Positions 1 to 36,759 of a stretch of DNA of 36,759 bases are shown in pieces (within the stretch, counting starts at the first letter, position 1; each line of letters begins with the position of its first letter). Both the position numbers and the translations under genes were made by a program. The notes beneath the pieces are model-generated. The model was not told the origin of the DNA. It ran no database searches and worked only from the letters and a program-made list of their open reading frames with translations. This DNA is from Herbidospora galbida (GTDB lineage: Bacteria; Actinomycetota; Actinomycetes; Streptosporangiales; Streptosporangiaceae): positions 1-36,759 of the forward strand of contig NZ_SZQA01000056.1 in NCBI RefSeq assembly GCF_005233835.1, in the 5' to 3' direction.

Positions 1-80
1 GATGGTCGGCGGGACCAGGCGAGTAATTGTTCTCGTTCGTTGTCAGTGAGCACGATCGGCACTGCTGTCGGCAACGGCAT
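1..80 (-). CDS. IS630-family transposase, N-terminal 26 residues (partial)
   Basis: Reading the minus strand from ATG at 80-78 gives MPLPTAVPIVLTDNEREQLL followed by AWSRRP, where the window ends. The pattern V-L-T-[DE]-x-E-R-x-x-L-x-x-W-[SA]-R-R is the usual start of actinobacterial IS630 transposases, before their helix-turn-helix domain. The DDE catalytic domain would lie to the left of the window. The ORF is too short for a standard ORF list. The family is recognised from the N-terminal motif only. Confidence 0.6.
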   Translation of the reverse strand, partial: MPLPTAVPIVLTDNEREQLLAWSRRP

Positions 81-124
81 GGGACATCGCTGCCCACTGA
101 CAACGCATTAACGCTTCAGGACAC
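1..124 (-). mobile_element. End of an IS630-family insertion sequence, cut by the window edge
   Basis: The minus-strand reading just inside position 124 begins GTGTCCTGAAGCG directly after a TA dinucleotide at 125-126. This fits an IS630/Tc1-type element, whose target is TA. The transposase start lies about 45 bp inside this edge. The kelch gene reading in from 2125 loses its expected sequence at exactly this point and stops a few codons later. The other end lies outside the window, so the inverted repeat cannot be confirmed. Confidence 0.5.
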
Positions 125-2125
125 TAGTTGGGCCCATTGCGGGTGGGCGACAGGCGCGGCTGGAGTACCGAGGTCGATGACCCAGCCAGAGGTCAGGCCG
201 GCGCCGCCGGCCAGCAGCACCTGGAACTGGAATCCCTCCTCTTCCAGCAGCGGCAGCAGGGTGGCGGGCAGGTGGAATCCGTCATAGCCGTCCCATCTGG
301 GGATGCCCGCAGGGGGCCGGGAGTTGCGCGTCCAGGTGACGCCTGAGTCGGGGCCCAGCCAGGTCGCGCTCGCATGCGGCAGCTGGTCGGACTTGGCTGT
401 CGCTTCGTACGCGATAGGAGTCGCGCTGAACACGTCTCGGCGCGGGCCGCTGAAGACGCGCGGGTAGAGGTAGCCGGCGAGCGGCGGTGCACCGGTGGTG
501 GTCTCGCGCCGGATGTCGATGGCGTCGGTGTCACCCAGTACTGTCCACTCGCCGCCTACCCATACCTCCATCGTGTTGTTCTGATGGCGGACGAGGTCGG
601 ACTCATTCGGATGCCCGGACAGCGCGAGAACGATCCCGTCGTGAAGGGTCAGCAGCGTCGGGTACCAACGGCCGCCACCCCGCATGGGTTCCGCCTGCTT
701 CCAGTGCGGCTTTCCCGCGCCAGGCCGTGGGTTGAACGTCCACGCGTCCCTCAGGCCGCCGAAATGACTCTCGTGCGGGTAGGGGATGTCCTCCGGCCAA
801 CGCTCCGTGCCACCGGCGACAAGCAGACGTCCATCGGACAGGAAGGCGTGTCCCGAGCAGAAGACATCCGAAGTGGGGGCGTCGATCTTCTGCAGGGTCA
901 GGGACTCGCAGTCGAACAGCTCGCACTGGTTGATGTCCTGCGGGTCCGTGGGCTTGTTGTGCTTGTCACCACTGAAGATCACGATCTTGCCGGTGCTGGC
1001 CAGCGCGACGTGAATGGCGAAGGACTTGGCCAGCAGGTCCTTGCCTTTGCCGTCCTCCACTCGGAACCAGCGTCCGCCATTGAAGGTCACCTGGTGGCCA
1101 CGTGATACCGGGCTGACGATGCCGCAGAGTTCCTGCCGCGCGGTCAGCGTCGCGCCGGCAGGGAAAGCGATGTCCACGGGCATGCTGGCGGCACCCGCTT
1201 GCCAGCGGCCGATCTCGGTGCCGTCGGCCATCAATATGACCGTCGCCGACGGCTTGAGCCTGCTGAGAGTCAGCTTCTGTTCGGTCTTACACATCGGCCC
1301 GTCGATCCGCGGCGGCAGAAGCGACCGCAGCTTGACCACCTCGGCCGTGTCCACCGGGCTTTGTGACTTACACAGCTGGAAGACCTGCTCGGCTTCGAGG
1401 TGCTCCCCGAGTGTCAGCGGGGGGACGCGAATGCTCATGGTGGGATGCGCCACAGGGGAGTCGAACGCCGTCCAACCGTCACGGCGTAGCCGCAGGACGG
1501 CGCCCGGCACGATCCCGGTCACCGTGACGAGCCCGACGCATTCTTCCAGCGGCTCGACGAGACTCGGCGCGGGCAGTTGGTGGTCGCTGTCCCAGGGCGG
1601 GTTGGCCGGATTGCCGCTCAGCGTCGACACAGCGGCCGAACCTCCGCAGATGCGTTGACGGACTTCCACCTTCGTGCCGGGCATCACCGCTTCGCCGGCG
1701 TCAAACGTGATCGTGACCTCGTCGGTCGCGGACTGGGCGTGGCCGAGCCTCACTCCACCCTGCACCACCTCCAGTTGGGCTCCCGGGCAGCAGCCCTGGA
1801 CATGGAGGGCTTGCGCACACCTGAAGGGCGTGGAGAAGGCCACCTTGCCGTTGAACGCCTTCTCGACGATCTCCCCCCTTTCCGATCGCTGGCTCTCCGG
1901 CTCCCCAGGGCGCTGCTGGGTGGCCCGGAGCAACTGGTCCGGCACGAGCCGGGACTGATCGACGGCGACGAAGGTGTCGGCCCAGTCCACCGTGGTGTCG
2001 GCGATGGGGTCGGGGTCGTTCCCGATATAGATCCGTACCCGAGAGCCCGAGAACTGTCCCATGACTCGTACGGCTGGACTGCAGGTGGAGACCGGGCCGA
2101 CTACGGCCGGCGGCGATGACGGCAT
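116..2125 (-). pseudogene. Kelch / galactose-oxidase-like copper radical oxidase, 3'-truncated by an IS
   Basis: The 669-residue ORF starts at ATG 2125 and has no obvious signal peptide. Residues about 110-360 hold three Ig-like units of about 90 residues with paired cysteines. Residues about 365-660 begin a kelch propeller. D-V-F-C-S-G followed by DGRLLVAGG matches the blade carrying the cofactor Cys of galactose/glyoxal oxidases, and G-G-R-W-Y-P-T matches the blade with the cross-linked Tyr. The second half of the propeller and the C-terminal domain, which in these enzymes supply the axial Tyr and the two His copper ligands, are absent. The reading frame ends just inside the presumed IS630 end at 124. 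I infer an insertionally truncated, probably inactive gene. A shorter non-catalytic kelch protein is less likely. Confidence 0.7.
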
Positions 2126-2225
2126 GGAGAGATCCCATCTATGCTTACGCTAAGGATTTGATCTCTACCCTGGGTGACGGCGTGCCGGGGTATGGAGTCT
2201 TCGTGCCCGAGCAAAAGATCTGCGT

Positions 2226-2471
2226 GTGGCGGTGGTGCGCACGGTGAAAGGCTGGGGTTGGGGCGGGTGTGGGCGGGATCGATGCCCTGCTGGGAGCGCG
2301 GCGCTGAGCGCTGCGGGGCGCTTGAAGGATGCCCTGAGCGTGACGCGTCGACAGGTGGAAGCCGCACGTCGCCTGGCCGCCAAGAACCCGGTATTCCACG
2401 AGTTTCTGACGCATAGCAACCGCCAGCTCACCGAACTGCTGGCCTCCCTTGGAACTTTCGCCGAAGAGTGA
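2226..2471 (+). CDS. Possible small helical protein, function unknown
   Basis: The 81-codon frame starts at GTG. Its first 30 residues are rich in Gly and Trp and not protein-like. From about residue 31 it reads as an amphipathic helical segment (RLKDALSVTRRQVEAARRLA and on to SLGTFAEE) with G/C-rich third positions. No Shine-Dalgarno sequence is seen. It could be the 3' end of a decayed gene, because it lies between a truncated gene and an IS256 element. Not recognised as any family. Confidence 0.28.
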   Translation: MAVVRTVKGWGWGGCGRDRCPAGSAALSAAGRLKDALSVTRRQVEAARRLAAKNPVFHEFLTHSNRQLTELLASLGTFAEE

Positions 2472-2588
2472 GAGGTGACGCGCCGGCCAAGGCCGCTGTC
2501 ACTTCGGATCCGGAAGGGATCGCATCAGACCCCTGCCCACCAGCGACATCGTGACTTTGATTCGGCCTCATCTTCACGCGGGCGCCCG

Positions 2589-2616
2589 GGTCACGTCCAT
2601 TGGAGTGGTGTAAGAG
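2589..2616 (+). repeat. IS256 terminal inverted repeat, right end relative to the transposase
   Basis: This 28-bp sequence starts GGTCACGTCCATTGG and contains GTGGTGTA. It is the inverted partner of 3849-3876, with about 21 of 28 positions matching. It lies about 30 bp beyond the transposase stop codon at 2648. Confidence 0.65.
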
Positions 2617-2647
2617 ATCGGCTTTCGCGTGATCCTGTTTGTGCAGG

Positions 2648-3758
2648 TTAAGCGGTAAGTGTGTCGGGTAGTTGGGCGGGGGTCGGATTGTCGCGGGGCA
2701 GAGCGCGCAGGCGTGCTTTGGCGAGGATGTCCAGGCCGATGTAGCGGCGGACCTCGCTCCATTCGTCGGTCTGTTCGGCCAGGACAGCGCCGATGAGGCG
2801 GATGATCGCGGCGCGGTCGGGGAAGATGCCGACCACGTCGGTGAGGCGGCGGATCTCCTTGTTCAGCCGCTCTTGCGGGTTGTTGGACCAGATCTGCCGC
2901 CAGACCTCGACAGGGAAGGCGGCGAAGGCCGGCAGATCCCTCCTTCGCCTCGTCCAGGTGCCGGCAGGCGGCCGGGTATTTGGGACGGTGGTGAGCAGGT
3001 TGCGCAGGTAGTGGGTCCGGCAGCGCTGCCAGGCCGCGCCGGGCAGGCAGGCGCCGACCGCGTCCACCAGCCTGGGATGCGCGTCGGAGGTGACCAGCTG
3101 CCAGACTGCGCAGGAAGGCCGGCCAGCCCGCGCCGTCCTCGCGGGAGGTGACCTCCAGGCCGAGGATCTCCCGCTGGCCGTTGGCGTTGACCGCGGTGGA
3201 GACCAGCACGTGGACGTTCACGACCCGGGCGCCCTCACGGACCTTCTGCGTCAAAGCGTCCAGCCACACGAACGTGTAGGGGCCGCTGTCCAGGCGACGA
3301 GTACGGAACTCCTCCACCTGCGCGTCCAACGTCTTGGACATCTCCGACACCTGGCTCTTGGAGATTCCGGTGATGCCGAGCTGCTGGACGAGCTTGTCCA
3401 CCCGGCAGGTGGAGACCCCGAGCAGGTAGCTGGAGGCGACCACACTGATCAGAGCCTGTTCGGCGCGGCGGCGGTGTTCCAGCAACCAGTCGGGGAAGTA
3501 GGAGCCCTGCCGCAGTTTCGGGATGGCCAGTTCGATCGTGCCGGCCCGGGTGTCCCATTCGCAGGTTCGGTAGCCGTTGCAGGCGTTGACGCGTTCGTCG
3601 CTGCCCTGCCCGTATCCGGCTCCGCAGGCGGCGTCGGCCTGAGCCGACATCAAAGCCTCGGCCATCGTTTTGACCATGGATCGCAACAGATCCGGGTCAC
3701 TGCTCTGGAGTTCGCGCGCCAGCCAGGCTGCGGGGTCCACACTGTCGTTCACGGCCAT
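2648..3758 (-). pseudogene. IS256-family (mutator-type) transposase, frameshifted and internally deleted
   Basis: From ATG 3758 the frame gives an intact N-terminal half (MAVNDSVDPAAWLARELQSS onward) through the first catalytic Asp block, F-V-W-L-D-A-L-T-Q-K-V-R-E. Near 3100 the frame breaks after AFLRSLA and resumes as [13 protein letters not shown], with about 8 residues missing. A second block is missing after NLLTTVP near 2990: about 40 residues are lost, and [14 protein letters not shown] is in a different frame from what follows. The C-terminal segment ([18 protein letters not shown]) keeps the catalytic Glu and ends at TAA 2648. All three DDE residues survive in pieces, but no single product can be made. 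At least three frame changes point to old decay. Confidence 0.85.
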
Positions 3759-3848
3759 CGTTTCCGTCCTTCGATCTTGGTATCGCTACCCGAAGGATCA
3801 CGCGGTGGCCGTCTTCATTCACGACGCCACGCCTGCTACCAGCGCAAA

Positions 3849-3876
3849 CTCGTACACCACCTCCGTGGACGCAACC
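3849..3876 (+). repeat. IS256 terminal inverted repeat, left end (5' of the transposase)
   Basis: This 28-bp sequence, CTCGTACACCACCTCCGTGG and on to position 3876, is the inverted partner of 2589-2616. It lies about 90 bp upstream of the transposase start, the normal distance for this family. Confidence 0.65.
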
Positions 3877-3991
3877 GCCGCCCGGCTCCCCCGCTCTGGT
3901 CGACCTGTTACGCGCTTTCCTTTCGGTCATCGCCGCCTTCGCTGAGCTGCGCCTGGCGATGGCCCGAAGCCACCGGCGAAGGCCCTCGTAA
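3877..3991 (+). repeat. Dispersed repeat copy A (about 115 bp), coding-like tail
   Basis: This is one of three diverged copies; the others are at about 15452-15545 and 24003-24130. Read on the + strand to the TAA at 3989-3991 it gives ALVDLLRAFLSVIAAFAELR then a basic tail, A-R-S-H-R-R-R-P-S. The copy starts at the IS256 boundary. The bases left of the element (about 2564-2588) look like the upstream continuation seen in copy C, so the IS may have split it. No start codon is clear. It is either the 3' end of a small gene or a non-coding repeat. Confidence 0.5.
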
Positions 3992-4454
3992 CCTCTGCAG
4001 CGGGCTCGGGTCGCGCCGCCGCCCTGCCCGCGCGCCCTTCAGCTACATAGCAACCGGTGAGGTGCCGACTCGCCCCTGGTCAGAGCCGTGAAGGCGGGCT
4101 ACTGTCAACTAGCACCCCTGTACTGACATTTCACTGACAGGTACAGGCGCGCCAGACAACCGGCTGTCTGGCGCAGCAGTAGTTGATAGCGGCACCCCTC
4201 GCTGACCTGGGCACTATCAAATAGACGGATATCGAGGTAGCGCGGTCGACCGGAGCGGCCTTCCGGGCGCAGCTTGGGGCCCGCCGCCACAAGTTTCCCG
4301 CGCAGCGACCGCCGTGGATCGACGTTCGATCCGACAGCCCGCACCTGGGCGGCGCAGGCCCGCCGCGCGTGTTCGACGGTGTCGTTAGTCATACACGCAC
4401 CCAGCGATGCGGGTTGGTCATGGTTTGTTCCCCCAGCGGTTGTGCTGAGGTGAG
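3992..4454 (+). other. Gene-poor stretch with a hairpin and scattered TRTCA/TGAYA motifs
   Basis: No convincing gene is present. A 10-bp inverted repeat, GCGCCAGACA and TGTCTGGCGC with a 6-base loop, spans 4149-4174. Around it are short motifs CTGTCA (4102), TGACA (4123, 4135), TTGATAG (4183) and CTATCA (4213). A similar layout recurs at 11470-11670. A minus-strand ORF at 4105-4392 (95 codons, beginning MTNDTVEHARRACAAQ) has G/C-rich third positions over its first 55 codons only. It may be a small gene remnant. Confidence 0.4.
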
Positions 4455-4658
4455 ATGGCGCAGGGTTTGGTCATGGCGAGATGGGGTGGTCCGTGGCGGT
4501 ACGCCCTGACCTGGCGGGTCGGCGTGGCGTGCGTGACCGGGTTGCTCGCACTGATCGGCTGGGCGCTGAGCGGTAAGGACGGCTTGCAGACAGCGGCGAA
4601 CCTGGCCCAGTTGGTCAGCGCCGTGCTGGTGGTCCCGACGTTGCTGGAGCCGTTATGA
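4455..4658 (+). CDS. Small membrane protein, possibly an orphaned N-terminus
   Basis: This is a 67-codon ORF starting at ATG 4455 after GAGGTGAG, with an alternative ATG at 4473. It has two hydrophobic segments, VGVACVTGLLALIGWAL and ANLAQLVSAVLVVPTLL. This arrangement resembles the membrane lead-in of some actinobacterial STAND/NTPase proteins, in which a cytosolic ATPase would follow. Here the stop codon overlaps a new ATG (ATGA at 4655-4658), and the following frame is not protein-like. I read it as a remnant or a small stand-alone membrane protein. The function is unknown. Confidence 0.4.
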   Translation: MAQGLVMARWGGPWRYALTWRVGVACVTGLLALIGWALSGKDGLQTAANLAQLVSAVLVVPTLLEPL

Positions 4659-5036
4659 CTGTGGCGGCGACGCTCGACGGTCCGGCCGGCGGTTACTTCC
4701 GCGCATGTGGCCCATGGGTCGCCGGACAGGACCGCCCTGGCTGGCCGACCAAATCGACCACGCCCTGGACCAGGGCGTGCTGCGGGCCGGTGCTGATCGC
4801 CCCAGAGATCTCAGCGTTCGACGACCTGGTCGCCCGACGACGCCCAAGCCCGGCTGGATCGCGCTCTTGGTCTGTGAGCCCCCGCCCCTGTGCAGGAGCC
4901 CCAGCACCGTCACAGGGCCGTGGCCTTGTCGCTTTTCCGGCCGGAGCCTGGTGCCAGATGTGCCGAGTTCACGAGGAAGGCACACCGAGCCGACGCTGAC
5001 GTCCAAGAGGAAGACCACGTCGACACCTGCCAGTTT
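4659..5036 (+). other. 378 bp without a recognisable gene
   Basis: Open frames exist on both strands (+ at 4655-4999 and 4705-5040; - at 4653-5018), but none shows a family motif or consistent composition along its length. I interpret this as decayed accessory DNA. Confidence 0.4.
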
Positions 5037-5618
5037 CTAGCGTCGCTCAGGTGCGAGGTATTGGGTCTGGCGAGTCTCGAACCACTCCGGGCCGAGCGTT
5101 GTGCCGGTCAGCCGCGCGGCCAGGTCGAACGCTGCGGCCACCCGATTGTTGAAGTTGGGCGGTCCGGCGTATACGGCGCGCCGCAGCAGCGGATCCAGTT
5201 CGTCGGGCGCGCTTCCGCTGCGGTCGAGGTAGGGGTTGGTGAGGGACAAATGGCTGACGATCACGCCGTCCCGGGCGAATATCAGGTCACCGGCGAGATT
5301 AACCGTCCAGTTGACGTTGAAGGCCAGCCGGCCCTCGTCCGACAGCCGAACCAGCCGAGCCAGGTCGGCTCCCAGGCAGCTCTGCCGCTCGACGATGAAT
5401 GTCCAGTCCGCTCCGATCGATCCGGCCAGTAGCACCGGCCTGTACGGCGACAGCTGCCACAAGTCGTTGTTGAGTTCGGCCATCGTGCGCGTCGACTTCG
5501 ATGCTGCCTCGGCCTCGAAAGCGGCGGCGACCACGTCAGGGGCCGCACCCCGGACCCAGGTTCCGCAGAACTGCTCGAACAGCCCGACATCCTCCAGCAT
5601 GTCGAGTACATCCACCAT
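5037..5618 (-). CDS. DUF6461-like protein, candidate immunity protein
   Basis: This is a 193-residue cytosolic protein. ATG 5618 is preferred, lying 10 bases after GAGG. GTG 5624 is in frame but only 4 bases from it. The arrangement F-x-x-x-F-C-x-T-[WL]-V-R-G near the start, the central ADWTFIVERQ strand, the R-x-[VA]-x-x-N-V-N-W block and L-[ST]-x-x-x-x-P-Y-L-D-R toward the end resembles DUF6461, a widespread actinobacterial family of unknown function. It lies 72 bp downstream of the nuclease-domain gene on the same strand, with a strong stem-loop between. Position and size suit an immunity gene, but that is inference. DUF6461 proteins also occur away from toxins. Confidence 0.65.
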   Translation of the reverse strand: MVDVLDMLEDVGLFEQFCGTWVRGAAPDVVAAAFEAEAASKSTRTMAELNNDLWQLSPYRPVLLAGSIGADWTFIVERQSCLGADLARLVRLSDEGRLAFNVNWTVNLAGDLIFARDGVIVSHLSLTNPYLDRSGSAPDELDPLLRRAVYAGPPNFNNRVAAAFDLAARLTGTTLGPEWFETRQTQYLAPERR

Positions 5619-5647
5619 GATCACTCAACCTCGATTTCGGTGAGAAC

Positions 5648-5674
5648 GGGCGGCCCCCAGGTGAGGGGCCGCCC
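5648..5674 (-). terminator. Strong stem-loop between the nuclease gene and DUF6461
   Basis: Perfect 10-bp arms, GGGCGGCCCC and GGGGCCGCCC, enclose a 7-base loop. It sits 17 bp after the TAA of the upstream gene and about 30 bp before the DUF6461 start. No T-tract follows on the minus strand, so it may be an attenuator or an RNA-stability element rather than a full terminator. Confidence 0.5.
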
Positions 5675-5690
5675 GGACGTTAATCAGAAC

Positions 5691-8600
5691 TTATTTGACT
5701 CGCACCCAGAACGGATCTCCATCGAGGATGCGGAATCTCTCGTAGAAGAGGTTCAGGGCGATTCCGTGGTCCCGGTTGTGCAGGCGGGCGACCGGTTTGA
5801 CCGAAACATTGTCACCTGCGAACGCGGCACCTTCGTGAGTGGTCGCCATCGGATACTCATCGCATTGCGTGTCCCCGGCTCGCTCCGCCGCCGTCCACCA
5901 GAGATTGCAGAGGGTGGTCTTCCGGTTTTCGTTCTTGGACGGCACATCCATATATTTGGGCGGTAGAGTGCCCTTCTTGTAGCGCGCGGCCCGGTGCAGA
6001 GGGAAGGCGCGGGGGTCCGTCGGCTTGGCATTTCGCGGCGGCAGAAGGTCCGCGTTGCCGGGAACGACCTTGTTGTCGACCTTCGGCCTGGTCGTCTCCG
6101 GCTGGTAGAAGGCCTGCCAGATGTGCTTCGTGACCTGCCCGATATAGGGATCCGTTCGCTTGATCGTCCAGATCATGCGTGCGTGCTTCAGGCGACAGCC
6201 GCCCTTGTATCGGCCGATCGCCGGGCTGGTGTCACAGAAGACGTCGGGCGTGATCTCCGGCTGGTACAGCGGCACCGTGTTGATCGGAAACTTCGCGATA
6301 TCCGAAGCGACCTTGATGTAGGGGCGCAGACTACAGGTGGCGGTCTTGTCTTGGTCCGCTCCGCCGGCGGACCGGAAGGCGAATTCCTCGTAGGGATCGG
6401 TCTTCCATGACGCGATGGTTCTCGTCCGGGCGGCGTCCGTCTTCGGATTCAGCTCCTGACATTCGCCGGCCGGTCGCCCTGCGGATGGGGCGGCTGGGAT
6501 GACGGCTTTGACGGTGGTGTTCGGCGGGCTGGTCATGATGTCGCCGTCGGTGTCCATCCAGAGCGGCTGGCTGATCTTGATCCACGCCTTCATGTCACGT
6601 GGCCCGGTCCCGTTGGAGGGGGTCCCGAAATGATCGGGGATGGCTTCCGTGCCCCCGGAGTAGCCGACGTAGGTGTGGATCACATTCGTCGCCGAGAACT
6701 GGAAGAGGCCGACATCGGTTGTGGTCTTCTTCCCGGATCGATCGATCGTCTCCTTGTAGATCGGGAGCATGAGCCACTGGCTGTAGCAGAAGAAGTACGG
6801 GCGGGTGTATCCGACCGCCCCGTTCGGGCGGTTCGGCACGAGCCTGAACTGCTCCTTCTCGCACCACTCCGTCGTGGGGTGGCCGCTTTGAAGGTCGGGG
6901 TATCCGTAGGGGAACTGGGCCGTCGTGGTCGCCGCTGCCATCGTTTTGGCCTGGGCTTCAGCCGGTGCGACGGACAAGGACTGCCAGCCGGTCCAGGCGC
7001 CGGTTTCGCCTCCTGCGGTGGATCGTGCTCGCCAGCGGGTCTTCCACCCGGGGAAGAGCTTGCCGCGTGGCACCCGCACGACTGCGACAGATCCGGCGGG
7101 GACGTCCTGCGTGGCGCCCTGCCAGATCAGGCCCTTGCCCTGCTCAGGGCTTGTGGGGTCGTGCCCGATCTCCACCTGGACGGTGGCGGGCCGCTTGAGC
7201 GGGTCGGAGGCCTTGACCATGAGATCCGGTGTCGTCGTCGGCGTGCGCGCGATGTCACCTGTCTTAGTGGTGCGGGTCCACGCCTTATCGACCGTCGGTG
7301 CGACGTCGTCCAGTCCGGCGACGTCGGCTTCCGCTCGGCCTTGCAAGAACATCGAGCCGACCATGAAGGACCACTCGTAGGGTGCCGCCAAGGTGTTTCC
7401 CGCGGCGTCGCGGGCTCCCTCGACCGTCGCCCAGTAGAAGAAGTCGAGTGGCCATGCGGGAGTGAAGGTCAGCACGGTGTTGCCCGCGCTCATCGTCGCG
7501 GTGCCCGAAACCTCGGACTCGCCGAAGATGTCCAGCAGCGAGAAGCCCACGTTGGTCACTGGTTCGCTGAAGGTCACCTTGATCCGAGCCGAGGATGACA
7601 CGTTGCTGGCGCCGTCAGCTGGCTCGACCTTGACGATCGTTGGCCGGGTGGTGTCTGAACCGCCCGTGGGGGTGGGGGTGGGGGTGGGGGTGGAACCGCC
7701 GCCGCCGTCGGTGTAGGTGACCTGGAGGACCGGCGGCTGCGGATCGGGGTCGTCGCTCATCTCCGACGAGTGGAAACCCCGGTCGTACTCCGGAGCCGTG
7801 CCGGCCTCGTTCACGCTGCGCAGCAGCAGGCCGTTGTTGGCCTGACCGGAAGCCCATGCCCGCACGATGTCGGTGACGGCCCAGGTCCAGGTGACACCAC
7901 TCGGCGGGAAGTTGTTGTTGGTGCAACTGCTGGGGTCCTTGGCCACGGCTTCCCCGGTGGTGGTGGCCGACGGCTGGTTGCTCCAGCGGAGCGAGCCGAT
8001 GTTCCAGGTTGAGGTGACCTGCTGGACCTTGAGGCCGGACTGGCTGTTGCCGCACCCATAGGACGCGTCTTCGGCGTTGCGCAGGCGCAATTTGGCGTCG
8101 GTGATCGTCTTGCCCGCCAGCACCGAGGTATTGAAGGTCAGGTAGGACCGTTCAATGGTGCGCAGGGAACTCGGCCCGTAGACACCCGCCCAGAGCACCT
8201 CGTCGCCGGAACCCGTCGTCCCCTGGTTGTCGAGCCAGGTGTCGGCTTGGAGAGGAAGCGAGATGGTGTGCTCGGCGGGAGGCGTCGGAGTTGGCGTCGG
8301 AGTTGGCGTCGGAGTGGGGGTGGGTTCGGGAGTGGCTGAGGCGGTGGTGAAGTTCCACGAGTGGGCCGTCATCACGTTGCCGGCGAAGTCCTTGCCGCCG
8401 GCGATCTCGACGAGGAAGGTCGTCTCCGGTGCCAGCGGGGCGGCTGGGGTGAAGGTGAGCGTGTTCGCCTCCGCCGTGTCCGAGGTGCCTGCGACCGGTT
8501 CGCCGGCCGCGCTCCGCACTGTCACCTGTGCGTCGAAGACGGGCTCGCTGAAGACGGCCGCGATCGGCGTGGCGGCGGACACTCCCGTGGCGTCACGGGC

Positions 8601-10688
8601 GGGTGTGGTCTCCAAGACCGTCGGCGGCGCCGTGTCCGGTGCGCCGGTGGTGAAACTCCAGGTATGCGGCGCGGCCATGGGGTTGCCCTGGAGGTCTTTG
8701 GCCCCCGAGACGGTCGCGGTATAGACGGTGTCACCGAGGAGGTTCTGCGCGGGGGTGAAGACGACCAGGCCTTCATCGTCCATCACCTGCTCCCCGAGGA
8801 CCTCGCCACCGTCTGGGGCGGTGAGCGTGAGGCGTGTGTCCGTCACCGACTCGGTGAACTGCGCGACCACCCGGGCGTCGACCGGCACCCCGGTGGCGTC
8901 CGCGACAGGGTCGGTCGAGCCGACCGCCGGTGGCGACGAGTCATCCTCAGGCGTGGGGATGGCAGACTCCGTGGGCCACGGTGCAGGCTCCGGCTCCTGA
9001 GTGAGGTCCTCGTCCGGCAACGGTTGCAGGGCGTCACTCTCGACGTCGTACGGGTCGTCGAGAGCGCTGGCCGCGTTCACCTCCTCGGTTGTCCGGCCGA
9101 CCACGCCCGGAACGTCCTCGTAGCCGGTGATCTGGTTGGCCAGCGCCTCCTCGTAGGTGGGCATGTGATCCAGCATCTTGTTGGAACCCATCCACACGCT
9201 CACGTAGTTGGTCACCGGAGGCACGTACTCGATGAACAGCACGGGGGCGTGGTCAGGGACTGTGCGATCCCAGGCACCGCCCTCCTTGGAGCGGTACTGG
9301 CGCCAGTTGATGGTCGCCGTCTCCGAGGCGCCCATGAGCACCAGGCCGTGATCGGGCTCGCCGTCCGCCCAGCCCTGCACGATCGACTCGATGGAGTACC
9401 AGAGTTCGGCGCCACCCGGGCAGCCGGCCGTGTCGCTGTAGGCGCCCTTGTTGCCGACCTGCCCGCTGGTCGTCCACGACGGCTGGTTGTTCCAGGACAA
9501 CGTGCCGGCATCCCACGCGGAGGTCAGCTTACGAGCCACGATGCCGTTGCTAAGCTCCGAGCCGCAGTTCTTCGAATACTGGGCGGGATCGGCGCCGGAC
9601 CTGTAGTTCCAGATGATGAGATCGGCGTTCTGGATTGTGGCCCCGGCCAGCGGCTTGGAGACAATGTAACGCAGGTAGACGCGGGCGATGTCGGCGCTGG
9701 TCTTGGTGGTTCCGGCGCGCAGCCAGGTGTCCGTCAGATGGTTGTTGTACGGCTCGTTCTTGCTCACCCACGCGTCGTTCTCAAGCCCTGCCCCCACAAT
9801 CTCGCCAGCGGCGCTCATCGTCACCGGGTAAGTCAGGGACGGGTCGGCGAGGAACGCCGGATCGGGCTTCAGCACCAGGGTGGGCGTACCGTCCGCAGTC
9901 TCGACGCTGGTGTCCACCTTGGCGCTACGACCGCTGTCGGGGGCGCGCTCGGCCGCTGCGTCGACGGCGTGGACAACGATGTCGGTGGTTGCGGGGAGGC
10001 CGTCGCCCGCCAGCAACTGGGGTGCGCCGGTCTTGGCTTTGCCGTACTTCATGCCCCGGGGCACGGTGAGCGGGAGTTTGACGATCAGGGGCGCGGAAGG
10101 CCGTTCGCGGATCACCACGCTCTGGGTGAAGCCGTTGGCCTGCGCTGTGGCGACGAGATCGACGCCAGGTGCTACAGCGTTGGGGTAGGTCGCTCGGTCA
10201 CCCTCGACCAGGGGGCGGGGAAGACTCTTCCCCCAGCCGAATCCGCTGGTTCCGTGCACGCCGCTTGCTGATACGAGCGATCTGCCGCTGGCGCCGCCGA
10301 ATACGACTGGGAGCTTGGTCCGGGCAGCTCGCAGAGCGCCGCCCTCTTCGACGATCTTGGTGTCGATCGGCTGCCAAGAGCCGGTTTTCGGATCTTTCAG
10401 CTGAATCGGCCCGGGATGGACTTCAGCCTGGAGGGTTTTCCCGTCCGGCGAGGCCCACACCTTCATGGTCTCGGTGAACTGTTCGGGAACCTCCACGCGC
10501 TGCCTGGTCCGGCCCGCACGCTCCCAGGCGCTCTTGAGGGCCGGGTCGGAGGCGGCTGCTGGTGGGGATCCTGCGGATGTGAGCGAAGGTTCGGCGAACG
10601 CGGGCGCGACCGTCAGGGACACGGGTACAAATACGGCGAGAGCGGCCGCGATCAACCGTGGACGACGGAATCTTACTAATATGGGCAC
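5691..10688 (-). CDS. Secreted multidomain protein with C-terminal NucA/NucB-type DNase domain
   Basis: The protein has 1,665 residues and a GTG start. A signal peptide (residues 1-32: basic start, hydrophobic AALAVFVPVSLTV, then APAFA) indicates export. Order: N-terminal domain typical of actinobacterial RHS/DNRLRE proteins (about 60-290); DNRLRE-type beta domain (about 300-490); two Big_5-like Ig domains (about 585-785, each ending in W-[SN]-F-T-T); a Pro-Thr repeat; a second DNRLRE domain (about 808-1000); a second Pro-Thr linker; a third Big_5 domain (about 1015-1112); an FN3-like region (to about 1250); and a C-terminal effector region. The last 115 residues contain Q-C-D-E-Y-P-M-A-T-T-x-E-G-A and end I-L-D-G-D-P-F-W-V, matching NucA/NucB nucleases, whose C-D-E-Y-P-F motif holds catalytic acids. 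Likely role: extracellular DNase or polymorphic-toxin-like nuclease. Its target is unknown. Confidence 0.85.
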   Translation of the reverse strand: MPILVRFRRPRLIAAALAVFVPVSLTVAPAFAEPSLTSAGSPPAAASDPALKSAWERAGRTRQRVEVPEQFTETMKVWASPDGKTLQAEVHPGPIQLKDPKTGSWQPIDTKIVEEGGALRAARTKLPVVFGGASGRSLVSASGVHGTSGFGWGKSLPRPLVEGDRATYPNAVAPGVDLVATAQANGFTQSVVIRERPSAPLIVKLPLTVPRGMKYGKAKTGAPQLLAGDGLPATTDIVVHAVDAAAERAPDSGRSAKVDTSVETADGTPTLVLKPDPAFLADPSLTYPVTMSAAGEIVGAGLENDAWVSKNEPYNNHLTDTWLRAGTTKTSADIARVYLRYIVSKPLAGATIQNADLIIWNYRSGADPAQYSKNCGSELSNGIVARKLTSAWDAGTLSWNNQPSWTTSGQVGNKGAYSDTAGCPGGAELWYSIESIVQGWADGEPDHGLVLMGASETATINWRQYRSKEGGAWDRTVPDHAPVLFIEYVPPVTNYVSVWMGSNKMLDHMPTYEEALANQITGYEDVPGVVGRTTEEVNAASALDDPYDVESDALQPLPDEDLTQEPEPAPWPTESAIPTPEDDSSPPAVGSTDPVADATGVPVDARVVAQFTESVTDTRLTLTAPDGGEVLGEQVMDDEGLVVFTPAQNLLGDTVYTATVSGAKDLQGNPMAAPHTWSFTTGAPDTAPPTVLETTPARDATGVSAATPIAAVFSEPVFDAQVTVRSAAGEPVAGTSDTAEANTLTFTPAAPLAPETTFLVEIAGGKDFAGNVMTAHSWNFTTASATPEPTPTPTPTPTPTPTPPAEHTISLPLQADTWLDNQGTTGSGDEVLWAGVYGPSSLRTIERSYLTFNTSVLAGKTITDAKLRLRNAEDASYGCGNSQSGLKVQQVTSTWNIGSLRWSNQPSATTTGEAVAKDPSSCTNNNFPPSGVTWTWAVTDIVRAWASGQANNGLLLRSVNEAGTAPEYDRGFHSSEMSDDPDPQPPVLQVTYTDGGGGSTPTPTPTPTGGSDTTRPTIVKVEPADGASNVSSSARIKVTFSEPVTNVGFSLLDIFGESEVSGTATMSAGNTVLTFTPAWPLDFFYWATVEGARDAAGNTLAAPYEWSFMVGSMFLQGRAEADVAGLDDVAPTVDKAWTRTTKTGDIARTPTTTPDLMVKASDPLKRPATVQVEIGHDPTSPEQGKGLIWQGATQDVPAGSVAVVRVPRGKLFPGWKTRWRARSTAGGETGAWTGWQSLSVAPAEAQAKTMAAATTTAQFPYGYPDLQSGHPTTEWCEKEQFRLVPNRPNGAVGYTRPYFFCYSQWLMLPIYKETIDRSGKKTTTDVGLFQFSATNVIHTYVGYSGGTEAIPDHFGTPSNGTGPRDMKAWIKISQPLWMDTDGDIMTSPPNTTVKAVIPAAPSAGRPAGECQELNPKTDAARTRTIASWKTDPYEEFAFRSAGGADQDKTATCSLRPYIKVASDIAKFPINTVPLYQPEITPDVFCDTSPAIGRYKGGCRLKHARMIWTIKRTDPYIGQVTKHIWQAFYQPETTRPKVDNKVVPGNADLLPPRNAKPTDPRAFPLHRAARYKKGTLPPKYMDVPSKNENRKTTLCNLWWTAAERAGDTQCDEYPMATTHEGAAFAGDNVSVKPVARLHNRDHGIALNLFYERFRILDGDPFWVRVK
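7667..7693 (+). repeat. GGGGGT tandem repeat in a Pro-Thr linker, G-quadruplex-like
   Basis: Four runs of five G separated by single T bases lie on the + strand, the template strand of the nuclease gene. They encode the second Pro-Thr linker. The pattern satisfies a four-tract G-quadruplex motif. Hexamer units can also change copy number in frame. Confidence 0.6.
8280..8335 (+). repeat. GGAGTTGGCGTC-type tandem repeat coding the first Pro-Thr linker
   Basis: Degenerate hexamer/12-mer units (GGCGTC, GGAGTT, GGAGTG) encode alternating Pro-Thr residues between the second Ig-like domain and the second DNRLRE domain. The units are in frame, so length changes would alter only the linker. Confidence 0.6.
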
Positions 10689-10694
10689 TTACGT

Positions 10695-11207
10695 CTACAA
10701 TCGGGAGGCAAGCGGACAGAATGAGACATTTTTACTGGCAACATAACTAACATTCAAGTTCGTCCGAAATGTTCGCCTGCTCGTCCCTGCCTGTTGGCCT
10801 CCAGCACGCACCGCGCCCCCGCACCCCCAGTCGGTGACGCGGCGTTCGGTGGCGTCGTGGGTGGTGTGCGCGGTGCTGATCTCCTGATGGTGCTGGCGGC
10901 GGAACGCCAGGGTCAGGGTGATGCCCGCGCCCACGGCCGCGCCGGCGGCCAGGGCGGTGCGCAGCATCTCACCGCGGGCACCACCTGCCACAGGTTGCCC
11001 CGCCGGAGCGGGAATCGAAGGTGCTTGAGCGGCCAGATCGGCCAGTAGCCACCACAGGGTGCCACCCACCGCGCCGCCGACCAGGAGCACCGCGAGGGTG
11101 ATCCACCAGGCCGCCGCACGCGCAGTCCGCAGTACAGGTGGTGGAACAGCCGCGGGAACAGCAGAAGCCCGAGAAGCGCGACGGCCAAATGGGCGCGGTA
11201 ACGGCAT
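10695..11207 (-). pseudogene. Truncated N-terminus of a pentapeptide-repeat membrane protein
   Basis: From the ATG at 11207 the frame gives two hydrophobic segments (WWITLAVLLVGGAVGGTLWW and TALAAGAAVGAGITLTLAF). Then comes F-R-R-Q-H-H-Q-E, and then H-D-A-T-E-R-R-V-T-D. In actinobacterial pentapeptide-repeat proteins this lead-in continues into L-Y-x-K-A-V-E-Q-L-G-S and the repeats. Here the homology stops at V-T-D (about 10836), and the rest (WGCGGAVRAGGQQ onward) is unrelated. No pentapeptide repeats remain. The end lies next to the promoter region of the nuclease gene, so a deletion or insertion joined the two. Confidence 0.65.
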
Positions 11208-11845
11208 GGCTCCATTTCAGCCGTCCGCCCGGCTGTGTGGGGTCGTCGTCACCGGACCGTCCTCATACCGCGAGCTCATAACAGAGCGCCGGTCGCGAGG
11301 CTGGTTCGCTATGCCGCGATCCGAAAGTCGGCCGCGGCGAAGAGGGCATCAGGTCCTCGCAGCGTGGCGGCGCCGACCCGTGGCCGCGGCGGCGAAGGCC
11401 TTCGGACCCATTCGCGAGCACGGGCGTAGCAGGCCGGACTCATGAAGACGTCACTGTCCAGGCCCGCAGGAGCGGGCTACGCTATCAACTACCTCAGCGC
11501 CGGTATCAACTGGCTATCAGATGCAGTTGCGCGCTATCAGGTAGACCGCTCCCAGACAACTTGTCTGGCGCCGCCAAAGATGACAGTGGCCGACGCTGTG
11601 ACCTGCACATTGTCAGATGGCACTCCGTAGCCACAGGCTGGGTGCGTCATCGAGACATTGGCACTAGCAAATGATCTTGCTCGGCAACGCCCAGGACTCC
11701 CCACGTTGCGCCCTCAGAGCTTCCCGACGAGCCGCTTGCTCTTCATACGAGGACGAGGCGGCCACCGCTTCCCTCCCACGTTTGGTTACGATCGCCCACC
11801 GCAAACCGATAGACCCACAGGCGTGCCGTCACGGCGAGACGCCCG
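11208..11845 (+). other. 638 bp without a clear gene, holding a motif array
   Basis: No ORF here looks coding. From 11470 to 11670 the sequence is unusually AT-rich and repetitive. CTATCA or GTATCA occurs at about 11481, 11502, 11513 and 11534; TGACAG at 11581; TGTCAG at 11611. A 17-bp palindrome, CCAGACAACTTGTCTGG, lies at 11552-11568. The array lies 180-375 bp upstream of the NACHT gene and may be its control region or a relic of a replication or recombination site. Confidence 0.45.
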
Positions 11846-14800
11846 ATGGGCTCCAGAGCGGACGTGAACAGCAGGACGGACAGCGGGAGTGGGCGGGTGA
11901 GCCGACCAGACGGGGTCGAGTCGTCGTTGCCGCCGCCCGGCTCCGAGGCCGCGACCGACCGGCAGATCGCGGCCGCCCAGGACGGTGCGCGCCGTTGGAT
12001 CCGTGACGCTGCGGCGCGGGGTGTGGCGTGGGCGAGCCCGCGGGCGATGCTGGTCGGGCTGTCCGCCAGTGCGCTGCTCCCGATCGCGGTCGCCGAGCCG
12101 GGTCTGGTGGCAGTGGTGGCCGGGCTGAACGTGGCGGGCTCGCTCGGAGCCAACGTGCTGGCCACCTTGATCAGCGACTCCCTGGATGCCGCCCGCACCC
12201 GCACCCGCAGACGCCCCTCGACCGGCACTGCCCCGGCAGGGCCCGGAACCGAGACCGGCCCCGATGGCGCCACCGAGCCGGAGACGGCTGACCGCGCGAG
12301 TGATACGGCCTTCGCCGAGCAGGTGCGCATCGAGCTCGCCGAGCGGTTCGAGCGGGTGCTGGCTGCCCAGAATCAGCAGGCCGAGGCACTGGCCGTTACG
12401 CTGGCGCTGATCCTGGAACGGGTCGACGCGACCGCCGTGGTGATCGGTGAGGTCGTCTCCGCCGGTCAGCATGAGCTCCTGCGCGAATTGATGGCAGGGT
12501 TCGCCGGGCTCGGCGGCCAGGTGGCGGGGCTGGGCCCGCTCATGCACGACCTGGAACACGCGGTCACGCAGGTCCGGCAGAGCCTTGCGCGGCAGGAGGC
12601 TCGGCATCGCTCTGGTCGCGCCGAGCAGCAGATGATGCTCGAGCTGCTGCTGGAGTCCCGCCGGCAACTGGCTCAGTTGGTCGATCGGCTGCCTGAAACG
12701 GAACCCCATGCGGGACCATCCCCGGACCGCGGTCCCGTGGGCGGGCCGTGGCAAGCGGTCAATGATCCGCCGCGGCTGCGCGCCTATCTCGACGTTGCGA
12801 TTCGCGCGGCTGCTGAGCATCCCTTTCCCGGCGTCGTCCCCGGGTCCGGCCGTCCGCCGCTCGCGGAGGTCTACATCCGGCAGCGGGCGCGGGCGTCGGG
12901 CGAGTTCGGGTCGCGGCTGCCCGCCGAGGAGATCTTCGACCAGGACGGCGATTGCCTGCTGGTCGGCGGTCCCGGCGCGGGAAAGTCGAGCCTGCTGCGC
13001 ACGGGGCTGGCCGACCTGGCGGCCAGGGACGGCGCGACCGCCATGCCCGTTTTGGTGTCCGCCGCCGACCTGGCCGGGACTGACCCGCTGCCGCGGGCGC
13101 TGGCCCGGTCGGTGGAGGCGGCGCTGGGACCGGCGGGGCTGACGGTCGAGATCGAGGCGGGCTTGTTCCGGCAGCCGCCGATGCTGGGCGTGCGGTGGCT
13201 GGTCCTCGTCGACGGCTTAGATGAGATCGCCGACCCGGCCGGGCGGCGTGCGGTCCTGGCGAAGATCGCCGGCGTGCGGGCGGCGGTTCCGGAGCCGCCG
13301 TACCGATTCCTTGTGGCCACGCGGCCGCTGCCGGAGGAGGAGCTCGCCGACTTCAGCGAAGGCCTGCGGTATGACCTGCTGCCCTTCGACCCCGGCCAAT
13401 TGTCGGCCTTCGCCCGGAGCTGGTTCGGTGTCCTGGGCGTACCCGACCCTGGGGACGCGGCTGTACGGTTCGCCGAGCGGGTGCAACGAGCGCCGCTACG
13501 CGAGCTGTCTCGCGTTCCGCTGATGGCCACCATGCTGTGCCAGCTGTACGCCCACAACCCCGACCGCCCAGCGCCCTCGGGGCTGTACGGCATCTACGAG
13601 GAGTTCGTGGCGCTGCTGCGCGACCGCCAATACACACCCGGTGCGGGCGGCGTGATGGAACAGCTGCGCACGGCCATGGACAGGTACGGCCCAGCCGCCG
13701 TGGACGCGGGGATGGCACTGCACCTGGAGCTGTTCGAGCTGCTCCCATGGCTGGCCTGGACCCGGCGCTCCGGCGGGGCACGCCCGGCGGCGGCCGCGCT
13801 GCTGGAGCGGGCGAACTCCGCGCGCCCCACCCACGTGCCGCCCGCCCGGTGGAGCGCCCTGGCCGAGGGCCTCCTTCGGCGGACCGGTGTCCTGGTCGAG
13901 GCGGGCGGTGACGTCGACTTCCTGCACCAGACGCTCGGCGACTACCTGACCGCCCGGCACCTGCGCGAGGACGCCGAACTCGCCGCCCAGGCCGTCCGGG
14001 ACCTGCCCAGGGCGCCGTTCCTCGACTCGATGACCGCCTTCGTGTGCGCGGCGCTGCATGGGCGCGAGGATGTGGAGCGCGCGCTGCTCCTGCTGGCCTC
14101 GGGCGCACGCTGGCCCATGGCGCGCTCACGGCTGCTCGGCGGCCCGGAGATCATCGCCGAGCTGGCCGCTCAAGGAATACCGCTGTCGGCGAAGGTCCGC
14201 AAGAAGGCGGGCAACCGGCTGGCCGCAGCGGCCGCCGATCGGAAGTCCACGCCGTTCAACCGGCGCTGGGCGGCCGAACAGCTGGCCGCGCTCGGTGACA
14301 TCCGCGCCGCCGAACTGCTAGCTGGGCAGCCCAGCCACAGGACGAACCACGGCACTGAGCGGGTGAACCTGGCGCGACGACTGGCCGAGCAGGGAGACCC
14401 ACGCGGCATGGACCTGCTGGCGGCGCTGGTTGCCGACACCTCACTGGCTGAGACCCAAGATCGGATCTTGGCGGCCCGGCACCTCGTCGAACTCGGCGAC
14501 CCGCGCGCGGGCGACGTCCTGGCCGCGCTGACCGCCGACCAAAACCTGAGCGACGCCGACCCATACGAGAGCGGACCGGACAACACACCCGAGGGAACCT
14601 TCCGTCTCCAGGCGGCGACAACCCTGATCAAATTCGACCGGCTGCGCGGAATCGACACGCTGATGTCACTGGCCGAGTCCACCGACCCGGACGACACGGT
14701 ACGGGTGGCGGCGGCGCGCGCCGTCGTCACCGCCGGAGACCCGCGAGGCGCTCAGGTCCTGGTGGCCATGGCCGACGGCACCGCCCCGTACTCCGGATGG

Positions 14801-15415
14801 GGGACAAACGAGGGATTGCGACTTGCGGCGGCCACGGCGTTGATGGAGCTTGGAGACGAGCGTGCCGCCGGCCTCCTGGGCGCGCTCGCCCTCGGGCCGA
14901 GCCACGACCCGAGCATGCGCGTCCCCGCCGCCGCCTTACTGACCCGGCTGGGCGATGTCCGCGGCACGGCGGTGACGGCCGCCCTGGCCGTCGACGAGCG
15001 GGTGCCGGCCTATCTCCGTATTCGGGCGGCGAATGACCTTGTGAGCATCGCAGACCCCCGCGGCGAGACGGCGCTCACCGCCATGGCCGCCGATGAGCGG
15101 CTCAGCTGGGACGACCGCATCCCCGCGGCGCAGGCATTAGCCGATTCGGGTGAGGCCGCAGGCCGCGACCTTCTGGCCGGCTTCGCCACCGATCCGGCGA
15201 CCGACGCGCTTCACCGCCGACGGGCCGCCCGAGTCCTGATGACACACGGCGACGATCGGGGACAGGAAGCGTTGCAGGCCATGGCCGCCGACCCGCTGCT
15301 GGCCAACGAGCAGCGCGTAGCGGCAGCCAGAGACATCAGGGCGGCCACCCGGGAGACAACCCGAGGACACCCGCGCCGGGGCAGGTATCGGCCCCGGCCG
15401 CCCGACCGCAGGTGA
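11846..15415 (+). CDS. STAND NTPase: two-helix N-module, NACHT, HEAT repeats
   Basis: The protein has up to 1,189 residues. ATG 11846 opens the frame, but GTG 11897, 7 bases after GGGAG, is a good alternative and skips a low-complexity start. Residues about 66-115 form a Gly/Ala-rich hydrophobic hairpin (GLSASALLPIAV to GANVLATLISDSLD). Residues about 155-280 are helical or coiled-coil. The NACHT domain has Walker A GGPGAGKSS (374-382) and Walker B L-V-L-V-D-G-L-D-E (452-460), followed by winged-helix-like D-F-L-H-Q-T-L-G-D-Y-L-T-A-R. From about 800 onward are HEAT-type repeats of 30-40 residues (L-x-x-L-G-D-x-R-A-x-x-L-L-A-A-L). Likely role: an NLR-like conflict sensor in which HEAT repeats recognise a trigger, NACHT oligomerises and the membrane-like module acts. 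The N-module is homologous to that of the WD40 gene at 19473. The reading frame is intact. Confidence 0.85.
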   Translation: MGSRADVNSRTDSGSGRVSRPDGVESSLPPPGSEAATDRQIAAAQDGARRWIRDAAARGVAWASPRAMLVGLSASALLPIAVAEPGLVAVVAGLNVAGSLGANVLATLISDSLDAARTRTRRRPSTGTAPAGPGTETGPDGATEPETADRASDTAFAEQVRIELAERFERVLAAQNQQAEALAVTLALILERVDATAVVIGEVVSAGQHELLRELMAGFAGLGGQVAGLGPLMHDLEHAVTQVRQSLARQEARHRSGRAEQQMMLELLLESRRQLAQLVDRLPETEPHAGPSPDRGPVGGPWQAVNDPPRLRAYLDVAIRAAAEHPFPGVVPGSGRPPLAEVYIRQRARASGEFGSRLPAEEIFDQDGDCLLVGGPGAGKSSLLRTGLADLAARDGATAMPVLVSAADLAGTDPLPRALARSVEAALGPAGLTVEIEAGLFRQPPMLGVRWLVLVDGLDEIADPAGRRAVLAKIAGVRAAVPEPPYRFLVATRPLPEEELADFSEGLRYDLLPFDPGQLSAFARSWFGVLGVPDPGDAAVRFAERVQRAPLRELSRVPLMATMLCQLYAHNPDRPAPSGLYGIYEEFVALLRDRQYTPGAGGVMEQLRTAMDRYGPAAVDAGMALHLELFELLPWLAWTRRSGGARPAAAALLERANSARPTHVPPARWSALAEGLLRRTGVLVEAGGDVDFLHQTLGDYLTARHLREDAELAAQAVRDLPRAPFLDSMTAFVCAALHGREDVERALLLLASGARWPMARSRLLGGPEIIAELAAQGIPLSAKVRKKAGNRLAAAAADRKSTPFNRRWAAEQLAALGDIRAAELLAGQPSHRTNHGTERVNLARRLAEQGDPRGMDLLAALVADTSLAETQDRILAARHLVELGDPRAGDVLAALTADQNLSDADPYESGPDNTPEGTFRLQAATTLIKFDRLRGIDTLMSLAESTDPDDTVRVAAARAVVTAGDPRGAQVLVAMADGTAPYSGWGTNEGLRLAAATALMELGDERAAGLLGALALGPSHDPSMRVPAAALLTRLGDVRGTAVTAALAVDERVPAYLRIRAANDLVSIADPRGETALTAMAADERLSWDDRIPAAQALADSGEAAGRDLLAGFATDPATDALHRRRAARVLMTHGDDRGQEALQAMAADPLLANEQRVAAARDIRAATRETTRGHPRRGRYRPRPPDRR

Positions 15416-15451
15416 CGGCACAGAGATCCCACGCTGAGGCAGGTACACCGG

Positions 15452-15545
15452 CCGGTGCCCCTACTGCGCGCCTTCCTCCCCGTCATCGCCGCCTTGCCGA
15501 GCTGCTCGGCGACGGCTGGCGGCCGTCGGCGAAGGCTCCCGTAAC
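15452..15545 (+). repeat. Dispersed repeat copy B
   Basis: It begins about 35 bp after the NACHT-HEAT stop codon. CTACTGCGCGCCTTCCTCCC and the following bases align with copy A (CTGTTACGCGCTTTCCTTTC) and both end in GGCGAAGGC..CGTAAC. A one-base loss near 15515 relative to A breaks the coding-like frame: LLRAFLPVIAAL then changes frame. Confidence 0.5.
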
Positions 15546-15587
15546 GTTCGGTACGGCTGGGCGGCGAACAACGCTTCACACCACTCC

Positions 15588-15607
15588 CGACCTCGGCAAC
15601 GAGGTCG
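15588..15607 (-). terminator. Stem-loop downstream of the NB-ARC/TPR gene
   Basis: An 8-bp perfect stem, CGACCTCG and CGAGGTCG with a 4-base loop, lies 25 bp after the TGA at 15632. No T-tract is present. Its placement between convergent genes fits a terminator. Confidence 0.45.
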
Positions 15608-15631
15608 CTATCAGGCACGGAGCCTCCCAAG

Positions 15632-18079
15632 TCAGGGAAGAATCCGCTGTTCGCGTGGCGTCCCAAGCCGTTGGAAGAGAGCCTGTGCTTCTTCGAAAAA
15701 TGCGTCCGCTCCCGGCTGCCGGGTTGTCTGCCGCACCCGGCCCAAGAGGCGCAATGTCTCGGCCTGGCCGACGGGGTTGGGCAGTTGCCGGCAGATCGTG
15801 AGTGCCTGGGTGAGCAGGTCGGCGGCGATCTGGTGCTCGCCCAAGAGGTGTCGGTCGTGGCCGAGTTCGGTCAGCGCACTGGCCCGGCCAGCGGGATGGT
15901 CGATGGACCGGTAGGCGGTCAAGGCGCGTTCGTGTAGTCGCAGGGCGGTGTCGAGGTCGCCTGCGTTGCGGTGCAGGCGGCCGAGGTCGCGGTCGCAGTC
16001 GGCTTCGCCGAGGCGGTCGTAGATGCTTCGGTAGAGGTCGCGGGCGCGTTCGTGGAGGTGGGCGGCGGCCTGTCCGGTTGCCTCCCGGACGCGTCCGAGG
16101 ACGTTGAGCGCGTTGGCCTGGGCTAAGCGTTGGCCGGTGGTCTCGGCTTGGGAAAGTGCGTGGTGCAGCAGGTCCTCCGCTGCGTGGTAGTCGCCGGTCC
16201 GGTAGCGGACTCGGGCCAGCTCCCAGCTCAGGGCGGCTGCCCGGCTGCGCTCGCCCAGGTCCGCGTAGCGGTTGCGAGCTTGTTCCCATCGTTGGGCCGC
16301 TGCCGGATATCGGCCGGTCAGATACAGGATGTTGCCGAGCTGGTAGTGCGCTGCGGCCATTCCCTGGTGGTCTCCCGAGCCACGCAGCATCGTCAAGGCC
16401 GCTTCGAGGAGTTTCCCGGCGCGGCGGTACTCTCCGGTCATCTGGAGCGCACCACAGCACGCGACCAGCGCCTTGGCCTCGCGCAGCGGGTCGCCGAGCT
16501 CCCGGGAGATCGCGGCGACCCGTTCATGAACGGCGGCCGACGCCCGGTAGTCACACGCGAAGTAGCGAGCCAGACCCAGTTCGGTCAGGGCGTTGGCCAT
16601 GCCCGGCCGGTCTCCGTGCCGCTCGTACAGCCGCCGGGCCTCTTCCAGCAGGACGGTGGCGGGGTGGTAGTCGCCGAGCCGCCGTCGCATGCGGGCGAGG
16701 TCGACGGATGCATTCGCACGTTCCCGGTCATCGGTGGCGGCGCTCACGGCGTGCTGATGAAGGATGGCGGCCTGCCGCCAGAGCCCATCCAACGCCAAGA
16801 ACGCGGCGAGCGCGGCCGACAGAGCGGTCACCCGCTCGGCCAGTGAGTGCTTGATGGCGTACTCAGCGCAGGCCAGCAGGTTGCCACGCTCGGTCCGCAG
16901 CCAGGCCAGCGCCGCGGCACGGGCGGCGGGGTCGCTGCCTGGGCCGACGGTCAGATGCCGGTCGGCGGCTTGCGTGCCGCGCTGGTAGTGGTCGAGCAGC
17001 CGGGCGATGGCCTCGCCGGTTTCGGCGGTGGTGGCGCGGGAGCGCGCGTAGGCGCGGGTCAGGTCGTGCAGGCGATAGCGGCCCGGTACGGGTTCCTCGA
17101 CGAGGTGCTCCACATAGAGGGCGGCGAGTTCCCGCTCGGCCTGGCCGGACGTGATCCCGGCCAGAGCGGCGGCGGCGCTCGGGTCGATGTCGGCGCCAGG
17201 GTGCAGGCCCAGTAGGCGGAACAGTCGCCGCCGTGGGGCTGGCAGGTTCCGGTAGGACAGATCGAAGGCGGCGGCCACCGCGCGATCTCCGGCGGCGAGC
17301 CGGTCGAGCTGGTCGACGGCCGCGGTGAAGTGTTCGGCGTACCGGGTGATGGACCAGGCGGGCTGGTGGGCGAGGCGGCCCGCCAGCAGTCCGATGGCCA
17401 GCGGCAGGTGGCCGCAGCGGGCCACCAGGTCGGCGACGGCCGCCGGCTCGGCGTGTCCCGGGGCGCGTCGGCTCAACCGGAGGAACAGTTCGCCGGCCTG
17501 GCCGGGGGGGAGCGGGTCGAGAGTCAGCGGTTCGGCGCCGTCGAAGGCGAGCAGCCGTCGGCGGCTCGTGATCAGGACCAGACAGTGGCCGTCGCCGGGG
17601 ATCAGCGGTTCGATCTGGGCCTGGCCGTCGGCATCGTCCAGGACCAGCAGCACGCGCCTGCCCGCCAGCCGGTCCCGCCACGCGCGGGCCCGGGCGTCCA
17701 GGCCGGCTGGGATCTCCTCTGGTGCCAGACCGGCCGAGATGAGGAGGTCGGAGAGGATCTCGCCTGGTTCGGCGGGGGGCGTGCCGGGGAGGTGGGCGTG
17801 CAGGCGGATGAAGAGTTGCCCGTCGGGGAAGGCATCGGAGAGCAGGTGCGCGGCGTGGGTGACCAGGGCGGTCTTGCCGACGCCGGGCATGCCGTCGATG
17901 GCGCGGACGGCGGCGGTTCCCGTGAGCAGGCGACGGAGTTCGTCGTCACGGCCGGTGAAGGCGGCCACGTCGCGGGGCAGGCCATGGCGGACCGGAGCCG
18001 CCGGACGGCCGACGTACAGGTCGCGGGCGGCGATGTGGACCTGGGCCTGGTCCTGGGCACGGGCGTGGACGTCGGTCAT
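15632..18079 (-). CDS. NB-ARC STAND ATPase with C-terminal TPR repeats
   Basis: The protein has 815 residues, starting at ATG 18079, which overlaps the upstream gene's TGA (ATGA). The frame is open further upstream, but that part is a shadow of the 117-residue gene. A short lead, Q-V-H-I-A-A-R-D-L-Y-V, precedes the ATPase. F-T-G-R-D-D-E-L begins the NB-ARC domain, with Walker A GMPGVGKTA (63-71), Walker B V-L-L-V-L-D-D-A (143-150), L-V-L-I-T-S-R-R (about 167-174), C-G-H-L-P-L-A-I (GxP motif) and L-H-D-L in the MHD position. From about 430 to 800 it is tetratricopeptide repeats (e.g. A-N-A-L-T-E-L-G-L-A-R-Y). It resembles AfsR-type regulators without a DNA-binding SARP domain, so a signalling or defence switch is more likely than direct transcription control. 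No effector domain is visible. Confidence 0.85.
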   Translation of the reverse strand: MTDVHARAQDQAQVHIAARDLYVGRPAAPVRHGLPRDVAAFTGRDDELRRLLTGTAAVRAIDGMPGVGKTALVTHAAHLLSDAFPDGQLFIRLHAHLPGTPPAEPGEILSDLLISAGLAPEEIPAGLDARARAWRDRLAGRRVLLVLDDADGQAQIEPLIPGDGHCLVLITSRRRLLAFDGAEPLTLDPLPPGQAGELFLRLSRRAPGHAEPAAVADLVARCGHLPLAIGLLAGRLAHQPAWSITRYAEHFTAAVDQLDRLAAGDRAVAAAFDLSYRNLPAPRRRLFRLLGLHPGADIDPSAAAALAGITSGQAERELAALYVEHLVEEPVPGRYRLHDLTRAYARSRATTAETGEAIARLLDHYQRGTQAADRHLTVGPGSDPAARAAALAWLRTERGNLLACAEYAIKHSLAERVTALSAALAAFLALDGLWRQAAILHQHAVSAATDDRERANASVDLARMRRRLGDYHPATVLLEEARRLYERHGDRPGMANALTELGLARYFACDYRASAAVHERVAAISRELGDPLREAKALVACCGALQMTGEYRRAGKLLEAALTMLRGSGDHQGMAAAHYQLGNILYLTGRYPAAAQRWEQARNRYADLGERSRAAALSWELARVRYRTGDYHAAEDLLHHALSQAETTGQRLAQANALNVLGRVREATGQAAAHLHERARDLYRSIYDRLGEADCDRDLGRLHRNAGDLDTALRLHERALTAYRSIDHPAGRASALTELGHDRHLLGEHQIAADLLTQALTICRQLPNPVGQAETLRLLGRVRQTTRQPGADAFFEEAQALFQRLGTPREQRILP

Positions 18080-18429
18080 TGGCCGGTGACGTGCATGTCC
18101 CGTCCCGCGATGAACTGGCGTGCGTCGTCCCGGGCGGTGGCGTTGATGACGACCGGCCGTTCCAGCAGCCGGATCAGGTCCGCGGGGTCGTCCACGAGCG
18201 GTTCCAGCCGCAGCGCCCATTCGCGGCACAGGGCACTCTCGGCCGCCGTGTCCCCTCGCTCGCGGGCCAGCAGCAGCCGAGCCCGCGCCTCGTCCAGTTC
18301 ATCCGGTAGGCCTTCGGCGCGCCGTGTTCTTCTCGCCCAGTCGGCCATCGCGGCTCGAGTGTGCTGCCAGGCATCGGTGGCCATCGCTCCGACCAGAGCC
18401 GTCGCGGCCGCGAGCATGATCGGATCCAC
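18076..18429 (-). CDS. Small partner protein of the NB-ARC/TPR ATPase
   Basis: The protein has 117 residues. It starts at GTG 18429 after GAGGGGGATGAC, a strong Shine-Dalgarno region. A short hydrophobic N-terminus (MDPIMLAAATALVGAMATDA-W) leads into a charged helical body, then L-I-R-L-L-E, and the end Q-F-I-A-G-R-D-M-H-V-T. Proteins of this layout, with an A-T-A-L-V-G-A-M-x-T-D-A-W start and an A-G-R-D-x-x-[IV] end, are common next to actinobacterial NB-ARC/TPR genes. It overlaps that gene by 4 bp, so the two are translationally coupled and probably form one system. The biochemical role is unknown; membrane tethering or adaptor is inference. Confidence 0.75.
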   Translation of the reverse strand: MDPIMLAAATALVGAMATDAWQHTRAAMADWARRTRRAEGLPDELDEARARLLLARERGDTAAESALCREWALRLEPLVDDPADLIRLLERPVVINATARDDARQFIAGRDMHVTGQ

Positions 18430-18541
18430 GTCATCCCCCTCACCTCAGATCTCACTGAATGCTGTCAGTTGATCGCATGGCGTAGAGGCGGAATGCCTCG
18501 CTTGTGACGGCGCCGAGATCTCGGTGATCGACAATCGGCGC
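18430..18541. promoter_or_regulatory. Divergent intergenic region with a palindrome
   Basis: Between the minus-strand NB-ARC operon and the plus-strand secreted protein lie a perfect 12-bp palindrome, CCGAGATCTCGG (18513-18524), and an inverted repeat GAGGC/GCCTC (18485-18499). The palindrome is 18 bp upstream of the ATG at 18542, so a bound repressor could control one or both genes. No clear -10 or -35 pair was found. Confidence 0.35.
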
Positions 18542-19303
18542 ATGGTCGCACTGAAGATCGCGGTGGCGGCGTCGTTACTCCTCTCGGCGTCGCCGGTCGA
18601 AGCGGATCCGTACTTCGGCGACGTCAGGCAGGCGGTCCTGCGCCATTCCGCCGGGAACGGCGGCGTGCACTTCTCGACGAGGACGCGCGAGAGGATGTAC
18701 GACATCCTGAGCACGGAGACCAGCGCGGGCGCCTTCCGGTTCAATCGCTCGGGAATCGCCCGCTCCGACGTCACCTACATCGGCGACGACGGATTCGGGA
18801 CGTCGCGCGTCCGCATCGTCACGATCGGGCGGCGGAGCTACACGCGCGCCACCTCGCTCTCGAGGAAACCACTCTCCGCGAAATGGAAGGACTTCGGCAC
18901 TTACGGCGGCGGCTTCCACTACGCGGCCGACGTCATCAGCGGCGTCAACCCGGCCTTCCTCGACCTGATCGAGCCGGACGCCTCCGCGGGCGTGCCCGGC
19001 GGCGAGATGGACGGAGTGCCGACGACTCTGTACACGGGCTTCGTTGACGTGCCGGGTTTCGCGACCACACTGGCCGGCGTGCGGTTCAGTCTCGACCCTG
19101 ATTCGGTCGGCGGGCGCGTCACCTGGCGTCTGTGGGCCGGTCCCGACGACCTGCCGCGGCGGTTCACCGCCTCGATCATCTGGGACCTGGCCGGAATCAA
19201 GGAATCCAACGAGACCGTAAACCTGACCACCTTCTACAAGCGCTGGGACACCCGGGTGGAGATCAAGGCCCCACCCGGGAAGTTCGTGGTCAAGGCCTGG
19301 TGA
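18542..19303 (+). CDS. Secreted LppX/LprG-like protein
   Basis: The protein has 253 residues from ATG 18542; an in-frame GTG at 18524 is possible. MVALKIAVAASLLLSASPVEA is a plausible signal peptide, cleaved before D-P-Y. There is no lipobox Cys, unlike mycobacterial LppX/LprAFG. The body alternates beta strands and ends in W-D-T-R-V-E-I-K-A-P-P, which resembles the W-G-x-P-V-x-[IV]-x-A-P-P ending of LppX_LprAFG/LolA-like proteins. These bind lipids or lipophilic molecules in a half-barrel. A role at the cell surface is likely; its ligand is unknown. It sits between two STAND loci, and whether it belongs to them functionally cannot be told. Confidence 0.6.
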   Translation: MVALKIAVAASLLLSASPVEADPYFGDVRQAVLRHSAGNGGVHFSTRTRERMYDILSTETSAGAFRFNRSGIARSDVTYIGDDGFGTSRVRIVTIGRRSYTRATSLSRKPLSAKWKDFGTYGGGFHYAADVISGVNPAFLDLIEPDASAGVPGGEMDGVPTTLYTGFVDVPGFATTLAGVRFSLDPDSVGGRVTWRLWAGPDDLPRRFTASIIWDLAGIKESNETVNLTTFYKRWDTRVEIKAPPGKFVVKAW

Positions 19304-19415
19304 CCAATGACCACTCGCCGGACGGGAGGTCGAAGGTGTCGGTAGCGGGCCGGCCCCGCCACCACCTCTGAGTGGGATATCGGTCGCGACTGGCTCGTAA
19401 CGGGTGCGGGGCGGC

Positions 19416-19429
19416 CGGGGATATCCCCG
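19416..19429. promoter_or_regulatory. Perfect 14-bp palindrome upstream of the STAND-WD40 gene
   Basis: CGGGGATATCCCCG lies 43 bp upstream of the ATG at 19473. Its symmetry and position suit an operator. The GGATATC core also occurs at 19375-19381. No regulator is identified. Confidence 0.4.
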
Positions 19430-19472
19430 TAGTGCGTTGTTGTGTTCGCCGACCCCGGGCGGGGATGTCGCG

Positions 19473-22400
19473 ATGACTTCGACTCCCGGTTCCCGGGATG
19501 GGAGCAAGGACGCCGATTTCGGCGGTCTCGCCTTGCCTGCCGGTGTCGCCGAGCAGATGCGCCGGGGAGTTCAAGGGTGGGTGCACTTCGGCGCCCACCA
19601 GTTACAACTGGGCGCCGACGGGGTTCGGCTGACCGCTCACCAGGTGCGTCGTGGTGCGGCTCAAGCTGCTCGCGCTACTCCGGTTGTGGTGCTGGCCGGG
19701 CTGAGCGCCGCCGCGTTGGCGCCGGTGGCGTTGGCCGCCGCCGGGGTGACCCTAGTCGGTGCGGCCGAGGTGGGAGTGGGCGCGCTGGCCGGGCTGGGCA
19801 CCAACATCCTGAGCGAGATGATCGTTCGTGGCGTCGACCGCTGGCGTGGCGCCACCGGCGATCTTCCCTCCGTGGAGGAGGTCGAGCGAGAGCTTGCCGC
19901 TGGCATCGAGAAGGTGCTGGAGCGCGGCGATGAACAAGCCGTCCAGCTCCGCGAGGAGATCGCCGCAGTGCTGGCGCGGGCCGGGGCGGCCGAGGCCGCC
20001 CTCACCCAGGCGCTGGAACTCGGCGAGCAGCGGCTGTACGCCTACCTGATCACAGCGTTCGCCGAGGTGGAGCAGGATTTCGCCGAGTTCGCCTTCCTGC
20101 TGACCGGCCTGGAGGACGCGGCGGTAGACATCCAGCGGACGCTGCGGCATCAGGACGCCGAGCACCGTCGCCTTTCGGCGCAGATGACGATCATCCGCGA
20201 CGAGGTGACCGCCATCCGCGCTCAGACCCGGCCCCGCCGCGGCAAGAACACCGCGAACGCCGGCAAGGCCTCTCCCCGCTGGATCGGCGAGTGCCCGTAT
20301 CCGGGACTGGTGACCTTCAACGAGGACGACAGCGAGATCTTCCACGGCCGGGGCGCGGCCAGCGCGAAGCTGACCGCGACGCTGGCCGAACGCCTCGACG
20401 GGCCAGGCATGCTGGTGGTCACCGGCCCCTCCGGCGCCGGCAAGTCCTCGCTACTGCGCGCCGGACTGCTCCACCGGGTAGCTCGCGGCCTGATGCCCGG
20501 GGTGCCTGAGGCGGCGCACTGGCCGCGGCTGGTCATGACCCCGACCGCCGACCCGCTGACGGAACTGGCGGTCCATCTGGCCGCCATAGCCGGCCTGGAT
20601 GCGGCGGAACTGGCCGACACGCTGGCCACCGACCCGGACTGCGCCCCGCTCGTGATGCGCCAGGCAGTGATCCGGCATCTGTCCGAACACGGCCGCAGCG
20701 TGCAGCAACCGGAACGGGCCCGGCTGGTCGTGGTGGTCGACCAGTTCGAAGAGATCTTCACGCTGCGCGCCAACACCACCGGACCCCTGTACCCAGACCA
20801 ACCAGGCGGTACAGCCACAGGCGGGGATGGCGACGAACGCCGGGAGGCGTTCATGTCAGTGCTGCACGCCGCCGCACACACCCCCGCAGGCCCCGACGGC
20901 TCGCCCGCCGGGCTGGTCGTGCTGGGTGTGCGCGGCGATTTCTGGGATCGCTGCGCCGCCTATCCGCAGTTGCAGGACGCCCTAGAGGCAGGGCCTTTCA
21001 CCATCCGGCCGATGGAGGAGCCGCAGTTGCGCCAGGCCATCACCGGCCCCGCCCGCGCCGCGGGCCTGCATCTGGAGGGCGGGCTGGCCGAGCTGATCCT
21101 GGACGAACTGCGCGCACACGGACCTATGGTCGCCGGTACTGCCCCGCAGATAGAAGAAGGGGTGCTGCCGCTCCTAGCCCAGGCGATGCGCGCGGCATGG
21201 GAGAAACGCGAAGGCGATCGCCTGACCCGGCACGGCTACGACGACGGCGGCGGCATCGCCCACGCTGTCCAGATCAGTGCCGAAGCCGTCTACGCCGGAC
21301 TCACCTCGGCCCAGCGCGGCCTCGCCCGGCAGGTGATGCAGCGGATGACGGTGGTCCTGCCGGACGGTCAGTGCGTGCGCCGCCCGGTGACCCGCGACGA
21401 ACTGCACGCCAGCCTGGCTCCTGAGCAGGTGCTCCAGGTCGACGCGTTGGTTGAGGCCTTTATCCAGCGGCGGCTGATGGTGAGCGGCGAAGGCACCGCA
21501 GGGCTCGCTCACGACGTGCTGCTGACCGCCTGGCCACGCCTGCGGACCTGGCTCGCCGAGGACCAGGCCGACCGGATCATGCATAGCCAGGTCCTCCAGG
21601 ACGCCGACAAGTGGGGCCTGCACGGTCGCGACCCCTCCTTCCTCTACCGGGGATCTCGCCTGGAGGATGCGCAGAGCGCGGCCGAACGCTGGAGGGCCGA
21701 TCCCGGCCGCTACCCGCACTGGCCACATCCGATGCCGTCGACGCCTTCCTGACTGCCAGCGCGCATGCTGCCGCCCGATCCCGACGTCGCTGGCAGGCGG
21801 CGGTCGGGCTGCTGGCCGGACTGCTGGTGATCGCGATCATCACCGCAGTGGCCGCAGTTCGCTTTGGCCACGACGCCGACCAGCAGCGTGCTGAAGTACT
21901 CAGCCGCAGCGCTCAAGCCTGGTCTCGACAAGCGGCCGCCTACAGCCAAGACGTCCCGGAGGACCCTGCCACCTCGGCACGACTGGCCGCCGCTGCCTAT
22001 GCGCTCTTCCCGACCAGTGAAGCCTCGGCAAGCATTACCTCCCTGCTGACCAGATCTCCACGGGCAGTCCTAACGGGCCACACCGACAGGGTGTTCTCGG
22101 TGGCGTTCTCCCCCGACGGCACCCGCCTGGCCAGCAGCAGCGCCGACAAGACGGTGCGGATCTGGGATACACGCACCGCCACCCCCATCGGCAAACCTCT
22201 CACCGGCCACGAGGGCAGCGTGTCATCGGTGGCGTTCTCGCCCGACGGCACCCGCCTGGCCAGCAGCAGCGCCGACAAGACGGTGCGGATCTGGGATGCG
22301 CGCACCGGCGCCCCGATCGGCGCGCCCCTCACCGGCCACACCGACAGCGTGTGGTCGGTGGCGTTCTCCCCCGATGGCACCCGCCTGGCCAGCAGCAGTG

Positions 22401-23964
22401 ACGACGAGACGGTGCGATTGTGGGATCCGGATACCGGCACCCCCATCGGCACGCCCCTCACCGGCCACACCGACAGCGTGTCATCGGTGGGCTTCTCGCC
22501 CGATGGCACCCGCCTGGCCAGCGGCAGCCTCGACGAGACGGTGCGATTGTGGGATCCGGATACCGGCACCCCCATCGGCACGCCCCTCACCGGCCACACC
22601 GACAGCGTGTGGTCGGTGGCGTTCTCCCCCGATGGCACCCGCCTGGCCAGCGGCAGTGACGACGAGACGGTGCGATTGTGGGATCCGGACATCGGCACCC
22701 CCATCGGCACGCCCCTCACCGGCCACGAGGGCAGCGTGCTCTCGGTGGCGTTCTCCCCGAACAGCACTCGCCTGGCCAGCAGCGACCTCGACGAGACGGT
22801 GCGATTGTGAGATCCGGACATCGGCACCCCCATCGGCACACCCATCACCGTCAGCACCGGCAACCTATGGTCGGTGGCGTTCGCACCGGACGGCACCCGC
22901 CTGGCCGGCGGCAGCACCGACAAGACGGTGCGGCTGTGGGATGCGCGCACCGGCACCCTCATCGTTAAAACCGGCCATGAGGGCAGCGTGACCTCAGTGG
23001 CGTTCTCGCCCGACGGCACCCGCCTGGCCAGCAGCAGCGCCGACAAGACGGTGCGGATCTGGGATGCGCGCACCGGCACCCTCATCAGTGAACCCCTAAC
23101 CGGCCACGAGGGCAGCGTCACCTCGGTGACGTTCTCCCCCGATGGCACACGCCTGGCCACCAGCAGCACCGACAACACGGTGCGGATCTGGGATGCGCGC
23201 ACCGGCCCCCCATCGGCGCACCCCTCACCGGCCACACCGACAGCGTGTTCTCGGTGGCGTTCTCGCCCGACGGCACCCGCCTGGCCAGCAGCAGCGCCGA
23301 CGAGACGGTGCGGATCTGGGATATACACACCGGCGCCCCCATCGGCGCACCCCTCACCGGCCACGAGGGCAGCGTGTCATCAGTGGCGTTCTCCCCCGAT
23401 GGCACACGCCTGGCCAGCGGCAGCACCGACGAGACGGTGCGATTGTGGAACCCGGACACCGGCACCCCCATCGGCGCACCCCTCACCGGCCACACCGACA
23501 GCGTGTTCTCGGTGGCGTTCTCCCCCGATGGCACCCGCCTGGCCACTGGCAGTGACGACGAGACGGTGCGATTGTGGGATCCGCGCACCGGCACCCCCAT
23601 CGGCAAACCCCTCACCGGCCACGAGGGCTTCGTGTCCTCGGTGGCGTTCTCCCCGGACGGCACTCGCCTGGCCAGCAGCGGCGATGACAAGACGGTGCGG
23701 ATCTGGGATCCGCGCACCGGCACCCCCATCGACACACCTTTCACCGGCCACGCTGACATCGTGTGGTCGGTGGCGTTCTCCCCGGACGGCACTCGCCTGG
23801 CCAGCAGCGGCTACGACGAAACGTTGCGGATCTGGGACGTCGCGCTCCCGTACGATCTTCCTGCCGCCGTGTGCGTCATTGCGGTCCGTGGATTCACCCC
23901 ACAGGAATGGCGGCAGTACATGCCCGACGTGCCCTACCGGCCCACCTGTCCTGCATCTCGATAG
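19473..23964 (+). pseudogene. STAND NTPase: two-helix N-module, nSTAND1, TM helix, 14 WD40 repeats; disrupted frame
   Basis: ATG 19473 follows GGGGA. Residues about 72-122 form the hydrophobic hairpin (GLSAAALAPVAL to G-L-G-T-N-I-L-S-E-M), and about 135-250 a helical region. CPYPGLVTFNEDDSEIFHGR (274-293) is the nSTAND1 hallmark. Walker A GPSGAGKSS (318-326) and Walker B L-V-V-V-V-D-Q-F-E-E (418-427) follow. After the ATPase a TM helix ([19 protein letters not shown], about 21800-21860) precedes the WD40 array. Three lesions exist: a 1-base loss near 21716 (the first frame ends at 21752), TGG changed to TGA at 22808-22810 inside repeat 6, and a 1-base loss in repeat 9 (about 23205). Restored, the product would be about 1,497 residues. 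It is a pseudogene, a recently inactivated allele, or carries assembly errors in a repetitive gene. Confidence 0.8.
22061..23845 (+). repeat. 14 tandem 129-bp WD40 units, nearly identical
   Basis: The 43-residue unit is L-T-G-H[39 protein letters not shown]. Fourteen copies would build two seven-bladed propellers. Variation is concentrated in the three residues after T-G-H, the residue after V, and the positions before and after the Asp of the D-x-T-V-R block. Unit 7 is the most diverged (ITVSTGNLWSVAFAPDG) and is two residues short at its end. High DNA identity indicates recent amplification or gene conversion. Confidence 0.85.
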
Positions 23965-24002
23965 AGCTGGGCTCTTCGGACATCCATGGACGGCTGGGCC
24001 CT

Positions 24003-24130
24003 CACCCTCCACACCGCCGCCCAGCTGCCACGCCTTGGTCGAGCTCCTGCGAACCTTCATGCCAGTGATCACCGGAATCGCCGAGCTAAGTACGCGCCGC
24101 CCTGATCAGGAGCGCCGTCGGTGAAGGCCA
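24003..24130 (+). repeat. Dispersed repeat copy C, running into the integrase remnant
   Basis: It begins about 40 bp after the WD40 stop. CCGCCGCCCAGCTGCC and the following bases align with copy A, giving ALVELLRTFMPVITGIAEL and a basic tail ending R-R-R-stop (TGA 24122-24124). The shared end, GTCGGTGAAGGCCATCGTGACC, overlaps the first codons of the recombinase remnant. Confidence 0.5.
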
Positions 24131-24432
24131 TCGTGACCCTCTTCTGCCGGGGCAGTGGAACACCCCTCGACCGCTGGACAGTCCTGCGGGAGTTCCAGAA
24201 GATCACCAAGCGTGCGGGACTGGGAGACGACTGGACGCCGCGAGAGTTACGGCACAGCTTCGTCTCCATCCTCAGCGCCCATGACGTTCGATTGGAGGAC
24301 ATCAGCGGCCTGGTAGGCCACGGAAGTACGCACGTGACCGAGACCGTCTACCGACACGAGATCAGGCCCGCCCTGACAAAGGGCGCCGAGGCCATGGACA
24401 AGATCTTTAAAAAGCGGACCACGTCCGCGTAG
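24121..24432 (+). pseudogene. int: Tyrosine recombinase (integrase), C-terminal remnant
   Basis: This is a 103-codon frame from GTG 24121. It contains T-P-R-E-L-R-H-S-F-V-S, then L-V-G-H, then T-V-Y-R-H, matching the second catalytic Arg, the His of box II and the nucleophilic Tyr of phage-type integrases. The SAM-like DNA-binding domain and the first catalytic Arg block are missing, so it cannot act alone. It lies 84 bp from the 3' end of tRNA-Pro, the usual place for an integrase whose element uses a tRNA as attachment site. I infer the remnant of the enzyme that inserted the left-hand island. Confidence 0.75.
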
Positions 24433-24453
24433 CCCACTGGCTCCCCGTTTGGC

Positions 24454-24499
24454 TCCCGAAGATCGGGAAAGGGGCCTCGGATTGACTCCGAAACCCCTT
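24454..24499 (-). terminator. Two adjacent stem-loops between integrase remnant and tRNA-Pro
   Basis: TCCCGA/TCGGGA with a 3-base loop (24454-24468) is followed by a two-part stem, AAGGGG/CCCCTT and TCGGA/TCCGA (24469-24499). These lie just past the 3' end of the tRNA and also after the recombinase stop, so they could end transcription from either side. Confidence 0.5.
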
Positions 24500-24516
24500 A
24501 CGACCAGCCAATACAC

Positions 24517-24593
<77 letters not shown>

Positions 24594-24676
24594 TTCACTG
24601 CTTCGTGCCCCTCAGGCACGGAACAACCTTAGCGCAGATTCGCGCCCCGCGTGCACCGACGCGTAGTGTGGCGATC

Positions 24677-25093
24677 ATGGGAAGGCGCCCACAGGTCGAT
24701 CACGAGGAACTGGCGAGGCTCTCCGCCAGGGGTTGGTCCAACGCCGACCTGGCGGCCCACTTCGGCGTCACCGAGTCGGGCATCCTCCAGGCCAAGCGCT
24801 CGGCGGGCCTCTCGAAGCCCATGACCGACCATTCGGCCGCCATCCCCTGGAAGCTGGCCAGGCTCCACTCCCAGTCCGGCCCCGCCACCAACCTGCGGAA
24901 TCTCTCGGCCGCCGCCCAGGGCCGGGCCGTACCGAAAGAGAAGATCAACACGGCCCTGCGGTGGGCCAGGAGGCTCGTCGACAACGGCCTCGACATCGCC
25001 TACGACCAGGATCAGGGCTTCCACGAGATCGAGGCGCCCGAGGGCTCGCACATCGCGCGGGTCCTCCGGTCGGCTCAGGAGAAGCTCGACTAG
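24677..25093 (+). CDS. Helix-turn-helix hypothetical protein
   Basis: The protein has 138 residues from ATG 24677. An upstream in-frame start would run into the tRNA and is rejected. E-L-A-R-L-S-A-R-G-W-S-N-A-D-L-A-A-H-F-G-V-T-E-S-G-I-L-Q-A-K-R (about 9-40) is a helix-turn-helix of the kind that opens phage- or plasmid-type regulators. The remainder is helical and unrecognised. TAGTGT ends 7 bases before the ATG and no Shine-Dalgarno sequence is present, so leaderless transcription is possible, though no good -35 is seen. It ends in a CTAG tetramer shared with the convergent DUF6458 gene. Confidence 0.7.
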   Translation: MGRRPQVDHEELARLSARGWSNADLAAHFGVTESGILQAKRSAGLSKPMTDHSAAIPWKLARLHSQSGPATNLRNLSAAAQGRAVPKEKINTALRWARRLVDNGLDIAYDQDQGFHEIEAPEGSHIARVLRSAQEKLD

Positions 25094-25320
25094 AGCGTCT
25101 TGTCCCGCATGTCGACCGTGTTCACCAGGTCGTTCTCGACCATCTGATCAGATGACTGCCGCCGGCGGGCGAGGAGCGTGGTCACCACGCCGCTGACCAC
25201 GCCGACGCACATCATGATCCAGCCGATCGCCTGAAGGTCGAAGCCGGGCGCCTCCCATTTCACGGCGAACGCCAGCACCGCCCCTACCACCACGAAAGCC
25301 AAACTGGCTCCAAATCCCAT
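25090..25320 (-). CDS. DUF6458-like small membrane protein
   Basis: The protein has 76 residues from the ATG at 25320; the frame is open to 25347 but the upstream residues do not fit. M-G-F-G-A-S-L-A-F-V-V-V-G-A-V-L-A-F-A-V then L-Q-A-I-G-W-I-M-M-C-V-G-V is the two-helix pattern of DUF6458, a common actinobacterial membrane family of unknown function. The last 25 residues are polar and probably cytosolic. Confidence 0.75.
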   Translation of the reverse strand: MGFGASLAFVVVGAVLAFAVKWEAPGFDLQAIGWIMMCVGVVSGVVTTLLARRRQSSDQMVENDLVNTVDMRDKTL

Positions 25321-25412
25321 AAGGATGCCGCCTACCCGGCAGTTCATGGGTTACGCCCGCATTTCACGGGCAGTCCGGAGTGTCGAAGACAAGCAGACAG
25401 CCGGAGGCAGAC

Positions 25413-25982
25413 ATGAGCGCCATCGCATGGGTGGTCGTGGTCGTAGCCGTCGTCGTGGCGCTGGGAGCCATCGGGTACGTCGTGGCGGGCCAGAGCCGGC
25501 GGCGCCACCTGCAGGACCGATTCGGCCCCGAATACGACCGCGTCGTCCAGGACGCCGACAACCGCAGGGACGCCGAGCAGGAGCTGCTGGCCCGTGAGGC
25601 CCGCTACGCCGACCTCGACATCCGACCCCTCGACGCCGAGGCCCGGGACACGTACGCGAAGAAGTGGCGGGAGGTGCAGGAGCGGTTCGTCGACGCGCCG
25701 AGTTTCGCCGTCACCGAGGCGGACGCCCTGGTCACCGCCGTCATGGCCGACCGCGGCTACCCGACGGACGAGTTCGAGGAGCGCGTGAACGTCCTGTCGG
25801 TCGGGCACGCCGGGACCCTCGACCGCTACCGCCAGGCCCACGAGATCAGCGGCCGGGCCGCCCGGCAGGAGGCCACCACCGAGGACCTCCGCCAGGCCAT
25901 GGTCCACTACCGCGCCCTGTTCGACGAGCTTCTCGACGACGACGTGCACGCCCACTCTCCCCGCAAGGAGGCCGATCACTGA
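25413..25982 (+). CDS. Membrane-anchored hypothetical protein with W/FVDxP domain
   Basis: The protein has 189 residues; ATG 25413 follows GGAGG by 5 bases. One N-terminal TM helix (IAWVVVVVAVVVALGAIGYV) leads into a charged helical linker (D-R-F-G-P-E-Y-D-R-V-V) and a C-terminal domain: W-R-E-V-Q-E-R-F-V-D-A-P, A-D-A-L-V, T-E-D-L-R-Q-A-M-V-H-Y-R-A-L-F-D-E-L-L. The same domain ends the next gene. The genes overlap by one base (TGATG), so they form an operon. Function unknown. Confidence 0.8.
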   Translation: MSAIAWVVVVVAVVVALGAIGYVVAGQSRRRHLQDRFGPEYDRVVQDADNRRDAEQELLAREARYADLDIRPLDAEARDTYAKKWREVQERFVDAPSFAVTEADALVTAVMADRGYPTDEFEERVNVLSVGHAGTLDRYRQAHEISGRAARQEATTEDLRQAMVHYRALFDELLDDDVHAHSPRKEADH

Positions 25983-26530
25983 TGACCACGTACAACCCTT
26001 ACGACCGTGACAAGACGGCCGAGACCGACAGAGACGACGTCCTCGCGGACGAGCGCCAGGACGACGACTACCGGAACGACGACAAGCTCGTCGCCTCCGA
26101 CCTGGTCCCGGGGCCGCGCAACACCGACGACCTGAGCGCCGACGACCGCAACGCCGAGAGCGCCCCCGTGGGCGTGGCCGGCGGCGCCTCCGTCACCTCG
26201 CCCGACGCCGTCGACGAGGCCCACCGCGACACCGCGGGCGACCTCGCCGACGCCGAGGAGACCACCCTCGAGGAGCCGTCGACCACGCCGAGCGCGGTCG
26301 ACGACATCGACTTCGACGAGCGCTGGCGGGACATCAAGGCCGCGTTCGTCGACGACCCGCGCGAGTCGGTCGAGAAGGCCGACGCGCTGATCGACGAGGC
26401 CGTCTCGGCCCTGGCCGCCAAGCGCCAGTCGCTGGTCGACCAGTGGAAGAACTCCGGCACCAACGACACCGAGCAGCTTCGCCTCGCACTCCGCGAGTAC
26501 CGCAACCTGTTCGACCGGCTGAAGGGATAA
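25982..26530 (+). CDS. Acidic hypothetical protein, cytosolic paralogue of the upstream domain
   Basis: The protein has 182 residues. The first 110 are very rich in Asp, Glu, Ala and Thr and probably disordered. The C-terminal 70 residues repeat the upstream protein's domain: E-R-W-R-D-I-K-A-A-F-V-D-D-P, E-K-A-D-A-L-I, T-E-Q-L-R-L-A-L-R-E-Y-R-N-L-F-D-R-L-K. There is no membrane segment. With the membrane-bound paralogue directly upstream, an interacting pair is plausible. Not recognised otherwise. Confidence 0.8.
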   Translation: MTTYNPYDRDKTAETDRDDVLADERQDDDYRNDDKLVASDLVPGPRNTDDLSADDRNAESAPVGVAGGASVTSPDAVDEAHRDTAGDLADAEETTLEEPSTTPSAVDDIDFDERWRDIKAAFVDDPRESVEKADALIDEAVSALAAKRQSLVDQWKNSGTNDTEQLRLALREYRNLFDRLKG

Positions 26531-26535
26531 GTCAC

Positions 26536-26727
26536 ATGCTGGCCATCGCCGCGGCGGTCGTCTTCGGGATCGCCTTCCTGCTCGACCTGCTCAACGCCGA
26601 CATCGGCATCGGGCTGACCGCTCTCATCGCACTCGGGCTCTGCCTGCTCGCCCTCCACCAGGCCGGCATCGGCACCGCGAGCGTCGGCAACGGCGGCTCC
26701 TGGCGCCGGGGCCGGGTCCGCAGGTAA
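26536..26727 (+). CDS. Small two-helix membrane protein
   Basis: The protein has 63 residues from ATG 26536, 5 bp after the previous stop. Two hydrophobic helices (MLAIAAAVVFGIAFLLDLL and LTALIALGLCLLAL) are followed by a Gly/Arg-rich basic tail. It is the last gene of the three-gene operon before a strong terminator. Function unknown. Confidence 0.75.
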   Translation: MLAIAAAVVFGIAFLLDLLNADIGIGLTALIALGLCLLALHQAGIGTASVGNGGSWRRGRVRR

Positions 26728-26744
26728 ACCCGTCCAGAAGAATC

Positions 26745-26779
26745 GCCGCGCGGCCGCTCAGGGCCGCGCGGCTATCTTT
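26745..26779 (+). terminator. Rho-independent-type terminator
   Basis: An 11-bp perfect stem, GCCGCGCGGCC and GGCCGCGCGGC with a 6-base loop, is followed by TATCTTTTT. This is the strongest intrinsic terminator in the window and closes the small-membrane-protein operon. Confidence 0.85.
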
Positions 26780-27345
26780 TTCTGTACGGCTTCGCCAACC
26801 CTGCGGCCATGAAACGCTCTGCCATATGCGCGCCACAAATGGCGACATAACCGGCGAACGGACAACCCTGGTCAACCCCGAAGCGCGACCTGTGCCCCCA
26901 GCACATCCACGACCTCACCTCGGCCGACATCGGGCACGCCCCGACCTTCGCAACCTGCGCTTCGACTGGGATTTCCTCCGGTCGGAATTCGAGCCGGGTC
27001 TGTACGATGCGCGAATCGGCCCACCATCTCCCCGGCCCGCCGCGCGCTGGCAGGCGACGATGGTGCCCCACGGGAACATCACGAAGAAGTCCGCCTGCTG
27101 GTCGCGCGCGCCTACGGCATCCCGATCGTGACCCCGGAGTCCTTCGCGCGGATCCTGGCCGGCCCCGAGACGCAGGCGAAAACCCGTCGCTCCTGACCGG
27201 GGAGCCATGGCACCATCCTCGACATGTTCACGACGTTCTTCCGAGTCGGCTAGCACTCCGCCGGCCACTCTGAGGCTCAGCCCGCGGCTGGCGAAGCGGG
27301 AACCGGCCATTCTGCCGTTCCCGGGCGCCGACCCGGAGCTACGTC
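26780..27345 (+). other. 566 bp of decayed sequence with a possible BRCT-domain remnant
   Basis: No intact gene is present. At about 27081-27196 the + strand reads E-V-R-L-L-V-A-R-A-Y-G-I-P-I-V-T-P-E-S-F-A-R-I-L then a stop. This resembles the end of a BRCT domain (K-A-x-x-Y-G-x-P-I-[VI]-x-E-x-x-F-x-x-[LM]), as found after exonuclease domains or in DNA ligase. Upstream frames near 26860-27030 look like broken coding sequence. I see no promoter for the following methyltransferase beyond a GGAG near its start. Confidence 0.35.
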
Positions 27346-28260
27346 ATGCCCTCAGAGTTCCTCGTCCGTACCGTCACCGGCCTGGAAGACCTGACCGCCG
27401 CCGAGATCACCGAAGCCGGTCACCGCGTCGTCGACGTCACCAAACGGCAGCTCGTCGTCGAGGCCGCCGGGCCGATCGTGACCCGTCTGGCCGACGACCT
27501 GTTCGCCGTCCACGCGTCGGTCCCCGATCCGGGCCGTACCAAGGCCGGCCTGTGGCAGGCCGTCGCCCGTCTCACCGCCCACCTCGCGCCGGACTCCCCC
27601 ATCAGCGTCACCGCGTCGTTCACCGGCGCCCGGAACTTCAGCCGGTACGACATCGAGGACGCCGTCGGCGCGCGGCTCGGCGTGCCCTACTTCTCCCGCC
27701 GCCACGGCGCTCCCCCGCCGCCGGGGACCGCCGATCTGCGGGTGACCCTCGACGGCAAGGCGATGTGGCTGGGGGTGCGGCCCCACGCCGTCCCGCTGCA
27801 CCGCCGCGCCTGGCGGAAGGCCACGGTGGTCGGCAGCCTGCACCCGCCGGTCGCCGCCGCGATGGCCCGGCTGGCCGACATCCGACCTGGTCATGTGGTG
27901 TTCGATCCGTGTTGCGGAGCCGGGACGCTGCTCATCGAGGCCAAGCACCTGGAACCCGGCGCGAGCTATCGGGGCGACGACATCGACCCGGTGGCCATCC
28001 GGGCCGCGCGCCTCAACGATCCGGCCATCGCATGGCGTACAGGAGCCGGAAAGCCCGACCGGATTCTGGCCAATCCTCCCTGGGGTGTCCGCCTTCCGGT
28101 CGCCGAGGACCTGTCGAAGCGCTGGCCGGAGGCCGGCAGGCTGGTCGCCATTCTGGGTGAGGGTCAGCGGCTCGACCGGCGGTGGACGACGGTCGGCGAG
28201 TATCCGCTGAGCGTCGCCGGGAGGCGGGTCCGGATCGTCGTCGCCTTGATAGGCAAGTAG
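27346..28260 (+). CDS. THUMP/UPF0020-type SAM-dependent methyltransferase
   Basis: The protein has 304 residues; ATG 27346 follows GGAG by 8 bases. The N-terminal 160 residues match the RNA-binding lead of TrmN/Trm14-like enzymes in layout (F-L-V-R-T-V-T-G-L-E-D-L). Motif I is V-F-D-P-C-C-G-A-G-T-L-L-I-E-A (about 184-198). An acidic motif II/III follows (G-D-D-I-D-P-V-A-I), and N-P-P-W-G (about 244-248) is the catalytic motif IV of amino-methylating enzymes. Likely substrate: a guanine N2 in tRNA or rRNA. Its stop codon lies inside the operator of the next gene. Confidence 0.75.
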   Translation: MPSEFLVRTVTGLEDLTAAEITEAGHRVVDVTKRQLVVEAAGPIVTRLADDLFAVHASVPDPGRTKAGLWQAVARLTAHLAPDSPISVTASFTGARNFSRYDIEDAVGARLGVPYFSRRHGAPPPPGTADLRVTLDGKAMWLGVRPHAVPLHRRAWRKATVVGSLHPPVAAAMARLADIRPGHVVFDPCCGAGTLLIEAKHLEPGASYRGDDIDPVAIRAARLNDPAIAWRTGAGKPDRILANPPWGVRLPVAEDLSKRWPEAGRLVAILGEGQRLDRRWTTVGEYPLSVAGRRVRIVVALIGK

Positions 28261-28275
28261 CGACTTGCCTATACT
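28246..28275 (+). promoter_or_regulatory. Leaderless promoter and palindromic operator of the arsR-VOC operon
   Basis: The -35 TTGATA (28246-28251) and -10 TATACT (28270-28275) are 18 bp apart. The GTG start at 28283 lies 7 bases past the -10, so transcription should begin at the start codon. A perfect inverted repeat, ATAGGCAAGT and ACTTGCCTAT with a 4-base spacer (28249-28272), fills the space between and overlaps both boxes. This is the expected arrangement for autorepression by the ArsR protein. The operator also contains the preceding gene's stop codon. Confidence 0.75.
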
Positions 28276-28282
28276 CCTGCGG

Positions 28283-28564
28283 GTGGGTGACATCTTCAAA
28301 GCCCTCGCCGACCCCACCCGCAGGAAGATCCTCGACGCGCTGACCGAACGCGACGGTCAGACGCTGTTCGAGATCTGCTCCCGCCTGGCCGCCAAACACC
28401 AGCTGGCCTCGTCGAGACAGGCCATCTCGCAGCACCTCGACGTGCTGGAGACGGCCGGGCTCGTCGAGACCCGCCGGGAGGGCCGGTACAAGTTCCATTT
28501 CATCGATCCAGCACCGCTGCGGCAGATCGCCGAGCGGTGGATTCCGTCAGAGGAGCCGCCATGA
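28283..28564 (+). CDS. ArsR/SmtB-family transcriptional repressor
   Basis: The protein has 93 residues. The GTG at 28283 is chosen because the promoter geometry makes the mRNA leaderless there. V-G-D-I-F-K-A-L-A-D-P-T-R-R-K-I-L-D-A-L is the classic ArsR opening. The winged helix follows, with recognition helix S-S-R-Q-A-I-S-Q-H-L-D-V-L-E-x-A-G-L-V and wing R-R-E-G-R-Y-K-F-H. No metal-binding C-x-C motif is seen, so it belongs to the non-metal branch often paired with VOC or SRPBCC proteins. It overlaps the next gene by 4 bp (ATGA). Confidence 0.88.
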   Translation: MGDIFKALADPTRRKILDALTERDGQTLFEICSRLAAKHQLASSRQAISQHLDVLETAGLVETRREGRYKFHFIDPAPLRQIAERWIPSEEPP

Positions 28565-28947
28565 AGATCACCATGCTGAGTGTCATGGTCGACGACCAGG
28601 ACAAGGGCCTGGCCTTCTACACCGACGTCCTCGGCTTCGTGAAGAAGACCGAGATTCCCATGGGCGAGTTCCGCTGGCTCACCGTGGTCTCGCCCGAGCA
28701 GCCGGACGGGACCGAGCTCGTGATCGAGCCCGACGCCCATCCGGCCGCCAAGCCGTGGAAGGCCGCCCTGGTCGCCGACGGCATCCCCGTCGTCGTGTTC
28801 GAGGTCGCCGACGTCCACAAGGAGTTCGAGCGCCTGCGGGACCTCGGGGTCCGGTTCACCCAGGAGCCGGCGGACATGGGGCCGGTGACGACCGCCGTGT
28901 TCGACGACACCTGTGGCAACCTCATCCAGATCCACTCGCCGAACTGA
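28561..28947 (+). CDS. VOC-family (glyoxalase-like) protein
   Basis: The protein has 128 residues. It has two beta-alpha-beta-beta-beta halves: M-L-S-V-M-V-D-D-Q-D-K-G-L-A-F-Y-T-D-V-L-G-F at the start, and V-F-E-V-A-D-V-H to F-D-D-T-C-G-N-L-I-Q-I-H in the second half. Such proteins bind a metal and carry out isomerisation, dioxygenation or antibiotic sequestration. The substrate cannot be told here. Translation is coupled to the ArsR repressor, so it is probably the operon's effector gene. Its 3' end overlaps the convergent ABC exporter gene by 26 bp. Confidence 0.85.
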   Translation: MKITMLSVMVDDQDKGLAFYTDVLGFVKKTEIPMGEFRWLTVVSPEQPDGTELVIEPDAHPAAKPWKAALVADGIPVVVFEVADVHKEFERLRDLGVRFTQEPADMGPVTTAVFDDTCGNLIQIHSPN

Positions 28948-30742
28948 CGGTCTGCTGCTCCTCCTCGACGAGGAAGCCGCCCGACTGGTGGTGCCAGAGC
29001 CGCGAGTAGGGGCCCTCGGACGCCAGCAGTTCGGCGTGGGAGCCCTGTTCGGCGATCTCACCCCGGTCGAGCACGACCAGGCGGTCCATCCGCACGACCG
29101 TGCTCAGCCGGTGGGCGACCACCAGTGCGGTCCGGTCGCGCATGAGCCGCCAGAGCGCCTCCTGCACGAGGAGCTCGCTCTCGGAGTCGAGGGCGCTGGT
29201 GGCCTCGTCCAGGAGCAGGATCGGCGCGTCGCGAAGGATCGCCCGCGCGAGCGCGACCCGCTGCCGCTGGCCGCCTGACAGCTTCACGCCGCGTTCGCCG
29301 ACGAGGGTGTCGAAGCCCATCGGCAGGCCCTCGACGAACTCGGTCACGTGGGCGGCGTGGGCCGCCTCCATGATCTCGGCCTCGGTGGCCCCGGGCCGGG
29401 CGAAGGCGATGTTCTCCCGCAGGGTGCGGTGGAACATCGCCGGTTCCTGCGGCACGTAGGCGATCAGACTGCGCAGGTCGGCCTGCTTCATCCGGCTGAT
29501 GTCCTGGCCGCCGACGAGGATCCGGCCGCCCTGGATGTCCATCAGCCGCAGCAGCAGCCGGGTGAGCGTGGTCTTGCCGCCGCCCGACCGGCCGACCAGC
29601 CCGATCTTCGTGCCGGCCGGCACGTCGAGGTCGAGCCCGTCGAACAGCGGCGGGTTGCTCTCGTGGGCGAAGACGACCCGTTCGAACCGCACTCCCGCGT
29701 CGGCCGCCCGCAGCGGTTGCGGCTGCGGATGGTCGACCACCTTCGGCGGTTCGAGCAGCAGCTCGGTGAACTGCCCCGCCTCGGTGAGCACGCTCTCCAT
29801 CCGGCGGTAGACCTGGTTGAACTCGAACATGATGCCGGTGGCGTGCGCGTAGTAGGTGAAGGTCACCATGAGCGCCTCGATGCCGAGACCGCCGCGCAGC
29901 ACCACGGCGAGGAGCACGCCGGCCGTGCTGGTGATGATCGACATCGGCGCGACGACCACGTCGACGCGCATGTTGCCGTAGTCCCACGATCGCAGCTGGG
30001 CCCGGCGCACCTCGGCCAGCCGCAGCCGGGTCTCGGCGGCCTCCCGGCCCTCGGCCGCGAAGGCGCGGACCGTGTCCATGTTCGACAGGACGTCCGCGAC
30101 GTGCCCCGACATCCGGACGCTGGCCGCCTCCCGGATGTTGACGAGCCGCTGGCGGCGCACGATCAACGGCGACACCACGAAACCGGTGACGACGATCAGG
30201 CTGACCAGCACCACCACCAGGATCGGGTGGTACTGCCACAGCACGACCGAGGCGAAGATCAGCGGCAGCAGCTTGGCGATGATCCCGAAGACCAGGGTGT
30301 CGACGAAGGACTCGAACGAGCGGGAGAAGGCGAGCACCCGCTTGGTGAGCGATCCGGCGAAGTTGTCATGGAAGAACGCCGCGTCCTTGGCCAGCAGTTC
30401 GTCCATGCCGATGACGCCGAGGTCCTCCATCCCGCGCGCGTCGATGCGGTTGAGGAAGTGGAGCCCGCCCCGCCAGATGATCTCGCCGAGCAGCAGGACC
30501 GCGCCGAACCCGAGGACGTACGGGATGAGCGTGCCGGCCTCGCTCTCCCCGGCGGCAAGGCGGCCGACCAGGGAGGCCACCACGAGCGGGGCCAGGTAGA
30601 AGAGACAGATGTTGCCCAGTGCCGGCAGGAACAGGGCGGGTGTGGCGATGGGCCACTTGAGGCGCAGTTGCGTTAAGTAGTAGCGGAGTACGAGTCGTAC
30701 GGCTGATTTCGGTGGCTCTGGTGTGTCACCTGATTCCGTCAT
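28922..30742 (-). CDS. ABC exporter, fused TMD-NBD half-transporter
   Basis: The protein has 606 residues. ATG 30742 follows GGGGGA at a suitable distance; the longer open frame to 30832 is rejected. Type IV ABC transmembrane domain (about 20-310, six hydrophobic stretches such as ILVVVLVSLIVVTGFVV). NBD: Walker A G-R-S-G-G-G-K-T-T, Q-loop V-P-Q-E-P-A-M-F, signature L-S-G-G-Q-R-Q-R, Walker B I-L-L-L-D-E-A-T-S-A-L-D, H-loop V-V-A-H-R-L-S-T. All catalytic residues are present. It should work as a homodimer exporting a lipid, drug or peptide. No neighbouring gene reveals the substrate. Confidence 0.88.
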   Translation of the reverse strand: MTESGDTPEPPKSAVRLVLRYYLTQLRLKWPIATPALFLPALGNICLFYLAPLVVASLVGRLAAGESEAGTLIPYVLGFGAVLLLGEIIWRGGLHFLNRIDARGMEDLGVIGMDELLAKDAAFFHDNFAGSLTKRVLAFSRSFESFVDTLVFGIIAKLLPLIFASVVLWQYHPILVVVLVSLIVVTGFVVSPLIVRRQRLVNIREAASVRMSGHVADVLSNMDTVRAFAAEGREAAETRLRLAEVRRAQLRSWDYGNMRVDVVVAPMSIITSTAGVLLAVVLRGGLGIEALMVTFTYYAHATGIMFEFNQVYRRMESVLTEAGQFTELLLEPPKVVDHPQPQPLRAADAGVRFERVVFAHESNPPLFDGLDLDVPAGTKIGLVGRSGGGKTTLTRLLLRLMDIQGGRILVGGQDISRMKQADLRSLIAYVPQEPAMFHRTLRENIAFARPGATEAEIMEAAHAAHVTEFVEGLPMGFDTLVGERGVKLSGGQRQRVALARAILRDAPILLLDEATSALDSESELLVQEALWRLMRDRTALVVAHRLSTVVRMDRLVVLDRGEIAEQGSHAELLASEGPYSRLWHHQSGGFLVEEEQQTVSSASGSG

Positions 30743-30824
30743 GAAGTGGATCCCCCAATTCGCTCCGCCACCATGGTTTCGCAGTGGGTGAACGGGAGGC
30801 CAACGGTTTTCCGTCGTGTCGATC

Positions 30825-30854
30825 TTGGACACGCGGCGTGAGCGGCTGGATACT
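30825..30854 (+). promoter_or_regulatory. Promoter of the small secreted protein
   Basis: The -35 TTGGAC (30825-30830) and -10 GATACT (30849-30854) are 18 bp apart. The start codon is about 33 bp further on, leaving room for the AGGAG at 30884-30888. Confidence 0.55.
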
Positions 30855-30893
30855 CGACGCGCTCCCCCCGGAACCCTCTCTATAGGAGTATCG

Positions 30894-31238
30894 ATGCGCT
30901 ACCTGAGCATCCCCTTCGCCGTCCTCGCGGCGGGAGCATGCCTGTCCTTCGCCACCCCGGCCGGCGCCACGTCGACGCCGGTCTCGGCCCCGGCGGCCGT
31001 CGACGGCTACCAGGTCGTCACGCTGCCCAACGCCAACGTGCCGAACTTCCAGCGGCGCACCGTCACCTGCCCGGCGGGCAAGCGGGTGATCGGCGGCGGC
31101 GCCGAGGCCCAGGGCAACGAGGCGATCCTGGTGGGGTCGTTCCCCACTCCGTCCGGCAACGGCTGGATCGGCCTCGGCCGCCAGACCGGCAACTCCACCG
31201 TCGGCATCAGCGTGTTCGCCATCTGCGCGAACGCCTGA
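30894..31238 (+). CDS. Small secreted protein, function unknown
   Basis: The protein has 114 residues; ATG 30894 follows AGGAG by 5 bases. A clear signal peptide (MRYLSIPFAVLAAGACLSFA then T-P-A-G-A) precedes a mature domain of about 85 residues: R-R-T-V-T-C-P-A-G-K-R-V-I-G-G-G-A-E. A second Cys near the end (A-I-C-A-N-A) could pair with the first. The T-C-P-x-G-x-x-V-x-G-G-G pattern occurs in actinobacterial exported proteins of unknown function. Confidence 0.75.
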   Translation: MRYLSIPFAVLAAGACLSFATPAGATSTPVSAPAAVDGYQVVTLPNANVPNFQRRTVTCPAGKRVIGGGAEAQGNEAILVGSFPTPSGNGWIGLGRQTGNSTVGISVFAICANA

Positions 31239-31249
31239 TCCGGCGGAAC

Positions 31250-31280
31250 CCGCCACGGTCCCGGTCCGGGGCCGTGGCGG
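31250..31280 (+). terminator. GC-rich stem-loop after the secreted-protein gene
   Basis: A 9-bp stem, CCGCCACGG and CCGTGGCGG with a 13-base GC-rich loop, lies 11 bp past the stop codon. No T-tract is present, which is common for actinobacterial terminators. Confidence 0.6.
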
Positions 31281-31346
31281 CCCGCACTCCGATTCGGCGG
31301 GCCGAATTGATATCGTCCTCGCGACGATGAGGAGTGTTTGGGCGCT

Positions 31347-31964
31347 ATGACCGATCTGCTCGGACCGTTACTCGAACCCGCCTTCACCCTGGGCGGGGTG
31401 CCGACGAGCTGGGCGGAACTTCTCGGATTCGCCACCGGCCTGCTGACCGTCTGGATGGTGGCCCGGCAGAACATCTGGAACTGGCCGCTCGGGGTGGCCA
31501 ACGTCATCCTGCTCGGCCTGGTCTTCCTGACCGCGGGGCTGTACGCGGACGCGGCCCTGCAGATCGTCTACGTCGTGCTCGGCCTGTACGGCTGGTGGCA
31601 GTGGGCCTACGGCGGCGCGGACCGGACCGCCCTGCGGGTCTCCCGGACCGGCGCGGCCGAATGGGTCTGGCTGGGGCTCGCCGGGGTGACGGCGACGGCC
31701 CTGCTGACGGCGGCGCTGTCGGCCTACACCGACTCGTCGGTGCCGTTCTGGGACGCGCTGACCACGTCGTTGTCGCTGATGGCGACCTACGGCCAGACGC
31801 GCAAGCGGGTGGAGTCGTGGTGGCTGTGGATCGCCGCCGATGTGGTGTACATCCCGCTGTACGCGTACAAGAACCTGTATCTGACCAGCGCCCTCTACGT
31901 GCTGTTCCTGGCGCTGTGCGTCATGGGGCTGCGGGCCTGGCGGCCGGTGGCGGTGGCCCGGTGA
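31347..31964 (+). CDS. pnuC: Nicotinamide riboside transporter PnuC
   Basis: The protein has 205 residues from ATG 31347. It has seven hydrophobic segments with N-I-W-N-W-P-L-G-V-A-N near the second and L-G-L-Y-G-W-W-Q-W after the third. Both are signature blocks of PnuC, a SWEET-like facilitator that takes up nicotinamide riboside. Its last codons overlap the nadR-like start (GTGA). The pairing of transporter and riboside kinase makes an NAD salvage operon. Upstream GAGGAG is 12 bases from the ATG; a TTG at 31338 is an alternative. Confidence 0.88.
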   Translation: MTDLLGPLLEPAFTLGGVPTSWAELLGFATGLLTVWMVARQNIWNWPLGVANVILLGLVFLTAGLYADAALQIVYVVLGLYGWWQWAYGGADRTALRVSRTGAAEWVWLGLAGVTATALLTAALSAYTDSSVPFWDALTTSLSLMATYGQTRKRVESWWLWIAADVVYIPLYAYKNLYLTSALYVLFLALCVMGLRAWRPVAVAR

Positions 31965-33082
31965 GCTACGCGCACGGACTCGTCATCGGGAAGTTCTATC
32001 CGCCGCACGCCGGCCACCACCACCTCATCGACACCGCGGCGGAGCGGTGTGAGCTGGTCACGGTGGTCGTGGCGGCCAACGCGGTGGAGACGATCCCGCT
32101 CGCCGACCGCGCGGCCTGGCTGCGCGAGGCGCACCCCCAGCCCAACGTGGTGATAGCGCCGGTCGTGGACGACATCGCGATCGACTACGACGACCCGGAG
32201 ATCTGGACCGCCCACGTGGACGTCTTCCGGTTCGCCCTCGCCCTGGCGCACGGCCCCGGCGTGGCGGTCGACGCGGTGTTCAGCTCCGAGGACTACGGCG
32301 ACGAACTGGCCCGCCGCTTCGGCGCCGTGCACGTGCCGGTCGACCCGGCCCGGGAGCGGCACCCGGTCAGCGGGACGCTGGCCAGAGAGGATCCGGTCGC
32401 GGCGTGGCCGTGGCTGAGCCCGGCGGTCCGGGCCCACCTGGCCCGGCGCGTGGTCGTCGTCGGCGCGGAGTCGACCGGCACGACCACGCTGACCCGCGCG
32501 CTGACCGCCCACTACGCCGCGCGCGGCGGCGTCTGGGCGGCCACCCGCTGGGTGCCCGAATACGGCCGCACCTACTGCGAGGAGAAGCTGGCCCTGGCCC
32601 GACGGGCGGCCAAACTCGCCGGCGAGCCGGAACCGTGGATGGACGACCTCCGGTGGCGCCCCGAGGAGTTCACCGTCGTCGCCGAACGCCAGCTCGCCTG
32701 GGAGGACGCCGCCGCGCGGGTGGGTTCGCCGGTGCTGTTCTGCGACACCGACCCCTTCGCCACCGCCCTGTGGCAGGAACGGTACGCCGGGACCACGACC
32801 GACGAGGTGTGGCGGATCGCCGACCGCGCCCGGCACGACCTGTGGATCCACACCAGCGTCGAGGGCGTCCCCTTCGAACAGGACGGCTGGCGCGACGGCG
32901 AGCACCTCCGGCACGCCATGGACGCGCGCTTCCGGGAGCTGCTGGCCGCGCGCGGGATGCCACACCTGGTCGTGTCCGGCCCGCCCGCCCGGCGGCTGGA
33001 GACCGCGGTGCGGGCGGTGGACGCGCTGTTCAGCCGGCCGGCACCCGGACCTGGCGGAACAGCCGCCGCGCCCGGAGGGTGA
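31961..33082 (+). CDS. nadR: NadR-like bifunctional NMN adenylyltransferase / nicotinamide riboside kinase
   Basis: The protein has 373 residues, GTG start, overlapping pnuC by 4 bp. The N-terminal nucleotidyltransferase has G-K-F-Y-P-P-H-A-G-H-H-H-L (HxGH-type motif) and F-S-S-E-D-Y-G. The C-terminal kinase domain begins V-V-V-V-G-A-E-S-T-G-T-T-T-L, where the usual Walker A Lys (G-K-[ST]) is Thr. It continues with W-V-P-E-Y-G-R and F-C-D-T-D-P-F-A-T. There is no N-terminal DNA-binding domain, unlike enterobacterial NadR. Predicted path: riboside to NMN to NAD. Whether the changed P-loop is fully active cannot be told from sequence. It overlaps the convergent GNAT gene by 53 bp. Confidence 0.85.
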   Translation: MSYAHGLVIGKFYPPHAGHHHLIDTAAERCELVTVVVAANAVETIPLADRAAWLREAHPQPNVVIAPVVDDIAIDYDDPEIWTAHVDVFRFALALAHGPGVAVDAVFSSEDYGDELARRFGAVHVPVDPARERHPVSGTLAREDPVAAWPWLSPAVRAHLARRVVVVGAESTGTTTLTRALTAHYAARGGVWAATRWVPEYGRTYCEEKLALARRAAKLAGEPEPWMDDLRWRPEEFTVVAERQLAWEDAAARVGSPVLFCDTDPFATALWQERYAGTTTDEVWRIADRARHDLWIHTSVEGVPFEQDGWRDGEHLRHAMDARFRELLAARGMPHLVVSGPPARRLETAVRAVDALFSRPAPGPGGTAAAPGG

Positions 33083-33707
33083 AGCCGAGCTTCTCGTACA
33101 GGCGGATGGCGTTGACGTTCGACGCCGAGGCGTGCATGAACGGGGTCTCGCCGCGCGCCCGGATGCCGGCCGCCACCCCGAGGACCAGCCGGGTGGCCAG
33201 CCCCTGCCCGCGGAACGAGGCGTCGGTGCAGACCGCGCTGATCTCGGTCCAGCCGGGCGGGTGCAGCCGCTCCCCCGCCATCGCGACGAGCTTGCCCTCG
33301 TGGCGGACGCCCAGGTAGGTGCCCATCTCGATGGTCCGGGGCAGGAACGGCCCCGGTTCGGTGCGGGCCACCAGGTCGAGCATGTCGGGCACGTCGTCGG
33401 GGGTGAGCACGACCGCCTCGTCGAAGGGTTGGCCCCACACGGCGCTGCCGTCGAGCTGCACTCCGTCGATGTTCTGCACGATCTCCCAGCCGTCCGGCAG
33501 GGGCGCGTCGAAGGTCAGGCTGATGGTGCCGCCGGGGCCGGCGAAGGAGGCGATGGCCGCCCACTCCTCGGGGTTCGGGTCGCCGGGGACCCCGAGGAAG
33601 ACCGACACGTCCGGCTGGTAGCGGCGCACCCCGCCCCGCACCTCGGCGAGGTGGGCGTGCGGGCCGGTCAGCGCCGCCCAGCCGGGGTTGTCGAGTACGT
33701 GCGCCAT
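33030..33707 (-). CDS. GNAT-family N-acetyltransferase
   Basis: The protein has 225 residues from ATG 33707, sharing one base with the upstream stop (TGATG). The catalytic half holds E-I-S-A-V-C-T-D-A-S-F-R-G-Q-G-L-A-T-R-L, the acetyl-CoA motif A (R-x-x-G-x-[GA]), and ends N-A-I-R-L-Y-E-K-L-G-F. The N-terminal 110 residues are a second, degenerate GNAT-like half. It is the last gene of an amino-acid ABC importer operon. In Firmicutes such acetyltransferases (SnaA) N-acetylate S-alkyl-cysteines after uptake; that function here is inference. Confidence 0.85.
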   Translation of the reverse strand: MAHVLDNPGWAALTGPHAHLAEVRGGVRRYQPDVSVFLGVPGDPNPEEWAAIASFAGPGGTISLTFDAPLPDGWEIVQNIDGVQLDGSAVWGQPFDEAVVLTPDDVPDMLDLVARTEPGPFLPRTIEMGTYLGVRHEGKLVAMAGERLHPPGWTEISAVCTDASFRGQGLATRLVLGVAAGIRARGETPFMHASASNVNAIRLYEKLGFTLRARRLFRQVRVPAG

Positions 33708-34687
33708 CAGCCCTCCTGCAGCGGCAGGCCGGGCGGGTTGATCCGCGACTCGGGGATGGCCTCGTTGCCCAGGCCCCAGCGGTCGAGCACCTTCTGGTAG
33801 CTGCCGTCCTTGATGACCGTGTTGAGGGCCTCGTTGAGCGGCTTGACCAGGCCGTTGTCCTTCAGGGTCATGGCGGCGATGAGGCCCTGGAGGTCGGGCC
33901 CGGCGCCGGAGGCGGTGCCGACGATCTTCGTGTCCGCACCGACGGCGACGTTGTAGGCGATGCTCGGGTTCGGGCCGAAGTAGGCCTGGATGCGGCCCGA
34001 CTTCAGGGCGAGCAGGGCGTCGCCGTAGAGGTTGTAGTAGGAGATCTCGGCGGGCTTGAGACCGGCGTCCTTGTTCTGCTCGTCCCAGTCGAGCAGGATC
34101 TTCTCCTGGTTGGTGCCCGACCCGACCGAGACCTTCAGCCCGGCGATGTCGGCGGGCTTGGCGATGGCGGCGATCGGGCTGTTCGCGGCCACCTGCCAGG
34201 CGAGCTGGTCGACGCGGTAGGTCGCGAAGTCGTAGATGTCCTTGCGTTCCTCGGTGACGGTCACGTTGTTGAAGACCGCCTCCAGCTTGCCCGACTTGGC
34301 GCCGACGAAGAGGTTCTCCCAGGAGCTGATCTCGCTGGCGTACTCCAGGCCGAGCACGTCGGCGACGAGCTGGGCGAGGTCGGTCTCGACGCCGATGTAG
34401 GTGAGGTCGTCGTCGGCCAGGAACCCGAGCGGCGGCGCGCCCTCGCCGCTGTGCCCGACGAGCAGCTTGCCGTCGGCGGCGATGGCCGGGGGCACCTGCG
34501 CGGCGATGGCGTCGACCTTCTGGGCGCGGATGCGCTGCTGGTCGGGGCTGGTGTTGACGGCGCCGCCGGACGGGGCGGCCGACCCGGCCGCCGTCGCGGG
34601 TGGCGCGGCGGCGTTCTCGGGTCCGGGCTCGGCGCCGCAGGCCGCCAGGAAGATCAGAAGGGCTGCGGGCACGGCGAATCGGCGCAT
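33707..34687 (-). CDS. ABC importer substrate-binding lipoprotein (SBP_bac_3)
   Basis: The protein has 326 residues; ATG 34687 follows AAGGAG. The lipobox L-A-A-C (14-17) gives a lipid anchor, and an Ala/Pro/Gly-rich linker follows. The binding domain shows the family 3 pattern: G-V-E-T-D-L-A-Q-L-V-A-D-V-L-G, W-E-N-L-F-V-G-A-K-S-G-K-L-E-A, T-E-E-R-K, and G-S-G-T-N-Q-E-K. Polar amino acids or derivatives are the usual ligands. The position between the ATPase and acetyltransferase genes suggests a sulfur-containing or modified amino acid, but this is inference. Confidence 0.87.
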   Translation of the reverse strand: MRRFAVPAALLIFLAACGAEPGPENAAAPPATAAGSAAPSGGAVNTSPDQQRIRAQKVDAIAAQVPPAIAADGKLLVGHSGEGAPPLGFLADDDLTYIGVETDLAQLVADVLGLEYASEISSWENLFVGAKSGKLEAVFNNVTVTEERKDIYDFATYRVDQLAWQVAANSPIAAIAKPADIAGLKVSVGSGTNQEKILLDWDEQNKDAGLKPAEISYYNLYGDALLALKSGRIQAYFGPNPSIAYNVAVGADTKIVGTASGAGPDLQGLIAAMTLKDNGLVKPLNEALNTVIKDGSYQKVLDRWGLGNEAIPESRINPPGLPLQEG

Positions 34688-34700
34688 GGGGGGTTTCTCC

Positions 34701-35453
34701 TTAGAGGACGCGGCTGATGAACGCGCGGGTGCGTTCGTGCTGGGGGTGGTCGATGACCTGGTCGGGCGGTCCCTGCTCGACGACGAGGCCCTCGTCGAGG
34801 AAGACGACGGTGTCGGCGGCCTCGCGGGCGAAGCCGATCTCGTGCGTGACGACGACCATGGTCGTGCCCGATTTCGCCAGGTCGCGCATGACGTCGAGGA
34901 CCTCGCCGACCAGTTCGGGGTCGAGGGCGGAGGTGGGCTCGTCGAACAGCACGACCTTGGGGTCGAGGGCCAGGGCGCGGGCGATGGCGACGCGCTGGCG
35001 CTGGCCGCCGGACAGCGTGCCCGGGTAGGCGTCGGCCTTGTCGGACAGGCCCACCCGCAGGAGCAGGCGGTTCACGGTCTCGGCGACCTCGGCCTTCGGG
35101 CGGCGCTGGGCCGAGAGGGGGGCCTCGGCGACGTTCTCCCGTACGGTCAGATGGGGGAACAGGTTGAAGTTCTGGAAGACGAAGCCGATCTTCGTACGCT
35201 GCCGGAGGATCTCCCGTTCGGGCAGCTCGTGCAGCACGTCGCCGGAGCGCCGGTAGCCGACGAGCTCGCCGTCGACGGCGACCGTGCCGGCGTCGACCTT
35301 CTCCAGGTGGTTGATGGTGCGCAGCAGTGTCGACTTGCCCGACCCCGACGGGCCCAGGACGACGGCGACCTCCCCGGGGGCGACCTTCAGGCTGACGCCG
35401 CGCAGCACGCGCAGGGCGCCGAAGCTCTTGTGCACCCCGTCGATCTCGATCAT
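34701..35453 (-). CDS. ABC importer ATP-binding protein, polar amino acid type
   Basis: The protein has 250 residues. ATG 35453 overlaps the permease TGA (ATGA); the longer open frame is a shadow. Walker A G-P-S-G-S-G-K-S-T, Q-loop V-F-Q-N-F-N-L-F-P-H, signature T-L-S-G-G-Q-R-Q-R, Walker B V-V-L-F-D-E-P-T-S-A-L-D-P-E, H-loop V-V-T-H-E. The F-Q-x-F-N-L-F-P-H and S-A-L-D-P-E-L sequences are typical of GlnQ/HisP-type ATPases. All catalytic residues are present. Confidence 0.92.
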   Translation of the reverse strand: MIEIDGVHKSFGALRVLRGVSLKVAPGEVAVVLGPSGSGKSTLLRTINHLEKVDAGTVAVDGELVGYRRSGDVLHELPEREILRQRTKIGFVFQNFNLFPHLTVRENVAEAPLSAQRRPKAEVAETVNRLLLRVGLSDKADAYPGTLSGGQRQRVAIARALALDPKVVLFDEPTSALDPELVGEVLDVMRDLAKSGTTMVVVTHEIGFAREAADTVVFLDEGLVVEQGPPDQVIDHPQHERTRAFISRVL

Positions 35454-36304
35454 GACCGGCCTCGTCCGTAGTGGCGTTCGATGTAGTGCTGGACCACCGA
35501 CATGACCGTGGTCAGCGCGAGGTACCAGATGGCGGCGACCAGCAGCAGCGCGACCACCCGGCCGTTGCGCATGTAGATGACCTGGACCTGGTAGAAGAGC
35601 TCGGGCAGGGCCATGATGTAGACCACCGAGGTGCCCTTGACCAGGCCGATGATCTCGTTGCCGGCGTTCGGGACGATGCTCCGCATGGCCTGCGGCAGGA
35701 TGATCCGGAAGAACCGCCGCACCCGGCGGATGCCCAGCGCGGCGGCGGCCTCCCGCTGGCCCGGGTCGACCGCGAGCAGCCCGCCGCGCACGATCTCGGC
35801 GGCGTAGGCGGCCTGGTGCAGCGCCAGCCCGAGCGCGGCGGCGGTGACCGGCCCGATCAGGTCCATCGTGCCGACCGAGAAGAACGAGGGCCCGAACGGG
35901 ATCCCGAACGACAGGCGCGGATAGAGCAGCGCCAGGTTGTACCAGAACAGCAGCTGCAGGATCAGCGGCACGGCCCGGAACACCCAGACGTACCCCCAGG
36001 CGACCGACGACAGCAGCGGGTTGGGCGACAGCCGCATCACCGCGAGCACCCCGCCGAGCGCGAAGCCGAAGACGGTGCCGAGGGCGGTCAGCTCCAGCGT
36101 GAGCAGCACCGCGCGGAGCACCGAGGGCGCGAAGAGGTACTGGCCGACCACCTCCCACTCCCAGGCAGGGTTGGTGACCAGCGAGTTGGCGGCCATGGCG
36201 AGCAGCATCACCACCCCGGCGGCGGCCAGCCACCGGAACGGATGCCGGGTGGGCGCCACCTTCGACCCGGTGGCTTGCCGGACGGCCGGCGCGGTCGTGG
36301 TCAT
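35450..36304 (-). CDS. ABC importer permease, polar amino acid type
   Basis: The protein has 284 residues; ATG 36304 follows GAGGAGG. It has an N-terminal polar region, then five or six TM segments. The coupling motif E-A-A-A-A-L-G-I (within V-D-P-G-Q-R-E-A-A-A-A-L-G) contacts the ATPase. Y-A-A-E-I-V-R-G-G-L-L just before it is the usual polar-amino-acid permease block. It opens the operon permease-ATPase-SBP-GNAT and probably works as a homodimer, since there is only one permease gene. Confidence 0.9.
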   Translation of the reverse strand: MTTTAPAVRQATGSKVAPTRHPFRWLAAAGVVMLLAMAANSLVTNPAWEWEVVGQYLFAPSVLRAVLLTLELTALGTVFGFALGGVLAVMRLSPNPLLSSVAWGYVWVFRAVPLILQLLFWYNLALLYPRLSFGIPFGPSFFSVGTMDLIGPVTAAALGLALHQAAYAAEIVRGGLLAVDPGQREAAAALGIRRVRRFFRIILPQAMRSIVPNAGNEIIGLVKGTSVVYIMALPELFYQVQVIYMRNGRVVALLLVAAIWYLALTTVMSVVQHYIERHYGRGRS

Positions 36305-36367
36305 GGGGGGCGTGCCTCCTCTTTGGGATGACTGAAGCTCAGCATGTTATGGACATTTCCGTCAAGT

Positions 36368-36410
36368 CCTACTTGTTAAGTAGGTAATTATTCCCTACTA
36401 TTCCTGTAGG
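36368..36410 (+). promoter_or_regulatory. Promoter with two inverted repeats between divergent importer and monooxygenase genes
   Basis: The -35 TTGTTA (36373-36378) and -10 TACTAT (36396-36401) are 17 bp apart and drive the flavin monooxygenase. A 7-bp palindrome, CCTACTTGTTAAGTAGG (36368-36384), covers the -35. A second inverted repeat, CCTAC/GTAGG (36394-36410), covers the -10. The shared CCTAC half-site suggests one dimeric regulator binding twice. The AT-rich stretch also lies upstream of the importer operon on the other strand. Confidence 0.6.
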
Positions 36411-36432
36411 AAAAGCCGTTCGAGGAGACCAC

Positions 36433-36759
36433 ATGACTCTGCATCTGGCCGCCGCCCTCGACGGCGCCGGGTGGCATCCCGCCGCCTGGCGTGCCGAGGG
36501 CGCGAGCCCGGACGCCCTGTTCACCGCCGCCTACTGGACCTACCTGGTCCAGGAGGCCGAACGAGGGCTGCTCGACTTCGTCACCTTCGAGGACACCATC
36601 CGGCTGCGGACCTGTCCGGGCGACGAGGTGACCGGCCCGCTCGACGCGATGCTCCTGGCCACGGCGACCGCCCCGCTGACGTCCCGGATCGGGCTCGTCC
36701 CCGCGGCCGGCAGCGGCGACGCGGCGGCCGGGCTCGCCGCCCTCGACCGGGCCGGCCCC
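36433..36759 (+). CDS. LLM-class flavin-dependent monooxygenase, N-terminal part (window edge)
   Basis: 109 codons are visible; ATG 36433 follows GAGGAG. Early residues L-A-A-A-L-D-G-A-G-W-H-P-A-A-W-R, then F-T-A-A-Y-W-T-Y-L-V-Q-E-A-E-R-G-L-L-D-F-V-T-F-E-D, and L-D-A-M-L-L-A-T-A-T-A-P-L-T-S-R-I-G-L-V-P fit the TIM-barrel start of luciferase-like, FMNH2-dependent monooxygenases of the NtaA/SnaA/CmoO kind. The rest lies beyond the window. Divergence from an amino-acid importer with an acetyltransferase hints at sulfur-compound oxidation. Confidence 0.85.
   Translation, partial: MTLHLAAALDGAGWHPAAWRAEGASPDALFTAAYWTYLVQEAERGLLDFVTFEDTIRLRTCPGDEVTGPLDAMLLATATAPLTSRIGLVPAAGSGDAAAGLAALDRAGP

Follow-up and report, generated by a model that had tools for sequence, protein, structure and literature searches.

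A candidate membrane-acting N-terminal module in NLR-like STAND receptors of Streptosporangiaceae

Two receptors and one N-terminal end

Two genes of the soil actinobacterium Herbidospora galbida, both lying in the 36,759-nucleotide stretch of DNA analysed here (the window), encode STAND NTPases that a preliminary description held to have unrelated ATPases but one shared, membrane-like N-terminal module. The locus thus raises the question of whether this likeness is real and, if so, what the module does. The features considered are the following.

11846..15415, + strand: gene A, comprising module, NACHT-type NTPase and HEAT repeats; 1189 aa, reading frame intact
11577..12769, + strand: upstream-plus-module DNA cassette at gene A, from DNA similarity to two relatives
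11954..12709, + strand: N-terminal module of gene A, aa about 37-288, from BLASTP, shuffles, profile-profile comparison and tree
12044..12172, + strand: hairpin of gene A, aa 67-109, 43 residues; Lys/Arg absent, one acidic residue, flanks basic
12953..13426, + strand: NACHT-type NTPase domain of gene A, with VLVDGLDE as its Walker B; the Pfam NACHT score falls short of the cut-off
14282..15325, + strand: HEAT-repeat region of gene A, putative sensor, from Pfam; outer limits approximate
19404..21752, + strand: first open frame of gene B, comprising module and nSTAND1; the gene runs on in another frame
19539..20231, + strand: N-terminal module of gene B, aa about 46-276, from BLASTP, shuffles and profile
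19686..19823, + strand: hairpin of gene B, aa 95-140, 46 residues; Lys/Arg absent, two acidic residues
20295..21635, + strand: nSTAND1 NTPase of gene B (PF20703, E 1e-100)
21797..21859, + strand: transmembrane-like hydrophobic segment between NTPase and WD40, second frame of gene B, seen by eye
22069..23837, + strand: WD40 array of gene B, 13.8 blades of 129 bp with 83% matches; stop and frame change inside

Both open reading frames were found as described, and the N-terminal stretches that had been aligned (about residues 70-260 of A and 76-245 of B) are homologous beyond their Ala/Gly composition, although the module proved wider than proposed, running from about residue 37 in A and 46 in B to about 288 and 276, respectively. 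Compared at full length by BLASTP, the two proteins match at E 1e-10, with some of the P-loop region inside the aligned span; the modules alone match too (E 3e-7), and a chance likeness carried by the P-loop part is thereby rejected. The objection raised at the outset, that the similarity might be low-complexity Ala/Gly only, fails on three counts. The gapped local score of the two modules is 201, against a mean of 47 (maximum 103) for full shuffles and of 61 (maximum 112) for shuffles of 15-residue blocks, which keep the local Ala/Gly content, and the real score was reached by none of the 2000 shuffles made in either way. Conserved columns other than Ala/Gly include L43, N74, L76, L111, L121 and L161, and profile-profile alignment of the A-type subset with the remaining family extends over 221 columns (E 7e-37, probability 99.9).

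As for the ATPases, they do belong to different STAND clades, but they are not wholly unrelated, since A and B match over 75 residues around the P-loop (E 3e-5). Gene A stays below the Pfam cut-off for both NACHT (21.8 versus 26.7 bits) and nSTAND1 (22.3 versus 27.1 bits), while the NACHT cut-off is reached by L182, L186 and L187 among its relatives and missed by L179. Its Walker B motif is of the NACHT type, and the commonest one in the nSTAND1 set is DQFEE, found in 32 of the 39 proteins in which the motif search succeeded. Gene B is broken, with a first frame change near 21.7 kb, a second near 23.2 kb and a TGA (22808-22810) where a WD40 Trp is expected. The genome that contains the window has a third match, L173, which amounts to no more than a fragment of the module. 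Separately, a called tRNA-Ala at 15487-15567 overlaps a dispersed repeat and lacks Rfam support.

Distribution and reuse of the module

The profile search that had been proposed was run, and the anticipated reuse on several ATPase and sensor types was borne out. A single profile places the module in 55 genes, from 52 of the 60 fetched regions plus the window (the other 8, weak first-look matches below the profile threshold, were dropped). These comprise 44 nSTAND1 proteins, one NACHT-HEAT protein, one other P-loop/repeat protein, one kinase-like protein and 8 fragments without an ATPase in the open frame. The kinase-like L097 is the only non-STAND partner among the 55 genes, with Pfam run on 10 of them and Pkinase scoring 23.4 versus a cut-off of 31.7 bits. 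Fusion to NACHT is rare, because none of the 29 fetched NACHT relatives of gene A carries the module. No match was obtained on phages and plasmids with one nSTAND1-type module as the query, nor on viral contigs with the A-type alignment as the query.

The module is under purifying selection, with dN/dS of 0.19-0.41 in all six pairs tested. Interrupted-looking or remnant genes account for 14 of the 55, in line with rapid turnover. In L070 and L071, long open frames upstream are Arg/Pro-rich and, by eye, non-coding. A lineage-restricted module of about 220 residues, belonging to single-gene STAND receptors of Streptosporangiaceae, forms part of the best explanation offered here, for which, taken as a whole, the balance stands about even.

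The module is matched by no PADLOC model, and none of its Pfam matches reaches the cut-off. PspA/IM30 was rejected (14.2 and 11.1 bits versus a cut-off of 33.9; E 0.034), and TRADD-N is absent from the Pfam matches, although Pfam may hold no such model. Among the best 60 of 74 matches in a PDB sequence search (up to E 10), the highest-ranking are designed helical proteins and coiled-coil stretches, with a designed repeat protein first (E 4e-5), and the lower ones are scattered; these matches were judged compositional, and none was accepted as a relative of solved structure. Nor was there a recurrent neighbour in the 4-kb flanks, where the families present at 5-7 loci are WD40/STAND fragments or antisense frames thereof and the others occur at 3-4 loci. 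In the titles, abstracts and passages searched, which covered few subscription papers and included parts of PMC10907252 and PMC8195603, no publication describing the module was found.

Exchange between receptors

In a tree built, like alignment A1, from 41 of the 43 near-complete modules, the modules of gene A and L064 are sisters (100/99) nested in a clade of nSTAND1 modules (100/99), and when the C-terminal portions of these two proteins and of L066 are compared pairwise by BLASTP, no match falls below E 0.019. At the DNA level, the segment 11577-12702 is common to Herbidospora cretacea (78%) and 11748-12769 to Acrocarpospora catenulata (79%); this similarity stops at 12702-12769, the border between module and ATPase, after which a different ATPase follows. 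The broken H. cretacea cassette runs into an ATPase that resembles the one in L064 (78% identity across 262 aa) and is not similar to the one in gene A. Relatives of the same ATPases, in turn, carry other heads in the module's place: Trypsin_2 (L179, L182), Peptidase_C14 (L186), DUF4062 (L194) and NNH1 (L190) in NACHT relatives of A, and Peptidase_C14 (L229-L231) or HTH (L218, L225, L227, L232) in nSTAND1 relatives of B. A cyclase-like head suspected by eye in L235 gained no Pfam support. Because the module of A is nested among nSTAND1 modules, the cassette ends where the ATPase changes and the relatives bear other heads, the module is an exchangeable N-terminal unit that evolution has moved between receptors with different ATPases and sensors.

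The hairpin and the topology of the receptors

The core of the module is a 43-column hairpin that contains no Lys/Arg in 40 of 41 members, compared with 56 of 8496 control 43-mers from the same proteins. The flanks are basic, their net charge averaging +4.2 ahead of the hairpin and +1.6 behind it. Acidic residues, one or more, are present in 39 of 41 hairpins, hydrophobicity is moderate (mean Kyte-Doolittle 1.80 and 1.46), and amphipathic helices come after the hairpin. A glycine zipper is unsupported, GxxxG occurring 0.59 times per hairpin versus 0.78 in shuffles. AlphaFold models of the module (n=2) are far under usable confidence, with pLDDT 48.9 in both and pTM 0.23 and 0.26. L131, whose frame is broken, was excluded from the structure alignments.

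The nSTAND1-WD40 members possess a strong further transmembrane segment ahead of WD40, and in all 35 of them Lys/Arg residues are more frequent on the N-side of this segment. The NTPase would therefore lie inside and WD40 outside, these members being membrane proteins in any case. The NACHT-HEAT protein of the window and the L064 protein have no such second segment.

What the module may do

The favoured explanation, which we consider about as probable as its opposite, is that the module is a membrane-acting effector in the exchangeable slot of NLR-like STAND receptors, deployed by STAND oligomerization and halting or killing the infected cell. It would occupy the effector/signalling slot with a basic amphipathic helix, the uncharged helical hairpin, and then long predicted amphipathic helices leading into the NTPase. 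The hairpin would insert in the membrane with both ends cytoplasmic; upon binding of a trigger by the repeat sensor (WD40, HEAT or other repeat), the STAND NTPase would oligomerize and gather the hairpins, and the resulting perturbation of the membrane would stop or kill the infected cell. The sequences show the homology over the whole module, its reuse on several ATPases, the shared cassette with its change of ATPase, the place in the slot, the charge pattern and the purifying selection, whereas insertion in the membrane, oligomerization, membrane damage and a part in defence are inferred from them. This reading is weakened because a moderately hydrophobic hairpin could pack inside a helical bundle. 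Acidic residues in nearly all hairpins, GxxxG no more frequent than in shuffles, the low AlphaFold confidence, the rarity of the NACHT fusion and the lack of matches on phages, plasmids and viral contigs or in PADLOC also count against it. Furthermore, the nSTAND1-WD40 members already have a transmembrane segment before WD40, so the hairpin there may serve only as an anchor, and some relatives hold an HTH, not an enzyme, in the slot, which is therefore not for killers only. A more elaborate version is possible but doubtful: a membrane-perforating helical hairpin on a coiled-coil stalk, spread as an upstream-plus-module cassette that would place one head on new bodies (nSTAND1-WD40, NACHT-HEAT and another P-loop/repeat protein), with the nSTAND1-WD40 sensor outside the cell signalling inwards through a three-TM STAND receptor.

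It is rather unlikely that the module is instead a constitutive membrane anchor and oligomerization scaffold, the output being provided by an unlinked partner or the NTPase ring itself. The amphipathic helices after the hairpin would suit such a role, as would the further transmembrane segment that makes nSTAND1-WD40 members membrane proteins regardless. However, neither the NACHT-HEAT protein of the window nor the L064 protein has another such segment, and in their relatives the same position is taken by peptidases or HTH, so the receptor has no general need of anchoring, and the 4-kb flanks hold no recurrent partner.

The preliminary description had proposed either a membrane effector or a homotypic domain linking both window sensors. 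A membrane-like hairpin in an effector/signalling slot speaks for the former, whereas the linking of the two sensors is not supported: of the 32 genomes in which a strong match occurs, 21 show a single strong copy (14 candidates were scored per genome, so copies may be missed), gene B is broken, no recurrent neighbour was seen, and one kinase-like domain is the sole non-STAND partner among the 55 genes (Pfam on 10). The single copies, the broken gene and the missing neighbour tell against the broader, quite improbable view that the module resembles EAD/Death-like domains and recruits an effector bearing the same module, as does the count of protease, nuclease and TIR fusions, which is zero among the 55 genes (Pfam on 10). 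In its favour, the module is predicted to be helical without enzymatic features, there is the one kinase-like fusion, and passages of PMC7159879 and PMC8195603 describe helical adaptors as common in bacterial STAND systems. Finally, a regulatory or structural extension without its own output, such as an autoinhibitory coiled coil, or some other unforeseen role, is very improbable: it draws some support from coiled-coil-type matches, all of them weak (PspA/IM30 under its cut-off, and the head of the best 60 of 74 PDB matches), but trypsin and caspase domains occupy the same place in close relatives of the same ATPases.

Comparison with known systems

These genes stand close to the NLR-like STAND receptors (Avs, bacterial NACHT proteins) and to nSTAND1-WD40 proteins, with which they share a central STAND P-loop NTPase (nSTAND1 in B; a NACHT-type Walker B and NACHT-passing relatives in A), a C-terminal repeat sensor (HEAT in A; in B the WD40 array beyond nSTAND1, in another frame) and an exchangeable head (trypsin, caspase, DUF4062, NNH1, HTH or the module). 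They differ in that the module has no Pfam family above cut-off or PADLOC model, and in that the long nSTAND1 members have a transmembrane segment before WD40. If WD40 of these members does lie outside the cell, they would be membrane-spanning STAND receptors, unlike cytosolic NLRs.

BELL, the bacterial analogue of HeLo/HELL in actinobacterial and cyanobacterial NLR clusters, is also a helical domain with a hydrophobic segment of membrane type and, in passages of PMC7889193, is a hypothesized membrane-targeting cell-death domain. There, it is encoded by a separate gene adjoining the NLR gene, both sharing a BASS amyloid motif, whereas the present module forms one protein with the NTPase, its hairpin consists of two helices, and no recurrent adjacent gene was found within 4 kb. 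NNH1 (NACHT N-terminal helical domain 1, PF22733) is helical and takes the same place in L190, but it gives no Pfam match to the module and an hhalign probability of 0.2% (comparison set of three sequences taken as NNH1-type, of which L190 is Pfam-confirmed). The EAD/Death-like adaptors, as far as described in parts of Kaur et al. (2020, 2021), are likewise helical, non-enzymatic and tied to STAND NTPases; the module is larger, carries a hydrophobic hairpin, and shows no cognate copy on a clear effector, a second copy fused to an effector being unseen among the 55 genes (Pfam on 10) except for the kinase-like L097. WRAP-type STAND proteins, according to passages of PMC9218822, have recently amplified 14-blade WD40 arrays of highly similar blades, as in gene B with about 14 copies, and include genes disrupted by frameshifts or stops, again like gene B; WRAP, however, is a cyanobacterial system of two genes in an operon-like arrangement, headed by TIR or caspase domains, while here single genes carry the new module.

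Bacterial NLR-like receptors gain a previously unlisted exchangeable head, seen at DNA resolution on two different engines within one genus, and with it a testable candidate for a STAND receptor that acts through the membrane. What is new is the domain; the kind of system is already known.

The two genes and their surroundings

The window is contig C69 of the 8.3-Mb genome of Herbidospora galbida, and two of its genes, A and B, encode proteins with a common N-terminal module (residues ~37–288 and ~46–276, respectively) ahead of different STAND ATPases. The features concerned are:

11846–15415, + strand: gene A, 1189 aa, frame unbroken, in the order module, NACHT-type NTPase, HEAT repeats
start at or near 19404, + strand: gene B, first frame, encoding the module and then an nSTAND1 NTPase (PF20703, E 1e-100)
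22069–23837, + strand: WD40 array of gene B, 13.8 repeats of 129 bp, 83% matches
15632–18229, − strand: NB-ARC/TPR protein between the module genes
2574–3758, − strand: ORF for a transposase of the Mutator family, close to the left edge of the window

Gene B is broken: its 3' portion, which encodes 13.8 WD40 blades preceded by a TM-like helix, lies in another frame, the frame shifts near 21.7 kb and again near 23.2 kb, and a TGA (22808–22810) stands where a WD40 Trp would be. These interruptions may be an assembly error; the array itself is a propeller of recent amplification in which decay has already begun.

The NB-ARC/TPR protein, the third of STAND type here, lacks the module; the HaaT and AfsR models match it in part, below their cut-offs. 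A tRNA-Pro (24517–24593) is supported, while a tRNA-Ala called by ARAGORN at 15487–15567 (+) was rejected, as it receives no support from Rfam and overlaps a dispersed repeat (78% to 3911–3992). Pieces of the region 11400–11700, upstream of gene A, recur at several sites in L131 (H. cretacea) and in L069, possibly as a short repeat. Elsewhere in the H. galbida genome, contig C12 carries a module fragment without ATPase (locus L173), the remnant of a further copy.

Homology of the two modules

As the preliminary description had proposed, the N-terminal regions of genes A and B are alike (BLASTP E 1e-10 for full proteins, E 3e-7 for the modules alone), and the match goes beyond composition, its local score of 201 being reached by 0/2000 full and 0/2000 block-15 shuffles (z 19.0 and 12.8, respectively). 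When the seven sequences that group with gene A (the A-type subset) were compared with the other 34, profile–profile alignment covered 221 columns at E 6.9e-37. Since dN/dS was 0.19–0.41 in all six module-family pairs tested, the module is kept as a protein.

Partners and exchange of the ATPase

The module was present in 52 of 60 fetched regions, in 57 open frames (all E 3.4e-12 or better) that amount to 55 genes once the pieces of two broken genes are joined and the window is counted. nSTAND1 is in the open frame in 44 of these, 36 of which have WD40 in the same frame. Single genes combine the module with NACHT-HEAT (gene A), with another P-loop and repeats (L064 of Acrocarpospora catenulata; AAA_16 at 19.6 of 32.6 bits) and with a kinase-like domain (Pkinase at 23.4 of 31.7 bits); the remaining eight show no ATPase in the open frame. 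The kinase-like fusion is located as follows:

L097:6334–7869, − strand: module with kinase-like domain, catalytic motifs degenerate-looking by eye

The open frame reaches at least 1000 aa in 38/55 genes; the 17 shorter ones comprise two cut by contig ends, the kinase-like gene and 14 that are remnants or break off ahead of or within the ATPase, as classed from frame content with individual inspection of part of them. Twelve further regions held nSTAND1 (11) or a remnant (1). At one locus, L119, a single genome carries two divergent module–nSTAND1–WD40 genes head to head, at 4332–8450 (−) and 8215–12411 (+).

A maximum-likelihood tree built from 41 modules, where every row except A, L064 and L097 is labelled nSTAND1, pairs window A with L064 as sisters (100/99) and places both in a seven-row clade with five nSTAND1 modules (100/99). 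A, L064 and L066 share 64–70% identity in the module, and their C-terminal parts match one another no better than E 0.019. At the DNA level, the window matches L064 over 11748–12769 (79%) and H. cretacea over 11577–12702 (78%), both matches beginning upstream of the gene A ATG (11846) and ending at the ATPase start. The H. cretacea cassette is broken, and the ATPase behind it is 78% identical to that of L064 over 262 aa, unlike that of gene A; thus, the same head precedes two different engines within one genus. Fusions, tree and DNA cassette together bear out the expectation that the module is reused on several ATPase/sensor types, namely nSTAND1-WD40, NACHT-HEAT and another P-loop/repeat combination. 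The further proposal that it links the two sensors of the window is not supported, as 21 of 32 genomes show one strong copy among the 14 candidates scored per genome and gene B is broken.

What relatives carry in the N-terminal slot

Matches to the NACHT part of gene A came from 36/150 genomes, and none of the 29 relatives obtained as loci carries the module (six frames, 1.5-kb flanks). Among eight N-terminal parts chosen by eye and scanned, the heads were Trypsin_2 (2), Peptidase_C14, DUF4062 and NNH1 (1 each), the remainder being an HTH below cut-off, a TM-protein family far below cut-off and one without any. The closest relative, L179 (37% identity), has the order Trypsin_2, P-loop, HEAT, with NACHT at 19.8 of 26.7 bits, below cut-off. 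The nSTAND1 part of gene B matched 59/80 genomes; of 30 loci obtained, the module is present in 13 and as a fragment in L215. Eight N-terminal parts from loci without it were scanned, having been picked as caspase-like (3), HTH (4) and L235: Peptidase_C14 was above cut-off in 3/3 and HTH in 4/4, and L235 gave no head family. By eye, the other loci were HTH-like (3), without recognisable head (2) or unreadable (3). Given these heads in both sets of relatives, the module occupies the place of known effector or signalling domains on both ATPase classes, and the HTH heads show that the slot holds more than killers.

Distribution

Within Streptosporangiaceae, module A matched 25/200 and module B 39/200 sampled genomes. 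The 41-row profile matched 38/200 genomes in the order sample, 20/394 in the class sample and 6/396 in the phylum sample, with 7 or 14 candidates scored per genome and with genomes that supplied profile rows, and so match by construction, included. At E 1e-20 or better, the order sample gave 32 genomes, all in Streptosporangiaceae, and the class sample the own genome, three more Streptosporangiaceae and one genome from another family (G553); the own genome was the only strong match in the phylum sample. A scan of genome contigs, run with the A-type subset alone, yielded as named relatives nine loci in Acrocarpospora, Microbispora, Sphaerisporangium and Herbidospora. Plasmids, phages and viral contigs gave no match.

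Anatomy and proposed function

The module has as its core a 43-column hydrophobic stretch, the hairpin (alignment columns 38–80), in which Lys/Arg is at most 0.02 in any column: 40/41 hairpins are free of Lys/Arg, versus 56/8496 43-mers from the remainder of these proteins, with TM segments counted. A Pro/Gly-containing break near columns 50–57 splits the stretch, the second half is marked by G72 (100%), N74 (88%) and L76 (98%), and 39/41 hairpins contain at least one Asp/Glu, frequently close to the end of the second helix. Net charge is +4.2 ahead of the hairpin and +1.6 behind it, and a hairpin with both ends cytoplasmic would fit this sequence. Amphipathic helices follow C-terminally. Two AlphaFold models from one nine-row alignment are all-helical with similar helix order (pLDDT 48.9) and show no fold.

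A strong TM segment lies between NTPase and WD40 in 35/38 long ORFs, the exceptions being window A, L064 and the minus-strand gene of L119, whose TM (668–686) falls beyond the searched range. Lys/Arg is greater on the N-side of this segment in 35/35, and the pattern suggests that the WD40 part of long nSTAND1-WD40 members is extracellular.

From this anatomy we infer that the module may be a membrane-acting effector, which would be put to work by STAND oligomerisation. Rival readings would make it an anchor, an adaptor or a regulator. Counting against an effector are the moderate hydrophobicity of the hairpin, GxxxG motifs showing no enrichment in hairpins, a search of 4-kb flanks for a recurrent gene neighbour that found none, the low confidence of both structure models and the lack of any match on phages.

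Comparison with published systems

No description of the module was found in the accessible portions of the literature on such STAND systems, and it may nonetheless be published. Work by Kaur et al., who gave nSTAND1 its name, describes adaptors of helical type as well as variable effectors in such systems (PMC8195603, PMC7159879), whose tripartite plan consists of an N-terminal effector, STAND and a variable sensor (PMC10907252). Rapid turnover has been described for STAND-type WD40 genes, recently amplified and disrupted (PMC9218822). Among the systems found described, BELL is the nearest functional analogue (PMC7889193).
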